From assembly GCF_000353285.1 (NCBI RefSeq), contig NZ_KB731324.1, positions 5,288,577 to 5,352,576 on the forward strand: a stretch of DNA of 64,000 bases. Direction: 5' to 3'. Below the pieces are notes generated by a model, which did not search any database, was not told the origin of the DNA, and saw only the letters and a program-made list of their open reading frames with translations. Origin of the DNA: Leptolyngbya boryana PCC 6306. GTDB taxonomy: Bacteria; Cyanobacteriota; Cyanobacteriia; Leptolyngbyales; Leptolyngbyaceae. A program made the position numbers and the translations under genes. Positions 1-64,000 of the stretch are shown piece after piece (the stretch's first letter is position 1; every line of letters begins with the position of its first letter).

Positions 1-163
1 CCTGAAATAAAGTGATGTAAGTAGATTGTAGTTCCCTCTGCCACTTTTAGATCAACTTAGCTCGAAAATGTTGAAAGAAGCTACTGGGGAGTTCTAGGGA
101 ATCTCATTAATTTGAGTGCTAGGAATAGCTAAATAGCTACTAAAACCCTTACAGTGAAAGCAT

Positions 164-1114
164 TTATTGATAGAGCGATCGAATCCATTCCCATTCCTGA
201 GTCAGCCCTTCTTGTAAAGAAACTTGCGGTTGATAATTCAAGATTTTTTTTGCTTTTGTCACATCTGCAGAAGTATGTCTGGCATCTCCGATCGCATTTT
301 CGATAAACTCTTTCCGAATTGAGCGACCTAAAATCGTCTCCATTGTTGCAATGACATCCGTTAAAACGACGCGACTGCCTCCTCCAATGTTAAAGACTTC
401 TCCAACTGCTTCTGGGGTTTCTGCCGCCGCTAAATTTGCCGCGATCGCATCATTCACGTTTGTGAAATCTCGGGTTTGCTGACCATCTCCATAAATGACG
501 ATCGCTTGATCTTGAAGTGCTGCTTTGAGAAACTTGTGAAATCCCATGTCCGGACGTTGTCTTGCTCCATACACAGTGAAGTAACGAAGCGAGCAAGTAG
601 GAACTCCAAAGTTTCGATAATAAAGTCCACAAAGCTGCTCGGCTGCTAGTTTTGTGATGCCGTAAGGTGAAACAGGCTGGGGGCAAATTGTCTCAGAAGT
701 TGGCAGTGCTTCTGCATTGCCATAGATGGATGAACTCGAAGCATAGATAAATCGCTGAAGGCGCTTTGCAGTTTTAGCTGCTTCAAGTAGAATCTGAGTC
801 GCATTAATATTTTGCTCAGTGTAAGTGCGAAATCCTGATCCCCAGCTTGCTCGCACTCCGGCTTGTGCTGCTTGATGGTAAATCACTTCCACATCTTTCA
901 AGAGGTGATGCCAATCTAGGGACTGAATATCTGCTTCAATCAGCTTAAAATTCGGATGCTGCAAGCTGATGGCGAGATTTTTCCACTTCAGTTCCGGATC
1001 GTAGTAGTCATTGAACTGATCGACACCAATGACGCGATCGCCTCGTTCGAGCAAGGCTTCGACAAGATGCGAACCAATAAATCCTGCTGCTCCGGTCACT
1101 AAACTTAGGGTCAT
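164..1114 (-). CDS. NAD-dependent nucleotide-sugar epimerase (UDP-glucuronate/UDP-glucose 4-epimerase type)
   Basis: This 316-residue extended short-chain dehydrogenase probably interconverts a UDP-sugar in the cytoplasm for the adjacent glycosyltransferases. The Rossmann motif GAAGFIG lies at residues 8-14, a serine-rich stretch SSSS at about 126-129, and the catalytic pair YGITK at 151-155. The later RYFTVYGARQRPDM stretch is typical of the UDP-glucuronate 4-epimerase branch. The length is normal. It is the last gene of a long minus-strand glycosylation cluster, about 70 bases after the preceding glycosyltransferase. The exact sugar cannot be read from sequence; GalE-like activity or a dTDP-sugar substrate is possible. 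Confidence 0.85.
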   Translation of the reverse strand: MTLSLVTGAAGFIGSHLVEALLERGDRVIGVDQFNDYYDPELKWKNLAISLQHPNFKLIEADIQSLDWHHLLKDVEVIYHQAAQAGVRASWGSGFRTYTEQNINATQILLEAAKTAKRLQRFIYASSSSIYGNAEALPTSETICPQPVSPYGITKLAAEQLCGLYYRNFGVPTCSLRYFTVYGARQRPDMGFHKFLKAALQDQAIVIYGDGQQTRDFTNVNDAIAANLAAAETPEAVGEVFNIGGGSRVVLTDVIATMETILGRSIRKEFIENAIGDARHTSADVTKAKKILNYQPQVSLQEGLTQEWEWIRSLYQ

Positions 1115-1186
1115 ATCTCCAACCGTTGCCTCACACTGTAAAGGGTTGATCTTACTCGATCGTGGGGATCAGTTGGAATTGACGCT

Positions 1187-2218
1187 TTAAAGTTGTGTTT
1201 TGTTCAACTGCTGCTTGAGTTTACGGAATCGGTAGCTTAGATTCCCCATTTTCTGCTGATAGAAGCGGGTGATATGCGATCGAGCCTGAGTGAATGGATC
1301 TGGAGATTTGAAGTGCTGTGGGCGGCTTTCAGGCGCGTTGAGGTAGCGATAATACAAGAAGAGGTCACGGTAAGGAATTTGCGCTTCTTCGCCCTGGCAG
1401 AGGCGATTGAAGTGAGCGGTGGCAACGCTCATATAGTGCAAGTACATTAGTCTCTGTCCTTTGTCATAGAGGACGTGATCTTGTTGTTCAAATGAGCTTG
1501 ACCAGTGAGAACCGGGTGCAGTCCCCGTGGACGCAAAGTTGTAGTAGGAAATTTGACTACGGAGCACCATGTAGTTCATCAAAGATTGATCCGGTCCCCA
1601 AAGCGCCATCAAATCTGCTTCTCCAGATTTGAGAGAGTCTAGCAGCGATCGCAGGATTTCATCGGTAAATACGCCTTTCTTAGAGGCGAACCAACCCGCA
1701 CAGAAAATATTCTTGAGTGTCTCAGGTGTAAATACGTTCAGTAGGTCTGCTTGGGAGCCGTCAAAGATGTATTTCAAATCAGAAGAATACTGATAGTCGT
1801 TCGTGACCCAATCATAGTCATCCAGCTTTTGAAAAATAGGAGCGACCGAACCAAGAGCAAGGGTATCCGCATCAAAATAAATAAATTGATCAAATTCACC
1901 ATCAAAACAGCAGAGTTTGCGGTGCATGGCAAGGCGATAGACGGTCGGTAGTTCGCGTTCGCGCCAGGTTTTCTGTGCCCGATCGTGAGACTGCCAAGCT
2001 TCAGTTGCGAACTGTTCCCAACGTTGAATCGAGTCGTGATTTTCAAACAGAGAAACTTGCGGACGGGCTGCAATCAGCGATCGCACTTTGTCTAAGCGAT
2101 CGTCATACGGCAGAATACAAACTGGCATCGTTGGACTGATATTCGTTTCAATGCTATTGAGCAGTGCAACGAGCTGATCGTAAACGTAGTCATTTGCCAG
2201 GATGTAGATTCCGTCCAT
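1187..2218 (-). CDS. DxD glycosyltransferase-like protein, paralog 1
   Basis: This 343-residue protein starts with an ANDYVYDQLVALLNS segment and carries the metal and nucleotide-sugar motif FDADT near residues 115-119, as in GT-A fold transferases such as GT8. The C-terminal part has HVLYDKGQRLMYLHYMSV, a signature shared with the two upstream paralogs. No signal peptide or membrane segment is visible, so it is probably cytosolic and adds a sugar from a nucleotide donor to a growing glycan. It is one of three tandem relatives in the cluster. Donor and acceptor are unknown. The assignment rests on fold motifs and context. Confidence 0.7.
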   Translation of the reverse strand: MDGIYILANDYVYDQLVALLNSIETNISPTMPVCILPYDDRLDKVRSLIAARPQVSLFENHDSIQRWEQFATEAWQSHDRAQKTWRERELPTVYRLAMHRKLCCFDGEFDQFIYFDADTLALGSVAPIFQKLDDYDWVTNDYQYSSDLKYIFDGSQADLLNVFTPETLKNIFCAGWFASKKGVFTDEILRSLLDSLKSGEADLMALWGPDQSLMNYMVLRSQISYYNFASTGTAPGSHWSSSFEQQDHVLYDKGQRLMYLHYMSVATAHFNRLCQGEEAQIPYRDLFLYYRYLNAPESRPQHFKSPDPFTQARSHITRFYQQKMGNLSYRFRKLKQQLNKTQL

Positions 2219-2294
2219 AAGTCATGCCAGTTTGAGTTGAGATATTGACTCACAAATTGTCAGGAGAGGTATTTTGCCGATCTCGCATCCATGC

Positions 2295-3173
2295 CTAGCG
2301 ATTTGCAAAGGGAATGAAACGCGAGAATTTGCGCCAGAGAGCTGTCTCCGGTTCATGTAAATAGCGGTAATGTTCCCACACGTCCCAGTAAGGCGCGCCG
2401 GGTCGAATCGAAATTCCTGCCCAATGCAAATACTTCAGCTTTTGAGCGCGATCGTACAAAACGTACTGCCGATTTTCAAAATGCTTTGATCCTGCCCAAC
2501 TTCCAGGAGCATTCTCTGGTGGTTTAACCAAATTCATTCGTCGATCAAAACACTTCAGTATCAGATAGTTCAGAATCGGCTGATCCGTCACGCCTTGGGA
2601 AAAGTCAAAATACTCCCGATGTTGCGCGCAATCTTTCAGAACGTCGTAAAGTTGTTCTTCGCTGATCACTCCCCGGCGCGATCCCCAAAATCCGCTATTA
2701 AAGACATCTTGCAGTGCTTCCGGGGTAAAAATTGTGTCTTTGACGATTTCAGAGAAAATATTTCTCAACCCTTCGCTCGAATAGTGATAGTCACAGCAGA
2801 AGAAATCGCACTCAGACAAATGATTGAGCGTATCTGCAATCTTGTCGAACACAACAATATCAGTGTCAATATAGAGAAACTCATCTAAGACCCCAAACCA
2901 AGTCGCGAGCTTTCTCATTTTGTTGGGCAGTTTGAGAAAATCTCGATCGAAGATCTCACCCACTCGGTTGGTGATTCGTTCTAGCAATGCTAAATCGGGG
3001 AATAGCTCGACTTGATGCAATCGATGCAGCGTTTCGAGGACTTGATGATACTCGTCATTAAACGGAATCAAGTACACAGGTACTTCTTGATCAAACAATC
3101 GAATACTGTTGAGAAGCGCGATCGCATTCTCGATCACCTTGTCGTTGGCGACAATATAAATTCCTCGTTTCAT
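2295..3173 (-). CDS. DxD glycosyltransferase-like protein, paralog 2
   Basis: This 292-residue protein has the same architecture as its neighbours: an N-terminal IVANDKVIENAIALLNSI segment, a YIDTDIVVFD metal-binding motif, and a C-terminal YVLYDRAQKLKYLHWAGI block. It is the shortest and most divergent of the three. Its start codon overlaps the stop codon of the upstream gene by four bases (ATGA), which indicates translational coupling. It is predicted to be a soluble GT-A glycosyltransferase acting in the same surface glycan pathway. The substrate is unknown. Confidence 0.7.
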   Translation of the reverse strand: MKRGIYIVANDKVIENAIALLNSIRLFDQEVPVYLIPFNDEYHQVLETLHRLHQVELFPDLALLERITNRVGEIFDRDFLKLPNKMRKLATWFGVLDEFLYIDTDIVVFDKIADTLNHLSECDFFCCDYHYSSEGLRNIFSEIVKDTIFTPEALQDVFNSGFWGSRRGVISEEQLYDVLKDCAQHREYFDFSQGVTDQPILNYLILKCFDRRMNLVKPPENAPGSWAGSKHFENRQYVLYDRAQKLKYLHWAGISIRPGAPYWDVWEHYRYLHEPETALWRKFSRFIPFANR

Positions 3174-4117
3174 GCGATCCTCAGCTTTTGTAGAACTTTC
3201 TGAACGAATGTTGGACTTTGAACCTGAGTCAAAACCGGACGCTTTTCTGGCTCATGCAAAAAGCGATAGTAGAGAAACAGATCTCGATACGGGAAAGTAA
3301 CAGCTTCACCCTTCGCAACTTGCTCCATCCGTTGCGGCTTCACTCCGATATAGTGCAAATAGGTCAGTTGTCTACCTCGGTCATATAGAATGTGCTCTCT
3401 CTCCTCGAAATGGTTGGAAGTGACAGAACAGCCAGTCGATTCTCCATAAGGTAAAAGTTGAGCTAGATTGCAGGTTTTAATGCCCGATTTCATCACCATG
3501 TAATTGATCACAGGTTGCTCACCTGCTCCACCGTAGAGAATTTCTCGATCGCCTGATTGCAATGCCTGGATAAAATCTTCACGCTGTTCTAAGTTAAAAA
3601 GTCCTCGCTTACTGGCATAGAAGCCTGAACAGAAGATCTCTTTGTTAATTCGATCGGTTGAAAAGACTTCATGCAGCTTTGGTGACTCAGTGTTGTAAAT
3701 CTTGCTCGGATCAAGAAATTGGAAGTCATACACCACCCAATCGTGATTCTCTAACAAGGCAAAGATGTGAGCCATTGAACTCATTGCCAAGGTATCTGCA
3801 TCCATATAAATAAAGCGATCGAATGGAGCATCAAACGCACAAAATCGCCGATGTGCTCCATACAGACGCTCTTTCTGATTGAGCTTGGTGGGATCAATCT
3901 GCCGCATAAATTCATCCCACTGCCGAATCGATTTCTGATCGTCATACAGCATGACATTGGGACGATTCTGAATCTCTGTGCGAATGCGATCTAATTGATC
4001 ATCAAAGGGATAGATACAAACCGGAATATCTCGACCCACATTTACTTCAATACTATTGAGCAAGGCGACTAATTGATCAAAAACGCGATCGTTTGCCAGC
4101 GTACAAATTCCATTCAT
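3170..4117 (-). CDS. DxD glycosyltransferase-like protein, paralog 3
   Basis: This 315-residue protein closely resembles the gene at 1187-2218: both open with ANDxVxDQLVALLNSIE and keep an (F/M)DADTLA motif and an ILYDRGRQLTYLHYIGV-like block. The triplet probably arose by tandem duplication and divergence. The stop codon overlaps the start of paralog 2, and only two bases separate its start from the upstream fucosyltransferase-like gene. These are tightly packed operon genes. It is predicted to be a cytosolic nucleotide-sugar-dependent transferase; donor and acceptor are unknown. Confidence 0.7.
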   Translation of the reverse strand: MNGICTLANDRVFDQLVALLNSIEVNVGRDIPVCIYPFDDQLDRIRTEIQNRPNVMLYDDQKSIRQWDEFMRQIDPTKLNQKERLYGAHRRFCAFDAPFDRFIYMDADTLAMSSMAHIFALLENHDWVVYDFQFLDPSKIYNTESPKLHEVFSTDRINKEIFCSGFYASKRGLFNLEQREDFIQALQSGDREILYGGAGEQPVINYMVMKSGIKTCNLAQLLPYGESTGCSVTSNHFEEREHILYDRGRQLTYLHYIGVKPQRMEQVAKGEAVTFPYRDLFLYYRFLHEPEKRPVLTQVQSPTFVQKVLQKLRIA

Positions 4118-4119
4118 GA

Positions 4120-5076
4120 CTAAGACACCCGCTCCACATACTCAGATAGCCAATTCATCAGATTCAACTTGTGCAAGATGACTTGCCGTGCTTCTGCGAT
4201 CGCGTCTCTTGCTTCAAACCAGGCATCCGGCGTTGCCGTTACTTCTTGAATGTATTTCATGCCTTTCTCGTCCATGCTGGGTAGACGCAGAAAACTACCT
4301 GGAGGCAGTAATTTATCGGCTGCTGAGCCGCCATAGTAAATCGGTAAACACCAAGATAGCAAAGCATCCCATAGCTTCTCAGTGACATACCAATCATTCT
4401 CGGCATAATTCTCGATCGACAAATTGTAGTAATACGGAGCCATGCCATACCACTTTCCGCCAATTCTCCCGGTTGTGGTTGCCCACTCGGGTAAATCGCG
4501 ACCATAGAGATCAAAATCAACCTTGTTCTCTTGCAGCATTTTGAGAAATGCGAGCCGTTTGCGGTGATTCTCAGTTCGACTGATGCCTGAAGTAATCCAG
4601 CTACAAGTCCGAATTTTTTCAGGGGGTGGCATCTCATTGAGTTCGCGAAAAGTATTGCCTAAATACCAAATTGCGGGCATGTAATCGGGTATCGGTGCAA
4701 AATCGTCTGGGCCTGAAACATAAGCACAATACTGGCTTGCCTTTTCGTAGTTCTCTTTTGTGATGTGAACAATTTCTTCTAACGGCGGTTCACGCAAGAG
4801 ATAAATCATGCGTTCTTTTGCAACGCCTTTGAATTGAGGGGTAACATCGGGTAAGGGCTGAGGCTTGCGGAACCGAGCGCGCCATGAGGTATCGACTTTA
4901 CGCCGGGGAAAATCGAACTGATATAACAGTAAAAAATCTGGCGTTTCGGCAGAAGCATCAAGTTGAATGTTGCCCCAATGTCCGAATGGATAAGGAGACT
5001 GCTGCCACAACCAATCTGTCGGGCTAGGCTTCAACCCGACATAGCTACTTGCCATTCCTACAATTGTTTTTCCCAT
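4120..5076 (-). CDS. GT10 family fucosyltransferase-like protein
   Basis: This 318-residue protein carries the alpha-1,3-fucosyltransferase signature near its C-terminal third: SIENYAENDWYVTEKLWDAL followed by LPIYYGG. In the family this segment binds GDP-fucose. No transmembrane anchor is seen, as in bacterial GT10 enzymes that act in the cytoplasm on lipopolysaccharide or capsule precursors. It sits between an ABC exporter and the paralogous DxD transferases, which fits a role in decorating an exported glycan. GDP-fucose as donor is inferred from the family, and no GDP-fucose synthesis genes lie in the window. Confidence 0.8.
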   Translation of the reverse strand: MGKTIVGMASSYVGLKPSPTDWLWQQSPYPFGHWGNIQLDASAETPDFLLLYQFDFPRRKVDTSWRARFRKPQPLPDVTPQFKGVAKERMIYLLREPPLEEIVHITKENYEKASQYCAYVSGPDDFAPIPDYMPAIWYLGNTFRELNEMPPPEKIRTCSWITSGISRTENHRKRLAFLKMLQENKVDFDLYGRDLPEWATTTGRIGGKWYGMAPYYYNLSIENYAENDWYVTEKLWDALLSWCLPIYYGGSAADKLLPPGSFLRLPSMDEKGMKYIQEVTATPDAWFEARDAIAEARQVILHKLNLMNWLSEYVERVS

Positions 5077-5087
5077 CGTCTTATGTC

Positions 5088-6890
5088 CTAAACGGTCTGA
5101 GGTTCTTCTGAAAATTGCATCGAATGAAGCTGAGCATAGAGTCCGCCTTGCTTCAATAGGTCTGCATGAGTGCCGATTTCGACCACATGCCCTTTGTCTA
5201 GCACGGCAATCTGATCTGCGGTCTGGATAGTAGACAAGCGATGAGCAATGACTAACGTCGTCCGATCGCGCCTCAATTCATCGATCGCGCCCTGAACTAA
5301 TCGCTCAGAAACGGTATCCAAGGCAGAAGTCGCTTCATCGAGAATGAGGATTTCGGGATCGCGCAGTAAGGCTCGGGCGATCGCGAGTCTTTGTCGTTGC
5401 CCGCCAGATAGCATCACTCCGCGATCGCCGATCAACGTATCAAAGCCCTGGGGCAGTTTCACGATAAATTCGTAAGCATTCGCTCGCTTCGCTGCTGCAA
5501 TAATTTGCTCATCGCTTGCATCTCGACGGGCATAAGCAAGGTTATTGCGAACTGAATCGTTGAATAAGAACGTATCTTGGCTGACGATGCCCATCGATTG
5601 CCGAAGCGTGCAAAGTTCAAAGTCTTTGAGATCGCGATCGTCGAGTAAAATTCTGCCTGCGGTCGGGTCATAAAACCTTGGCAGTAGATCTGCTAGCGTT
5701 GACTTACCTGCACCGGATGATCCGACTAATGCGAGGGTCGTGCCTTTTGGGAGCCAGAGATTGACCTGATTTAAAACTTGTCGATCGTGTCCTGGGTAGG
5801 TAAACGATAAATTCTCGAAGCGAATCCCTTCTGTCATTGCGGTGTAAGGAATATGACCTTTCGACATGAAGGGCTTGTTATCACGTCGGAGAAATTCATT
5901 CACGACCGAGACGCTCGGGGCTAGATTCGCAAAAGCGCCTCGCGCGTTGTTTAACTGCCCGACAAATGGCAACATTCGGAACAAAATTAAGAGATAGGTC
6001 AGCAGGATTGCAGAAAGTGCTTCAATCTGACCGCGAAAGAAGAGACGACCTAATAACAAAATCGCAACAATCACCAAGATTCCAATCATTTCATTGACGG
6101 GTGGAATCAGGGAAGCGTTCGCTTGAGATCGAAAATCAGCATCTTCGCGGGCGTGGATGAGTTGTTCTAGCTTTTGATACTCTCGGCTTTCGCTGGCGGT
6201 TGATTTGACGAGGCGAATTCCAGACAGCATTTCGAGGACTGCAACTGAATAGTCGCGTGATTGGTCAGATAACTGCTGTCCAAACTTCTCAGCACGTTTG
6301 ACGAAGAAGCTGTTAGACAGTGACGCGATCGCGAGCAAAACGGTCGAAATGATCGTCAGTTGCCAAGAGATCGACAGCAGAATGATCAGAAAAACAAAGA
6401 TAGTAATTACAGTGGACAGCATTTGTACTGCTGTCCGAATTGCGGTTGCGGTTGCGCCCACTTCGCCGCCTAAGCGATTAATCAAGTCGCCGACTTTCGT
6501 TTTGACATAGAATTCTAGATCAACATCTAACAGCAGTCTTAATCCTTCTTTGCGAATGTCGCTTACCAATGCCCTTGATAAATGCCCAGAAGTCAAAGTA
6601 CTGGCATAACTTGTCACATTTTTGAGCAAGATTGCGACCAGGACACATGCCATCATAGTGAGAAATCTTGCATCTCCGACCAAATGCTCAAAGCTTGCAA
6701 AGGCTTGCTGTAACAGGGGAGGTGCGCCTTTGAGATTAATCTCTTGACCCAACAATCCCAAGACCACTGGGATCATCAGCATGGTGCTCACACCATTGAA
6801 TAAGGCTCCCGAAAATCCCAAGACGATTGTTCCAATTAATGGAAGGGGATGACGCAGGGCAAACTTAAGCAGCAATTGGTTGGGCAACAT
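5088..6890 (-). CDS. MsbA-like ABC exporter, fused membrane and ATPase domains
   Basis: This type IV ABC exporter half-transporter has an N-terminal six-helix membrane domain in roughly the first 320 residues and a C-terminal nucleotide-binding domain. Visible motifs are Walker A GSSGAGKST, signature LSGGQRQR, Walker B ILILDEATSALD and H-loop AHRLST. Such proteins dimerise in the inner membrane and flip lipids or lipid-linked glycans. Lying inside a glycosyltransferase operon, it probably exports the product made here. I chose the methionine at 6890 (600 residues) because homologs begin near this MLPNQLLLKF segment. A GTG at 6938 would add 16 residues; neither has a strong ribosome-binding site. 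Confidence 0.88.
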   Translation of the reverse strand: MLPNQLLLKFALRHPLPLIGTIVLGFSGALFNGVSTMLMIPVVLGLLGQEINLKGAPPLLQQAFASFEHLVGDARFLTMMACVLVAILLKNVTSYASTLTSGHLSRALVSDIRKEGLRLLLDVDLEFYVKTKVGDLINRLGGEVGATATAIRTAVQMLSTVITIFVFLIILLSISWQLTIISTVLLAIASLSNSFFVKRAEKFGQQLSDQSRDYSVAVLEMLSGIRLVKSTASESREYQKLEQLIHAREDADFRSQANASLIPPVNEMIGILVIVAILLLGRLFFRGQIEALSAILLTYLLILFRMLPFVGQLNNARGAFANLAPSVSVVNEFLRRDNKPFMSKGHIPYTAMTEGIRFENLSFTYPGHDRQVLNQVNLWLPKGTTLALVGSSGAGKSTLADLLPRFYDPTAGRILLDDRDLKDFELCTLRQSMGIVSQDTFLFNDSVRNNLAYARRDASDEQIIAAAKRANAYEFIVKLPQGFDTLIGDRGVMLSGGQRQRLAIARALLRDPEILILDEATSALDTVSERLVQGAIDELRRDRTTLVIAHRLSTIQTADQIAVLDKGHVVEIGTHADLLKQGGLYAQLHSMQFSEEPQTV

Positions 6891-6987
6891 GGATCGGATT
6901 GGGCAAACAACAAATTGAAAGCGTCGATCATCAAGCACGGATGAAGAACTGCTTTTAGTTATCCCGCCAGATCAAGACAGACAACAG

Positions 6988-8343
6988 CTAAACGAGGGCT
7001 TCTTGAGAAACGAGGCTTTGATACATCGTTTGCATTTCGTCGGCAACCTCTTCAAAGGTGCGAACAGGTGCGATTCCCTGGCAAAGTTTTGCAACGATTT
7101 CGGGGTGAGTTGCTAGCTCAGAGATCGCATCTCTCCAAGCATTGACATCATTTGCTTTCACAAGCCAGCCATCAACGCCATGTTTGATGAGTTCAGCGAT
7201 TCCACCCAGATCCGATCCAATGACGGGTGTGCCGACGGCATGAGCTTCTCGAACGACTAAAGGTCCGGTTTCAAACCATTGCGATGGCACTGCCAGTAAA
7301 TCGAAGTTTGCGATCGCAGGGATGACTTCTTCCCGCTGTAAGAGGGGTTTAATCTGAATGCGATCGTCTTGTTCGGCAATTTCTTTGACGCGATCTAAGA
7401 TTTTGCTACCCGAGTGAAACTTGCCGTGAAGTGAGCCATGTAACGTCAGGGTCACTGGAATGTCTCGCGGTAGCTTTTGCATAGCTTCTACTAAAATGTG
7501 AATGCCTTTTGTTTCATGCCAGCGTCCCAGGAATCCAAGCTTTAAGGGCTGACTCAGAGATTTAGGGGCAAAGTGTTGGTGCGGAATCGGCGAACCTTGA
7601 GGACAAAGCACAATCTTCTCAGCCGGAATGCCATTTCTCAGAAGCACATCGTACATCCAGTGACAAACTGCAACGATGCGATCGCACAGGTCTGCCATTT
7701 CCAAAACTCTGCGGCGATTTTGAGCGACTAAAGTTGGGGTTGCAAACGTTGTCCCAAGTTGACGAACGCGTGGAGAGGGAAATTGATGCAGAGATTTTTT
7801 CATCTGCTGAGCGAGATGCGGGGGCAGATGTCCGAGGGTTTTCGCGATCGTCGCAGGAACTTTGTCAGACATGCCTAAGCAGACTCCGCATTGAGCTTCA
7901 TCAATTCTGCCGTCGCAAGGTTCGGTTCCGTTTCGCATCATGGTCTGACGTAAGCAAATTGGCTCTGGAATGTGGAGCGTCATCACTGTTTTCATGCCGA
8001 GTTGCTTGGCTAAACGCAGATGATGCGAGCCACAGTCGAAACGGTAGGAATGTTGATGAAAAATCGGGGCGGATTGCTGTTTGAGCCAGGTTGCAAAGGC
8101 TTCAAAGTGGTCGTGGGGGACAAGTTCTTGCCATTGGTCGAGGGGCGGATTGGTGGGAACAGGATAGCGATGGACTTCAGTTGTATTGTGATGGTAGAAG
8201 TGTGATTCATTGCCTTCGCGGGGAGCAGCCACGATCGAGTCAACACCTCGGCTGTGTAAGCAATCGGTGAGCTTAGCAACATAGACTTCGGTTCCGCCAT
8301 AAGCATCGGGAGGGAAACCACTAACTGCGTGAATAATGTTCAT
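6988..8343 (-). CDS. GT4 family glycosyltransferase with cysteine cluster, paralog A
   Basis: This 451-residue GT-B protein opens with MNIIHAVSGFPPDAYGGTEV, a typical GT4 start containing the acceptor-site glycine loop. A C-terminal Rossmann-like domain contains LGFLGRWHETKGIHILVEAM and the nucleotide-sugar motif FETGPLVVREAHAVGTPVIG. A mid-protein cysteine set (PICLRQTMM, then PCDG, then QCGVCLG) suggests a bound zinc or a structural loop. The same pattern occurs in the gene at 9574-10863, so the two are paralogs separated by one other transferase. An upstream in-frame extension to 8508 would overlap the neighbouring gene and looks non-coding, so the 8343 start is preferred. Acceptor and donor are unknown. 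Confidence 0.82.
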   Translation of the reverse strand: MNIIHAVSGFPPDAYGGTEVYVAKLTDCLHSRGVDSIVAAPREGNESHFYHHNTTEVHRYPVPTNPPLDQWQELVPHDHFEAFATWLKQQSAPIFHQHSYRFDCGSHHLRLAKQLGMKTVMTLHIPEPICLRQTMMRNGTEPCDGRIDEAQCGVCLGMSDKVPATIAKTLGHLPPHLAQQMKKSLHQFPSPRVRQLGTTFATPTLVAQNRRRVLEMADLCDRIVAVCHWMYDVLLRNGIPAEKIVLCPQGSPIPHQHFAPKSLSQPLKLGFLGRWHETKGIHILVEAMQKLPRDIPVTLTLHGSLHGKFHSGSKILDRVKEIAEQDDRIQIKPLLQREEVIPAIANFDLLAVPSQWFETGPLVVREAHAVGTPVIGSDLGGIAELIKHGVDGWLVKANDVNAWRDAISELATHPEIVAKLCQGIAPVRTFEEVADEMQTMYQSLVSQEALV

Positions 8344-8396
8344 TGTTTGGATTGTGGACGGCGAGTAATCCCCGATGTTGGGGTAAAACGAAGTGA

Positions 8397-9545
8397 TTAA
8401 ACAATCTGTGACAGTAAATTTTCTACAATCGGAGCCATTGCTTCGACACTGTAATGGGCTAAACACCGCTCTCTGGCTTGATTGCCTCGAACCTGTGCCG
8501 CGTCCCAATCTTGGAAAATCTCATTTAACCGCTCAGCAATTTGATCCGGCGATTGGGGATCAACAAGAAAGCCAGTTCCCGCTAAAATTTCTGGGATATC
8601 TCCTACCCGAGTTGCCAAAATGGGTTTTGCCATTGACATTCCCTCAGTTAGCTTGATCGGAAATTGAGCTTGCGCGGTCACTGTGTCACGCTGCGGAACG
8701 ACGACAACATGCGCTGCTGCAACAATCTCAGGCATTTGCCAGAACGGAGCGGGTGGAATTTTAATCACCCAGTTGCCCCAGGTGTCGAGCAGATGCCGAT
8801 CGTAGTCATCATAAGGACTTCCTCCAACAATGACTAAGCGCAAATCTGGTTGGTTCAATTTTTCTAACGCAACGAGGACATCTTCTAATCCTTTATGCGG
8901 ACGCGATGCTCCAGGAAACATCAAGACTCGGTACTCTGATAAGCCATATTTCTGCCGACTGGCTTCAGCATCGAAACGGCTTGGATCAAACATGTCAGTA
9001 TCTTTGCCGTTTGGGAGGTAAGTTCCACCAAAGCGTTTTTGTAGAAAGGTTGTATCGACTGTAATGCTATCAGCCTGCTGAATCATCTGCTCCATCCATT
9101 GCAAGTAGAGGAAATGATCTGGCGATCGCAGTGCGCCATCTTTTTTCAGTAAGTCTCGTCCGAATTGTTTGAGTCCAGGTCGATACTGCTTTTCACCAAT
9201 CCAGCTCAGTTCCCAATCATCGATATCGAGCATGACTGGAATCTGCGATCGCATTTTTTTCAGTAAGCCAACGCCAAAGCTCGTCGGCTTCGGTTTGACG
9301 GCATAGATCAGATCGCCATCAATGCGATTTATCAGTTGCGCCGCAGTCTTAAAAAATTGCGGATATTGACCGCCCGGTAAACAGACGATCGGTAAATCAG
9401 TCGGCGGTTCGGGATAGATTTTTTCACCAAACAGAAATCCGAGAATTTCAACCTGATGATTGAGCTTTTTGAGAACTTGGGCGAGCAGATACGCACGATC
9501 GACCCCCCCTTTTGCAAAATTAGGCGTAAGAATAGAAACTTTCAT
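8397..9545 (-). CDS. GT4 family glycosyltransferase
   Basis: This 382-residue GT-B transferase starts MKVSILTPNFAKGGVDRAYL, with the glycine-rich acceptor loop, and has a C-terminal domain with LMFPGASRPHKGLEDVLVAL and the donor-site segment FPIKLTEGMSMAKPILATRV. It is not a close copy of the two flanking GT4 genes and lacks their cysteine cluster. The product is presumably cytosolic or peripheral to the inner membrane and transfers a hexose from a nucleotide donor. It is the middle gene of three consecutive GT4 genes on the minus strand, with 28 bases to the gene upstream. Confidence 0.82.
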   Translation of the reverse strand: MKVSILTPNFAKGGVDRAYLLAQVLKKLNHQVEILGFLFGEKIYPEPPTDLPIVCLPGGQYPQFFKTAAQLINRIDGDLIYAVKPKPTSFGVGLLKKMRSQIPVMLDIDDWELSWIGEKQYRPGLKQFGRDLLKKDGALRSPDHFLYLQWMEQMIQQADSITVDTTFLQKRFGGTYLPNGKDTDMFDPSRFDAEASRQKYGLSEYRVLMFPGASRPHKGLEDVLVALEKLNQPDLRLVIVGGSPYDDYDRHLLDTWGNWVIKIPPAPFWQMPEIVAAAHVVVVPQRDTVTAQAQFPIKLTEGMSMAKPILATRVGDIPEILAGTGFLVDPQSPDQIAERLNEIFQDWDAAQVRGNQARERCLAHYSVEAMAPIVENLLSQIV

Positions 9546-9573
9546 CGTTAAGACGGAGGCAGCCCAACGAAAG

Positions 9574-10863
9574 CTAGTGTTCCCGCATCAAGCTTTGATA
9601 AAGCTGCATCATCTCTTGGGCGACTGCTTGCCGTGTTTTTACGGGTGAAATGTTTTGTTTGAACTGAGTAATCTTCTCTGGTTGTTCGGCAAAATCCGCG
9701 ATCGCGCTTGCCCAAGCTTGAGAATCTGTGGCAGGCACAAGCCAACCATCGACTCCATGTTTGACTAACTCTTGAATGCCTCCTAAATCTGATCCGATCA
9801 CAGGCGTGCCAGCAGCAAATGATTCCAGTACAACCAAAGGTCCGGTTTCTAACCATTGCGAAGGGACAGCCAGCAAATCAAAATTCGCGATCGCTGAACT
9901 AATTTCGGTTCGAGCGAGTGGTGGTCTGATTTGAATCCGGGCATCGTGTTGAGCGATCGCCATCACTTTTTCACGATTTGCTGCACCATGCTGATCGGCG
10001 TGAGTTGCATGAATGATCAACTCGACGGGAACATTCGGGATCGATTGCAGGGCTTCGACGAGAATTTGCACGCCCTTCGTTTCTTGCCAGCGCCCGAGAA
10101 ATCCAATCCGAATGGGACGTGTCACCCATGATTTTTGAGGGATCGCATCGACTGAAACTCCGTGGCGACTCAGCACCAATTGAGATGCAGGAACGCCATT
10201 GAGGACAAAGGCATCGTAGAGCCATTGGCAAACGACGACAATGCGATCGCTCAATTTCACGACTTGATCAAACTGCTGACGCTGCACTCGCACTTGCGCT
10301 GGAGTCGCGATCGTCGTTCCTAATTGGCGCAACCGTATATCCGAAGATTGGCGTAAGCGATCGCGCGCTTGAGTTGCGATCGCACTCGGTAAATAACTCA
10401 ATCCCTGGGCTGCCCAAGTCGGAACTCGCTTGGAAACTCCTAAACAAGCACTACATTTCGCCGGATCAATTTTGCCATTGCAAGCAGAATTGCCACCTTG
10501 CATCATCGTTCCACGTAAGCAGGCTAAATCGGGCATGTGAATCGTAACGACTGTTTTCATTCCCAACTGTTTCGCACTGCGTAAATGGGGAATGCCACAG
10601 CCTGCGGTTAGCGTGTGTTGGTGGTAAATTTCACCTTTGTGCTGACTCAGCCAGGTTTGGAAGGCTTTGAGGTCTTGAGCCGGGTAGCGATAGACCTCAG
10701 TTTCGTGATATTGCTCGATCGTGGGATCTGAAATGGATCTTGCTGCTGCAACTGAAGAATTCAAACCGAGTGCTCTGAGATCTTGAACAAGACCATCGAG
10801 ATAGACTTCAACCCCGCCAAACGAATCCGGCGGAAACCAAGCACTGGCTTGAATTACGTTCAT
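9574..10863 (-). CDS. GT4 family glycosyltransferase with cysteine cluster, paralog B
   Basis: This 429-residue protein is a clear paralog of 6988-8343. It opens MNVIQASAWFPPDSFGGVEV, repeats the cysteine cluster (ACLRGTMM, ACNG, KCSACLG), and has GFLGRWQETKGVQILVEALQ and LETGPLVVLESFAAGTPVIG. The conserved TMM-G-C-G-D-C-x2-C layout in both suggests a shared structural metal site. The start overlaps the stop codon of the small upstream gene (ATGA), so the two are co-translated. It probably adds a sugar in the same surface glycan. The donor cannot be deduced. Confidence 0.82.
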   Translation of the reverse strand: MNVIQASAWFPPDSFGGVEVYLDGLVQDLRALGLNSSVAAARSISDPTIEQYHETEVYRYPAQDLKAFQTWLSQHKGEIYHQHTLTAGCGIPHLRSAKQLGMKTVVTIHMPDLACLRGTMMQGGNSACNGKIDPAKCSACLGVSKRVPTWAAQGLSYLPSAIATQARDRLRQSSDIRLRQLGTTIATPAQVRVQRQQFDQVVKLSDRIVVVCQWLYDAFVLNGVPASQLVLSRHGVSVDAIPQKSWVTRPIRIGFLGRWQETKGVQILVEALQSIPNVPVELIIHATHADQHGAANREKVMAIAQHDARIQIRPPLARTEISSAIANFDLLAVPSQWLETGPLVVLESFAAGTPVIGSDLGGIQELVKHGVDGWLVPATDSQAWASAIADFAEQPEKITQFKQNISPVKTRQAVAQEMMQLYQSLMREH

Positions 10864-11084
10864 GTGGGCGAGAATCCTTCGTCTACAAGTTTGATTTGAC
10901 CCGTTTGGATGTAATCAAAAATTTGATTAATCTGTCGCCGTTCTTCGGGTGTGAGACGTTGATTGGCAAGGAGGGCAGATGCGAGGTGGAGATGCTCGTA
11001 TCGGTTGATCGTTTGAAGTTGAAGAATGCGATCGAGGATGCGCTGAATTGGAAGATTAGATCGATTTTGAGTTGCTCTTACCAT
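10860..11084 (-). CDS. Small conserved cyanobacterial protein of unknown function
   Basis: This 74-residue soluble protein is predicted to be mostly helical, with IQRILDRILQLQTINRYEHL followed by LTPEERRQINQIFDYIQTG. I do not recognise a named domain, though short proteins of this appearance occur in cyanobacteria. It is the first gene of the long minus-strand glycosyltransferase operon, and its stop overlaps the start of the next gene. The position suggests a regulatory or scaffolding role, but nothing in the sequence shows it. The coding assignment is supported by the four-base overlap and sensible composition. Confidence 0.65.
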   Translation of the reverse strand: MVRATQNRSNLPIQRILDRILQLQTINRYEHLHLASALLANQRLTPEERRQINQIFDYIQTGQIKLVDEGFSPT

Positions 11085-11303
11085 AGAATCGTCGCTTTGC
11101 TGTCTAACTGGGGCACGTCAAACACAAGTCAAAATAAGACAAAAGTACGATGACTTTTATCCTTTTCTACTGTTACGCGTTTTTGCGGGGGACACACAAA
11201 GGTCGGATGAGAATTCCATCAAGACTTTGTAAAATCTTGAGAGGCTCTCGTTAGTATTGACGATTTCAGGCTCGGAACAAACACTGTCATTTTCTTTAGC
11301 TAT
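11085..11303. promoter_or_regulatory. Divergent intergenic promoter region
   Basis: This 219-base non-coding stretch lies between the leftward glycosyltransferase operon and the rightward glyoxalase II gene, so it must hold promoters for both. It is AT-rich around 11125-11165. I could not fix a convincing -35/-10 pair or a terminator in it. Confidence 0.4.
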
Positions 11304-12068
11304 ATGCAAATTTATCGGATTTCGGCACTTTCTACTAACTATATTTTTCTACTTTACGATGCGATTCAGCAAATCGCGGCGATCGTCGATCCGGGTGAGG
11401 CAAAACAGGTTTTGCAAAAGGTTGAAGAATTAGGCGCAGAAGTGGTTGCCATTTTCAATACGCATCATCACTGGGATCATGTGGATGGCAATTTAGAGGT
11501 GTTAGCGCGATTTCCAAATGCGGTCGTTTATGGGGGTCGGCACGATCGTGGTCGAATTCCAGGACAGCAGGTGGAATTAGATGCAGGGGATCGGGTGAAG
11601 TTTGGCGATCGTGAGGCGGAAGTGCTGTTTCTCCCTGGACATACGCATGGGCATATTGCCTATTATTTTGCGCCAGTTGCCGATGAAGGGGGAGAGCTAT
11701 TTTGTGGGGATGTGCTCTTTTCGGCGGGCTGTGGACGGCTGAAAGAGGGCACGCCTGCTCAGATGCTAGCGTCGTTGAAGCAAATTCGAGTGTTGCCGGA
11801 TCGGACGCGGGTTTGGTGCGCGCATGAGTATACGTTGAGTAATTTGGAATTTGCGATGACAGTCGATCGAGAAAATTCGGAGTTGCAAGCGCGATTTGCG
11901 GAAGTGCGATCGGCTCAAAATCAGGCAACGATTCCGGCAGATTTGGGTTTAGAGAAGCGGATTAATCCATTTTTGAGATGGGATACGCCTGAACTTCAAA
12001 AAGCGATGGGACGAAGCGGAGACGTTGAAACCTTCGCGGCACTGCGTCAGAAAAAAGATCATTTTTAA
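11304..12068 (+). CDS. gloB: Hydroxyacylglutathione hydrolase (glyoxalase II)
   Basis: This 254-residue cytosolic metallo-beta-lactamase-fold hydrolase is predicted to split S-D-lactoylglutathione to D-lactate and glutathione in methylglyoxal detoxification. The binuclear metal motif THHHWDHVDGN lies near residues 54-64, with FLPGHTHGH and a later FCGDVLF. The CAHEYT segment and the C-terminal HAGH-type tail (ERINPFLRWD-like) are typical of true glyoxalase II. The length is normal. The stop is one base before the start of the next gene, so the two form a transcription unit. Confidence 0.9.
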   Translation: MQIYRISALSTNYIFLLYDAIQQIAAIVDPGEAKQVLQKVEELGAEVVAIFNTHHHWDHVDGNLEVLARFPNAVVYGGRHDRGRIPGQQVELDAGDRVKFGDREAEVLFLPGHTHGHIAYYFAPVADEGGELFCGDVLFSAGCGRLKEGTPAQMLASLKQIRVLPDRTRVWCAHEYTLSNLEFAMTVDRENSELQARFAEVRSAQNQATIPADLGLEKRINPFLRWDTPELQKAMGRSGDVETFAALRQKKDHF

Positions 12069-12069
12069 T

Positions 12070-12516
12070 ATGGAAGCCATTCAAAATTTCGTACAGATTC
12101 GAGAGGGTCTTGCAACGGCTGGACAACCGACGATCGCACAATTTCAAGTCATCAAAGAGGCAGGCTATACCGTTGTGATCAATCTCGCTGTTCCCACTTC
12201 AGAAGGTGCGATCGCGCAGGAATGCGAAATTGTTGAAGCTCTGGGAATGCAGTATTTTCACATTCCGGTGATTTGGGATCAGCCGACGATCGCAGATTTT
12301 GAGCAATTCTCGAACATAATGCAGCACTCTCAACATGAATCCGTCTTTGTGCATTGTGCAAAAAATATGCGAGTCTCAGCTTTTGTGTATCTATACCGAA
12401 AATTGCACGAACACCTGAGTGAAGAGCAGGCAAAAGCGGATTTGCTAAAGATCTGGCACCCGAATGAAACCTGGCAGAAATTTATAGAAGCTGTTCAGAA
12501 AGCAGCGGTAACTTAA
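12070..12516 (+). CDS. DUF442/beta-lactamase-hydrolase-like protein tyrosine phosphatase
   Basis: This 148-residue protein has the dual-specificity phosphatase fold signature of the DUF442 family: VQIREGLATAGQPT near the start and VHCAKNMRVSAF around residues 96-107. The loop has the family's C-x4-R spacing rather than the classical C-x5-R. The ATG at 12070 is chosen, one base after the gloB stop; an ATG at 12025 would overlap gloB. In other bacteria this domain is often fused to, or paired with, metallo-beta-lactamase enzymes of sulfide or thioester metabolism, so the pairing with gloB is suggestive. The substrate is unknown. Its 3' end overlaps the convergent histidine kinase by 35 bases. 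Confidence 0.78.
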   Translation: MEAIQNFVQIREGLATAGQPTIAQFQVIKEAGYTVVINLAVPTSEGAIAQECEIVEALGMQYFHIPVIWDQPTIADFEQFSNIMQHSQHESVFVHCAKNMRVSAFVYLYRKLHEHLSEEQAKADLLKIWHPNETWQKFIEAVQKAAVT

Positions 12517-14500
12517 TCGTAAAAGTTGCACCTTTGCCCTCCCCTAAACTGTTCGCTTGAATCACTCCACCATGCAGTTCGATCAAATGTTTCGCGATCG
12601 CAAGTCCCAAGCCTAAGCCCCCAAAACTGCGAGTCGAACTGCCGTCTTCTTGTCGGAAATTATCAAATACATAGGGCAGAAAACTGGCAGAAATGCCCCG
12701 CCCAGTATCGCTGATGGTCAGTTTCGCCTCGGTTGGAGATGTAGAAAGATGAATTGTCACGTTTCCAGAAGCAGGCGTGAATTTCACTGCATTGGATAAC
12801 ACGTTCCATACGACTTGTTGCAGTCGATCGCTATCGCCACGCACCATCACTGGCTGGGGATCGTGCAAAAAATCTATCGAAATGGCTTTCGACTCTGCTG
12901 CTAGATAAACTGTGCTGATTGCTCCTTCCACGACTGCCGCTAAATCGACAGGTGCAGCGCGCAGATTGAGCTTACCTTGCAGAATTCGAGAGACATCGAG
13001 TAGCTCGTCAATTAACGTGAGTTGGAGCTTGGCATTGCGCTCGATCGTCTCTAGGGCTTGTGCTGCTTTTGTGGTATCCAATCGCTGTGTTTTGAGCATC
13101 TGCGCCCAGCCCAGAATGGGATTCAACGGAGTTCTCAATTCGTGAGAAAGTACGGCTAAGAATTCATCTTTGAGCCGATTGACTCGTTCTAACTCTTCTG
13201 TTCGTTGGCGCAGTGAATCTTCTAAGCGTCTGCGCTCTCTTAAGTCCACAATAAATGCGATCGAATCGCGGCGTTTCTCTCCGACCAACACATAGCCAAT
13301 CAATACAGGAACTCGCTGCCCATCTCGCCGGATGTATTCCTTCTCATAAGGTGTACAAGCTCCTCGCGCCTGTGCCTCCGCGACATGCATTTCATCCAAG
13401 GGCAAAAATTCTGGGGGGGTAATGTCGATCCAGTTGATTTGTCCTGCTTCAAGCTCTTGCTGAGTGTAGCCAATAATCCGTAGCAGTTCATCGTTGGCGC
13501 GATGAATTCCACCTTCCACATCTCCAAATAAAATGCCAATAATATTGGCATCTGCGAGGCGACTAATGCGGTCTTCTCGATCTTGTAAAGTTTCTAATGC
13601 TGTTTTTAACTGTCCTTCTGCATCCCGCCGTTGTCGGTCTTCACGATTGAGAATCTTCGCGGTTTTCCAGATAAATACCGACGAAATCAGAATCAGAATC
13701 AACACTAAGCCAGAAATCGCAAACGCTACATCATACCAGCCAAGCTTCCAGCCTTGTAATACGAGCCAACCTAACAATAATGGGAAAATCAGAATGACCA
13801 GCAAAATTCTTCGTGCAACGATTCCTCCGACTAGAGGACTGCTAATCGATTTCATCAGTCCTTGATCTGGCGCAATACAAAGCAGCGCGATCGCGACTCC
13901 AATAAATGCGATCGCAGTTGGAAACGCCATCGAGGGGGCAGACAGATCAATTTGATATAACAGTCGTACTCCGTAGACATATCCGATTAAGGCTTGGAGT
14001 GCAATCGTGCCAATTGCGCAAGCTAACCCTTGAAACCATCTTGCTCGCGATCGTCGAAACTTTAGCGCCAATAACGCGAGTCCAGTTAAAACAAAATTCA
14101 CTGCAGCATTGATGCCAATTCGCTCCTCTTCCTCGGATGGAGCAAAAAACTGTCCTAGAGCTAAACTTTCATCAAAGGTAGATTGAAGCAGCGCGATTGC
14201 ACCAATCAGTAGAGGCACGACTGCGGCAATGAATTTGAAATGATCTAAGGCTTTCGATCGCCGCTCGACAGGGGAGATTGTGAGAAGTAAAAATAATCCA
14301 GCTGCAACGAAACTGGCAGCAGCACCCGTCCGCATGCTCGTGGTTCCAACTAGCAGAATGTTTCGCAACCAGGAAAGATTGAAAAACCACCCAGCTAGAA
14401 CGAGACTCCCAATCAACGTGATGACTGTACTCGCATAAATAGATATCGCTCTCCATTTACTAAGCTGAGAATCTGGGACATAAGACAGCAGAGGCGGCAT
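12482..14500 (-). CDS. Membrane-bound PAS sensor histidine kinase
   Basis: This 672-residue kinase has an N-terminal hydrophobic sensor with about eight membrane segments (residues 20-275), a PAS domain at about 310-425 (ISRLADANIIGILFGDVEGG), a HisKA dimerisation domain with phospho-acceptor His453 in LSHELRTPLNPILGWAQML, and a HATPase domain with GRGIS and GGLGLGLAIAKHL. There is no receiver domain and no response regulator next to it, so its partner must be elsewhere. The membrane sensor has no recognisable ligand pocket, so the signal is unknown. Its last 35 bases overlap the convergent phosphatase gene. Confidence 0.88.
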   Translation of the reverse strand: MPPLLSYVPDSQLSKWRAISIYASTVITLIGSLVLAGWFFNLSWLRNILLVGTTSMRTGAAASFVAAGLFLLLTISPVERRSKALDHFKFIAAVVPLLIGAIALLQSTFDESLALGQFFAPSEEEERIGINAAVNFVLTGLALLALKFRRSRARWFQGLACAIGTIALQALIGYVYGVRLLYQIDLSAPSMAFPTAIAFIGVAIALLCIAPDQGLMKSISSPLVGGIVARRILLVILIFPLLLGWLVLQGWKLGWYDVAFAISGLVLILILISSVFIWKTAKILNREDRQRRDAEGQLKTALETLQDREDRISRLADANIIGILFGDVEGGIHRANDELLRIIGYTQQELEAGQINWIDITPPEFLPLDEMHVAEAQARGACTPYEKEYIRRDGQRVPVLIGYVLVGEKRRDSIAFIVDLRERRRLEDSLRQRTEELERVNRLKDEFLAVLSHELRTPLNPILGWAQMLKTQRLDTTKAAQALETIERNAKLQLTLIDELLDVSRILQGKLNLRAAPVDLAAVVEGAISTVYLAAESKAISIDFLHDPQPVMVRGDSDRLQQVVWNVLSNAVKFTPASGNVTIHLSTSPTEAKLTISDTGRGISASFLPYVFDNFRQEDGSSTRSFGGLGLGLAIAKHLIELHGGVIQANSLGEGKGATFTIKLPLLSEQLL

Positions 14501-14778
14501 AGGTGAACGCTATAACATAAACGAGCCGACAACTCAGATAGTTTGGGCTGTCAGGTTGGTTAATGAATTGGTAGGACTAAGTTTAGGACTTTTTTGAACT
14601 AAATCATGCCTAAAAATTGGTGCGGGTACGGGTGCTTACCTAGAATATAGTAAGCGTGATAAATTGTTCGTCTACCGTAGGGCAGAGTTGCGGGGTCGCT
14701 GTCATCCTTCCTGTTGGTGAAGTTGTGTTTAGTTGGGGCTGAAATCTGATCGCTATAATAGCCCTGCTGTTATAGGTT
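14501..14778. promoter_or_regulatory. Divergent intergenic region upstream of rarD and the histidine kinase
   Basis: This 278-base region has a TATAAT hexamer at 14754-14759, a plausible -10 box for rarD, and a small stem-loop at 14634-14655 (GCTTAC pairing with GTAAGC). Nothing else is recognisable. The short distance from the TATAAT to the rarD GTG would give a very short leader, so the true start site may be further upstream. Confidence 0.4.
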
Positions 14779-15669
14779 GTGATTTTGCATCAGCCTGCTG
14801 AATCGTCAAAGACTGGAATTCTTTATGCAGTTTTAGCGTACTCTGCGTGGGGACTGTTTCCGGTGTATTGGAAGTTTTTGGCGCAAGTGCCTGCGGTGGA
14901 ATTAGTCTGTCATCGGATTATCTGGTCAGCTTTACTGTTGCTCGGACTGCTTCGGATACAGAAACAACACGCGAATTTTTGGGAACTTTGGCGATCTCCA
15001 AAACTTGTGGGGGCATTGTTCGCCACGACTGCCATCATTGCCTGTAACTGGGGTGTCTATATTTATGGGGTCAATACAGGTCGGATTGTGGAAACCAGCT
15101 TAGGGTACTACATCAATCCTTTAGTCAGCGTGCTGTTAGGATCTGTGATTTTGAAAGAAAGACTAAATCGAGGGCAGAAACTCGCTGTGTTGATGGCAGC
15201 GATCGCGGTTGGAAATTTTGTTTGGCATTTTGGACAAGTACCTTGGATTGCTGTCTTTCTAGCATTGTCATTTGCCACCTATGGCTTGTTTCGCAAACTG
15301 ATCACTGTATCGCCGATTGTTGGGCTGACGGTCGAAACCTTGCTGGCGATGCCGATCGCTTTAGGGTGGGTTGGATATAGAGCGGTGACGGGGACAGGGT
15401 TTTTCGGGATGGATGGGCAGGTGACACTCTTATTAATCGGATGTGGAGTTGTGACTGCATTGCCGTTACTGTGGTTCAACAATGCAGCCAAACGGCTGAG
15501 GCTTTCGACGATGGGATTTTTTCAATACCTAGCTCCGAGCCTTCAGCTTGCATTAGGCGTGTTGTTTTATCATGAGCCGTTTACTACGATTCATGGTCTA
15601 ACTTTTACGCTGATCTGGAGCGCGATCGCGCTTTATTCAGTCTCGTCGGTGAGCAAGCTCGCCGAGTAG
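14779..15669 (+). CDS. rarD: RarD family EamA/DMT permease
   Basis: This 296-residue inner-membrane protein has about ten hydrophobic helices. The family signature GILYAVLAYSAWGLFPVYWK lies near the N-terminus, with the ETSLGYYINPLVSVLLG block in the middle. RarD proteins belong to the drug/metabolite transporter superfamily and are associated with chloramphenicol resistance, but natural substrates are poorly known. Translation probably starts at a GTG (14779). The last 33 bases overlap the convergent guanine deaminase gene. The family call is confident; the function is not. Confidence 0.85.
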   Translation: MILHQPAESSKTGILYAVLAYSAWGLFPVYWKFLAQVPAVELVCHRIIWSALLLLGLLRIQKQHANFWELWRSPKLVGALFATTAIIACNWGVYIYGVNTGRIVETSLGYYINPLVSVLLGSVILKERLNRGQKLAVLMAAIAVGNFVWHFGQVPWIAVFLALSFATYGLFRKLITVSPIVGLTVETLLAMPIALGWVGYRAVTGTGFFGMDGQVTLLLIGCGVVTALPLLWFNNAAKRLRLSTMGFFQYLAPSLQLALGVLFYHEPFTTIHGLTFTLIWSAIALYSVSSVSKLAE

Positions 15670-16950
15670 ATAAGTTGAATGAATGGTGCGATCGTCGCCC
15701 ATGATGATTAAACTGAACAGTAAATCTGCGAGTTCTTCTAAAGTAGTCGGCATGGTTTCGGGATTGCGAAGGCTCATGATCGGGGTCGATCGCGGATCCA
15801 TCACGATGAAGTCGGCTTCTTTACCAAGGGCAAAGTTGCCGATTTTGTCATCTAAACTGAGCGCTTTTGCACCTCCCAAGGTTGCTGAGAATAGGGCTTG
15901 GAACGGCGAAAGTGTTTGATGGTTGAGTTGAGCAATTTTGTACGCCTCGCACGCCGTTTTCAGCATCGAAAAGCTGGTGCCGCCGCCAACATCAGTTGCT
16001 AATCCAAGTTTCACCTGTTGAACGATCGAGCGTTCAATGTCGAACAAGCCACTGCCTAAGAAAGTATTTGATGTCGGACAAAATGCGATCGCAGAGTTTG
16101 CCTCTGCTAATCGTTCAAGTTCTAGATCGCTGAGATGAATACAGTGCGCGAATATCGATCGTTCTCGGACTAAACCGAACTGATCATATACATCCAAATA
16201 GTTTTGACAGTCTGGAAACAGTTCTTTCACCCAGGCGATCTCAGCCAAGTTCTCAGAAAGATGGGTGTGCAAATAAACATCAGGAAACTCTGCTAAGAGT
16301 TTGCCCGCATAGGTCAGTTGCTCAGGGGTGGAAGTGGGAGCAAAGCGAGGTGTGACTGCATAGAGGACGCGATTGTGGTGATGCCAGCGCTCAATCAGTC
16401 TTTTACTGTCTTCGTACGAGGATTGGGCGGTATCTTTGAGAAAATCCGGCACATTGCGATCCATCATGACTTTGCCGATGATCATCCGCATATTTCGGCG
16501 ATCGCATTCTTCAAACAATGCTTCAGCCGATTCTGGAAATACTGCGGCGAGTACTAAAGCCGTAGTTGTCCCATTGCGGAGCAGTTCATTCACAAACACG
16601 GGGGCAATGGAGTCGGCATGGGTTTTCTGCTTGAATCGCCGTTCTGTGGGGAAAGTATATTTCTCTAGCCATTCCAACAGTTGTTTTCCGTAAGCTGCAA
16701 TCATTTCCGTCTGCGGGAAATGGATATGAATATCAATGAAGCCAGGTAGGATGAGATGATTGGGATGCGATTGGATAGCAATGTCTGCATATTGGGCTTT
16801 TAATTGAGCATAGTCTCCCAGGTCTTTGATTTTGCCGTTTTCTACAACCAACAAGGCATCTCGAATATAGCGAACAGATTCGGATTCAGACGTATAGAAA
16901 GGGTCGGCAACGAAATCTAAGCAGGCACTACGAAAAGCTTTGACAGTCAT
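15637..16950 (-). CDS. guaD: Guanine deaminase
   Basis: This 437-residue cytosolic amidohydrolase converts guanine to xanthine and ammonia in purine catabolism. Zinc ligands are visible as HIH at residues 75-77 in LPGFIDIHIHFPQTEM, then LHTHLSEN, FAHCIHL and ATDVGGGTSFSM. The length is normal for the family. The upstream 96 bases contain a stem-loop terminator belonging to the tRNA gene before it. A related 8-oxoguanine deaminase activity cannot be excluded, but the PQTEM and TDVGGG motifs are typical of guanine deaminase. Confidence 0.92.
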   Translation of the reverse strand: MTVKAFRSACLDFVADPFYTSESESVRYIRDALLVVENGKIKDLGDYAQLKAQYADIAIQSHPNHLILPGFIDIHIHFPQTEMIAAYGKQLLEWLEKYTFPTERRFKQKTHADSIAPVFVNELLRNGTTTALVLAAVFPESAEALFEECDRRNMRMIIGKVMMDRNVPDFLKDTAQSSYEDSKRLIERWHHHNRVLYAVTPRFAPTSTPEQLTYAGKLLAEFPDVYLHTHLSENLAEIAWVKELFPDCQNYLDVYDQFGLVRERSIFAHCIHLSDLELERLAEANSAIAFCPTSNTFLGSGLFDIERSIVQQVKLGLATDVGGGTSFSMLKTACEAYKIAQLNHQTLSPFQALFSATLGGAKALSLDDKIGNFALGKEADFIVMDPRSTPIMSLRNPETMPTTLEELADLLFSLIIMGDDRTIHSTYLLGELAHRRD

Positions 16951-17008
16951 TTAGAAAGGACTCTTAACATGCACCCTCTATTCTAGTGACTGATCAATTT
17001 TAAAAAGC

Positions 17009-17037
17009 AAAAAGGGAGACATCATGTCTCCCTTTTT
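17009..17037 (-). terminator. Intrinsic terminator after tRNA-Leu
   Basis: A perfect 12-bp stem (AAAAAGGGAGAC with GTCTCCCTTTTT) closes a five-base loop ATCAT. The run of T on the minus strand follows the stem in the direction of tRNA transcription. It can also work on the plus strand. Confidence 0.8.
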
Positions 17038-17046
17038 CTTTAGGCA

Positions 17047-17127
17047 TGCGGATGGCGAGACTCGAACTCGCAAGGCAATGCCACACGCACCTCAAGCGTG
17101 CGCGTATACCAATTCCGCCACATCCGC
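17047..17127 (-). tRNA. tRNA-Leu (anticodon GAG)
   Basis: On the minus strand the acceptor stem GCGGATG pairs with CATCCGC (17121-17127 with 17048-17054), followed by an A discriminator. The anticodon stem CACGC/GCGTG holds the loop TTGAGGT, giving anticodon GAG for CUC and CUU leucine codons. The T arm is GCGAG-TTCGAGT-CTCGC. A variable arm of about a dozen bases (TGGCATTGCCTT) marks it as a class II tRNA. CCA is not encoded. Confidence 0.95.
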
Positions 17128-17214
17128 CTAAGCCTTATTTAGAATAGCAGAGAAGTGGGAATTTCGTAACAAGAATTTCGGAAAAAATTTTGAGCGGAGT
17201 CGAAAATCAAACGC

Positions 17215-18840
17215 TCAATTCCGGCATTCATATCCCGAATACGGTAGTCCGATGCGATATTGCCAGTCCGAATTTAACGCGCAAGTTCGATTCTGAAGCG
17301 CTAATGTTGTCGGAAAATCCCGTTTTCTCAATCCAGGCACGATCGCCCAAATCTCTTTGACATCCGCCGACAAACTTGCCAATCTGCTCCAAACTGCGCT
17401 GTCTCCTTGAGTTTTCGATAAAAACGCAAATTGAGAAGGCTGACAATTTTTGGGAGATTGTTGCTCAGTTGATTGAACCGCCAGAGCAAATCCTAAGCCG
17501 ACCGCAATATCCTGAAAATCGTTATAAGCCATGACGATCGCTCGACAGTCTGGATCCGTCACGATATTTTGCGCTACTCGATCGGGAGTATAGGGCTTGA
17601 GAAAAACTAAGTTCGAGATTACGAATATACAACTGAGTGCGCCAACTCCATAGAGCATCCATTGCGAGCCTGCGCGCTGTTTCCAAAAACTCGCCCCAAT
17701 TAATGCACAGACTGCCGGATAGTAAATAAAGTTGTATCGCGGCACTTGTGTAATATCTTTGCCGAGCACATAGACGATCGCTAAAAATTCCAGCAGCACT
17801 CCCCCGACAAAACTGATCAAGACCAGCGTTTCCCCATGTGTATCCGGATCTTTCCAGAGACACTTCAATCCGCGAATCATCCACCAAATGAGCCATCCTG
17901 CGAACAGCAGCATCGATACACTCGACAGCACAATGATCCAAGTCGGTTGAAACTCGACCGGAAATGCGACTACCATCACCAACCAGCCTGCCGCAAACTG
18001 ATACAAAGGTGCTAAAAAACTCCACCAAGCAGTCTGAGACGTGGCTAACCAATCTGTTTCAGGACGAGTCATATGACTGATAAAAGTAGGCAGCCACGGC
18101 AACCCAATGGCAAAAATGCCAAATCCGGCGGCAACAATCGCGCCCCAACTCCGCCACCAAAACTTGGTCGCAGGTCTTAAGCGCATTTGCAGCACGATTA
18201 AGGCAAAAAACTGAGCGGCGATCGCGAGCACTAAAAAATAATGCACATAGAATCCAATGCCATTTACGAGAATCCACCCGATCCAAATCTTCGGATCGTG
18301 TCGCTGCTGGACTAAATTTTGTTGAATCCGAATCAAGCCCATCAATCCCGCGATTACAAACAGCATCGGAACTGTATAGTGGCGAGCTTCCTGGGAGAGA
18401 TAGACCGCAAAAGGCGAAACTGCCATTGTCATGGCGGCGGCAATGCCTGCTGAAGTCGAGAAGGCGAAGCGATTGAGCCAATACACCCCGAAGAGGGCTG
18501 CAACGCCTGCAACAGCGCTCAGCGATCGCAATTTCCAGATCCAATTGCCGGGAGCAAATTGCACCCACTGATGCATCCAGCAAAAAAATAGCGGCGGGTG
18601 TACTGATTGTGTCGAAACGGTTTGAGCAATATTCGCGCAAGTGGTTGGCTTCAGTTGAAACAACTGATCTAAAACAGATAGATTAAAAAACTGCTCTAAA
18701 GGAACTTCACCATAATTCCGTCCAAAGCTGAAAATTGCGGTAATGACTTCATCCATCCACAACGGTTTGAGGTCGAGGTTCCAAAATCGCAAAACCCCAC
18801 CGATCAGCAGAACCGCAATCAAACTCATCCAGTGCTTCAA
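17215..18840 (-). CDS. GT39/ArnT-like polytopic glycosyltransferase
   Basis: This 541-residue membrane protein has about a dozen hydrophobic segments. The first external loop contains KPLWMDEVITAIFS, matching the acidic D/E motif at which GT-C enzymes such as PMT, ArnT and PglF-like transferases bind polyprenyl-phosphate sugars. A short C-terminal soluble part is rich in aromatic residues. It should act at the outer face of the cytoplasmic membrane using a lipid-linked sugar donor. Neighbours are unrelated housekeeping genes, so the acceptor is unknown. Confidence 0.75.
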   Translation of the reverse strand: MKHWMSLIAVLLIGGVLRFWNLDLKPLWMDEVITAIFSFGRNYGEVPLEQFFNLSVLDQLFQLKPTTCANIAQTVSTQSVHPPLFFCWMHQWVQFAPGNWIWKLRSLSAVAGVAALFGVYWLNRFAFSTSAGIAAAMTMAVSPFAVYLSQEARHYTVPMLFVIAGLMGLIRIQQNLVQQRHDPKIWIGWILVNGIGFYVHYFLVLAIAAQFFALIVLQMRLRPATKFWWRSWGAIVAAGFGIFAIGLPWLPTFISHMTRPETDWLATSQTAWWSFLAPLYQFAAGWLVMVVAFPVEFQPTWIIVLSSVSMLLFAGWLIWWMIRGLKCLWKDPDTHGETLVLISFVGGVLLEFLAIVYVLGKDITQVPRYNFIYYPAVCALIGASFWKQRAGSQWMLYGVGALSCIFVISNLVFLKPYTPDRVAQNIVTDPDCRAIVMAYNDFQDIAVGLGFALAVQSTEQQSPKNCQPSQFAFLSKTQGDSAVWSRLASLSADVKEIWAIVPGLRKRDFPTTLALQNRTCALNSDWQYRIGLPYSGYECRN

Positions 18841-18903
18841 GAGAAAAAGATCGAAACTCCAGCCTGAAGATTACACTAAAACCGGGACTCTGGAGAAAGG
18901 CAG

Positions 18904-19485
18904 ATGCGGGTGATTGGAATTACAGGCGGAATCGCCATGGGCAAGACAACCGTTTCAAACTATCTTGCAACGACCTATCATTTTCCGATCGTCGATGCTG
19001 ATCTAGTTGCACGCGAGGCAGTTGCAGTCGGCTCGCCGATTTTGTCACAAATTGTCGATCGCTATGGATCAAAGCTGATTCGACTCGATGGCACGCTCGA
19101 TCGATCTCGCTTAGGAGCAATTATTTTTGCAGATCCAATCGAACGAGCGTGGCTAGAGCAGCAAATTCATCCCTATGTTCGTAAAGTTTTTGAAACAGAA
19201 CGTGACCGTGCGACTGTGCCAACTGTGTTTGTGATTCCGCTGTTATTTGAAGCGCAAATGACAGATTTAGTCACGGAGATTTGGGTGATTACTTGTTCTG
19301 AGCAGCAGCAAATTCAGCGATTAATGCAGCGAGAGAAATTAAGTTTAGAGCAAGCCAAGGCGCGAATTCAGAGCCAAATGCCGATTCAAGAAAAGTGCGA
19401 TCGTGCCACGGTGGTTTTAGAGAATTCCACTAGCTTAGAGGCATTATTAAAACAAGTGGATCAAGCCGTCGATCGACTCAGTTGA
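18904..19485 (+). CDS. coaE: Dephospho-CoA kinase
   Basis: This 193-residue cytosolic kinase phosphorylates the 3'-OH of dephospho-CoA, the last step of coenzyme A synthesis. The P-loop GITGGIAMGKTTVSNYL is at the N-terminus, followed by VDADLVAREAV and the substrate segment LIRLDGTLDRSRLG. The LEQQIHPYVRK and VFVIPLLFEAQ segments complete the family pattern. The length is normal. It is read divergently from the GT39-like gene with a 63-base gap. Confidence 0.93.
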   Translation: MRVIGITGGIAMGKTTVSNYLATTYHFPIVDADLVAREAVAVGSPILSQIVDRYGSKLIRLDGTLDRSRLGAIIFADPIERAWLEQQIHPYVRKVFETERDRATVPTVFVIPLLFEAQMTDLVTEIWVITCSEQQQIQRLMQREKLSLEQAKARIQSQMPIQEKCDRATVVLENSTSLEALLKQVDQAVDRLS

Positions 19486-19544
19486 CAAGGGGCTATCGTT
19501 GCCAGATAGACTGATCAAGGCACAATCCTCAGACAAAATTTATT

Positions 19545-20132
19545 ATGGCAGCTACATTAAAACAAATAGCAGGTTATCTCGATGCTAAAGGCTGGAAATA
19601 CCGAATTGATGAAGAGGGCAGTCGAATTTTGACTGGGGTATTCGGCTCAAATTTAGAAGATTTTTTAATTGTGATTCAACTCGATGAAGATGGCGAATTC
19701 TTTGAAATGTTTGCGCCACGAGTTTTAGCAGGCGTTCAGAATCATCCGCATAAGACTGCGATTTTACAAACCATGTTAGCGATTTCTTGGGAAACGAAGA
19801 TGTTGCAGTGGGAGTATGATCCATCCGATGGTGAAATCCGCGCGATCATTGAGTTTCCGTTAGAAGATGCTCTGCTGACAGAACGACAGTTCAACCGCTG
19901 TTTGCTGAGCTTAGTCGAATTGGTTGATGAGTTAGCACTGCCACGCTTGAAAACAGTCATGGAAACGGGTGAAGATCCAGGCGATCTCGAAGAAGGGGAA
20001 CGCCTCTTGCTGGCATTGCAAGAAGAGTCGCCAGGATTGCTGACGGTGCTAGAACGAGCAATGGAAGCGAGAAAGCGTCGAGGACGGAGATTGCCTTCTG
20101 AGGAGAAGGATGATGATGAATCGTTGGCTTAA
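19545..20132 (+). CDS. YbjN-domain protein (DUF1821 type)
   Basis: This 195-residue soluble protein begins MAATLKQIAGYLDAKGWKYR and continues with a YbjN / type III secretion chaperone-like alpha/beta fold. It ends in a charged tail, RKRRGRRLPSEEKDDDESLA. Family members in cyanobacteria are conserved and cytosolic with no assigned activity; the fold resembles small chaperones and YbjN. It follows coaE by 59 bases on the same strand and could be co-transcribed. The family is clear and the function unknown. Confidence 0.8.
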   Translation: MAATLKQIAGYLDAKGWKYRIDEEGSRILTGVFGSNLEDFLIVIQLDEDGEFFEMFAPRVLAGVQNHPHKTAILQTMLAISWETKMLQWEYDPSDGEIRAIIEFPLEDALLTERQFNRCLLSLVELVDELALPRLKTVMETGEDPGDLEEGERLLLALQEESPGLLTVLERAMEARKRRGRRLPSEEKDDDESLA

Positions 20133-20439
20133 TTGTTGAGGGGGCTGAGTTGTAGTGCTGCTAGTGAATTCCCACTCTGATTACTCAGTAGATCGGCGCA
20201 ATTCGCTTGAAGATAGTTGCTTCGTTGCTCACCCGCCCTGAACTGGAAGTTCGGGCTAACCGTGCCAAGTGGGTTGAAACCCACTGAAGAAGCCGTTTTC
20301 ATTGGCTGTTAGTCCCAGAGCGGACTTCGCACAGTTAGCCCCGAATTCATTCCGGGGCGGGTGAGCAACGAAGCGAACGGACTCATCTACTGATTCGCGG
20401 GGACGAGTGCGAATCGATATCACCATTCAGCACCTTCAT
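20133..20439. other. Intergenic stretch carrying a folded repeat
   Basis: This 307-base gap lies between the convergent YbjN gene and the por gene. Most of it is the palindromic repeat described separately (20219-20376). The remaining flanks show no gene or promoter. Confidence 0.6.
20219..20376. repeat. Folded palindromic repeat, copy 1
   Basis: A perfect 20-bp terminal inverted repeat (20219-20238 with 20355-20374) encloses further pairing: 20253-20270 pairs with 20324-20341 at 16 of 18 positions. There are hairpins at 20240-20252 (GAACT/AGTTC) and 20268-20285 (AGTGGGTT/AACCCACT), and a CCCCG/CCGGGG hairpin near 20339-20357. The whole would fold as a branched, multi-arm RNA or cruciform. 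By my hand alignment, positions 20232-20376 match 52285-52429 with 8 differences in 145 bases and no gaps. No transposase is seen, so this is a non-autonomous dispersed element. Confidence 0.85.
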
Positions 20440-21534
<1,095 letters not shown>

Positions 21535-21587
21535 TTATTAAAGAGTGAAGCCTGTTATTCTGTCTTCTTGCCCCTTGTTCTGCGTTT

Positions 21588-23471
21588 ATGGATGCCACGC
21601 TCGCAACAACCTTACAAATTGTCATCACAGTGATGGCAGGAATTGGAGCGCAGGTCGTTGCGGAATGGGTGCAGATTCCGGCGATCGTCTTTTTGCTCTT
21701 GTTTGGGGTGATTTTAGGATCGAGCGTGCTGAATTGGTTGCATCCGGATCAGTTGGGGACTGGGCTAGAAGTTCTGATTGCGCTTTTGGTGGCAGTGATC
21801 TTGTTTGAAGGCGGATTTAATCTGCAATTGAGAGAACTGGGTCGAGTGTCCGGCAGTTTGCGGAATTTGGTGACGATCGGGACGCTGATCACAATATTGG
21901 GCGGAGGATTAGCCGCGCATTGGTTGAGTGAATTTCCTTGGTCGATCGCGTTTCTATATGCTGCGTTAGTCGTGGTCACAGGCCCCGTTGTGATTAACTC
22001 GCTGCTGCGGCATGTAAAAGTCGATCGACAAGTTGCGACGATTTTAGAAGGGGAAGGGGTGCTGATTGACCCCATCGGTGCAATTTTGGCAGTGGTTGTG
22101 TTGAATGTGGTTTTGAATGGTCAGTCGAATCCGTTCAACATTGCCGGAGATTTGATCCTCCGCTTAGGCATTGGGGGTGGAATTGGAGCCATTGGAGCTT
22201 GGCTCATGGGCGTTTTGCTCCGGCGGGCGACGTTTCTCTCTGAAGACTTGAAAACCTTAGTGGTTCTGGCTGGATTGTGGGGCTTGTTTGGGCTAGCACA
22301 GACGATTCGCAGTGAAGCAGGATTGATGGCAACGGTGGTTGCGGGCATCGTGCTGAGAGCGTTTGCGCTGCCAGAGGAACGATTGTTGAAACGGTTTAAA
22401 GGACAGCTAACGACTTTAGCGGTTTCGGTACTGTTTATTTTATTGTCGGCAGATTTGTCGATCGCTGGAATTCTGGCTCTGGGTTGGGGTGGATTATTCA
22501 CAGTGTTCGCTTTAATGTTCGTAGTTCGTCCGATTAGTGTTTTCGCTTGTACTTGGAAAAGTGATCTCAATTGGCGACAAAAAATCTTTCTCAGTTGGAT
22601 TGCTCCCCGGGGAATTATTGCGGCTTCTGTTGCGTCGATTTTTGCGATTCTTCTGACGCAACGAGGTATTAACGGGGGTGATTCGATTAAGGCACTCGTC
22701 TTTTTGACGATTATATTAACAGTCGTATTGCAATCCGTGAGTGCTCAGATGCTTGCGAATCTGTTGAAGATTACCGCAGAAGATACGACTGGCGCGGTGA
22801 TTGTGGGATGTAGTCCTTTGAGTTTGTTGATTGCAAGATTGTTTCGCGATCGCGGAGAATCGATCGCGCTGATCGACACTGATCCAGACTCTTATCCTAC
22901 CGATGCGAATTTGACAGTTTTTATTCGCAGTGCTTTAGATACGGATGTTTTAGAAGAAGCGGGCTTAGCTTCAGTGGGAACTTTTCTGGCAATGACAAAT
23001 AATAGTGAGGTGAATCTGGTCTTAGCTCAAAGAGCGATCGAGGAATTTGCACCGCCGCGTGTGTTGTCGGTATTTCCGGCGGATGCGACGGCTTCGATCA
23101 AGATTCAGGGAGCATTTACGGCACAGTTTAATTTGAAAACTTGGAATCAGTTTCTCGCGGATAATGCCGTGAAGTTAGGAGAGACGGAGTTTGGCGAGAA
23201 TTTTGAAGCACAACAGGCATATCTGCGATCGCTGATCGACTCTGAAACGGTGCTGCCAGTTTTACTCGAACGGGACAATAGTTTACAAGTTTGTCCTGCC
23301 GAGATGACTTGGCAAGTGGGCGATCGATTAATTTATCTCTTGCATGATCCCAAACCGAAGTTACTCAAAGTTCTCGGTGGTTCAAATCAAACGAAATTGA
23401 CGTTAGAAAAACTATCAGAGATCGAGGAGATTCCGGTGCTTGAAGCCAGCGTTGACGAATCTTCGGTATGA
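21588..23471 (+). CDS. CPA1-type Na+/H+ antiporter with C-terminal RCK domain
   Basis: This 627-residue protein has about 400 N-terminal residues of membrane helices of the cation:proton antiporter fold (LLFGVILGS, the VVTGPVVINSLL segment that replaces the usual TDP motif, and a late SWIAPRGIIAASVAS helix). A cytoplasmic TrkA-N/RCK domain follows (AVIVGCSPLSLLIARLFRDR, then DTDPDS). It should exchange Na+ or K+ for protons at the plasma membrane, gated by nucleotide binding. It is divergent from por with a 179-base shared upstream region. A second, RCK-less antiporter lies at 37801-39417. Confidence 0.85.
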   Translation: MDATLATTLQIVITVMAGIGAQVVAEWVQIPAIVFLLLFGVILGSSVLNWLHPDQLGTGLEVLIALLVAVILFEGGFNLQLRELGRVSGSLRNLVTIGTLITILGGGLAAHWLSEFPWSIAFLYAALVVVTGPVVINSLLRHVKVDRQVATILEGEGVLIDPIGAILAVVVLNVVLNGQSNPFNIAGDLILRLGIGGGIGAIGAWLMGVLLRRATFLSEDLKTLVVLAGLWGLFGLAQTIRSEAGLMATVVAGIVLRAFALPEERLLKRFKGQLTTLAVSVLFILLSADLSIAGILALGWGGLFTVFALMFVVRPISVFACTWKSDLNWRQKIFLSWIAPRGIIAASVASIFAILLTQRGINGGDSIKALVFLTIILTVVLQSVSAQMLANLLKITAEDTTGAVIVGCSPLSLLIARLFRDRGESIALIDTDPDSYPTDANLTVFIRSALDTDVLEEAGLASVGTFLAMTNNSEVNLVLAQRAIEEFAPPRVLSVFPADATASIKIQGAFTAQFNLKTWNQFLADNAVKLGETEFGENFEAQQAYLRSLIDSETVLPVLLERDNSLQVCPAEMTWQVGDRLIYLLHDPKPKLLKVLGGSNQTKLTLEKLSEIEEIPVLEASVDESSV

Positions 23472-23500
23472 TTGATGGGTTGCATTCGTCTTGTTGAACT

Positions 23501-24799
23501 ATGACTGCCTCGACTGGAATTTCGCTTACAACTTTGGCGCAGCAAACTCAAGCCGCAGCCCGTCAGCTTGCGGTGCAACCGACCGAACGGCGCAATGATG
23601 CGATCGCCAAAATTGCTGATGCGTTAGAAAGTCATGCTGCTGAAATTCTCGCAGCGAATGCAGCAGATTGCGAAGCGGCAAAATCAGATGGAATTGCATC
23701 AGCTTTGTATGCCCGATTGAAGTTAGACGAAGCGAAACTGAAAGCTGCGATCGTAGGCGTTCGAGATGTCGGAAAGCTTGCCGATCCGATTGGAGCGGTT
23801 CAGATTCATCGCGAATTAGATGAAGGCTTGATTCTGAAGCGAATTAGTTGCCCCTTGGGTGTTTTAGGCGTGATTTTTGAAGCCCGACCCGATGCGGTGA
23901 TGCAGATTTCTAGCCTTGCGATTAAGTCGGGCAATGGTGTGATTCTTAAAGGTGGGAAAGAGGCAATTCGATCGTGTGAAGCATTAGTCAAAGCAATTCA
24001 AGAAGGACTATCACAAGCAGGAATCGATCCATCTGTGGTACAACTTTTGACTACACGAGAAGAAACGCTGGAGCTATTAAAGCTTGATCAGTATGTGGAT
24101 TTGATCATTCCTCGCGGCTCGAATTCGTTTGTGAAGTTTGTTCAAGACAATACGCGAATTCCAGTGCTCGGTCATGCTGATGGAATTTGCCATTTGTACG
24201 TCGATCGAGCAGCGGATATTCCCAAAGCGATTCAAATTGCAGTTGATTCTAAAACGCAATATCCGGCAGCTTGTAATGCGATCGAGACGTTACTGGTGGA
24301 TCAAGCGATTGCTTCAGAATTTCTCCTTGAAGCGGCTCCGGCATTTCAAGCTAAGAATGTTGAACTGCGGGGAGATGAACGCACGCGCGACATTCTCAAC
24401 ATTGCAGCAGCAACCGAAGCAGATTGGTCAACCGAGTACAGTGATTTGATTCTGGCGATCAAAATTGTGGATTCGACAGAAGATGCGATCGCTCATATCA
24501 ACACTTACGGCTCGAAACATACCGAAGCGATCGCAACCGAAGATGCAAAAACGGCGCAGTATTTTCTCGATCGGGTCGATGCAGCAGGTGTATATCACAA
24601 CTGTTCGACTCGATTTGCCGATGGGTTCCGCTATGGATTTGGTGCAGAGGTTGGGATTAGTACCCAGAAGATGCCGCCGCGAGGTCCAGTTGGGTTAGAA
24701 GGGCTAGTGACTTACAAGTATCAGCTAGTTGGAAATGGTCAAATCGCAGCAACTTACTCAGGCGCAAACGCGAAACCCTTTACACATCGAGACTTGTAG
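23501..24799 (+). CDS. proA: Gamma-glutamyl phosphate reductase
   Basis: This 432-residue aldehyde-dehydrogenase-fold enzyme makes glutamate-5-semialdehyde from gamma-glutamyl phosphate with NADPH in proline synthesis. The family N-terminus ([13 protein letters not shown]), [20 protein letters not shown], the catalytic cysteine in [12 protein letters not shown] and the C-terminal [18 protein letters not shown] are all present. The length is normal. It starts 29 bases after the antiporter stop and may be co-transcribed with it. Confidence 0.95.
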
Positions 24800-24880
24800 G
24801 AAGTACCCAGACGGGCACTGTCGATCGCTTGGCTCCTGGAAGACGATAGATTCGTTCCCTAAACAACAGGAGTTCCAAAG

Positions 24881-26263
24881 ATGGCGATTGACGAAACCAA
24901 AATGGTGCAGTCGATTTATGACACGCTGTTTAATGCCTATACTAAAACCCCTCCAGGTGGACTACCCGCTGGCAGTCAGGCGGATAAAGTTTTTATCACG
25001 ATGGTTCCGGGTGGAGAGCCGATCAATGTTGCTCAGTATGCAAATCCGGTTAGTCCGCTGAATCCACAAGGCATTCCTGCCGCTGCTGAAAACTTTTCTC
25101 GATTGGTCGATCGTGTGCCGCTAGTCAATGGCACGTTTGTAGACACAGGCAAGAAAGTTTCTGAAGTCTACAAACAAGTGGTTGAAGGTGCAAGTGTGAC
25201 TCCGCAACCTGTCGATCCAGCACTCAAAGCAGCTTACGATGCAGCATTTGATCTGCTCAATGACAAAGGACAAGACTTCAACGATTTGGGACAACCGATC
25301 GAAGTCGATGTTGATTCGATGCTTTATGTAAACTACAAGCGCAAGCAAAATGCTTACATTGATGCAGTCGCTTCTTTTGTCGCAGAGTCTTCTAAGTATG
25401 ACATGACGAAACCTGCGGATCAGCGAGCTTGGGCAATGTTGGGACCGTCGTTGCAACGTCGCTTGGTCACAGCTTGGAATGATTTCCAAACGGCTCAGGC
25501 GAAACGCGTAGAAGACGCGCTTGCAACAATGGCACAGTCTGCCACAAATCAGGTCGGTCGTGTGTTCAAAGATGCTCAAGAAAAACTGGTACTGCTCGAA
25601 AAAGGCAGCGCTCGTGATCAAGCTGAAAAGTACTTTGCAAGCTATGCTTTCCCGGCAAATTGGTACTCGTCGAGTGCTGCTCAAGGCTGGTCTTCTCTGA
25701 GTTTTACCTCTTCGCGCTATCAGTTAAATGAAAGCTCTAGCTTCAAGAAATTTGGCGGTGGAGCGAAGTTCAATTTGGGCTTGTGGAGTGTGGGCGGCGG
25801 AGCTTCGCATAGTGAAACTCGTCGGCATATGGATAGTCAAACTGATGATCTGTCGGTGAGCTTCCGGTATGCGCGGATTAATATCGATCGTCCTTGGATG
25901 AATCCGATGATCTTCGATCTGCCCGGTTGGAAGTATGGGGTCATGGGTAAAGGAAGCATTGCTTCGGGTAATCCGGCGACCGCAGATGGCAGAATTATGC
26001 CGTTGTTGCCGACGGGTTTTATTGTCGTGCGCGATTTGAAGATTAGCGCGACTTGGAGTAGTGCTGAGAAAGACTACATTAGTAAATCGACCAAAGGTGG
26101 CGGTAGCTTTGGTTGGGGTCCATTCTCGGTGGGTGGATCATATGAATCGAATTCGACGAATTTCCGCTTCCAGTCTGAATTTGATGGACGGACTTTATCG
26201 GCTCCCGGACTGCAATTGATGGCATTCATTAACGCAGTACTCCCGATGTCTCCGAAGGAATAG
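24881..26263 (+). CDS. Unknown protein, paralog 1 of an adjacent pair
   Basis: This 460-residue protein belongs to no family I recognise. The N-terminal region (MVQSIYDTLFNAYTK, then VDRVPLVNGTFVDTG) is shared with the next gene. A helical middle of roughly residues 110-255 is unique to this copy. The C-terminal half is glycine- and beta-rich and shared: FKKFGGGAKFNLG, DDLSVSFRYARINIDRPWM, LLPTGFIVVRDLKISATWS, FGWGPFSVGGSY and LSAPGLQLMAFINAVLP. There is no signal peptide or long membrane helix. The ribosome-binding site AGGAG precedes the ATG. The beta-rich, aromatic and glycine repeats resemble extracellular or pore-forming folds, but this is only an impression. Confidence 0.7.
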   Translation: MAIDETKMVQSIYDTLFNAYTKTPPGGLPAGSQADKVFITMVPGGEPINVAQYANPVSPLNPQGIPAAAENFSRLVDRVPLVNGTFVDTGKKVSEVYKQVVEGASVTPQPVDPALKAAYDAAFDLLNDKGQDFNDLGQPIEVDVDSMLYVNYKRKQNAYIDAVASFVAESSKYDMTKPADQRAWAMLGPSLQRRLVTAWNDFQTAQAKRVEDALATMAQSATNQVGRVFKDAQEKLVLLEKGSARDQAEKYFASYAFPANWYSSSAAQGWSSLSFTSSRYQLNESSSFKKFGGGAKFNLGLWSVGGGASHSETRRHMDSQTDDLSVSFRYARINIDRPWMNPMIFDLPGWKYGVMGKGSIASGNPATADGRIMPLLPTGFIVVRDLKISATWSSAEKDYISKSTKGGGSFGWGPFSVGGSYESNSTNFRFQSEFDGRTLSAPGLQLMAFINAVLPMSPKE

Positions 26264-26368
26264 GTTACGCATCGAGTCGGGCAGTACTTGGAAAACCTCC
26301 TCTTTGATCAGAGGAATCGTTGAAAGTGCTGCCTGATGATCTGTTGATTCATCGACTGTGGAGAGATT

Positions 26369-27667
26369 GTGATGCCGATCGATCAAATTGCCCTCATTCA
26401 AACTGTTTACGATACGATTTTTTCAACTTTAGTTCAGCCTCCGCGACCCGGCGCACCCAATGCGCGATCGCAAGAAATGCTCTTAACTTTGGAATGGCCC
26501 GGTCAACAACTCGATGCCAGCCAGTACCAAAATCCCTGGACTCCTCAAAATCCCAATGGTTCGACTTTAGCGACTGAGATGTTCTCAGCGTTGATTGATG
26601 CGATTCCGCTGGTCGATGCAACTTATGTCGATTCGGGCGTAACCGTTGAGGAAATGTACGAGTTTGCTTTAGCCGCGAATGCGATTCCATTGCCGCCGGA
26701 TGCCAGTGGTCAAGTGCCCCCCAATCCGGTGAATGTTACGTTGCAAAATGCTCGACAATTGTTTGAGCATACCAAGATGGCAAGTGTAATTCAGCCTGTT
26801 TTGTCATATCGTCCGTCCTATGCGACTCCTGGGAATTGGTGTGATGAAGCAGCCATGCAAACTTGGACGCAGATCAATGTCAACTCAAATCAGACGAAAA
26901 AGATCGCAGATTCGCCTTTTGTGCGCGTCGGAGGCGCAAAACGGATCAAAGACGGGATTTGGAAATTACCTAAAGGTGGCATAAAGCCAGGTGGAACGAT
27001 TGAAACTCCGCCGATTAAAACATTACCAATCGATCCGGAAATTCTCCGTCGTACTCGAATCAATCCTCGTCTCGATCGTGTAGTTGCTCGTCCATTGAAT
27101 ACGGCGACGCTTGCAACGCCAGCAGTGACGGCAAAACAAGCGCTGCAAATGCAACATATCTCACCGAATCCAATGTTAGTCAGTCGGATTCGACCTGATA
27201 TTTTAGAGAAAATCAAGCTGCGTCCGTTAGAAGATCGAGCGATCGATACCGAAACGAAAGACTTGAATATCTCATTCCGATGCTGTCGCGTCAATTTCTC
27301 GCGTCCCTGGTTGCTGAAATCGTTACTCGAAATCACAGGCTGGACGTTGCCAGGACAAGCGCCCGGAAGCTTATCTTCTGGAAAGTTAGAAGAAAATTTT
27401 GGCTCGTTTCCGCTGTTGCCGATCGGGTTTATTGCAGTGCGTGATCTAAAGATCAGTGCGAATTGGAGCAAAGTCGATCGAGAATTTGCAACGCAGGTCG
27501 CTTCTGGAAAACAAGCGATCGGGTTTGGCCCATTCTCGCTGAGTGGTAACTATGCCGAATCTGGCAGAACTTACACTTCAAGCTTTGATGGCGTCACGAT
27601 TTCTTCGCCGGGTCTACAAATTCTGGGCTGGATCAATCTGGTGATTCCGTTCGCGCCGCCAGCATAG
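26369..27667 (+). CDS. Unknown protein, paralog 2 of an adjacent pair
   Basis: This 432-residue protein is homologous to the previous gene at both ends: LIQTVYDTIFSTLVQ and IDAIPLVDATYVDSG at the N-terminus, then KDLNISFRCCRVNFSRPWLL, LPIGFIAVRDLKISANWSK, IGFGPFSLSGNYAESG and ISSPGLQILGWINLVIPFAP. The middle is different: it lacks the helical insert and has a proline- and arginine-rich stretch (residues about 190-290) instead. The 105-base gap and same strand suggest one unit. Conservation of both ends with a swapped middle suggests a modular structural protein. Function unknown. Confidence 0.7.
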   Translation: MMPIDQIALIQTVYDTIFSTLVQPPRPGAPNARSQEMLLTLEWPGQQLDASQYQNPWTPQNPNGSTLATEMFSALIDAIPLVDATYVDSGVTVEEMYEFALAANAIPLPPDASGQVPPNPVNVTLQNARQLFEHTKMASVIQPVLSYRPSYATPGNWCDEAAMQTWTQINVNSNQTKKIADSPFVRVGGAKRIKDGIWKLPKGGIKPGGTIETPPIKTLPIDPEILRRTRINPRLDRVVARPLNTATLATPAVTAKQALQMQHISPNPMLVSRIRPDILEKIKLRPLEDRAIDTETKDLNISFRCCRVNFSRPWLLKSLLEITGWTLPGQAPGSLSSGKLEENFGSFPLLPIGFIAVRDLKISANWSKVDREFATQVASGKQAIGFGPFSLSGNYAESGRTYTSSFDGVTISSPGLQILGWINLVIPFAPPA

Positions 27668-27706
27668 GGAAATTGGTTGACTGTGCTGTTTTTATAGCGA
27701 ATCAAG

Positions 27707-27753
27707 AGTGGGGAGTAGGGAACTACAAAAGGCATCACACCCTACTCCCCACT
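27707..27753. terminator. Palindrome between convergent genes, possible bidirectional terminator
   Basis: A perfect 14-bp inverted repeat (AGTGGGGAGTAGGG with CCCTACTCCCCACT) has a 19-base spacer. It lies between the convergent unknown protein and tpiA. No U-tract follows on the plus strand, so termination is only inferred from position. The GGGGAGT unit recurs at 28626-28694. Confidence 0.5.
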
Positions 27754-27791
27754 CCCCACTTTACAAATGATTTAGGACTGTTACATCTAAA

Positions 27792-28517
27792 TTAGACGTA
27801 ATTCACAATCCGTGCAAACCCTTTCGGATCAAGACTTGCACCACCGACTAAAGCCCCATCAATCTCAGGCTGTGCCATGATTTCATCAACATTCTCAGGC
27901 TTCACTGAACCGCCGTATTGAATCGTGACATTTGGATTGGTCAACTTACTGCGGATTAATCCAATGACGCGATTGGCTTCGATCGCGTCACAAGTATCTC
28001 CAGTCCCAATCGCCCAAATTGGCTCATAGGCAATCACCAGATTCTCCTGGTCAACGCCGACTAAGCCGAGTTCTAATTGTTTGAAAATGACGGCTTCGGT
28101 TTCGCCTGCATCCCGTTGCTGCTTACTTTCGCCCACGCAGAGAATCGGTTTTAATCCGGCTTTCTGTGCGGCTTTCAGTCGTAGGTTCACGGTTTCATCG
28201 GTTTCGCCAAAAAATTGCCGTCTTTCGCTGTGCCCGATCACGACATAGCGCACACTCAATTCTTGCAACATCGCAGCCGAAATCTCGCCTGTAAAAGCCC
28301 CAGACTCTGCCCAATGAACGTTTTGCGCCCCAACTTGAATCCGACCGCCGTGCAAGTTTTTCGACAACACTGCTAAATCAGTAAACGGCACACACAGTAA
28401 AACTTCTCGATCGTCTGGTGTCTCGTCTAGCTGAGGCTTAAACTCCTGCAAAAACTCCAAGGTTTCTGCTTGAGTCTTAAACATTTTCCAGTTGCCAGCA
28501 ATGATAACTTTTCGCAC
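27792..28517 (-). CDS. tpiA: Triosephosphate isomerase
   Basis: This 241-residue TIM-barrel enzyme interconverts dihydroxyacetone phosphate and glyceraldehyde-3-phosphate in glycolysis and the Calvin cycle. The N-terminal NWKMFKT carries the catalytic lysine, [13 protein letters not shown] the catalytic histidine, and [11 protein letters not shown] the catalytic glutamate; the phosphate loop is [12 protein letters not shown]. The length is slightly short but normal for cyanobacteria. The gene is monocistronic between two palindromic spacers. Confidence 0.96.
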
Positions 28518-28625
28518 GGTTTTTCAGAAATAAACAGATTAAATTGCACTCTCCAGTCTACGGCTTTGGGGGGACAGTTCGATTTCGGATTTTAGATTTT
28601 GGGGAGAGAGTGGGGAATGGGGAGA

Positions 28626-28694
28626 GAGTGGGGAGTAAGAATTATCGCTGGTTTTCCTCTATCTCTCTATTCCCCTACTTCCTACTCCCCACTC
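28626..28694. repeat. GGGGAGT-type inverted repeat, possible terminator
   Basis: GAGTGGGGAGTA (28626-28637) pairs with TACTCCCCACTC (28683-28694) across a pyrimidine-rich spacer. It lies downstream of the lectin/FG-GAP gene and upstream of tpiA on the minus strand. Degenerate GGGGAGA/GGGGAAT units precede it. Low-complexity spacers of this type are common in filamentous cyanobacteria. Confidence 0.5.
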
Positions 28695-28706
28695 CCCACC
28701 TCTTAT

Positions 28707-30974
28707 TTAGAGCGCGATCGCATTCGGACGAATCTGCGCCCGCCAGTCTAGAGGCTCCGTAGTGAAGAGGAACTGCTGGCTCGTCGGAGTCTTGCCATCC
28801 ATCAGCCAGATTGCCGTTTCACCTGTGATATTGTTGCGCCAGATCAGATCCGCTTTTCCGTCGCCGCTGGTATCTCTGGCTCCATTCACTGCCCAGGCCT
28901 GATTCGCGATTTGAGTGATAAAGCCTGCATCAGCGAGGGATGTTCCATTGAGGAGCCAGATCGCATTCTCGCCTGTTTGGATATTGCGCCAGACTAAATC
29001 TGCTTTGCCATCGCCGCTGGTGTCACAGACATCTGCAATTCGCCAGCCTGGAGTCGTGGTTTGCAGAATGAATTGCTGGCTGGTTGGGGTAATGCCATTC
29101 ATCAGCCAAATCGCATTTTCTCCGGTGACATCATTGCGCCAGATCAAATCTGCTTTGCCATCGCCGCTGGTATCTCGGGCTGCGACAATTCGCCAGTCTT
29201 GGTTCGGGATTAGCGTAATAAAGCCTGCAGACGCGATCGCATTACCATTCATCAGCCAGATGGCATTCTCTCCGGTGCGGGTATTTCGCCAGACGAGATC
29301 GGCTTTGCCGTCATAGTTAAAGTCTGCGACATCGGCGACTTGCCACCCTGCTTCAACGGTTATCAGTGAAGTCGCGCTTATCCGATTGAAGCCATCCATC
29401 AGCCAGACTTCGGTTTCTCCGGTTGCCGAATTCACCCAGAAAATGTCTGCTGTGCCGTCATTGTTGAAATCGCGCGAAGCGGCGACTTGCCAGTTTTGAC
29501 TCGCTAGGGTCGGGATCAAGCTGGTTGACTCGATACTTGTTCCATCCATCAGCCAGATCGCATTTTCTCCGGTTGAGGTGTTGCGCCAGAGAAGATCTGT
29601 TTTCCCGTCTGCGTCAAAGTCACGCGTTGAGACAATGCGCCAGTTTGCTCCGGTGATCGCTGTAAAGGCTGCCTCGGTGACTTGTGTACCGTTCAGGAGC
29701 CAGATTGCGGTTTGATTAGTATTAGAATTTTGCCATGCTAAATCGACGCTGTTATCGCCGTTGAAGTCGGGCAAGGCACAGTCGTTGTCGCTCATGCGGG
29801 TCAGTTTCACATTCAGCGGCAAATTCTGTGGGCTGAGCGCTGCATTTACGGGTGGATTCAAATTGATCTGGAGATTCTTATCCAAAACTGTTGGAGAATT
29901 GCTCAGTCCGGTGAGAGTGACGCTCCCGGTCGTTTGCCCCGCCGCGATCGTAATGAAGTTATTTGACAGTTGATAGTCAATTCCTTGGATGGCATCGCCT
30001 GAGATGAGTAAGGGAATCGTCACAGTTTGAGTCGAAGCAACATCTAAGGTCGCCGTAATATTAAAGCTGCCACTTGGCTTGATCACCCGCGTCCCGCCAT
30101 CAAAATCGACGAGTGGAATGTACGGCCCATCAAATGTATTAATTGCCAGATTGTTGACTTCGTGGAAATTGAATTGATTGCCTGTGGACGCTGCAAAACC
30201 AAATTTAAACGTGCTAGGTAAAGCCCCATTGCGATCGCTTTGGGTAATGTTGAAGTCACTGATTAGTTTTTCATCGACTTCTAAGGTGCCATTGCCATTG
30301 ACATCGAAGGAGACAGAGAGGTTGCCGTTGGGGTTGAGATCGATGCCGACTCGGCGACGGGCGGTACTGCGAACAGACGTGTTGACATCGATTCTGTTTC
30401 CTCCCGGCAGTTTTGCGTTGGTGAGGAATTGATAGTTGAGGGATTCTTTGCCGCGAACAGCGATCGTTTGTGAAGAGAATCCTGTACCGCCTGCTCCATA
30501 GCCAGTGTTGGAGAAGTTACCGAATTCATCAAAGCCAATCCCCAAATAGCCGCCTTCGAGTCCTGCTACGGTTGGAGATTGGGTTGAATCAGAGGAGTAT
30601 CCTAAGCTACCTCCGACTGCTCCACCCCTCGTTGGGTTCGCCGCTCCATCAATGAGAAAAAAGCTAATGCCGTCTGCACCATTTCCGCCATAGGCGTAGA
30701 GATCAAATTGTACAGACAGTCCGCTGGCTGAGTTAATCGGTTGGTCGTAGATGACGAATGAGCCTTGATTTTGTGTGTTATTGGTCAGCCGCAGTACGCC
30801 ATTTCCAGGGGTGTCTGTTCCTCCTCCGGGTAAGCCGCCTGCTGAGGCAGAAGCGTTACTACGAGCGGTCAAGATAGGCGGAAGTGCCCCGTCTCGACTG
30901 GTTCCAAAGAGCCAGTTCAATTGGCTGACATCTGCGTTTGCGAAAGATTCGGTTAAGATGCTTTGTCCCGGCAT
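28707..30974 (-). CDS. Lectin-like, Calx-beta-like and FG-GAP/VCBS repeat surface protein
   Basis: This 755-residue protein is built from modules. Residues 1-290 resemble an L-type lectin/concanavalin fold (NGVLRLTNNTQNQGSFVIYD, GNGADGISFFLIDG). Residues about 295-390 form a Calx-beta or similar beta-sandwich. The rest has seven FG-GAP/VCBS repeats of about 50 residues, each with a D-x-D/N-x-DGKxDLxWRN calcium loop and (E/T)xAIWLMDG. It has no classical signal peptide, which is common for type I-exported cyanobacterial proteins. It is expected to be extracellular, calcium-binding and carbohydrate-binding. Partner and ligand are unknown. Confidence 0.82.
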   Translation of the reverse strand: MPGQSILTESFANADVSQLNWLFGTSRDGALPPILTARSNASASAGGLPGGGTDTPGNGVLRLTNNTQNQGSFVIYDQPINSASGLSVQFDLYAYGGNGADGISFFLIDGAANPTRGGAVGGSLGYSSDSTQSPTVAGLEGGYLGIGFDEFGNFSNTGYGAGGTGFSSQTIAVRGKESLNYQFLTNAKLPGGNRIDVNTSVRSTARRRVGIDLNPNGNLSVSFDVNGNGTLEVDEKLISDFNITQSDRNGALPSTFKFGFAASTGNQFNFHEVNNLAINTFDGPYIPLVDFDGGTRVIKPSGSFNITATLDVASTQTVTIPLLISGDAIQGIDYQLSNNFITIAAGQTTGSVTLTGLSNSPTVLDKNLQINLNPPVNAALSPQNLPLNVKLTRMSDNDCALPDFNGDNSVDLAWQNSNTNQTAIWLLNGTQVTEAAFTAITGANWRIVSTRDFDADGKTDLLWRNTSTGENAIWLMDGTSIESTSLIPTLASQNWQVAASRDFNNDGTADIFWVNSATGETEVWLMDGFNRISATSLITVEAGWQVADVADFNYDGKADLVWRNTRTGENAIWLMNGNAIASAGFITLIPNQDWRIVAARDTSGDGKADLIWRNDVTGENAIWLMNGITPTSQQFILQTTTPGWRIADVCDTSGDGKADLVWRNIQTGENAIWLLNGTSLADAGFITQIANQAWAVNGARDTSGDGKADLIWRNNITGETAIWLMDGKTPTSQQFLFTTEPLDWRAQIRPNAIAL

Positions 30975-31158
30975 GATTCACCCAACAATTTTTGTGTCCA
31001 TTGATTTGATTACTTAACCATTCTTGGGCACTGTTCTCTAGCGGGTTCGTGAGCTTATGAGTAATTTTTTATACCGAAATGCTCAGTACAGAGTTTCCTG
31101 TACCGCTTCTCTACGCTCGTGAACACAGTCTAAAACTGATTTTGATTTCTAAAAGAAT

Positions 31159-31959
31159 TTACGGAGAACCTGCGGTCATCGCAGTCTGCACGGCTGCAAT
31201 GCTGACGGTTTGATAGATCGATTTCAGGGTTTCCATTGCGGCTTGATTTGCGGGTGGCTCGATGGGGAGAAGTCCGAGTACATCCAGCACAGTTTCGCTG
31301 CTAGGAGGCGGGGTAATGACGATGAGAGATGATTCCAGTTGTTCGTCGTAGTTCCAAAGTCGATCGCGATCGAGCGGGGTTGTAGGACGGACTGCCGCAA
31401 TTTCAGTCTGAGGTTCGTCACTGCCAGAACTGCGAATTTTTCGCAAGGCACTGATGATTTCTTCTTTGCTGCGTCCGCGCAGTTGGAAGAGAACGAATGG
31501 ATCTTCGCTAAAGCGATCGCCAAGTAAATAGTAAACGGCTCCGATATGTTTACAAGGATTTGCAGGATCGGGGCACGAACAACGGCTGTGAATATCGAAT
31601 TTATTGAATGGAAAAAGGCTTAAGCCATTCGCAGTAAAGACATCTTGAATGTTTTGGGGCATTTCGCCAGCAAGCAGTTTTGCCGAGAAGATGGCGCGTT
31701 CTGCCATCGATTCGATGATGTAGCTCCATTGTTCGTCGGTAAAGCGATCGAGCGAAAACGAGACTTCATACGGTTCGGGTGCAGTTCCTTGAACCATCGC
31801 TTTTACTTTCGCGCCAACGAAGTCAAGGCTTAACACATTGCCTTGTCGGGCATAGTTGCGGGCGCGAGCTAATCGCTGAGTGAATCCGATACGCTCTAGA
31901 ACTTCGATCCACTGTTCTGTCCACCATTCTCGATTGGGAGGTGAATAACTATCTGTCAT
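31159..31959 (-). CDS. SWIM zinc-finger protein
   Basis: This 266-residue protein has a SWIM zinc finger CSCPDPANPCKH at residues 127-138 (ligands C127, C129, C136, H138) following an FDIHSRC strand. SWIM domains bind DNA or proteins. Its stop side is free; its start lies three bases after the stop of the upstream SNF2 helicase gene, so the two are co-translated. Such SNF2-SWIM pairs recur in bacteria, and the small protein probably acts as partner of the helicase on DNA. The exact role in repair or transcription is unknown. Confidence 0.83.
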   Translation of the reverse strand: MTDSYSPPNREWWTEQWIEVLERIGFTQRLARARNYARQGNVLSLDFVGAKVKAMVQGTAPEPYEVSFSLDRFTDEQWSYIIESMAERAIFSAKLLAGEMPQNIQDVFTANGLSLFPFNKFDIHSRCSCPDPANPCKHIGAVYYLLGDRFSEDPFVLFQLRGRSKEEIISALRKIRSSGSDEPQTEIAAVRPTTPLDRDRLWNYDEQLESSLIVITPPPSSETVLDVLGLLPIEPPANQAAMETLKSIYQTVSIAAVQTAMTAGSP

Positions 31960-31962
31960 GGT

Positions 31963-34900
31963 TTATTCCTCAATTACCGCAGTTCGATCGAGTAAGAGTA
32001 AGTCTCTGAGTTGATCGGTGTTTAACTCAGTCAGCCAGTTTTCACCTGTGCCGACAACTTGTTCGGCTAAGGCTTTTTTGGATTCGATCATGTCGTGAAT
32101 TCGTTCTTCTAAGGTTCCGGTACAAACGAATTTGTGAACCTGAACATTGCGAGTCTGACCAATGCGGAAGACACGATCGGTCGCTTGATTTTCAACGGCG
32201 GGATTCCACCAGCGATCGTAGTGAAACACATGATTCGCTCGCGTCAAATTCAAGCCAACGCCGCCTGCTTTGAGCGACAGAATGAAGATTCTTGGTGCTT
32301 GGGGATCGTTTTGAAAGCGATCAATCATCGCTTCGCGCTGTTTCTTGGGTGTACTGCCGTATAGGAAGAGTGTTTCTCGTCCCAATTGTTTTTCGAGATG
32401 CGGTTTGAGCAGTTTGCCCCATTCGGCGAATTGCGTGAAAATTAATGCGCGATCGCCTTCTGAAACTGCTTCTTCGAGCATTTCTTCGAGACGTTGTAGC
32501 TTTGCGGATCGATTAGATTCAGCTTGCTCTTCTTTGTTGAACAAAGCGGGATGATTGCAAATTTGTTTGAGCTTCGTGAGCAGTGCAAGAATAATTCCTT
32601 TGCGTTGAATTCCGTCTGCCGCTTCAATTTCCGCGAGTGATTGATCAACGGTTGCTTGGTATAAGGCAGCTTGTTCGGCAGAAAGTCCGCAGTAGACAGC
32701 CATTTCCTGCTTTTCAGGGAGGTCTTGAATGATAGTTTTATCGGTTTTGAGGCGGCGCAAAATGAAAGGTTGAGTCAGAGATCGCAAAGTTTGCATCGAA
32801 GTTGTGTCGCCATACCGCTCGATCGGAATCGCAAACCGTCTTTGGAAGAAGTTTTTTTGTCCCAAATAGCCAGGATTGAGAAAGTCAAGAATTGACCAGA
32901 GTTCAGTTAAGCGATTCTCAACAGGGGTTCCAGTAAGCGCAATGCGGAATTCTGCTTCGAGTTCTCGAACGGCTTGAGATTGTTTAGCTTCTGCGTTTTT
33001 AATGTTCTGTGCTTCGTCGAGAACAATTCCTTGCCACTCAACAAGCTGAAGGGTTTTGAGATCGCGTTGAACAAGTGTGTAGCTTGTAATGATTAAATTC
33101 GCACTTTTAGTAGCTTTGGCAAAAGCTTGATTCTGCGATCGCTTGTCCCCGTGATGCACGATTACTTTTAAGGTCGGGGCAAATTTTTTCACTTCTCGTT
33201 CCCAGTTTCCGAGAACAGACGTAGGACAAATCAGCAGGATCGGTTGCTCTAATAGTCTGTTCTGTTTGAGCGTCAGAATGAAGGCAATGAGCTGAATCGT
33301 TTTTCCAAGACCCATATCATCTGCCAAACACGCGCCCAGTCCCCATTTTTCTAGAAATTGCAACCAAGCGACACCGCGAGCTTGATAAGGTCGCAACTCG
33401 CCTCGGAATTCTTTGGGGGTTTCGATTTCTTCTAGCGTTCCGGTTCCCGTTAAGGTTGTGACTAGCTCTTGCAATGCACCCGATGCTTCAAAACTGACGA
33501 CTGGCAGTTTCTCGATCGTTTGAGTATCGCCTGTACTAATTCGCAAAGCATCTTCGAGCGAGAGCGTGGTTTGATCTTTTCGAGCCGCAAAGAAAGACTG
33601 AGCAGATTTGATATCTGACGATCGCAGTTCGACCCACTCGCCGTTAATCTCGACTAAAGGTGAATTCTGAGCGACTAAGCGATCGAATTCTTTTTTGCTT
33701 AGGCTCTGCCCCCCGATCGACAATTCCCACTGAAAATTCAGCAAGCCTTGTAAGCCGAGTTTTCCTTTTTTCTGCTTGGTTGGTGTTGACGCTTTGATGC
33801 GTAGACCCAAGCGATTTGCCAGTCCGCCGCGATTCGCCAAGCTCTCCGGGAGAATCACTCCAATCCCACTATCCTGCAAGCGCCAGACCGTATTCATGAT
33901 GAATTCGTACGCCTGTTTTGGGTCGAGTTGCAGGGCTTGGGGTCGAGCGTCTTGCAGGCTTGGTTCAATCAGCGGATACAGCCGAGAAGCGAGTCCTAAC
34001 CCCATGAGTAAAGTCTCTTGCGGTCGCTCGATGATGCGTCCTTCATGCTGCAACCGTTCGACAGGATTTCGCCAAATGATCGGAGCACTGACTGTGAACT
34101 CCGGATCATCGATCGCTTGGAGCAAGTATTCAATTACCCAACTCTGATACGCTTCAACAGGTGGAATCAGCTTGAGACAAACGCGAAACTGTTCTTGATC
34201 TTTTTGTAATGGCGCTTTCCAAATCTCTAGTGCATTCGATAGCGTTGTTGCATCTGTTTCACTGAGCGTTGCAGCTTTTGTTCCTAATCCTTGTATCCAA
34301 GTTTGTAAAAGCGATGAGGGTTTGGCGATGCTCACCGATTGACGCACTTGAGCATCGACCATGTGATTCAGAAAATCTCGCAGCAGATCTTGAGGTTCGA
34401 TCGGCAAATCAATCGCGAGTTCTTCCCCAGACTGATAGAGGCGACACACGGAAGGCATCTGTCGGATAAAATGCCGCGATCGCATCTGATCGGTGGAGCT
34501 ATCAAGCAGAACTTCCCAATGATGCAAGCCGGGGAGAAACTTCGATCGAGCTAGCAAATCTAAAGCCCATCTCGCGACATGCGACCAAAATCGTAAATCT
34601 CCGCCGACAAAAGATTCTTCGCCGAGCGTTCCGAGCGGCACAGAATTGAGCAATTCAAATGCTTGAGCAGGTTCAAGCCACAGTCCTGCGACCTGCCACG
34701 GATACAGCACCCACTCAGACACCGGAGCTGCTGAAAGTTGAGGAGCATCTCCTTCAGTCGGCAGTGCTAAACCGCGAACTTGCCAATTTTTTAGGGTCGT
34801 TGCTGACTTTCGCCCCCGTTTTGTATCCTCTTCTAAGCTCGGCACTTTTAACGGCAAAGCTTCTAAAAACGTCAGCAACTCAGACTGATTCATCGCATAG

Positions 34901-35010
34901 GGATGGAGCGGAACGCCTGGAGCATCTTGTTTTGCTTCTAAGCGCCGCCAAGTCTCACCCCATAGAAAAAAACCGCCCTGAGAAACCCAACTACCGTGTA
35001 AAACTGCCAT
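31963..35010 (-). CDS. SNF2/Rad54-family DEAD-like ATPase
   Basis: This 1015-residue DNA-dependent ATPase has an N-terminal half of poorly defined SNF2-accessory sequence, then the helicase core: ADDMGLGKTIQLIAFI (motif I), ICPTSVLGNWEREV (Ia), LDEAQNIKN (II), ALTGTPVENRLTELWS (III), SLKAGGVGLNLTRANHVFHY (V) and DRVFRIGQTRNVQVHKF (VI). This is the bacterial SNF2 type that remodels protein-DNA or nascent RNA complexes. It is co-transcribed with the SWIM gene. The length is typical for the cyanobacterial form. Confidence 0.92.
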   Translation of the reverse strand: MAVLHGSWVSQGGFFLWGETWRRLEAKQDAPGVPLHPYAMNQSELLTFLEALPLKVPSLEEDTKRGRKSATTLKNWQVRGLALPTEGDAPQLSAAPVSEWVLYPWQVAGLWLEPAQAFELLNSVPLGTLGEESFVGGDLRFWSHVARWALDLLARSKFLPGLHHWEVLLDSSTDQMRSRHFIRQMPSVCRLYQSGEELAIDLPIEPQDLLRDFLNHMVDAQVRQSVSIAKPSSLLQTWIQGLGTKAATLSETDATTLSNALEIWKAPLQKDQEQFRVCLKLIPPVEAYQSWVIEYLLQAIDDPEFTVSAPIIWRNPVERLQHEGRIIERPQETLLMGLGLASRLYPLIEPSLQDARPQALQLDPKQAYEFIMNTVWRLQDSGIGVILPESLANRGGLANRLGLRIKASTPTKQKKGKLGLQGLLNFQWELSIGGQSLSKKEFDRLVAQNSPLVEINGEWVELRSSDIKSAQSFFAARKDQTTLSLEDALRISTGDTQTIEKLPVVSFEASGALQELVTTLTGTGTLEEIETPKEFRGELRPYQARGVAWLQFLEKWGLGACLADDMGLGKTIQLIAFILTLKQNRLLEQPILLICPTSVLGNWEREVKKFAPTLKVIVHHGDKRSQNQAFAKATKSANLIITSYTLVQRDLKTLQLVEWQGIVLDEAQNIKNAEAKQSQAVRELEAEFRIALTGTPVENRLTELWSILDFLNPGYLGQKNFFQRRFAIPIERYGDTTSMQTLRSLTQPFILRRLKTDKTIIQDLPEKQEMAVYCGLSAEQAALYQATVDQSLAEIEAADGIQRKGIILALLTKLKQICNHPALFNKEEQAESNRSAKLQRLEEMLEEAVSEGDRALIFTQFAEWGKLLKPHLEKQLGRETLFLYGSTPKKQREAMIDRFQNDPQAPRIFILSLKAGGVGLNLTRANHVFHYDRWWNPAVENQATDRVFRIGQTRNVQVHKFVCTGTLEERIHDMIESKKALAEQVVGTGENWLTELNTDQLRDLLLLDRTAVIEE

Positions 35011-35489
35011 GCTGATCTATATGGATAAAAGCAAATAATCCTGAATTGGTGATTTAATCTTCCAAGACATCTCACGTTTGACTTAGAATCCGCTGCAAAA
35101 TTTAATTTTAGCGATCGCGATTTCTCAATACAGAAAATCAATAAGCTTGATATTTTATTAAGTAGTTTAACAAGCCGTTAACATTGTTGAACTGTTGCGT
35201 TTACGCGATTATTCTAGCGCGATCGCACAAGGCAGGTTGCCCTTGATTTCGCTTGACCCTTCTGGCTTTAGATCCGGAGTAAAAGAACAAGAACGCTCAT
35301 TTTCTCCAAGCTCTAACTTAAAAAAACCTTCACTATAGATCAAATAGCAAATCCTGCCACATTTCTTATTGAGTCGAGCAGAAACCTCCCGAAAATCTCC
35401 CGGTATTTGCAAATAAAAAAAGCAGCAAAAGTATATCAGTGTTACGATTGCAAGAACACTAAAAAAGAGAAGAAAGGACAATACACTTC
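35011..35489. other. Intergenic stretch before pnp
   Basis: This 479-base gap lies between the leftward SNF2 gene and pnp. It contains at least one promoter for each. An AT-rich stretch at 35130-35175 and a HIP1 site at about 35219 are visible. The possible minus-strand ORF 35209-35481 is listed separately. No RNA gene is recognised. Confidence 0.5.
35209..35481 (-). CDS. Possible small membrane-anchored protein (uncertain)
   Basis: This 90-residue open frame starts at a TTG and has a strongly hydrophobic N-terminus ([20 protein letters not shown]) followed by a polar, cysteine-containing region ending in NLPCAIALE. The layout looks like a signal-anchor plus a small soluble domain. It occupies the whole region upstream of pnp on the opposite strand, has no recognisable family and lacks an ATG. 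It may be real or an accident in the pnp leader. Confidence 0.3.
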
Positions 35490-37637
35490 ATGCAAGAGTT
35501 CGAGAAGTCAATATCCTTTGATGGTAGGGATATTCGACTCAAAGTAGGCTTGTTAGCACCCCAAGCTGGAGGTTCAGTTTTAATCGAATCTGGAGACACG
35601 GCAGTCCTCGTTACCGCGACCCGTGCGAATGCCAGAGAAGGAATCGATTTTCTACCTCTGTTGGTTGATTACGAGGAGCGCTTATATGCAGCCGGACGAA
35701 TTCCCGGTGGCTTCCTCCGACGTGAAGGACGACCCGCTGAAAAAGCAGTTTTGACGAGTCGTTTAATCGATCGCCCCTTGCGCCCCCTATTTCCCTCCTG
35801 GTTACGAGACGATATTCAGGTCGTCGCTACCACAATGTCGATGGATGAGCGAGTTCCTCCGGATGTTTTAGCGGTCACAGGTGCGTCGATCGCTGTACTC
35901 CTCGCGAAAATTCCATTTAATGGTCCGATGGCTGCGGTGCGAGTTGGATTAGTCGGCGATGATTTCGTGATCAACCCCACTTATAAAGAAGTGGAAACGG
36001 GTGATTTGGATCTCGTCGTGGCTGGTTCTCCCGATGGCGTGATCATGGTTGAAGCTGGCGCGAATCAACTGCCAGAAGCCGACATGATCGAAGCGATCGA
36101 TTTCGGTTACGAAGCGGTGCGCGATCTGATTCAGGCACAGCGCGATTTGCTTAAAGAATTGGGAATTGAACTGGTGCAAGAAGATGCGCCTGTGATTGAC
36201 CAAACTCTAGAGAATTTTATTCGAGAGCGAGTGACCGCTCCTGTGAAAGAAATTCTCGGGCGGTTCGAGAAAGATAAACCGACTCGCGATGCAGCATTAG
36301 ATGAAGTGAAGGCTTCGGTGGTGACGGCGATCGCAGAATTAGCCGAAGACGATCCGGTGAAAGTTGCCGCAGCCGCAGATTCTAAAGCGCTGAGCAATAC
36401 TTTCAAAGATGTGACGAAAACGCTGATGCGTCGTCAAGTCGTCGAAGATAATGTGCGCGTAGACGGTCGGAAATTAGATGAAATTCGTCCGATCTCTTGC
36501 CGAGTTGGGGTGTTGCCTCAGCGGGTGCATGGCAGCGGCGTGTTTAATCGTGGATTGACTCAAGTTTTGTCGATCGCGACGTTAGGTAGCCCAGGCGACG
36601 AGCAAGAAATGGATGATTTGCATCCAGACAGCGAAAAACGCTACTTGCATCACTATAATTTCCCGCCTTTCTCAGTCGGCGAAACCCGACCGATGCGATC
36701 TCCCGGTCGGCGTGAAATTGGTCACGGGGCATTAGCCGAGCGTGCTCTGGTTCCCGTCTTACCTCCGAAAGAGCAATTCCCGTATGTGATTCGGGTCGTC
36801 TCAGAAGTGCTGTCTTCTAACGGTTCGACCTCAATGGGTTCGGTTTCGGGTTCAACATTGGCGTTGATGCATGCAGGCGTTCCGATTTCTAAGCCTGTGA
36901 GTGGTGCAGCGATGGGCTTGATCAAAGAAGGTGAAGAAATTCGCATTCTGACCGACATCCAGGGAATTGAAGATTTCTTGGGCGATATGGACTTCAAAGT
37001 GGCGGGAACCGATACCGGAATCACGGCATTGCAGCTCGACATGAAGATCTCAGGTCTACCGATGGATGTGATTGCTTCAGCCATTCATCAAGCGAAACCC
37101 GCTCGATTGCACATTCTCGGCAAAATGCTAGAAGCGATCGACCAACCGCGTCCGGAGTTGTCTCCTTATGCACCTCGCTTGCTGACGATCAAGATTGATT
37201 CTGATCAAATCGGCATGATCATTGGACCAGGAGGCAAGACGATTAAAGGCATCACCGAAGAAACGGGAGCCAAAATCGATATTGCTGAAGATGGAACTGT
37301 GACGATTAGCGCGATCGAAGGCGAGAAGGCGAAACGGGCGAAAGCGATCATTCAAGGCATGACTCGCAAGCTGAGTGCTGGAGATGTTTACGCTGGAAAA
37401 GTCACACGAATTATTCCGATTGGGGCTTTTGTGGAATTCCTGCCGGGTAAGGAAGGAATGATTCACATTTCGCAACTGGCTGATCATCGAGTTGGCAAGG
37501 TTGAGGATGAAGTCACGATCGGAGATGAAGTGGTTGTGAAAATTCGGGAGATTGATAACCGAGGACGAGTGAATTTGACTCGCCTAGGAATTCATCCGGA
37601 TGAAGCAACTGCGGCTCGAGAAGCTGCAGCGAAGTAG
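35490..37637 (+). CDS. pnp: Polynucleotide phosphorylase
   Basis: This 715-residue enzyme degrades RNA 3' to 5' by phosphorolysis and, in cyanobacteria, also makes heteropolymeric tails. Two RNase PH domains (about 1-220 and 320-560) flank an all-alpha linker. A KH domain ([20 protein letters not shown]) and an S1 domain ([20 protein letters not shown]) follow at the C-terminus. The length and the FFGDGAR-like core variants are normal for the family. A purine-rich leader precedes the ATG, and a strong hairpin follows the stop. Confidence 0.96.
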
Positions 37638-37668
37638 AACGCTTTAGTTTAAGCTTCAATCTTTCCTG

Positions 37669-37705
37669 AAAAGGGAAGCTAGACCTCACATCTAGCTTCC
37701 CTTTT
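37669..37705 (+). terminator. Intrinsic terminator after pnp
   Basis: A perfect 15-bp stem (AAAAGGGAAGCTAGA with TCTAGCTTCCCTTTT) has a seven-base loop CCTCACA. It lies 32 bases after the pnp stop, and the stem ends in a T run. It insulates the next gene. Confidence 0.85.
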
Positions 37706-37800
37706 GTCATATTGAGGCATCGCATAACTCGATGGGCAGACAACCTGGCGAATTTGGAATTGGTATGATGAGTGCGATTTCATGGATAGGAGGCTCATCA

Positions 37801-39417
37801 GTGATAGAGTGGTCGATCGCTCAACAAACTTCTTTGGACAGCAATTCAGCTGTTGATACACAGACAGCCGCTACTATCCCCGAAGTAGTCATCATTTTAA
37901 TTATTCTGCTGCTGATTGCGACCATTGTTGCTTTAGTCACTCAAAGTCTGAGAATCCCTTATGTAACTGGATTAGTTTTAGCAGGGTTGCCAATTACGGA
38001 GCTTTGGTCGCGACGGATTGGATTAGATCCTGTCTTGGTTTTAAATCTTTTCCTTCCGATTCTGATTTTTGAAGCGGCAATTAATACCGATATTCGTCGT
38101 CTCCGCAGCACTTTTAAACCGATCGCGCTATTAGCAGGACCAGGTTCGATCTTTTCCTCAGCAGTTATTGCAACTCTACTAAAGTTTGGACTGGGACTCG
38201 ATTGGATTTCTGCCTGTCTGGTTGGCGTGATTTTGGCAAACACGGATACCGTCTCCATGATTGCTGTATTCAAGGAGATCCGCGTTCCTTCTCGATTAAC
38301 AACAATTGTGGAGGGAGAAACACTCTTCAATGATGCGGCTGCGCTAGTCTCGTTTAATTTACTTCTAGTTGTCTACGCCACAGGCTCGCTTACCGCTGTT
38401 CAAGGAATACGAGAAGTGCTCTTAGTTGCAATCGGCGGGGCAATGGTTGGAGCCGTTTTAGGGTATTTATGCCTTCCCATCTTTGTGCGATTGCAAGATC
38501 CGTTAAGTAGCCTTTTATTAACAGTTGCGCTGGCATTAGGAACGTTTCAGATTGGGCAATCTCTGGGTGTTTCGGGTGCAGTATCAGTTGTGGTTGCGGG
38601 GCTAATTTTTGGCAATTTGGGGCTGTCTCGAAGTTCTTCTGCGTCAGAACGAATTGCGCTCTTGAGCTTTTGGAACTATGCCAGCTTTGGTGTGAATACT
38701 TTTATCTTTTTGCTGATTGGGATTGAAATTAATATCGAAACGCTGTGGAAAATTGCGCCTGCGATTCTGTTTGTGATTTTGGCATATCAATTAGGTCGGA
38801 TTCTCTCTGTCTACTTACTCCTTGCAGGACTGCGTTGGTTCGATCGACCGATTCCACTCGTCTGGCAGCATGTTTTATTTCTGGGCAACATTAAAGGCTC
38901 ACTCTCGATGGCATTAGCCTTGAGCATTCCGCTGACCGTGACGTATCGAAGTGACATTATTGCTCTGGTATTTGGTGCGGTCTTATTCTCTCTCGTTGGG
39001 CAAGGATTAAGCTTGCCCTGGATGGTCAAACGGCTCAAAATTGCCCGTATTTCAGATACATTGCAGCAGGCAAAGCAATTGCAGATGCAGTTAATTGCGT
39101 CGAAAGCGGCTCAGGAAGAACTCAGTAGTTTGCTGAGATCGGGGGTACTCCCGAAGGCGATTTATGAAGAGTTATGGGCATCCTACCAAGTCCGGGTCGT
39201 GCAATCTGAGCACGTGCTCCGCGACCTGTACAATCAACGTCAATCAACTCGTCGCGAGCCTGAGCACAGTGAGCTAGATGCAATTCGACGACGATTGCTG
39301 CTGGCAGAAAAAGGGGCCGTGGCGAATGCACTCCGCAAACAGATTTTGCCTGAAGATCTGGTGCAGACATACATCAAAGAGTTAGATGAGAAACTTCTAA
39401 CGTTAGAAGATGACTAG
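37801..39417 (+). CDS. CPA1-type cation/proton antiporter
   Basis: This 538-residue membrane protein has about a dozen helices of the CPA1 fold. The exchanger motif appears as GVILANTDTVSMIAVFKEI, and EGETLFNDAAALVSF carries the paired acidic site (ND) typical of electroneutral NhaP-type transporters. A cytoplasmic tail of about 120 residues after the last helix is helical and charged, without an RCK domain. The start was set at GTG 37801 because a consensus ribosome-binding site, AGGAGG, lies seven bases upstream. Longer in-frame starts at 37732 and 37765 lack one. It ends 21 bases from the convergent DUF355 gene. Confidence 0.85.
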   Translation: MIEWSIAQQTSLDSNSAVDTQTAATIPEVVIILIILLLIATIVALVTQSLRIPYVTGLVLAGLPITELWSRRIGLDPVLVLNLFLPILIFEAAINTDIRRLRSTFKPIALLAGPGSIFSSAVIATLLKFGLGLDWISACLVGVILANTDTVSMIAVFKEIRVPSRLTTIVEGETLFNDAAALVSFNLLLVVYATGSLTAVQGIREVLLVAIGGAMVGAVLGYLCLPIFVRLQDPLSSLLLTVALALGTFQIGQSLGVSGAVSVVVAGLIFGNLGLSRSSSASERIALLSFWNYASFGVNTFIFLLIGIEINIETLWKIAPAILFVILAYQLGRILSVYLLLAGLRWFDRPIPLVWQHVLFLGNIKGSLSMALALSIPLTVTYRSDIIALVFGAVLFSLVGQGLSLPWMVKRLKIARISDTLQQAKQLQMQLIASKAAQEELSSLLRSGVLPKAIYEELWASYQVRVVQSEHVLRDLYNQRQSTRREPEHSELDAIRRRLLLAEKGAVANALRKQILPEDLVQTYIKELDEKLLTLEDD

Positions 39418-39437
39418 CATGGGCGATCGTTGAAGAA

Positions 39438-39920
39438 TTAGCACTTGTATCCAATTTGGCGTAAGAATGCTTGTCGAGTTTGAATGTCTTCATTTGTTTC
39501 CACACCTTTCGGTGAGAATCCATCAATGACACCTAAAATTCCGCGACCTTGTTCACTTTCTGCCACAATGACTTCAACAGGATTCGCAGTCGCGCAGTAG
39601 ATGCTGCACACTTCAGGACATTGTTTGATTGCGTTGAGAAAGTTAATTGGATAAGCATTTTTCATCAGTATGACAAAGCTGTGTCCTGCTGCGATCGCTT
39701 GAGCATTTTTCACAGCGACTGCTTCTAAGGTTGGATCATTGCTGGCTTTCCGAATCAAACAGGGTCCTGATGCTTCACAGAAAGCAAGTCCAAACTTGAC
39801 TTGAGATGAAATCCCGACCAATATTTCATACAAATCTTCAACGGTTTTAATGAAATGAGTTTGACCCAAAATTAAATTGCTGTCTTCAGGAATGTCTAAT
39901 TGCACTGTTTTCAGTTCCAT
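39438..39920 (-). CDS. DUF355 / adenosine-specific kinase family protein
   Basis: This 160-residue protein matches the family often named adenosine-specific kinase from an archaeal structure: LGQTHFIKTVEDLYEILVGI, KFGLAFCEASGPCLIR, AAGHSFVILMKNAYPINFLN and CSIYCATANPVEVIVAE are family blocks. Bacterial members have no proven function. The ATG at 39920 is preferred because AGGAG sits at the right distance upstream. It is the last gene of a four-gene minus-strand unit that starts at 41142 under one of the shared promoter modules, which suggests a link to the low-oxygen island. Confidence 0.8.
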   Translation of the reverse strand: MELKTVQLDIPEDSNLILGQTHFIKTVEDLYEILVGISSQVKFGLAFCEASGPCLIRKASNDPTLEAVAVKNAQAIAAGHSFVILMKNAYPINFLNAIKQCPEVCSIYCATANPVEVIVAESEQGRGILGVIDGFSPKGVETNEDIQTRQAFLRQIGYKC

Positions 39921-39956
39921 GTTGAGTTCTCCTGAGCACACTTCTAGCCGATAGAT

Positions 39957-40748
39957 CTAGAACATAACCTTGAGAATCTTGTGAAGAGGCGCTTTAATCG
40001 ATCGCGATTTGGTGTCATGCCGACTCATTTGAAGTTTTTGTACTCGAGCTAACGCTGCTCGGTAATTTGCTTGATCTCCTCGTGCGTTAAAGAGTTCGGC
40101 TGCTTTTTGGAAATCTGCGATCGCATGTTCAGTATCACCTTGGTCAAGGTAAGCTAAGCCTCGATTATCATAAGCCTCGCCAGAAGTTGGATCGATCTGA
40201 ATTGCCGTTGTATTGTCTGCGATTGAACCTGTCAAATCCCGAATCATTCGACGTGCTTCACCTCGACTAAAGTAAAGTACAGCAAGAGTGTCTCCAGGAA
40301 CTCCGAGATTCAGGGCTTGAGTGTAGTCTTCGATGGCTGGTTGGTACTTTTTGAGATAATGACGAGCCGCTGCTCGATTAAAGAAGGCTAAAGCTTGATA
40401 TGGAGATAATGCGATCGCTCGAGTTGCATCTGCTTCTGCACGCTCGAACTCATCGACCATCAAATACAATCCTGCCCGATTGGCATAAAGTCTTGCATTG
40501 TTGGGATGAAGCTCGATCGCACGGTCTAAGTCTGAAATCGCGCCTCTAAAATCGCCTCGATTTGCCTTTTCAACCGCTTGCCAGAGCCAATCTTCAACCG
40601 TAATTTGAGCAATAGAGATGGCTTGATTTTGCAAGTTTGAAGAGGATGAGTATTGCACTGCTTGAACATCATTTCTGATCGAAAATCCCTCGATCAGAAG
40701 TGCGATTGCAACACTAAAGCTCAGCATAACTTTTGAGATGCTGCTCAT
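39957..40748 (-). CDS. Secreted or membrane-anchored TPR-repeat protein
   Basis: This 263-residue protein has an N-terminal hydrophobic signal or anchor (MSSISKVMLSFSVAIALLIE) and then four to five TPR units, recognisable by AIELHPNNARLYANRAGLYL, AIALSPYQALAFFNRAAARH, ALNLGVPGDTLAVLYFSRGE and AIQIDPTSGEAYDNRGLAYL. TPRs mediate protein-protein contacts. The start at 40748 is supported by a GAAGGAAG ribosome-binding site; an in-frame start at 40844 would add 32 unlikely residues. It probably acts in the periplasm or at the membrane, with unknown partners. Confidence 0.78.
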   Translation of the reverse strand: MSSISKVMLSFSVAIALLIEGFSIRNDVQAVQYSSSSNLQNQAISIAQITVEDWLWQAVEKANRGDFRGAISDLDRAIELHPNNARLYANRAGLYLMVDEFERAEADATRAIALSPYQALAFFNRAAARHYLKKYQPAIEDYTQALNLGVPGDTLAVLYFSRGEARRMIRDLTGSIADNTTAIQIDPTSGEAYDNRGLAYLDQGDTEHAIADFQKAAELFNARGDQANYRAALARVQKLQMSRHDTKSRSIKAPLHKILKVMF

Positions 40749-40833
40749 AACAAAACTTCCTTCAGCATTCGATTGCTGAGTTTTGATGACGTTTGGAAAA
40801 AATGTCGTCGATTGCTTTCGACCGCTTACAGGC

Positions 40834-41142
40834 TCATTTGTCACAGATTAAATCTGCCCAATACAACTGAGCTAAGAGATCTTGAATTTTACTAAACAAT
40901 GGCAGATTCCCTTGGCGATTGAGTTTGAGTTCATCTTGTACCAGCACGGTTGCAGCATTGACTTTAGGAGCGGCAGGCAATCGAGGTAGATGGGTTTCGG
41001 CAATTAAGGCTGTCGATTGTGGTACGACGATCGCTGGATTTTCTTGCGGCTCAGTTGGTTCATCCCACGGATCAGGGATGGAATAGCGATCGATATCTAA
41101 CAAGCCGAGAGAGGGTCTGTCTGAAGCAATGTTTAATAACAT
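40834..41142 (-). CDS. Small acidic proline-rich protein of unknown function
   Basis: This 102-residue protein starts MLLNIASDRPSLGLLDIDRY and has a proline/glutamate stretch (IPDPWDEPTEPQENPAIVV) and a C-terminal amphipathic part (LFSKIQDLLAQLYWADLICD). No domain is recognised. The ATG at 41142 is set by a very strong ribosome-binding site, AGAGGAGG; longer frames have none. It is the first gene of the minus-strand unit and lies 38 bases from the end of a shared promoter module, so it is probably the most directly regulated gene of that set. Function unknown. Confidence 0.68.
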   Translation of the reverse strand: MLLNIASDRPSLGLLDIDRYSIPDPWDEPTEPQENPAIVVPQSTALIAETHLPRLPAAPKVNAATVLVQDELKLNRQGNLPLFSKIQDLLAQLYWADLICDK

Positions 41143-41179
41143 AATTGCCTCCTCTAAATTGTGATTTCTCCTCATTGCA

Positions 41180-41211
41180 ATCGTAAGCAACAAAGTTGAG
41201 GAACTTGTGAG
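41180..41211 (-). promoter_or_regulatory. Shared promoter module, copy A (leftward)
   Basis: Read on the minus strand, the 17-base block CTCACAAGTTCCTCAAC (41211 down to 41195) is followed after nine bases by TACGAT (41185-41180), fitting a -10 TAnnnT. A start site near 41173 would give a leader of about 31 bases to the ATG at 41142. The same arrangement recurs at three other genes of the island. Confidence 0.7.
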
Positions 41212-41223
41212 ATTTGATCAAAT
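41212..41223. promoter_or_regulatory. Perfect 12-bp palindrome between divergent promoter modules
   Basis: ATTTGATCAAAT is a perfect palindrome. It sits in the space between copies A and B of the shared promoter module, so one regulator could bind here and affect both divergent promoters. It resembles half-sites of FNR-like regulators only loosely (no four-base spacer), and no such site was seen near copies C and D. Confidence 0.4.
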
Positions 41224-41231
41224 TGGCAATC

Positions 41232-41263
41232 CTCACAAGTTTCTCAAACTCTTCTCTTACTGT
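41232..41263 (+). promoter_or_regulatory. Shared promoter module, copy B (rightward)
   Basis: CTCACAAGTTTCTCAAA (41232-41248) is followed after nine bases by TACTGT (41258-41263). The predicted start near 41270 leaves about 38 bases to the ATG at 41308. It is divergent from copy A, and the two 17-base blocks are almost identical. Confidence 0.7.
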
Positions 41264-41307
41264 GAACGCAGAGGAAATATCCTGCAATTCCTCAGAGGAG
41301 GTATGCT

Positions 41308-41988
41308 ATGACATCGCTGAAATCCTCAAGATTGATTGGCGCGAGTCTACTCGGTCTGGTCTCGTTGGGTGGAATAGGTTATGTGATTTGGCATCTTGTC
41401 CAACCTCGTCTCTATCCAACCGATGCCAGCCAACTTTTTCCTACAGCTCAATCGACTGTGGAAGCCACGAGAGAGGTTCTAAGCTGTACCATCACAATGG
41501 CAGAAATTGATACACCTCACCCGCCGCTTCCCGTCTATTTTGCTGCCAATAATCCGACAAGTCGGATCGTGGGTCACTTAGACAATCATGCGTTTGTCAC
41601 GGTGGCAACAGAGCAAAATGGATGGTTCTTGATTCAGAATCCTATGCAAGGCTGGATTCCAAAAACACAGACCCAAAATAGCTGTAATGAAAAAGTCGAA
41701 TTGGTCAAGTTTAGTCCGAAAGGAGGTCGAAGTGCGATCGCCGATCGATTTGTGGGATCAGGAAGCCACCTTTATCGTGTCCCGCTTACTCAAGGATCAA
41801 CGCTAACGGTCTCGAATACGCGCGGTGTGTTGCCTTTTGTCCTTGATCCAGACGGAGAAATGTTTGGAAATCCGAAAGAGAGTCAGATCAACTGGACAGG
41901 TCAAATTCCACGCACTGGAGTTTACACCTTAGAAATGCTCTCGCAGCATAAAGGCTATCGATATGCTTTTACCGTTTCTGTAAACTAA
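41308..41988 (+). CDS. Membrane-anchored SH3-domain protein
   Basis: This 226-residue protein has one N-terminal membrane helix (LIGASLLGLVSLGGIGYVIW, residues 11-30) and a periplasmic part with a bacterial SH3-like domain (PLPVYFAANNPTSRIVGHLD, then NGWFLIQNPMQGWIPKTQ). The C-terminal beta-rich region (GSTLTVSNTRGVLPFVLDPD) could be a second small sandwich. SH3b domains often bind peptidoglycan or proteins. The ribosome-binding site GAGGAGGT precedes the ATG. It is the first gene downstream of module copy B, 144 bases before the hydrogenase operon, which it may lead. Confidence 0.78.
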   Translation: MTSLKSSRLIGASLLGLVSLGGIGYVIWHLVQPRLYPTDASQLFPTAQSTVEATREVLSCTITMAEIDTPHPPLPVYFAANNPTSRIVGHLDNHAFVTVATEQNGWFLIQNPMQGWIPKTQTQNSCNEKVELVKFSPKGGRSAIADRFVGSGSHLYRVPLTQGSTLTVSNTRGVLPFVLDPDGEMFGNPKESQINWTGQIPRTGVYTLEMLSQHKGYRYAFTVSVN

Positions 41989-42132
41989 GGCGAAGTTGCT
42001 ATGCAGTGGAGAGAGTTGGAAACAGTAGATTCTAGGATGAGTTTCGACAATATTGCTGATCTGTACTGGCGATGTACTAGCGTGAACGTTGCCGTAACTG
42101 TTCGTCAACTTGCAGTGAGGGGATAACGTATC

Positions 42133-43269
42133 ATGAATGAAATCAATCTTGGCGATCGCGTTGTTATCCAACGACAGAATTTACAAAGCCTCTTTGCTGC
42201 GCTTCAGCAATTGGGATATGAGCTAATTGCGCCTACCATTCGGGAAGCAGCAATTGTTTACGATGCAGTGTCTTCTGTTGAGGATTTGCCGATTGGATGG
42301 ACTGATGAACAATCCGGAGGAACCTATCGCCTCAAGCGACGCGAGGATCAGGCGTTGTTTGGCTATGCCGTGGGCGCGCATTCGTGGAAAAAATATTTGT
42401 TTGCACCCCAGGTTCGACTTTGGCAAGCAGAGCGTAAAGGGCAAGAGATAACGATCCGTGCAGACCCGCCAGACACAACAAAGCGCGCTTTTATTGGTGT
42501 GCGATCGTGTGATCTTCATGCGATCGCGATTCAGGATCAAGTCTTTCTGCATGGAGAAGCAGTTGATCCGCACTATCAATCCCGTCGCCACGATAATTTT
42601 GTGATTGCGGTGAACTGTGGACAGGCAGGGAGAACCTGTTTCTGTGTGTCCATGCAAACGGGACCCGAAGCTACGAGCGGATTTGATTTGGCATTAACGG
42701 AGGTACTCAATCCGACGCATTACTTTGTTGTCGAGATTGGTAGTGAAGCGGGGCGAGACATGCTTCAAGCTGTGCCTCATACGATCGCAACGCCAAATGA
42801 TCAGGAGATTGCTCAACAGATTGTTGCAGAAACGGCGCAACACATGGGACGCACGATGCCAACTGAGGGCATTAAAGAATTGCTCTACGACAATCTAGAA
42901 CATCCCCGATGGAATGACGTTGCTTCGCGATGTCTCACCTGTGCGAACTGTACGATGGTCTGTCCGACTTGCTTTTGCTCGACAGTCGAAGATACGACTG
43001 ATTTAACAGGCGATCATGCTGAGCGCTGGCGACAGTGGGATTCCTGTTTCACAATGGATTTTTCTTACCTGCATGGTGGCAGTGTGCGCGTCAGTACAAA
43101 ATCTCGCTATCGCCAATGGATGACCCACAAATTAGCTTCGTGGATTGATCAATTTGGCACGTCGGGTTGTGTGGGGTGTGGACGATGTATTACTTGGTGC
43201 CCCGTTGGGATTGACATTACGGAAGAAGTCAAAGCGATTCGAGACAGTCAGGAGGTCAAACACGAATGA
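42133..43269 (+). CDS. hydB: Hydrogenase beta subunit, bacterial ferredoxin-type (sulfhydrogenase HydB-like)
   Basis: This 378-residue protein is the iron-sulfur electron-transfer subunit of group 3b-like [NiFe] hydrogenases. The C-terminal third contains two [4Fe-4S] motifs, [16 protein letters not shown] and [15 protein letters not shown] conserved N-terminal block ([18 protein letters not shown]) and [14 protein letters not shown] are typical of the family. It should pass electrons between the flavin subunit and the catalytic dimer, in the cytoplasm. Its stop overlaps the start of the next gene by four bases. GAGGGG lies upstream of the ATG. Confidence 0.88.
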
Positions 43270-43739
43270 TGACGAACTTGGCACCGTTGTTAAAAGAACA
43301 TGCTTTTTTTGAGGGGTTGAAGCCTGAGTATATTGAACTCTTGGTTGAGTGTGCGTCTAATGTTCGGTTTGAGGCAAATCAACTGATTTTCCGACAAGGG
43401 GAAAATGCCGATCGCTTTTATCTGATTCGACAAGGCAAGGTCGCAGTCGAGATTAGCACCCCTGGACAATCTGCGATCGTGATTAAAACCTTGATGGAAC
43501 ATGATGTTATGGGTTGGTCTTGGCTATTTCCGCCTTACCGCTGGCAATTTGATGCTCGGGCGATGGAGCTAACTCGGGCGATCGCACTTGATGGTCGATG
43601 CCTGCGAGGGAAATGTGAGTCTGATCCGGTACTCGGTTACGAACTGATGAAACGCTTCTCAGCGATTATGCTCGAAACATTACAAGCGACTCGCCTCCAA
43701 TTGCTCGATCTCTACAATGTGCCGAGTCGGAGGGCGTAA
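43266..43739 (+). CDS. Cyclic-nucleotide-binding-domain protein without a DNA-binding domain
   Basis: This 157-residue protein has a cAMP-receptor-type beta-barrel (ANQLIFRQGENADRFYLIRQ, VAVEISTPGQ) and a terminal helix, and stops there with no helix-turn-helix, so it is not a transcription factor. It overlaps its neighbours on both sides (ATGA and TAATG), lying between the beta and gamma hydrogenase genes, which strongly suggests a subunit or regulator of the enzyme. The phosphate-binding cassette is degenerate: the expected R-A of PRxAxV is not clear, so ligand binding is uncertain. Confidence 0.85.
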   Translation: MMTNLAPLLKEHAFFEGLKPEYIELLVECASNVRFEANQLIFRQGENADRFYLIRQGKVAVEISTPGQSAIVIKTLMEHDVMGWSWLFPPYRWQFDARAMELTRAIALDGRCLRGKCESDPVLGYELMKRFSAIMLETLQATRLQLLDLYNVPSRRA

Positions 43740-44569
43740 TGATCCTAGAACCGATGCAGCCTCACATCTACCGAGTACGGCAAACGCGGAAAGAAACCCA
43801 TGACACCTTCACAATGGAGCTAGAACCTGCGCAAGGGAATCAACCGTTTTACTTTGCGCCAGGTCAATTCAACATGCTCTATGCTTTTGGGACTGGAGAA
43901 TGTGCAATCTCTATTAGTGGGAATCCTACTGAGCCAAACAAACTCTTACACACGACTCGGATCGTGGGTAATGTGACGACTGCATTGAGTAAATTGCGGC
44001 CGGGTGATTCGATGGGCATTCGAGGTCCATTTGGCAAGGGATGGGATTTGCAAGCCGCAGAAGGCAATGATGTGGTGTTTGTTGCTGGAGGGATTGGATT
44101 AGCTCCCTTACGTCCTGCGATCGCTTACGTGTTGGCGAATCGAGCTAAGTATGGCAAAGTCGTGATTTTGATTGGAACACGCACGCCCCAAGATATTCTA
44201 TTTCGGCATGATTTGAAGCAGTGGCGATCGCGTCTTGATTTAGAAGTTTTTGTCACGGTCGATCGGGCTGAACCGGGTTGGCAAGGCAATGTAGGAGTCG
44301 TAACTGCTTTGATTCGACGTGCGCCTTTTGATCGACTGAACACAGTTGCAATGATTTGCGGCCCCGAAATTATGATGCAGTTTACCGTGATGGAATTGCT
44401 CAAACGAGGGGTGAGTCCAGAGAGCATCTACATCACGATGGAACGCAATATGAAATGCGCGATCGGGTTCTGCGGACATTGCCAGCTAGGGCCGACCTTC
44501 ATCTGTAAAAATGGCCCCGTATTTCGCTATGACCACATCAAATTCTGGTTTGACCAGCGGGAGTTTTAG
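43739..44569 (+). CDS. hydG: Hydrogenase gamma subunit, FAD/NAD(P)-binding (sulfhydrogenase HydG-like)
   Basis: This 276-residue flavoprotein of the ferredoxin-reductase/PyrK superfamily has an FAD-binding barrel ([15 protein letters not shown]), a nucleotide-binding domain ([20 protein letters not shown], then [20 protein letters not shown]) and a C-terminal [2Fe-2S] motif, [17 protein letters not shown]. It should oxidise or reduce NAD(P)(H) and exchange electrons with the beta subunit. NADP specificity is known for characterised group 3b enzymes but cannot be read here. The ATG overlaps the stop of the cyclic-nucleotide gene. Confidence 0.88.
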
Positions 44570-44573
44570 AGTA

Positions 44574-45353
44574 ATGAAACAGCTACATAAGCCGAAACTT
44601 GCTGTTTGGAAATTTGCGTCCTGTGATGGGTGTCAATTGAGCTTGCTCGATTGCGAAGATGAATTGCTAACTGTGGCAGGAGAGATTGAGATTGCCAATT
44701 TTATGGAAGCTTCTAGTGCAGTTGTCAAAGGTCCTTATGATTTGTCGCTAGTTGAAGGTTCGATCACCACTCCTCACGATGCAGAGCGAATTCATCAAGT
44801 CAGGCGGGCTTCAAAACGACTTGTGACAATTGGTGCTTGTGCAACTTCTGGGGGCATTCAAGCGCTCCGAAATTTCAAAGATGTCAAAGCCTTTACTTCG
44901 ATTGTTTACGCTAAGCCAGAGTACATTGAAACTCTGAATAAATCGACTGCGATCGCAGATCATGTGTTCGTTGATTTTGAACTTCGAGGCTGTCCGATTA
45001 ACAAGCATCAATTGCTAGAAGTGATAAGTGCTTTTTTGAGCGATCGTAAACCTGTCATTCCTACTTACAGCGTGTGTATCGAATGCAAGCGTCGCGGAAA
45101 TGTCTGTGTGATGGTTGCCCACGGAACGCCTTGTATGGGGCCTGTGACGCAGGCGGGATGTAATGCGCTTTGTCCGGCGTACAATCGAGGGTGCTATGGC
45201 TGTTACGGTCCGATGGAAAGCCCGAATACGGCTGCATTGAGCCAATGGTGGAAGCAGTTAGGAGTGGACGAAACAGATCTGGTTCGGGCATATCGCACGT
45301 TTAATGCCTATGCAGAAGCCTTTCGCAAAGAGAGTGAGCGTCATGAGCAGTAA
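44574..45353 (+). CDS. hydD: [NiFe] hydrogenase small subunit (sulfhydrogenase HydD-like)
   Basis: This 259-residue subunit carries the electron-relay clusters next to the active site. The proximal cluster cysteines are in [24 protein letters not shown] and [11 protein letters not shown]. Additional clusters are suggested by [20 protein letters not shown] and the C-terminal [11 protein letters not shown]. There is no Tat signal, so the enzyme is cytosolic, as in group 3. The start at 44574 follows the previous stop by four bases; a longer frame from 44511 would overlap. The 3' end overlaps the large-subunit start by 11 bases. Confidence 0.9.
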
Positions 45354-46632
45354 AACGATCAAAGTCGATTATCTCGCTCGCGTAGAAGGTGAGGGTGCGA
45401 TGTATGTGAAGATCCGCGATCGTAAAGTGCAAGATGTGCAGCTTAAAATCTTTGAACCTCCTCGATTTTTTGAAGCATTTTTACGCGGACGGCAATACAG
45501 CGAAGCTCCTGATATCACGGCTCGAATTTGTGGCATTTGTCCGATCGCGTACATGATGAGTTCGATTCATGCAATGGAAAATATCTTGGGCATTGACGTC
45601 GAAGGTGGATTGCGCGCACTCCGGCGATTGATTTACTGCGGCGAATGGATCGAAAGTCATAGTTTGCATATTTTCATGCTGCACGCGCCGGATTTTCTGG
45701 GTTACGAGAGTGCCATTCACATGGCAAAGGACTATCCGGAGCTTGTGCAGCGGGGCTTAAGACTGAAGAAAATTGGCAATCGAATTCTAGCTTTGATTGG
45801 TGGGCGAGAAATTCATCCGATTAACATTCGAGTAGGTGGATTTTATAAGCTACCGACTCGGCAGGAACTACGATCGCTGATTGATGATTTGCAATGGGCG
45901 TGTGATACAGCAGAAGAAACTGCACGATGGGCAGCAACCTTATCCTTTCCTGAGTTTGAGCAAGACTATGAATTCGTTGCGCTTCATCATCCGAATGAAT
46001 ATCCAATGAATCAAGGACGAATCATTTCTAACAAAGGATTAGATATTTCAAATGATCAGTTTTATGAATACATTGAAGAACAGCATAAGCCTCATTCCAC
46101 TGCTTTACATGCCATCATCAAAGAGCGTGGAGATTATCTCGTAGGTCCGATCGCACGATTTAATCTCAATTGTGACCAACTCACCCCCCGCGCTCAAGCG
46201 ATCGCGCGTGAAGTCGGGCTGCTTCCTATCTGTCGCAATCCATTTCAAAGTATTGTGGTTCGCAGTATTGAAGTACTATTTGCTGTGGAAGAAGCCTTGC
46301 GGTTAATTGAAACGTATGAAATGCCCGATCGAGCAGTAGTTGATTACAAGATTCAAGCAGGAGTTGGGCATGGCTGTACAGAAGCGCCCCGCGGAATTCT
46401 CTATCATCGCTACAAGATTGATGAAAAAGGCGATATTCTTGATGCCAAGATTGCACCACCGACTTCGCAAAATCAAGGCAGGATTGAACATGATCTGTGG
46501 CAATTTGTAGAGCAACAGATCGATTTAGCAGATGATCAATTACGATCGCAGTGTGAACAGCTGATCCGAAACTACGATCCTTGTATTTCCTGTTCAACGC
46601 ATTTCTTGAAGTTAGATGTCGATCGAGCCTAA
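45343..46632 (+). CDS. hydA: [NiFe] hydrogenase large subunit (sulfhydrogenase HydA-like)
   Basis: This 429-residue catalytic subunit has both nickel-ligand pairs: [20 protein letters not shown] near the N-terminus and [11 protein letters not shown] near the C-terminus. After the conserved His there remain only nine residues (FLKLDVDRA), the peptide removed by the maturation protease encoded next. The segments [11 protein letters not shown]-like and [16 protein letters not shown] match group 3b enzymes. It catalyses reversible H2 oxidation. The ATG at 45343 overlaps the small-subunit stop; an in-frame start at 45304 is less likely. Confidence 0.92.
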
Positions 46633-46636
46633 CCCA

Positions 46637-47098
46637 ATGCAAAATACGATGCTGATTGGTGTGGGAAATGAATTTCGACACGATGATGCGGTCGGATTAA
46701 TGATTCTAAGAAAACTTCGCAATCAGCTTCCAGAAACGATTTCAACGATTGAAGCATCGGGCGAGGGAACAACATTAATCGAGTTGTGGCAAACCAGCGA
46801 TACCGTTTATCTATTTGATGCTGTGTCTTCGGGTTCTGAAATTGCTACGATTCATCGCATTGATGTTCATACTCAATCGATTCCATCGCAATTTTTCCAC
46901 TATTCCTCTCATGCGTTTGGAGTAGCAGAAGCGGTTGAACTTGCTCGATCGTTGAATCAACTTCCAAACAAACTCATTCTCTATGGGGTAGAAGGAAGTA
47001 ACTTTGCAATTGGGATCGGACTGTCAGAAGCAGTCGAGCAAGCTATAGAAACTGCGATTCAACAAGTGTTATCAGAATTGGAGATCAACCATGCATGA
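46637..47098 (+). CDS. Hydrogenase maturation endopeptidase (HybD/HyhD family)
   Basis: This 153-residue protease cleaves the C-terminal extension of the large subunit after nickel insertion. The family motif IGVGNEFRHDDAVGLMI gives the conserved Asp pair, and FHYSSHAFGVAEAVELARSL holds the other nickel-sensing region. It starts five bases after the large-subunit stop. An ATG at 46616 in the overlap is possible, but the family usually begins near MLIGVGN. It is expected to be specific to the hydrogenase encoded upstream. Confidence 0.87.
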   Translation: MQNTMLIGVGNEFRHDDAVGLMILRKLRNQLPETISTIEASGEGTTLIELWQTSDTVYLFDAVSSGSEIATIHRIDVHTQSIPSQFFHYSSHAFGVAEAVELARSLNQLPNKLILYGVEGSNFAIGIGLSEAVEQAIETAIQQVLSELEINHA

Positions 47099-47372
47099 GG
47101 CAAGTTTGATGAGCCATTTAATTCAAACGATTGAAGCGATCGCTCAAGAACAAAACGCGACGAAAATACTTGCTGTTAAAGTTCGATTGGGTGCTTTGTC
47201 TCATTTCTCACCTGAACATTTCACCTATCATTTTGTGATTGCCTCGCGACATACACTGATGGAAGGCGCACGATTGGAAATCGAAACCTCAGATGATTTG
47301 ACTGATCCGATCGCACAAGACGTTGTTTTAGAAAGCTTAGATATGGAAATCAACGAAGCATTGCAAAGCTAA
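47091..47372 (+). CDS. hypA: HypA-like nickel chaperone lacking the zinc-finger
   Basis: This 93-residue protein has the HypA N-terminus MHEASLMSHLIQTIEAIAQE, including His2 of the nickel site, followed by KVRLGALSHFSPEHFTYHF. It then ends with the acidic stretch IETSDDLTDPIAQDVVLESL, with no CxxC pairs. Classical HypA is about 115 residues and carries a four-cysteine zinc site. It overlaps the previous gene by eight bases. The lack of a zinc site, and of a HypB gene anywhere in the operon, suggests a modified nickel insertion route. Confidence 0.8.
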   Translation: MHEASLMSHLIQTIEAIAQEQNATKILAVKVRLGALSHFSPEHFTYHFVIASRHTLMEGARLEIETSDDLTDPIAQDVVLESLDMEINEALQS

Positions 47373-47393
47373 TTCCTCATAGTTTTCTCAAAA

Positions 47394-49685
47394 ATGAACG
47401 ATAAAAATGATTTAGAACGATTGCGAATTCAGATTCGAGGTGCAGTTCAAGGGGTTGGATTTCGCCCATTTGTCTATCGTCTTGCTACAAATTTAGGCAT
47501 GGTTGGATGGATTAAAAACTCAGCAGAGGGAGTCTGGATCGAAATAGAAGGAACGCGATCGCAGCTTGACCTTTTTCTGCTCAAACTAGAACAAGAAAAG
47601 CCTGTCCATAGCCTGATTCAACAATTACAAGCCTCTTCGCTCGTTCCACTGGATGAATCTGATTTTGAAATCTATCCGAGTGTGAGTGGAGAAAAAACGA
47701 CGATTGTTCTTCCTGACCTTGCTACTTGCTCAGACTGTATCCGAGAACTCTTTGATCCGAACAATCCTCGCTATCGCTACCCATTCATTAACTGCACTCA
47801 TTGTGGTCCGCGCTTTAGTATTATCAATGCTTTGCCCTACGATCGACCCAACACCAGCATGAATGCGTTTCAGATGTGCGATCGCTGTCGAACCGAATAC
47901 GAAAATCCGCTCGATCGTCGATTTCATGCTCAACCCATTGCTTGTCCAGAATGTGGTCCTCGGTTGGAATGGTGGGATCATCACGGCAAACGACTAGCAT
48001 CCGATGAAGCGGCGCTACAAGCAGCAATCCAAGCGATTCAGAACGGACAAATCATTGCAGTCAAAGGGTTAGGTGGATTTCATTTCATGGTGGATGCTCG
48101 GAATTCAGATGCGATCTCGACTCTACGACAGCGAAAACATCGACCTGATAAACCCTGTGCAGTCATGTATCCTTCGCTAGCAGCAGTTCAAAAAGACTGT
48201 GAGCTTTCTGACTTAGAAGCTCAACTACTCACTGCTTCAGAAGCCCCAATCGTTCTACTTCGTCGTAAAGCAAATATTAGCGTTCTTGAAAGGGTTGCAC
48301 CGAATAATGCTTACCTTGGTGTTTTACTTCCATACACGCCGCTGCATCATTTGTTACTATCCGCGTTAAATTTTCCAATTGTTGCAACGAGTGGCAACTT
48401 ATCGAATGAGCCGATTTGTATAGATGAGCGGGAAGCGATTCAGCGTTTATCAGGAATTGCAGATGCGTTTCTAGTTCACAATCGTCCCATTGTTCGTGCT
48501 GTTGATGATTCGATTGTGCGAGTGATTGCCGATCGCGAAATGATTCTGCGTCGATCGCGGGGGTATGCTCCGTTACCTATTGCGCTCTCCAAGCCTGTGC
48601 CAACCTGTTTAGCGGTTGGAGGACATCTTAAAAATACGATCGCACTGACAATTGATTCCAATCTCTTTGTCAGTCAACATATCGGAGATTTGGAAAATCA
48701 AGCTACCCTAAAAGCCTTCAAGCAAGCGATCGACACCTTTGAGCAACTTTATGAGGTTCATCCTGATCTCATTGCTTGTGATGACCATCCTGACTATCTT
48801 TCAACTCAGTACGCTCAGCACCGAAGCTCGAAATTTCCATCCAGTCAAATCTTTCCGGTTCAACATCATCATGCTCACATTGCTGCCTGTATGGCTGAGA
48901 ACGGACTAGAGGAAACGGTGTTGGGCGTGGCGTGGGATGGCACAGGCTATGGACTCGATGGGACAATCTGGGGTGGAGAATTTTTCTTAGCGAATCTGAC
49001 CGATTTTCAACGGGTAGGACACTTCAAACCTTTTAGACTACCGGGAGGTGAGAAAGCAATTCGAGAACCTCGCAGAGCCGCGATCGCAGTACTTTACGAA
49101 CTGTGGGGAGAAGCCGCATTCGATCGAACAGATTTAACCCCTGTTCAAGCATTCAATGCCCAGGAGCGCGACATTCTACAAGCCATGCTCCAGAAGGAAC
49201 TCAACACACCTTGGACTTCGAGCGCAGGACGGCTCTTTGATGCAATCTCAGCTTTACTTAACTTAGTGCAAATTTCAACGTTTGAAGGACAAGCAGCAAT
49301 GGCGTTGGAATTCGCGTTAGAGCATATCTCAACGGATGAATTTTATCCGTCTGTCATTCATCAGGGCATTTTCGATTGGTCTACGATGGTTGAGGAAATC
49401 ATTGCAGACATCGAACAAAAAACATCAGGTGCAATGGTTTCTGCAAAGTTTCATAACACAATGGTCGAAGTCATTCTTCAGTTTGCGCGACAATGGAAGC
49501 AAAAGCGCGTTGTCTTGTCTGGAGGATGTTTTCAAAATCGGTACTTCAGCGATCGCACGATTGCCCGTCTCCAAGCAGAAGGCTTCCAACCTTACTGGCA
49601 TCGGCATATTCCACCCAACGATGGCGGCATTGCTGTTGGACAAGCAATCATTGCTGCATCCCAACTATTAAAGCGTGGCGGTTAA
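47394..49685 (+). CDS. hypF: Carbamoyltransferase HypF
   Basis: This 763-residue enzyme makes the CN ligands of the NiFe active site, using carbamoyl phosphate and ATP to carbamoylate HypE. Domains: acylphosphatase (residues about 8-95, RGAVQGVGFRPFVYRLA), two zinc-finger CxxC pairs around 110-185 (ATCSDCIRELF, NCTHCGPRFS, MCDRCRTEYE, IACPECGPRLE), YrdC-like (about 200-380) and Kae1-like (from about 400, with QHHHAHIAACMAENG). All domains are intact and the length is normal. It is 21 bases after hypA. Confidence 0.95.
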   Translation: MNDKNDLERLRIQIRGAVQGVGFRPFVYRLATNLGMVGWIKNSAEGVWIEIEGTRSQLDLFLLKLEQEKPVHSLIQQLQASSLVPLDESDFEIYPSVSGEKTTIVLPDLATCSDCIRELFDPNNPRYRYPFINCTHCGPRFSIINALPYDRPNTSMNAFQMCDRCRTEYENPLDRRFHAQPIACPECGPRLEWWDHHGKRLASDEAALQAAIQAIQNGQIIAVKGLGGFHFMVDARNSDAISTLRQRKHRPDKPCAVMYPSLAAVQKDCELSDLEAQLLTASEAPIVLLRRKANISVLERVAPNNAYLGVLLPYTPLHHLLLSALNFPIVATSGNLSNEPICIDEREAIQRLSGIADAFLVHNRPIVRAVDDSIVRVIADREMILRRSRGYAPLPIALSKPVPTCLAVGGHLKNTIALTIDSNLFVSQHIGDLENQATLKAFKQAIDTFEQLYEVHPDLIACDDHPDYLSTQYAQHRSSKFPSSQIFPVQHHHAHIAACMAENGLEETVLGVAWDGTGYGLDGTIWGGEFFLANLTDFQRVGHFKPFRLPGGEKAIREPRRAAIAVLYELWGEAAFDRTDLTPVQAFNAQERDILQAMLQKELNTPWTSSAGRLFDAISALLNLVQISTFEGQAAMALEFALEHISTDEFYPSVIHQGIFDWSTMVEEIIADIEQKTSGAMVSAKFHNTMVEVILQFARQWKQKRVVLSGGCFQNRYFSDRTIARLQAEGFQPYWHRHIPPNDGGIAVGQAIIAASQLLKRGG

Positions 49686-49687
49686 GT

Positions 49688-49933
49688 ATGTGTTTAGCGA
49701 TTCCAGGAAAAATTCTCAGCATTGAGGGTGATGATCCATTGTTGCGAACGGGTCGAGTTAGCTTTGGTGGAATTGTGAAAGAAGTAAACTTAGCCTTTGT
49801 GCCAGATGTCCAGATTGGAGACTATGTGATTGTTCATGCGGGTATTGCGATTAATCAACTCGATACTGCGGTTGCAACCCAATTTTTTGAACACTTAAAT
49901 CAACTGCGTGACACTCCAGCAGAATTGCCATGA
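49688..49933 (+). CDS. hypC: Hydrogenase assembly chaperone HypC
   Basis: This 81-residue protein begins [16 protein letters not shown], with the essential Cys2 that carries the Fe(CN)2CO unit, then [20 protein letters not shown] and [16 protein letters not shown]. It forms complexes with HypD and the hydrogenase precursor. The start at 49688 is fixed by the conserved MC; the longer frame is a reading-frame accident over hypF. Its stop overlaps hypD (ATGA). Confidence 0.95.
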
Positions 49934-51021
49934 AATATATTGACGAATATCGAACCGCTGAGCTTGCTCAACGCTACACTCAAGCTATAGATCGCATCAC
50001 GACGCGACCGTGGACAATCATGGAAATCTGCGGCGGACAAACTCACACCATTGTTAAATTTGGCATTGATCAACTGCTACCTCGATCGATCACGCTGATT
50101 CATGGTCCAGGATGTCCCGTTTGTGTCACATCTGCTGAATTAATTGATCAAGCTTGTGCGATCGCGGCACTTTCTGATGTCATTTTCTGCTCGTTTGGTG
50201 ACATGCTCCGAGTTCCAGGGAGTCAATACGATTTACTCACGGTGAAAGCTTTGGGAGGAGATGTGCGAATGGTTTATTCGCCGCTGGATGCACTCAACCT
50301 TGCTCAAGCGAATCCCGATCGACAAGTTGTATTTTTTGCGGTTGGCTTTGAAACGACGGCTCCAGCAACCGCGATCGCAGTTCATCAAGCTAAGCAACAA
50401 AACATTCAGAATTTTTCACTGCTAGTCGCTCATGTCTTAGTTCCTCCCGCGCTCGAATTACTGCTCTCCTCGCCAGAACACAATATTGATGGACTGTTAG
50501 CCGCAGGGCATGTTTGTACAGTGATGGGGTACAAAGACTATGAGCCGATCGCTCAAAAGTATCATATTCCGATTGTCGTGACTGGATTCGAGCCTGCTGA
50601 CATTTTGCAGGGTGTTTATCTCTGTGTTCAGCAATTAGAGGCAGGACAAACAAGGGTCGAAAATCAGTATGCTCGTGCAGTTCAGCGATCAGGTAATCAA
50701 ATTGCACAACAACTGATGCGAGACGTGTTTACTGTCGTTCCTCGTGACTGGAGAGGAATTGGTACGATCGCTCAAAGCGGCTTAGGACTCCGAAATCAAT
50801 ATGCCGAATTTGATGCAAGTCTTCGATTTCAAGTCTCAGCACAGACATCTCAGTCAGAACAATCTGACTGTATCAGTGGTCTGATTTTGCAAGGAATTCG
50901 GAAACCGCAGGAATGTGCTGCCTTTGGAACACGCTGTACACCTGAACATCCTTTGGGCGCACCTATGGTTTCTTCCGAAGGAGCGTGTGCAGCTTACTAT
51001 TACGCAAGGAGAATGCTATGA
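49930..51021 (+). CDS. hypD: Hydrogenase maturation protein HypD
   Basis: This 363-residue iron-sulfur scaffold assembles the Fe(CN)2CO moiety with HypC and HypE. Motifs: [48 protein letters not shown] and the C-terminal [20 protein letters not shown] with the [4Fe-4S] cysteines. The length is normal. It shares four bases with hypC and with the next small gene. Confidence 0.95.
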
Positions 51022-51200
51022 AAAATCACACTGAACTGAAGCAAATTGCCAGTCAAATTCTGTCTGGAATGCTGGCAAATCCGCATATTTATGCCACGGT
51101 TAGCGATGAAGAAGGGCGCGGACAACAAGAGCAAATTTTGATTCTTACTGCGATCGAGATGGCAGAAAAATTAATCGAAAAGGTAGAAGATCGTGAGTAG
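51018..51200 (+). CDS. Small unknown protein between hypD and hypE
   Basis: This 60-residue protein starts at the ATG inside the ATGA overlap with the hypD stop and ends overlapping hypE. It is almost entirely helical and charged: [20 protein letters not shown], then [21 protein letters not shown] do not recognise a family. Its tight overlaps on both sides make it a credible gene. The position suggests a helper in maturation, but no function is shown. Confidence 0.65.
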
Positions 51201-52239
51201 TCCTAATTCTCGATCGTGTCCTATGCCGATGCAAAAGTTTTCTCAAATTCTGCTCGCGCATGGCGGAGGAGGACAACTTACGCATCAATTAATTGAGCAA
51301 TTGTTTATTCCGACCTTTGAAAATACTGCACTGTCTTGTCGCCATGATGGTGCAGTCTTAGATGTCCATCATGCTCAAATCGCATTTACAACAGATTCTT
51401 ATGTCGTTCAGCCGCTCTGTTTTCCGGGTGGCAATATCGGGACATTAGCAGTCAATGGAACCGTCAATGACGTAGCAATGTGTGGCGCACGTCCGCTTTA
51501 TCTGAGTGCTGGATTTATCTTAGAAGAAGGCTTCTCCATGCCTCTATTGCAAGACATCGTAGACTCAATGCAGCAAGCTGCTCAGACTGCCAAGGTTCAA
51601 ATCGTGACCGGAGACACAAAAGTTGTCGATCGAGGTCGCGGGGATGGATTATTCATCAATACAGCCGGAATTGGAATCATTGAACATGCTTGCAAGATTG
51701 CGCCACAACAAATTCAAGTAGGGGATGTGGTCATCATCAATGGCGATATCGGTCGGCATGGCATAGCGATTATGGCAATGCGAGAAGGATTGAGATTCGA
51801 GAGTGCGATCGAGAGTGACTGTGCCGCTTTAATCGATCCAGTGTTCGCTTTACTTGATGCAGAAATTTCTGTGCATTGTTTGCGAGATTTAACCCGAGGA
51901 GGATTAGCTAGTGCCTTAATTGAGCTTTCTGAAGGAGCAGCCATGCAGATTCAACTCGATGAAGCTGCAATTCCTATCCGCGACGAAGTGCAAGGCGCAT
52001 GTGAAATTTTAGGCTTAGATCCGCTATATGTGGCAAACGAAGGACGCTTTGTCGCTTTTGTTGCGCCCCAAGATGCTGAGCGCGCGATCGCGCTGCTAGA
52101 ACAACATTCTCCTCATAATCCTCGGATTGTGGGGCATGTTATTCAATCAAATTCTTCCGCTGTGATTTTGAAAAACAAACTCGGAGTAGAACGCATGATC
52201 ACACGACTGAGTGGAGAGCAGTTACCTAGAATTTGCTAA
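51193..52239 (+). CDS. hypE: Hydrogenase maturation carbamoyl-dehydratase HypE
   Basis: This 348-residue enzyme dehydrates a carbamoylated C-terminal cysteine to thiocyanate, supplying CN to the active site. ILLAHGGGGQLTHQLI starts the ATP-binding region, followed by AFTTDSYVVQPLCFPGGNIG, VTGDTKVVDRGRGDG and RDLTRGGLASALIELSE. The C-terminus PRIC gives the catalytic terminal cysteine. The GTG at 51193 has an AAGG-type site upstream; ATGs at 51223 or 51229 are alternatives. It closes the hyp operon; the next sequence is the second repeat element. Confidence 0.94.
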   Translation: MSSPNSRSCPMPMQKFSQILLAHGGGGQLTHQLIEQLFIPTFENTALSCRHDGAVLDVHHAQIAFTTDSYVVQPLCFPGGNIGTLAVNGTVNDVAMCGARPLYLSAGFILEEGFSMPLLQDIVDSMQQAAQTAKVQIVTGDTKVVDRGRGDGLFINTAGIGIIEHACKIAPQQIQVGDVVIINGDIGRHGIAIMAMREGLRFESAIESDCAALIDPVFALLDAEISVHCLRDLTRGGLASALIELSEGAAMQIQLDEAAIPIRDEVQGACEILGLDPLYVANEGRFVAFVAPQDAERAIALLEQHSPHNPRIVGHVIQSNSSAVILKNKLGVERMITRLSGEQLPRIC

Positions 52240-52269
52240 GTAGGGAGGTGAAATGAATTGGAAGATTGT

Positions 52270-52429
52270 CGCTCTAGTTGGCGTCCCGCCCTGAACTGGA
52301 AGTTCGGGCTAACTGTGCGAAGTGGGTTGAAACCCACTGAAGAGGGCGTTTTCATAGGCTGTTAGTCCCAGAGCGGACTTCGCACTGTTAGCCCCGAATT
52401 CATTCCGGGGCGGGTGAGTAACGTAGCGA
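52270..52429. repeat. Folded palindromic repeat, copy 2
   Basis: Positions 52285-52429 match copy 1 (20232-20376) at 137 of 145 bases without gaps. The inner stem 52306-52323 with 52377-52394 pairs at 17 of 18 positions, and the hairpins GAACT/AGTTC and GTGGGTT/AACCCAC are kept. The outer left arm (52270-52284) is degraded, so the terminal repeat is imperfect here. It lies just after hypE and could act as transcriptional terminator or mRNA stabiliser. Confidence 0.85.
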
Positions 52430-52514
52430 GAGAACTTGCTGAGCTGATATTGAATTACGCCCATTTACTTAATGGATTTCAAAGAGAGAATTCAGCAGTC
52501 TGTCTTTGTCCCTT

Positions 52515-52546
52515 CACAACTTTCTCAAACTTATCCTCTACTCTCA
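52515..52546 (+). promoter_or_regulatory. Shared promoter module, copy D
   Basis: TTCACAACTTTCTCAAA (52515-52531) differs from copy B at two positions and is followed after nine bases by TACTCT (52541-52546). It lies 65 bases upstream of the pentapeptide gene ATG (52611). It is the most divergent copy, but the spacing is exactly conserved. Confidence 0.6.
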
Positions 52547-52610
52547 AATCAGAACGGTCTTCTCTCTTTAGAACATTGTGAAGCCATTTATAAACTGTAG
52601 GAACAATATC

Positions 52611-53219
52611 ATGACCCTTGGTGAATCTTCTTACATGATTTCACGCTCGATCACAGTTCAGGAACTCCTCGATCGCTATGCGGCAGGAGAACGTAATTTC
52701 AGTGATGTTGTTCTAGAACAGGCTGATCTCAGTGGTTTGTCTTTGGGTGGCATCAATTTGGGACGATCGCACCTGAAAGGCGCAAAATTAACTGATACCT
52801 CTTTGAGTGGAGCTAATTTGAATGAAGTCGATTTGAGTGGAGCCAATCTCGATCGTGCTAATTTATTTGGCGCATTTCTGAGTGGTGCTAATTTGAATAA
52901 CGCAACGCTCAAAGCGACCAACTTGACCGATGCGGATTTAAGTGGAGCATCCTTAGTGGAAGCTGATTTGAGTGATGCGCTGTTACATGGAATTTGCCTT
53001 GCTGAGGCAAATTTACAGAGTGCCAAATTGACGGGAAGTAAAATGTGTGGGGCAAGGCTCTGGAAAGCAGATTTGCGAGGTGCAAATTTGTATGGTGCAG
53101 ATTTGTGTGATGCGAATTTGTGTGAAGCAAATCTACAGGACGCAAACTTGAATGCAACTGATACGAGTGAAGCTTCACTGACCAGAACAGTCATGCCCCA
53201 GGGCGAAATTCATGAATAG
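52611..53219 (+). CDS. Pentapeptide-repeat protein
   Basis: This 202-residue protein consists, after a short N-terminal segment (SITVQELLDRYAAGERNFSD), of about 30 A(D/N)Lxx pentapeptides (LSGANLNEVDLSGANLDRAN), predicted to form a right-handed quadrilateral beta-helix. The fold serves as a protein-interaction or DNA-mimic surface; no enzyme motif is seen. A ribosome-binding site AGGAA precedes the ATG at 52611; a GTG at 52578 is less likely. It lies under promoter module D, so it may belong to the island's regulon. Role unknown. Confidence 0.8.
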   Translation: MTLGESSYMISRSITVQELLDRYAAGERNFSDVVLEQADLSGLSLGGINLGRSHLKGAKLTDTSLSGANLNEVDLSGANLDRANLFGAFLSGANLNNATLKATNLTDADLSGASLVEADLSDALLHGICLAEANLQSAKLTGSKMCGARLWKADLRGANLYGADLCDANLCEANLQDANLNATDTSEASLTRTVMPQGEIHE

Positions 53220-53280
53220 CTATGTTGAAGAGTCCATCTGAAGCGGAGATTTTTAGGGAGCGTTCCACGACAAATTTGAT

Positions 53281-53346
53281 GGGGAGATAGGGGGATAGAG
53301 TGAAGGGCTGAAATCGTAAATCATAGTTACCGCTCCCTGTCTCCCC
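53281..53346. terminator. Inverted repeat between convergent genes, possible bidirectional terminator
   Basis: GGGGAGATAGGG (53281-53292) pairs with CCCTGTCTCCCC (53335-53346) at 11 of 12 positions, with a 42-base spacer. It sits between the rightward pentapeptide gene and the leftward AhpD-like gene and resembles the GGGGAGT-type spacers at 27.7 and 28.6 kb. Confidence 0.45.
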
Positions 53347-53357
53347 ACTCCGTGAAA

Positions 53358-53741
53358 TTAATGGGTTTGACTACTAGGCTCTTTTTGTAATTCTTCAACA
53401 GCTTCCATCACATGAGTTGCATACATCAATGAGGGACCTCCACCCATAAAGACTGCAACTCCTAACATTTCCAGAATTTCTTCTTTTGTCGCTCCTGCTT
53501 GAAGCGTCGAATGAGTATGAAAAGCAATACAGTCATCGCAGTGAATTGCTACGGAAATGGCTAAGGCAATCAATTCTTTGGTTTTAGAATCCAGAGCACC
53601 AGCAGTGGAGGAAGCTTTACTGAGCGCATAGAAATTCTTCATCACATCCGGGATAGCTGTGGATAGTTTGCCTGTATAGCTCCGGATGTGTTTCATCTGG
53701 TCGGTGCAAGAATGCTTGGCGTTCGGGTTGTTTGTGTTCAT
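53358..53741 (-). CDS. AhpD/carboxymuconolactone decarboxylase-family protein
   Basis: This 127-residue alpha-helical protein has the AhpD-type redox pair in HCDDCIAFHTHSTLQAGATK, with CxxC and a following His, and KNFYALSKASSTAGALDSKT upstream. Members act as small peroxidase-coupled disulfide reductases or in aromatic-acid pathways; the CxxC favours redox. It lies opposite the acetyl-CoA synthetase gene with a shared 164-base upstream region. The ribosome-binding site AGGAAAA precedes the ATG. It may serve peroxide defence during re-oxygenation, by inference. Confidence 0.8.
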   Translation of the reverse strand: MNTNNPNAKHSCTDQMKHIRSYTGKLSTAIPDVMKNFYALSKASSTAGALDSKTKELIALAISVAIHCDDCIAFHTHSTLQAGATKEEILEMLGVAVFMGGGPSLMYATHVMEAVEELQKEPSSQTH

Positions 53742-53835
53742 GACAATTTTCCTAACGATCCAGTCTTTCTCCTTTCATCGTAAGAAGGAACCGAAGATAA
53801 AATCTAATCTCCTCAAAGAATTTAACGATCTCATC

Positions 53836-53867
53836 CTCACAAGTTCCTCATCATTGCCCAGTAACCT
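53836..53867 (+). promoter_or_regulatory. Shared promoter module, copy C
   Basis: CTCACAAGTTCCTCATC (53836-53852) is followed after nine bases by TAACCT (53862-53867). A start near 53874 would leave about 32 bases before the acetyl-CoA synthetase ATG at 53906, almost the same distance as at copies A and B. Confidence 0.7.
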
Positions 53868-53905
53868 GACACTATCGTTCCTCATCATGCACGTGAGGTG
53901 AAACA

Positions 53906-55657
53906 ATGGGCTGGAGTCCAATCGAGAAATCATTCAAAAATTGGCGAGTCAAACCTAATTTACAAAACTATGAAGAAACGCGCCGTATATTTTCTTGGGC
54001 AGAAATCGACGCTGAACTCAAAGCAACCATTGAGGGATTGAATATTGCCGATATTGCAGTCGATCGTCATGCCAAAAGCGATCGAGCCGATCACATTGCC
54101 CTGCGCTTTCTAAGAAAGAACTGGGATGTTCAAGATTTTACTTATCGCGATCTCGCTCTACAAACCAATCAATTCGCGAATGTTCTCAAAACTCTAGGAG
54201 TTGGGAAAGGCGATCGCGTCTTTGCTCTCACAGGACGGATTCCATCTCTCTATATTGCTGCTCTTGGTACATTGAAAAATGGCAGTGTGATTTGTCCACT
54301 TTTCTCTGCTTTTGGTCCAGAACCGATTTATCAACGCATGAACCGAGGAGATGCCAAAGTCTTAGTGACAACTACCGCACTCTACCAACAGAAAGTCGTG
54401 GCATTGCGCGATCGATTGCCGAAATTACAGCACATTCTTTTAGCAGATAGTGCAGATCATTTAGAAGACGGAATTTGGTCGCTGCCCAAACTGATGCAAG
54501 CGGCTACTTCTGAGTTTGAGATCGTAAGCACTCAACCAGAAGATATGGCATTGCTGCACTTCACGAGTGGCACAACTGGAATGCCCAAGGGGGCGATTCA
54601 TGTTCACAAAGCCGTTTATGCTCATTACATGACGGCAAAATATGTGCTCGATTTGCATCCTGATGATATTTTTTGGTGTACGGCTGATCCAGGTTGGGTG
54701 ACTGGAACGTCCTACGGGATCATTGCACCGCTGACTCATGGCGTGACGAGTATCATTGATGAAGCAGAGTTTGATGCCGATCGCTGGTATCGCATTCTCG
54801 AAACTCAAAAAGTAACCGTCTGGTACACCGCTCCGACGGCGATTCGGCGATTGATGCGCCTCGATATTGACCCGAAAGCCGAATATGATTTGAGCCATCT
54901 GCGACTCGTGCATAGTGTGGGAGAACCGCTGAATCCCGAAGCAGTCGTTTGGGGTCAGGAGAAGCTAGGCTTACCGATTCACGATAACTGGTGGCAAACC
55001 GAAACAGGTGGCATCATGATTGCTAACTATGCCACGATGCAGATTCGTCCAGGTTCGATGGGTCGTCCTATTCCTGGGGTAGAAGCCGCGATCGTTCGAC
55101 GGCATGAAGACGGCACGATCGAACAAATTGACCAACCGGGCATTGATGGAGACTTAGCTCTAAAACCCGATTTTCCTTCGATCTTTCGCGGCTATCTGCA
55201 TGATGAAGAACGCTACCGCAAATGTTTTGTTGGAGATTGGTACATCACAGGCGACTTAGCCATGCGCGATCGCGATGGCTACTTCTGGTTTATGGGACGC
55301 GAAGACGACATCATCAAAACTTCGGGACACATGGTTAGTCCCTTTGAGGTCGAAAGTGCATTGATGGAGCATCCAGCGGTAGCGGAAGCGGGCGTGATTG
55401 GTAAACCTAATCCGATGATTGGTGAGCTAGTCAAAGCCTTTGTTGCCCTCAAACCAGGGCGAGAACCTAGTGAAGCGCTCAAACTAGAACTTTTGGGATT
55501 TGCTCGACAAAAACTAGGAGCCGCTGTAGCTCCAAAAGAATTGGAATTTCAAGAATCATTGCCCAAAACTCGAAGCGGTAAGATTATGCGGCGATTGCTG
55601 AAAGCGCGTGAATTAGGGTTACCCGAAGGCGATCTATCGACATTGGAGACGAACTGA
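53906..55657 (+). CDS. AMP-forming acetyl/acyl-CoA synthetase
   Basis: This 583-residue enzyme of the ANL superfamily activates acetate or a short acyl group with ATP and CoA. The P-loop is [20 protein letters not shown], the adenylate site [16 protein letters not shown], the hinge [20 protein letters not shown] and the C-terminal lysine motif [17 protein letters not shown]. The length is nearer the Bacillus AcsA type (about 570) than the 650-residue Acs. It heads an operon with the PDH genes; the E1-alpha ATG overlaps its stop. It may scavenge acetate or run in reverse, but this is not shown. Confidence 0.87.
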
Positions 55658-56667
55658 TGAAGAAGAAACATGCAACGATACAATCTCCTACTGCTGTTGA
55701 TTCCAATCAAGCACATTTGCACGATCTTCTTTATCAAATGCTGCGGATTCGTCGCTTTGAAGATAAGTGTGCAGAACTCTACAGCGCCATGAAAATTCGC
55801 GGTTTTTTGCATCTGTACAACGGCGAAGAAGCCGTTGCGGTGGGAGTTATGCAAGTCTTAAAACCTGATGATGCGATCGTGGCAACCTATCGCGAACATG
55901 GTCAAGCCCTAGCACGCGGAATTCCCATGAATACAGTGATGGCAGAGATGTTTGGTAAGCAAGAGGGCTGTTGTCGGGGGCGTGGAGGATCGATGCATTT
56001 ATTTGATAAAGAGCATGGCTTCTATGGAGGTAACGCGATCGTAGGTGGTGGTTTACCCTTAGCGGTTGGGCTGGCTTTAGCCGATAAGAAATTGGGCAGA
56101 AAACGGCTCACCTGCTGTTTTTTTGGCGACGGTGCTGTTGCTGAAGGAGAGTTTCACGAATCTATGAATTTAGCGTCTCTCTGGCAAGTCCCGATATTGT
56201 TCGTTTGTGAGAATAATCAGTATGCAATGGGAACGGCTCTGAAGTATTCTCACTCAGTCACAAATCTGGTTCAGAAAGCAGAAAGCTATGGCATCGGTCA
56301 TGCAGTTGTGGATGGCATGGATGTTCTAGCAGTAGAGCAAGCTGCTCAAAAAGCAGTGGTTGAAGTCCGGGAAAACGGAAAGCCCTTCTTTCTAGAATGT
56401 GTCACCTATCGTTTCCGAGCGCACTCGATGTTTGACCCAGAACTCTACCGAGATAAAGCCGAAGTCGAAGAATGGAAACAACGCTGTCCCATCTCAACAC
56501 TCACGCAACAGTTAAAAGCACAAGGACAGATCACAGATGCTGATGTGGAAAGGATAGAACAATCGATCCGTCAAGAGATCAAAGATGCGATCGCATTTGC
56601 GGAAGCGGGAACTTGGGAACCTGTGGAAGAATTAAATCGCTTTGTCTACTCAGAGCCAAACGCCTAG
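55657..56667 (+). CDS. pdhA: Pyruvate (or branched-chain/acetoin) dehydrogenase E1 alpha
   Basis: This 336-residue E1 subunit binds thiamine diphosphate and decarboxylates the oxo-acid. The TPP motif is [20 protein letters not shown] ending in NNQYAMGT, and [12 protein letters not shown]-type sequence appears as [18 protein letters not shown]. The phosphorylation-loop-like [17 protein letters not shown] follows. It overlaps the upstream synthetase by one base (TGATG). The set of E1-alpha, E1-beta and E2 in one operon differs from the dispersed housekeeping PDH genes reported for many cyanobacteria, so this may be a second complex. Confidence 0.88.
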
Positions 56668-56676
56668 GGGGACACT

Positions 56677-57702
56677 ATGAACTATGGAATTGACACCCAT
56701 ACAGACAATCCACCGCTGATGATTCAGACAACCTATCGAGAAGCACTGCGAGACGCAATCCGAGAGGCAATTCTGAAAGACGATCGCGTGTTCCTGATGG
56801 GCGAAGATGTCGGACAGTATGGCGGTGCTTTTGGGGTGACGAAAGGACTGTTGAAAGAATTGGGTGCCGACAAGATCATGGACACGCCGCTGTGTGAGTC
56901 TGGGTTTACCGGAGCCGGAATTGGCGCAGCACTGAACGGAATGCGCCCGATCGTAGAAGTGATGACGGTTAACTTTAGCTTGTTGGCTGCCGATCAAATT
57001 CTCAATACAGCAGCAACCTATCTGCATATGTCCGGCGGTTTGTTCAATGTTCCGCTCGTGATTCGCATGGGAACCGGAGGAGGCAAACAACTAGCAGCAC
57101 AACACTCTCATAGTTTAGAAGGATGGTATGCTCACATTCCTGGAATTAAAGTTCTGACTCCAGCAGTGCTTGAAGATGCCCGTGGAATGCTTTGGACAGC
57201 ACTGGAAGATCCCGATCCCGTCCTGATTTTTGAGAATACGTTGCTCTACAACATGGAAGGGGAACTTCCAGCAAATGCGGGAGCAGTAGATATCGATCGT
57301 GCCTGTATTCGTCGAATTGGGCATGACGTAACGCTCATTAGCTACAGTGCCAGTTTATTCAAAGCACTCGAAGCCGCAGAAACCCTAGCTCAAGAAGGAA
57401 TCGAAGCAGAAGTGATTGATTTACGGGTTCTGCGTCTACTTGATGAGGCTACGTTTCTCACCTCGATCGCGAAAACGCATCGAGCCGTGATTATTGATGA
57501 AGGTTGGCGCAGTGGCAGCATTTCTGCGGAGATTAGCGCTCGCATTATGGAAAAAGCATTCTATGACTTAGATGCCCCTGTAGAACGGATTTGCTCAGCC
57601 GAAGTTCCCGTGCCCTATGCCAATCATTTAGAACAAGCTGCTTTGCCTCAATCTGCCACGATCGTCAATACAGTCCGGAGGATGGTGACTCGACATGGCT
57701 GA
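56677..57702 (+). CDS. pdhB: Pyruvate dehydrogenase E1 beta
   Basis: This 341-residue subunit forms the alpha2beta2 E1 with the previous gene. Markers: [60 protein letters not shown] and [20 protein letters not shown]. Slightly longer than housekeeping homologs (about 327) because of a short N-terminal extension (residues 1-14). Its end overlaps the E2 start by eight bases. Confidence 0.9.
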
Positions 57703-58900
57703 ATTTCGTATGCCCAGTTTAGGGGCGGATATGAGAACCGGAACCTTAGTCGCCTGGAGAGCCAAACCCGGCGATCATCTCAAGTACGGTGACATTATTG
57801 CAGATGTGGAAACCGATAAAGGCATCATGGAAATTGAGGTCTTTGAAAACTGTACTGTTGAGGAACTACTGCTGGAACCGGATACTAAAGTGCCCGTGGG
57901 AACGCCAATGGCGAGATTGAAATTAGAAAACGGTGCGGAAAAAGAAGCGATCGCGGTCACCGATCGTGAACAACCTAGCCCACCTCCTACAATCGAAGCT
58001 CCGACGATTCCAGTACCCACTCTTGCTAAAGAGGAACGATTGCGCGTTTCGCCGCTAGCTCGCAAGGTAGCGACTGAACTGGGTGTGGACTTAACTCAGG
58101 TGAAAGGAACTGGAGCCGATGGTGCGATTCATCAAATTGATGTAGAAGAAGCTGCAAAAGCTCTGAAACCAACACCGAAGCCAGAAGAAAAAGTTATCCC
58201 TCCATCGCCTGAAGCGAAACCGACTACAACTGATTTTCAGGCAGGAATGCGACGTGCGATCGCGGCTGCCATGTCCCGCTCTAATCGCGAGATTCCTCAC
58301 TACTATCTCGAAACTCGGATCGATATGAGCCATGCACTGAAATGGCTTGAAGCAGAGAATCAGAAGCGATCGATAAAAGAGCGTATCTTACCTGTCGTTC
58401 TGCTGATCAAAGCAGTCGCTAAAGCATTAACTGACGTTCCAGAATTGAATGGATATTGGATTGAAGATCAGCTTAAAGTCCAAGAAGCAATTCATATCGG
58501 CTTTGCGATTTCCCTACGGCAAGGAGGGCTAGTTACGCCTGCGATTCATCATGCGGATCTGAAAAGCCTCGATGAATTGATGGCGACCATGCGCGACTTG
58601 ATTGAGCGTACGCGAGGAGGACATCTCCGTAGCTCAGAACTGTCTGATGCAACGATGACACTAACAAGCTTGGGAGATATCGGTGTCGAAAAAGTCTACG
58701 GGGTGATCTATCCACCCCAAGTTGCTTTGGTCGGTTTCGGCAAAATCTCTGAACAGCCTTGGGCAGAACAAGGAATGCTCGATGTTCGTCCGGTACTAGT
58801 TGCAACGCTAGCAGGGGATCATCGCGCAACGGATGGCATGATTGGTGCAAGATTCTTGCAAGCGGTCAACACACATCTTCAATCAGTAGAGAAATGGTAA
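57695..58900 (+). CDS. pdhC: Dihydrolipoamide acetyltransferase (PDH E2)
   Basis: This 401-residue E2 has one lipoyl domain ([20 protein letters not shown], lipoylated Lys), a proline-rich linker, a peripheral-subunit-binding domain ([20 protein letters not shown], then [17 protein letters not shown]), a second linker and the acetyltransferase domain, whose catalytic site is [20 protein letters not shown]. It builds the complex core and carries acetyl to CoA. No E3 (dihydrolipoamide dehydrogenase) gene follows, so a housekeeping E3 must serve it. Confidence 0.92.
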
Positions 58901-58940
58901 AGAATACAGATTCATCAATGATTTTATAAAGGGTGAAACA

Positions 58941-59195
58941 ATGGCAATCACTGAAACTCAAATTCAAGAAACAATGTTCAAACTCTTGCAAAAGATTGCT
59001 CCTGGGTCTTCTCCAGAAACTCTAGGCAAGGATGATGATGTTCGAGAAACGCTCGGAATTGATTCTTATGATTTTCTCAATTTCATGATTGGGCTAAATG
59101 AGGAATTTGGTGTGGAGACTCCAGAAACCGACTATGGAAAACTCATCACGCTTAACGATATCGTTCAGTATATTTCTACTCACGCTCAACAGTAA
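58941..59195 (+). CDS. Acyl carrier protein-like protein
   Basis: This 84-residue acidic four-helix protein has the phosphopantetheine site in TLGIDSYDFLNFMIGLNEEF (Ser42 in GIDSYDF). It follows the E2 gene by 40 bases, with a GGGTGAAACA ribosome-binding region, and is the last gene of the acs-PDH operon. An acyl carrier protein next to acyl-CoA synthetase and PDH is unusual; it could accept an acyl group from these enzymes or be shared with a small specialised pathway. It is not the housekeeping AcpP by context. Confidence 0.78.
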   Translation: MAITETQIQETMFKLLQKIAPGSSPETLGKDDDVRETLGIDSYDFLNFMIGLNEEFGVETPETDYGKLITLNDIVQYISTHAQQ

Positions 59196-59205
59196 ATCGT
59201 CTTCA

Positions 59206-59823
59206 TTAGATGAGTCCTGACTTAAAGAGTTGAAATGATTCAAACCAAGAAAAATGAAGATGACCGATACTGAGAAAATCAACCACAATGTGCATGGCAA
59301 TAATGGAAATTACTGCACGATAGCGCCATAGCAACCATACCCAAATTGCTGACATCAACGCCGAAATAAAAACTGGTGCAATGAAAAGATCATGCTTGGG
59401 TAGTACCTGAATCCAAAATAGAGAATGAATCAAGCCAGAATATAAAACATTGCTGGCATAGCCACACATAAAGATGCAAATCGGTGCATTTTGAAACTTC
59501 TGGCGTCCAATGTAGCAGCCAACCAAGAACCAAAAGATAAACATGAATTGCTCAAGAATACCGTTCAACACGGAAAATACAGCGAGGTCTACGAAATGAT
59601 AATGACCTGTGTCCCGCTTTACGGTGAATAAAACATAAGTTCCCGATGCTAAGAGCGTCACAATCCACCCCAAAAGCAAGGTGAGGTGATACCCTTTTTT
59701 CTCCTGCCCAGAAGCTGAATGCGGACTCAGTAACCCATTTGCACGATCTCGTCTAGCAATCACTAAAGCGGTCGCGATCGCACAAAATAGCCAGTAAATC
59801 CAGATACCAGTTTTAATTGCCAA
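59206..59823 (-). CDS. Polytopic membrane protein of unknown function
   Basis: This 205-residue protein has six to seven hydrophobic segments (IWIYWLFCAIATALVIA, LTLLLGWIVTLLASGTYVLF, FMFIFWFLVGCYIGRQ, LYSGLIHSLFWIQV, LFIAPVFISALMSAIWVWLL, VISIIAMHIVVDFLSIG). No catalytic motif is certain; the HIVVDFLSIGHLHFS end could hold metal-binding residues as in CPBP-type proteases, but the usual EExxxR is absent. It ends 11 bases from the convergent ACP gene and follows the PLP decarboxylase on the same strand. Function unknown. Confidence 0.6.
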   Translation of the reverse strand: MAIKTGIWIYWLFCAIATALVIARRDRANGLLSPHSASGQEKKGYHLTLLLGWIVTLLASGTYVLFTVKRDTGHYHFVDLAVFSVLNGILEQFMFIFWFLVGCYIGRQKFQNAPICIFMCGYASNVLYSGLIHSLFWIQVLPKHDLFIAPVFISALMSAIWVWLLWRYRAVISIIAMHIVVDFLSIGHLHFSWFESFQLFKSGLI

Positions 59824-59902
59824 AAAGGTTTCCTCTCACTGTTTTACGCTCTTTTCAAAGTACTGTCTGAAGCATAAAGGCGAACGTTTCCCATTAGCTC
59901 TG

Positions 59903-61636
59903 TTAATGGAAACCGCGTCCCAAATGCGGGAAGTGGGCGAGGTGCTTTGGATGACGAGTGGGAGCAATTTCTGGCGGCTTTGCTACAGTGGGTTGAGATG
60001 GAAAAGCACCCGGTTGCCTGAGATCTGTAATCAGTTGGTCAATGAGCTGAGTCGTGACATGCGCCATGATGAAAATGTGATTGTAGGCTCGCTTTTGCCC
60101 ATTCACAAATAGCGTTTCACTAGATAGCGAGTACTTGAAAATAATATTGGGATTCGCTTGCTTAAACCGAATCGTCAGCGAGAGTGGTGTCCGTTCCACC
60201 CACAAAGATTCACCCAAGTGCTGCTCTAGCTCCTTGAGCTTTTGAACAGCATATTCCGCCATCTTTTCGGTATACAGGGCTTTTTCTATCTCGCCTTCAT
60301 AGGAGGTTTTCGCCAAGTAGTCCCATAAAATCATCGCCGATAAACCATTGCGTGACCCGGCAAAGGTGGTATCAGGAGAACCGATATACTCTGGATTATC
60401 CGGTGGACGCAACTGATATTTTGTTTTCGTCATATAGATGCCGCAGGGACAAGGTGCCCCGATCCACTTATGTCCACTCATTGCGATCGAATGCACAAAT
60501 GGTAATCGGAAATCAAAATTCGGTCCGCGTTGAGCAATTTTTTCAGCATTGTATGCCATCTCCACAAAGGGCATATATGCTGCTCCTAAAGCACCATCTA
60601 CATGAAACCAGTATCCAGTGCGAAGATCAAATTGATTCGGATCGCTCGGGTCGTAGTAAACTTTGCGTTCATGCAGTCCATAGCGCTGAAAGATCGGCAT
60701 CAGTGCTTTTCCTGCTGCTTCTACATCGTCATAAGCGCCTTTGAAAGTGGTGCCATAGTTGAAACAGATTAAGATGGGATACCCCTTGGCTGCAAAAAAC
60801 TCGACGAGCTTTACTAGCGAGGGAATATCGATCGAGCCTGGTCCTGTACTGCCTTGCGTGGATGGTACTTCTTTCGACCACGGCTGACCCGGTGCTAGAG
60901 GGTTCTCGTTGGGATAGTAGTGCTGCCCTATTTGATAAAATGTATGAAGTCCGAGGACAATGCCCGCTTTGATAATCGAGTAGTGAGTATCTTCGGAGTA
61001 AAACACAACAGGGGTATAAGCATGAGGCTGTCCATCTAGCGGCAATGCCTGTTTGTAAATGAGGCGGCGAAGTAGAGATCGAGGATGTCCCCCAAAACTG
61101 GCGACCCTCGCTTCTTCTTCAGCCGTGTGTTCTTCTAGGAGGAGCTTGCCTGCTAAATAATCGCGTGCATTCCATAACCCATAGAGATTGCCTTCAGTGC
61201 ATCCCATGCTGACTACATATCCCCAGTAAGACTCTCCATCGGCGGGATTATGAGGTAAGCGAGCATTCCACACCCGAGCATAGTAATCGAGTACAGCCCG
61301 CTCCATCCATTTACTATGAATCGTAAGATTCCCATCGATAAAGGGATCGCCCACGTTATTGACGTGATAGTTTAGATAGGGCTTGAGATCATCTTCGTAA
61401 TCCAACTGCTGATTGACTTGGTATCCGAGGAAATTCGCCTTCTGGATAGATAAGTATTCGTGTAATTGAGCGAGTGCTTGAGCACGTTGTTCCTCGGTTA
61501 AACCTGTTGAGGATAGTTGAAAATCTTCGATCGTAATATTCCTAAGCGATGGATAGGCTGAAGATGAGTGATGGATAGGCATCGACGCGTTTGAGTGACT
61601 ATCCTGATTCCTAAAATGATTCGCATCACGATTCAT
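59903..61636 (-). CDS. PLP-dependent group II (histidine-decarboxylase-like) decarboxylase
   Basis: This 577-residue enzyme of the aminotransferase-fold decarboxylase family has the PLP lysine at about residue 390 in SIAMSGHKWIGAPCPCGIYM and the cofactor Asp in YWFHVDGALGAAYMPF. Upstream are YVVSMGCTEGNLYGLWNARD, which matches the substrate-binding serine/glycine region, and VFYSEDTHYSIIKAGIVLG. Related proteins decarboxylate histidine, glutamate or aromatic amino acids; the residues seen do not decide which. A GABA or amine product could aid acid or low-oxygen survival, by inference. The upstream ribosome-binding site is AGGAGG. Confidence 0.8.
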   Translation of the reverse strand: MNRDANHFRNQDSHSNASMPIHHSSSAYPSLRNITIEDFQLSSTGLTEEQRAQALAQLHEYLSIQKANFLGYQVNQQLDYEDDLKPYLNYHVNNVGDPFIDGNLTIHSKWMERAVLDYYARVWNARLPHNPADGESYWGYVVSMGCTEGNLYGLWNARDYLAGKLLLEEHTAEEEARVASFGGHPRSLLRRLIYKQALPLDGQPHAYTPVVFYSEDTHYSIIKAGIVLGLHTFYQIGQHYYPNENPLAPGQPWSKEVPSTQGSTGPGSIDIPSLVKLVEFFAAKGYPILICFNYGTTFKGAYDDVEAAGKALMPIFQRYGLHERKVYYDPSDPNQFDLRTGYWFHVDGALGAAYMPFVEMAYNAEKIAQRGPNFDFRLPFVHSIAMSGHKWIGAPCPCGIYMTKTKYQLRPPDNPEYIGSPDTTFAGSRNGLSAMILWDYLAKTSYEGEIEKALYTEKMAEYAVQKLKELEQHLGESLWVERTPLSLTIRFKQANPNIIFKYSLSSETLFVNGQKRAYNHIFIMAHVTTQLIDQLITDLRQPGAFPSQPTVAKPPEIAPTRHPKHLAHFPHLGRGFH

Positions 61637-61784
61637 AACGCTTCCTCCTGACCATCACTCTTTCAATTATCGATCTATAGGCGTTGTGATGGTATTGAAT
61701 TTATCTTTATTTACTTTTTGATCTATTTTGGTGCAACTGGTACAGAGTTTTTTGAGCCTTTTCGGACAATAAAAGAATGCGTGT

Positions 61785-62834
61785 CTACTCTCCTTGTGCT
61801 TCTTCAAGATTGAATAGACTAACAATCACACCCGCGATCGGGACTGCTAAAAAGAGACCTAGTAGTCCTGAAATCTTCGTTCCAACCAAGAGCGCAAAAA
61901 ATACAACCACTGGACTGAGATGAATGGTGCTTTGCATGACACGCGGAGAAAGAAGATTATCTTGTAACTGTTGTAAAACCAAACAAATGAGTAGTACCTT
62001 GAACGCGATGAGCCAGTTACTTTGTACAAAAATAATTAAACAGACAAGAGACACGCCGAGCGTTGCACCAATGCCAGGAATTAAGTCAAACACCCCGATC
62101 GTGACCGCAAGCAAAAACGGAAATGGAATTTGAAACAGCGCAAAAACGAGAAACGTAGCAATGCTCAGCAAAAATGAGATGAGCAACTGCCCGCGAAGAA
62201 ATCCGAAAAAGTTTGTTTGGACTGCGATCGACACACGGTTGCGGTGTTGGGCAGGGACTAACTTGAGTACGAGTCGCCATAGCTTTGCACCATCGATCAG
62301 CATGAAAAATGCAACAACTAAGATAATGATAAACGTGACATAATTCTGGAAGAGAACGGGCAGAGAACTAACGATCCAGTTCAAGCTCACGACAAACACA
62401 TCGCGAATTTGGGCTTCGATCACGTCAAGGTTGAACGGAATGTTGCGCGCTGCCAATGTACTTTGCAACTGGTCAAATGGATTGTTTGAAGTATTTAAAG
62501 TCTGAAGAAGTAGCGTTGCTAATTGCTGGACTTGATTGGTCAAGGTTAGCCCGATCGTAACGACTGCAGCAATAATCGTGATCAGGCTTAGTGCAATGAC
62601 TAACCCTAATGCAAGTCTGCGTCCGACAAAGCGCTGTAAAAATTGCAGTGGATAGTTGAGCAAGAGCGCTAGAATCCCTGAAAGCGCGAACACAAAGATC
62701 ACGTACTCAAAATATTGAAAGATAGCAACTAATGCCCAACCGGAGGCAAAGAAGAGCAGAAAACGCACTAATGTATTCGTACTGATCTGGCTCCAACGCG
62801 ATCGATGTTTTTTGGGATCTGGCGCTTGATTCAT
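61785..62834 (-). CDS. AI-2E family permease
   Basis: This 349-residue integral membrane protein has about eight helices and the family pattern LLNYPLQFLQRFVGRRLALG, FLRGQLLISFLLSIATFLVF and GVFDLIPGIGATLGVSLV. Family members export small signals, ions or other substrates; the name comes from AI-2 export but most are uncharacterised, and some act as Na+/H+ antiporters. The gene is preceded by a short inverted repeat (62859-62873) and separated from the P-type ATPase by 389 bases, so it likely has its own promoter. Confidence 0.82.
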   Translation of the reverse strand: MNQAPDPKKHRSRWSQISTNTLVRFLLFFASGWALVAIFQYFEYVIFVFALSGILALLLNYPLQFLQRFVGRRLALGLVIALSLITIIAAVVTIGLTLTNQVQQLATLLLQTLNTSNNPFDQLQSTLAARNIPFNLDVIEAQIRDVFVVSLNWIVSSLPVLFQNYVTFIIILVVAFFMLIDGAKLWRLVLKLVPAQHRNRVSIAVQTNFFGFLRGQLLISFLLSIATFLVFALFQIPFPFLLAVTIGVFDLIPGIGATLGVSLVCLIIFVQSNWLIAFKVLLICLVLQQLQDNLLSPRVMQSTIHLSPVVVFFALLVGTKISGLLGLFLAVPIAGVIVSLFNLEEAQGE

Positions 62835-63223
62835 GATGACTACTCTCTAAGCTAAATGTGCTATTGCATAGCAGCATGTGCGACTGTCAGTAGACTGGCA
62901 ATCCACCTCATCATCCTGATTACAATTTCCCAGTTCCTCGTTAGAATTTGCATTGCTGTTTCAGAGCTTCTAACTGGCATATTCGTCTTTTTTCCTGCGA
63001 AATGAAACTCCGTTTTTTGAGTGAATCTGTCTAAAGAGACATTCGCATTTTGCAAGCAAAATCGCTTCCGCCAAAAGGTAAGTCTTTCTGCCGCAGATTA
63101 GGATAGAAGAGTCCAAAGATTGCAAGCGTTTCTCACGCTTGAGTCAACGATTTTAGAGCGGTCTGATTTGATCTTTCTGAAAAAACCAATTTTTTATACA
63201 GTGTCAAAAGATTAGACATTAAC
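62835..63223. other. Intergenic stretch between the P-type ATPase and AI-2E genes
   Basis: This 389-base AT-rich region has two small stem-loops: TGCTAT/ATAGCA at 62859-62873 and CAAGCGT/ACGCTTG at 63123-63141. The short open frame at 62861-63055 on the minus strand has no good start or family and is not called. No shared promoter module was found here. Confidence 0.5.
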
Positions 63224-64000
63224 TCATTCGCGAGTCACCTGTTTGCGGCATTCATCTGCAAGCAGAACAATCGGAGGACAGACCAGTAGTGCTAGCCATT
63301 GCATCGGTTGTAACGAGATCGTGGAAAAGATTGATTGCAGTGGGGCGAGATAGATAATCGACAGAATTAACATCCATTCAGTTGCAATTCCCAACCAGAT
63401 CAAGCGATTGCTAAAAAAGCCTAAGCGAAAAATTGAAACTCGTTCGGATCGACAAGCAAACACGTTTCCGACTTGAGCAGCAACGATCGCAGCTAAAGTC
63501 ATCGTCATCGCTTGGTTATAGACGGTCATGGTTCTTGCATCCGCAGAATGAGACAAGATACTCGGAGTCAAGGCTTGTAAGTCGCTAAAGTTATAACCCT
63601 GGCTAAACCAAACGAAAAAGAACCCTGCCATACCGAGAATTCCCTCAATTGGACCCAAAAAGCAATATGCTCGCATCAGCAATTTTTTATCAAGCAGGCG
63701 CTTTGATTTGCGACGGGGGCGTTGCTGCATTGTGCCGACTTCTGGTGCTTCTGCTCCTAACGCCAGCGCCGGAACCATATCAGTTCCTAGATCAATTGCA
63801 AGAATTTGCAGAATCACTAGCGCGGGCGGAATCTTAAACAACACCATGAACAGAAATGGGAAAAACTCAGGCACGTTGGAGACCAAGATATACGTCATGA
63901 ACTTGCGAATATTCTGATAAACCGCGCGACCTTGTTCGATCGCGCTGACGATCGTGGCAAAGTTATCATCGATCAGCACAATATCTGCGGCTTCGCGTGC
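63224..64000 (-). CDS. P-type cation-transporting ATPase, C-terminal part (runs off window)
   Basis: Only the C-terminal 258 residues are present; the reading frame continues beyond 64000. The visible part begins REAADIVLIDDNFATIVSAI, from the end of the P domain, and continues with the membrane helices of the C-terminal cation ATPase domain (NVPEFFPFLFMVLFKIPPAL, ILAIDLGTDMVPALALGAEA, RKSKRLLDKKLLMRAYCFLG). This matches P2-type ATPases of the Ca2+/Na+ class. The ions cannot be told from this part. The phosphorylation site and the start are outside the window. Confidence 0.85.
   Translation of the reverse strand, partial: AREAADIVLIDDNFATIVSAIEQGRAVYQNIRKFMTYILVSNVPEFFPFLFMVLFKIPPALVILQILAIDLGTDMVPALALGAEAPEVGTMQQRPRRKSKRLLDKKLLMRAYCFLGPIEGILGMAGFFFVWFSQGYNFSDLQALTPSILSHSADARTMTVYNQAMTMTLAAIVAAQVGNVFACRSERVSIFRLGFFSNRLIWLGIATEWMLILSIIYLAPLQSIFSTISLQPMQWLALLVCPPIVLLADECRKQVTRE

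Follow-up and report, generated by a model that had tools for sequence, protein, structure and literature searches.

The genome of Leptolyngbya boryana PCC 6306 carries, at positions 42133-52239 of the 64,000-nucleotide stretch analysed here (the window), a plus-strand operon of hydrogenase subunit genes followed by a maturation protease gene and hypA, hypF, hypC, hypD and hypE, all in open frames. The sequence makes it likely that this is a complete group 3b operon for the sole [NiFe] hydrogenase found in this organism, an NAD(P)(H)-linked enzyme that would receive its nickel via a compact HypA without HypB. What is new here is the compact form of HypA; the 3b operon itself is a widespread bacterial type.

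Gene content and ligands of the operon

By ORF inspection, 11 of 11 frames of the operon are open (Table 1), and HydB, HydG, HydD and HydA, a protease and HypA, F, C, D and E lie in one plus-strand run, just as an earlier note on this DNA had described. For HydD, translation likely starts at 44574 though the ORF opens at 44511, the HydA ORF opens at 45304, and the true start of HypE is probably the ATG at 51223 or 51229. HypE ends in PRIC, and its C348 is conserved at 1.00 in 27 homologues. No plus-strand promoter-like site was detected at the start of the operon, where the region total was 4 as compared to a mean of 15.2 in shuffles. The near-complete maturation set that had been claimed was present as far as the protease and HypA, F, C, D and E are concerned, with the qualifications that HypA is compact and that HypB is absent from the operon.

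Table 1. Genes of the L. boryana operon, with window coordinates and the profile matches of their products.
Product	Position	Strand	Features and matches
HydB-like beta subunit	42133..43269	+	378 aa, 4Fe-4S dicluster; NF040829 ShyB 5.5e-45, NF040833 HydB 9.9e-43
cNMP-binding-domain protein	43266..43739	+	157 aa; PF00027 2.3e-14
HydG-like gamma subunit	43739..44569	+	NAD(P)-binding (PF00175) and DHODB-type Fe-S domain (PF10418); NF006220 1.3e-64, NF040830 ShyC 5.2e-54
HydD-like delta (small) subunit	44574..45353	+	NF040831 ShyD 3.8e-51
HydA-like alpha (large) subunit	45343..46632	+	NF040828 ShyA 9.2e-86
Hydrogenase maturation protease	46616..47098	+	TIGR00072 4e-32, above cut-off
Compact HypA	47091..47372	+	93 aa; PF01155 over profile 1-67 of 112 only
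HypF carbamoyltransferase	47394..49685	+	TIGR00143 3.1e-268, above cut-off
HypC chaperone	49682..49933	+	TIGR00074 1.2e-19, above cut-off
HypD	49930..51021	+	TIGR00075 3.1e-154, above cut-off
HypE	51193..52239	+	TIGR02124 2.5e-132 from residue 18, above cut-off

The gene for the cNMP-binding-domain protein, which the earlier note had missed, sits between HydB and HydG in each of the 63 loci with a full set of the five core genes, and the order of the five is likewise kept in 63 of 63. Its product shows 18% identity (pairwise E 5e-7) to a cNMP-domain protein encoded near hoxH on C. necator pHG1, and PMC12319191 names a cNMP-domain gene within a 3b cluster HoxI.

In HydB, 15 of 15 cysteines are conserved at 0.97 or more among 65 homologues, in HydG C240, C245, C248 and C256 at 0.99 or more among 75, and in HydD 13 of 13 cysteines at 0.95 or more among 80. 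The putative Ni-Fe ligands C63/C66 and C414/C417 of HydA, and also H420, beyond which there is a C-terminal extension, are each at 1.00 in 81 homologues. The predicted Fe-S and NiFe ligand cysteines are present in all four subunits, as had been noted, and with conservation at 95% or more we take them to be intact; a gene set with such conserved putative ligands is far beyond chance.

Compact HypA and nickel insertion

The HypA of this operon has no CxxC motif. With 56.4 bits it passes the PF01155 cut-off of 28.9, and with 53.4 bits it stays under the cut-off of 88.1 for TIGR00100. The zinc-finger domain is missing and the nickel domain is kept, and the protein is a compact HypA variant and not a canonical HypA. 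An AF2 model (mean pLDDT 90.6) superimposed on HypA 3a43_B with a VIA-align Z of 13.2 and an rmsd of 2.1 over 90 residues, and the modelled nickel-domain fold is accordingly of the kept type. The short length is not put down to a frameshift, since the frame is clean and similarly short forms of 86-94 aa occur at 26 other loci. By sequence comparison, compact HypA is common to many other bacteria; in the part of the open-licence literature that was covered, no paper on a HypA devoid of its zinc finger was found.

Compact HypA of L. boryana contains M1-H2-E3, H38, H43 and H47. When 27 compact rows were compared with 18 full-length rows, H38, H43 and H47 were common in the former and rare in ordinary HypA, and position 40 was Ser in 26 of 27 compact rows, as compared to V in 8, E in 4 and D in 3 of the 18 full-length ones. 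The compact rows comprise the HypA of the window and those of 26 other loci; three more of the 29 that were tried (L091, L113 and L144) gave no start by pattern, and L085, which is split over two frames, was left out. The full-length rows came from 25 loci, seven of which (L151, L152, L158, L160, L161, L164 and L172) gave none by pattern, and they stand for 17 proteins since L096 and L156 are the same. As the search patterns required an MHE-like start, it is partly by construction that H2 and E3 never vary in either set. Among the dropped sequences, L091 has H43 and H47 without H38, L113 has only H47, and the plasmid relative L144 has only H47 and an Arg instead of His at position 2; with these three added, counts would be 25/30 for H38, 26/30 for H43 and 29/30 for H47. 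In summary, compact HypA shares with canonical HypA (PDB 3a43; H. pylori 6g81) the nickel-domain fold and the MHE start, the latter demanded by the pattern, but differs from it by the absence of the zinc-finger domain, the common occurrence of H38, H43 and H47, and the Ser at position 40.

HypB was found neither in the operon nor, above the cut-off of TIGR00073, anywhere in the genome, although a MinD-like archaeal-type HypB could escape this model. The best TIGR00073 match in L. boryana (74.8 bits, cut-off 121.2) is UreG, which is encoded outside the operon and scores 355.9 bits with TIGR00101. HypB, HypA and large subunits were surveyed for 50 of 80 loci, hand-picked as all 28 with compact HypA and 22 others, plus L. 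boryana and genome G183. Nearly all compared genomes are MAGs or contig-level assemblies whose completeness is unknown. HypB occurred in 0 of 25 genomes with only compact HypA and in 18 of 25 with full-length HypA (Fisher p 5.3e-8, phylogeny ignored), so that 7 of the latter 25 likewise gave no HypB match. A kinship-aware test of this link was not significant (5 well-supported pairs, of which a mean of 4.7 agreed and 0 were opposed; median p 0.0625). That HypB is missing in some 3b cassettes has been noted in an excerpt of PMC7285500.

How nickel would be inserted under these circumstances can be read in two ways. One reading, to which we give somewhat less than even chances, is that compact HypA could be a self-sufficient nickel inserter, with H2, H38, H43 and H47 making up an intrinsic site that would bind nickel with high affinity, representing a HypB-independent branch. 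Our estimate was lowered slightly because three of the dropped rows lack H38 and one lacks H2, and because H2 invariance is built into the search pattern. According to a review (PMC7055735), the nickel site of canonical HypA arises only when HypB takes part and a His from the C-terminal portion of HypA contributes, which is His98 in the HypA-HypB complex; if our reading is true, the His cluster of compact HypA would replace the HypA-HypB nickel site.

The other reading, that UreG, the urease GTPase of the same genome, replaces HypB and that compact HypA is merely its partner, appears unlikely to us. The protein is encoded in L. boryana's own genome, and UreG in place of HypB has been proposed in PMC7285500 for a urease-positive strain of Nitrosococcus. 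However, 11 of 14 genomes with a HydA relative have no HypB above cut-off and only one of these 11 (G390, 73.2 bits) has a UreG-level match, whereas the other UreG-level genomes, G183 and G392, also have HypB; UreG was named by its own model in L. boryana only and elsewhere inferred from score. UreG is thus not the general answer, and it may act for HypB in L. boryana itself. Nickel insertion by compact HypA alone, if true, would constitute a HypB-independent [NiFe] maturation branch that travels with the 3b cassette through many phyla and would be the sole such branch detected in L. boryana.

A single [NiFe] hydrogenase of group 3b

Exactly one [NiFe] large subunit, HydA, was found in the 99.99%-complete genome of L. 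boryana, which also contains nifD, and the third hydrogenase proposed in the earlier note is not supported for this organism. L. boryana PCC 6306 is listed among cyanobacteria with 3b homologues in PMC5186783, so that its 3b genes are already published and not new to cyanobacteria. The same text states that PCC 6306 has only hypAB, and PMC4675709 states that L. boryana PCC 6306 has no hydrogenase. L. boryana fixes N2 under micro-oxic conditions. The genome sequence contradicts both statements: hypFCDE form part of the operon, and the gene that was not found is hypB. Nothing decisive came from PMC5037454, PMC6349859 and PMC12134894. The statements of PMC5186783 and PMC4675709 would imply a non-functional relic, and a HypA without zinc domain and the failure to find HypB point in the same direction; yet we regard a relic as quite improbable, as all 11 frames are open with conserved ligands, HypF, C, D and E are in the operon and score above their cut-offs, and compact HypA is kept across 27 aligned sequences and so did not arise through decay in the L. 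boryana genome.

On sequence evidence the operon is assigned to cytoplasmic group 3b [NiFe]-hydrogenases. The best-scoring HMMs for the subunits are 3b models, and the best PDB matches of all four are chains of sulfhydrogenase 1: 9nez_B for HydB (3.1e-36), 9nez_C for HydG (1e-49), 9e15_A (3.2e-42) and 9nez_A (3.7e-42) for HydD, and 9nez_D for HydA (5.8e-69; 236 bits over 419 residues). We take the source of 9nez to be Pyrococcus furiosus. HydA reached 288.3 of 700 bits with the ShyA equivalog and 258.8 of 880 with the HydA equivalog; these NCBIfam cut-offs delimit particular equivalogs and not group 3b, and scores below them indicate a distant 3b enzyme.

A careful tree of the large subunit, with 57 of 80 relative loci, one 3c row (MvhA), one group 1 row and no 3a row, contained a 3b clade that includes PfSHI (98/94) and within which bacterial and cyanobacterial 3b sequences group together (100/99). 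Ten HoxH rows, among which is the C. necator protein annotated as HoxH, stood apart (99/97), and three rows of HoxH kind that had carried the name HupL fell within the HoxH clade. Group 2a was represented by two HupL-like fragments that belong to a single Calothrix gene, which makes for a weak 2a test, and the tree has long branches, PfSHI among them, and an unsettled bootstrap; PfSHI is on very long branches in a quick tree as well. HMMs, PDB matches and tree agree on 3b, and the phylogeny that had been suggested as a check places HydA with 3b and PfSHI and outside the HoxH branch, Hup being sampled by the two pieces only. Many class genomes list matches of HoxH size at 29-40% identity, but membership of the enzyme in group 3d (Hox) or group 2a (Hup) is extremely improbable given that the tree splits HydA from the HoxH rows and joins it to PfSHI, and that the gene set is HydBGDA and not HoxEFUYH.

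The distribution is patchy, at 2 of 388 genomes of the class and 1 of 8 of the genus. HydA, protease and HypA-F-C-D-E lie in this order within 9.5 kb in 16 of 18 loci holding all seven, and the same gene order occurs in many phyla; at the G183 locus, the 37.9 kb that were read gave no match for HydB or HydG. In the careful tree three cyanobacterial sequences form one clade adjoining 59 sampled bacterial rows, and in the quick tree they lie among the bacterial rows. Acquisition by transfer, which had been considered possible, fits the patchy distribution and the multi-phylum gene order, but a clear GC signal is lacking and the trees give no direction. The GC content of 2-kb bins is 0.432-0.487 in the operon and 0.445-0.509 in the rest of the window; the lowest bin of all, 46001-48000, was not taken as evidence for transfer, and recent transfer shown by base composition was rejected as the operon is not clearly odd. 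The neighbouring acetate-CoA ligase had no match at 1e-150 in 7 other genomes of the genus.

Relation to known systems and proposed working

Sulfhydrogenase 1 (HydBGDA, group 3b, PDB 9nez) has four homologous subunits and belongs to the same tree clade, whereas the L. boryana operon has in addition a cNMP-domain gene and a maturation cassette, lacks HypB, and its HydA reaches only 236 bits. The hyp order A-F-C-D-E is found in L. boryana and at other loci. Cassettes of Nitrospina, Nitrosococcus oceani AFC132 and other 3b carriers, as described in excerpts of PMC7285500, are of the same group, with this hyp order and hypB missing in some; there, however, hypAFCDE precede the structural genes, which are located downstream, whereas in L. 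boryana the structural genes lie upstream, and compact HypA is unmentioned in those excerpts.

In the proposed working of the system, HydD-HydA would interconvert H2 and protons, and electrons would pass through the Fe-S clusters of HydB and the flavin of HydG to and from NAD(P)(H), a linkage predicted from the NAD-binding domain PF00175 of HydG. HypF, HypE, HypC and HypD would provide the Fe(CN)2CO group, compact HypA would deliver nickel without HypB, and the protease of the operon would close the site after nickel delivery. Under micro-oxic conditions the enzyme might dispose of surplus NAD(P)H by forming H2, or recover H2 from the organism's own nitrogenase; the earlier note had suggested a possible role in dark fermentation.

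A complete, sole hydrogenase alters the reading of H2 and redox balance in L. boryana, which offers a single-knockout test of the role of a 3b enzyme in an oxygenic phototroph. Compact HypA, in turn, is a small system for asking what nickel insertion can do without.

Gene content and class of the hydrogenase

According to ORF and profile reading of the window, the plus-strand hydrogenase run comprises 11 genes, all of them open frames. With the start of HydD taken as 44574, adjacent genes overlap or lie at most 4 bases apart, the exceptions being a 21-base gap before HypF and 171 bases before HypE (to the ORF start), and because of this tight spacing the run looks like an operon. All genes named in the earlier note were present; overlooked there were the cNMP gene and the fact that HypA is short.

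Features of the window and of two loci with HydA relatives
Feature	Position	Strand	Content
Operon	42133-52239	+	In order: HydB, cNMP-binding-domain protein, HydG, HydD, HydA, maturation protease, HypA (93 aa), HypF, HypC, HypD, HypE
Pentapeptide-repeat protein	52578-53219		Directly 3' of the operon; resembles HetL, 122.1 bits (cut-off 260)
Carbon metabolism genes	53906-58900		3' of the hydrogenase; acetate-CoA ligase, then clustered pyruvate dehydrogenase E1 alpha, E1 beta and E2 genes (E2 score under its cut-off)
Histidine decarboxylase-like protein	59903-61636	-	224.5 bits (cut-off 305), in two stretches
L144, Paraburkholderia phytofirmans plasmid pOLGA1	5769-11112		Annotated five 3b core genes, protease, HypA; TniB-family gene about 3 kb off, stress-protein genes near
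L047, partial operon relative in genome G183	10955-14699		HydD, HydA, inserted gene, protease, compact HypA

The acetate-CoA ligase of the window had no match at 1e-150 in 7 other genomes of the genus, and the stretch formed by this gene and the pyruvate dehydrogenase genes is a species-specific block with a possible link to fermentation.

The group 3b reading of the earlier note was borne out by NCBIfam ranking, structure matches and tree placement. In NCBIfam, the large subunit scored highest for sulfhydrogenase ShyA (288.3 bits) and HydA (258.8 bits), followed by FrhA (140.5) and VhuA (138.3). A single-sequence search of HydA against solved structures gave sulfhydrogenase 1 (236 bits), MvhA (188), other NiFe large subunits (161 and 150) and the NAD-reducing hydrogenase (132 bits); chains of sulfhydrogenase 1 were also the best structure matches of HydB, HydG and HydD, so that all four L. 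boryana subunits match this enzyme best. In a careful HydA tree (77 rows, LG+G4), with long branches for sulfhydrogenase 1, two HupL pieces and a group 1 row and with bootstrap values not settled, a 3b clade including sulfhydrogenase 1 received 98/94 and the bacterial plus cyanobacterial 3b clade 100/99. Ten HoxH rows were separate (99/97), of which that of C. necator is annotated and the other nine, named from size and similarity, cluster with it. Placement in group 3d, one of the two outcomes that by the earlier note would have refuted its reading, was not seen; group 2a, the other, is weakly represented in the tree.

The operon's cNMP-domain protein shares 18% identity with the one encoded close to hoxH on C. 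necator pHG1. In a passage of PMC12319191, the name HoxI is used for a gene of this kind in a 3b cluster, and a part played in NADP binding is cited; a HoxI-like NADP-binding role is a lead for the protein studied here.

The earlier note had spoken of a third hydrogenase, which is wrong for this genome (7,262,454 bases, 5 contigs): among five candidates scored, the operon's HydA was the sole [NiFe] large subunit found. The genome also has nifD, and 12 kb of its contig C3 match plasmids of L. boryana NIES-2135 and IU 594 at 100% identity. A passage of PMC4675709 states that PCC 6306 encodes no known hydrogenase, and one of PMC5186783 that it has 3b genes but only hypAB and is hence unable to build the enzyme. 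The sequence does not fit either statement: hypF, hypC, hypD and hypE lie directly downstream in the operon, each over its curated cut-off, and hypB is the missing one, with no match over cut-off in a profile search of the genome. A 3b hydrogenase in cyanobacteria as such is already published (PMC5186783).

A compact HypA and the absence of HypB

The HypA profile matched the window HypA at positions 1-67 only. With this protein, 30 HypA-like ORFs were retrieved among the 80 best loci and the G183 locus, and CxxC pairs occurred in only one of them (L096). An alignment of 27 compact sequences, the window's included (86-94 aa, 94 columns), yielded an AlphaFold2 model with a mean pLDDT of 90.6, which VIA-align matched to 3a43_B (Z 13.2, rmsd 2.1, 90 residues) and to H. 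pylori HypA 6g81 (Z 12.4), the next folds following from Z 8.4. Since the aligned ranges run from end to end of the matched HypA chains, the model indicates that the zinc domain was excised and that the nickel domain retains its last strand.

Compared to canonical HypA, the compact form lacks the zinc domain and commonly has H38 (25/27), H43 (25/27) and H47 (26/27); among the full-length HypA (18 rows, 17 of them distinct), H43 is never found and H47 once, in locus L169, together with H38. The pattern becomes slightly weaker with three compact rows that had been left out because no start matched (L091 without H38; L113 without H38 and H43; L144 without H38, H43 and H2). The invariance of H2 and E3 in both sets is partly circular, as the search pattern required them. 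All 27 sequences match general HypA models of NCBIfam, and none of their matches is a separate model for the compact form. The full-length HypA of L169 has the zinc-finger cysteines, its genome (G422) has no HypB match, and it is possibly an intermediate between the forms.

The survey of HypA and HypB covered 52 genomes: those of 50 among the 80 best loci (all 28 with compact HypA and 22 others picked by us), the window's own genome and G183. HypB exceeded its cut-off in 18 genomes, all with full-length HypA. It was found in 0 of 25 genomes whose HypA profile matches were compact only and in 18 of 25 with a match extending into the zinc-domain part; 4 of the latter 25 have compact HypA too, and in two of the 25 the match is start-less, beginning at profile position 18 in G437 and at 54 in G423. 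HypB was also absent from G409 (compact HypA split over two frames) and G420, neither giving a HypA profile match. The association of compact HypA with HypB absence gave a Fisher p of 5.3e-8 with kinship ignored. In a kinship-aware test on the HydA tree (46 rows with both traits, 5 well-supported independent pairs), a mean of 4.7 pairs agreed and 0 opposed, in the same direction and not significant (median p 0.0625).

The lack of hypB in the 3b cassette was already reported in PMC7285500, where UreG is proposed. UreG is present in the window's own genome and may replace HypB in L. boryana; with a UreG-level match in only 1 of 11 HypB-less genomes, it is not a general substitute.

Distribution and transfer

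Of 388 genomes of the class, two gave a close HydA relative (≥74% identity), namely that of the window and G183, corresponding to 2/42 in the order (whose 42 genomes are also those of the family) and 1/8 in the genus. Any match at 1e-10 was obtained in 129 of the 388, the others listed being at most 40% identical. Within the 37.9 kb read at the G183 locus, HydB, the cNMP gene, HydG and hypFCDE were not found. When named genomes were scanned, at least 529 of at least 584 candidate stretches were confirmed as relatives. The best 80 of these include one cyanobacterium, Calothrix rhizosoleniae (72%), and, at 61-70%, Planctomycetota, Bipolaricaulota, Nitrospinota, Acidobacteriota, Chloroflexota, Pseudomonadota and others. 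Among these 80, the order HydB-cNMP-HydG-HydD-HydA was kept in 63 of 63 loci with all five core genes, and HydA-protease-HypA-F-C-D-E within 9.5 kb in 16 of 18 with all seven. Plasmid relatives (49-59%) occur in Paraburkholderia, Burkholderia, Pandoraea, Rhodococcus and Streptomyces. In the careful tree, the three HydA from cyanobacteria group as a single clade (98/83) next to 59 sampled bacterial rows; in a quick tree they are placed among bacterial rows. Patchy occurrence and shared gene order suggest transfer.

In C. rhizosoleniae, two contigs each carry one piece of a HupL-like large subunit, a split that would fit interruption of the gene by a hupL excision element.

Proposed working

Enzymes of the 3b family couple reversible H2 activation to NAD(P)(H) via Fe-S clusters and flavin. 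Under micro-oxic conditions, the L. boryana enzyme might vent reductant or recycle nitrogenase H2, and the compact HypA would insert nickel alone. According to a passage of PMC7055735, His98 and the MHE motif of HypA make up a nanomolar nickel site in the HypA-HypB complex, and Asp40 of H. pylori HypA is a proposed ligand. The compact form lacks any equivalent of the His98-bearing part, and position 40 is Ser in 26/27 of its sequences; H38, H43 and H47 are obvious candidates for replacing these ligands. This hydrogenase is worth attention for an operon that is complete despite two published statements, and for its putative compact, HypB-free nickel step.
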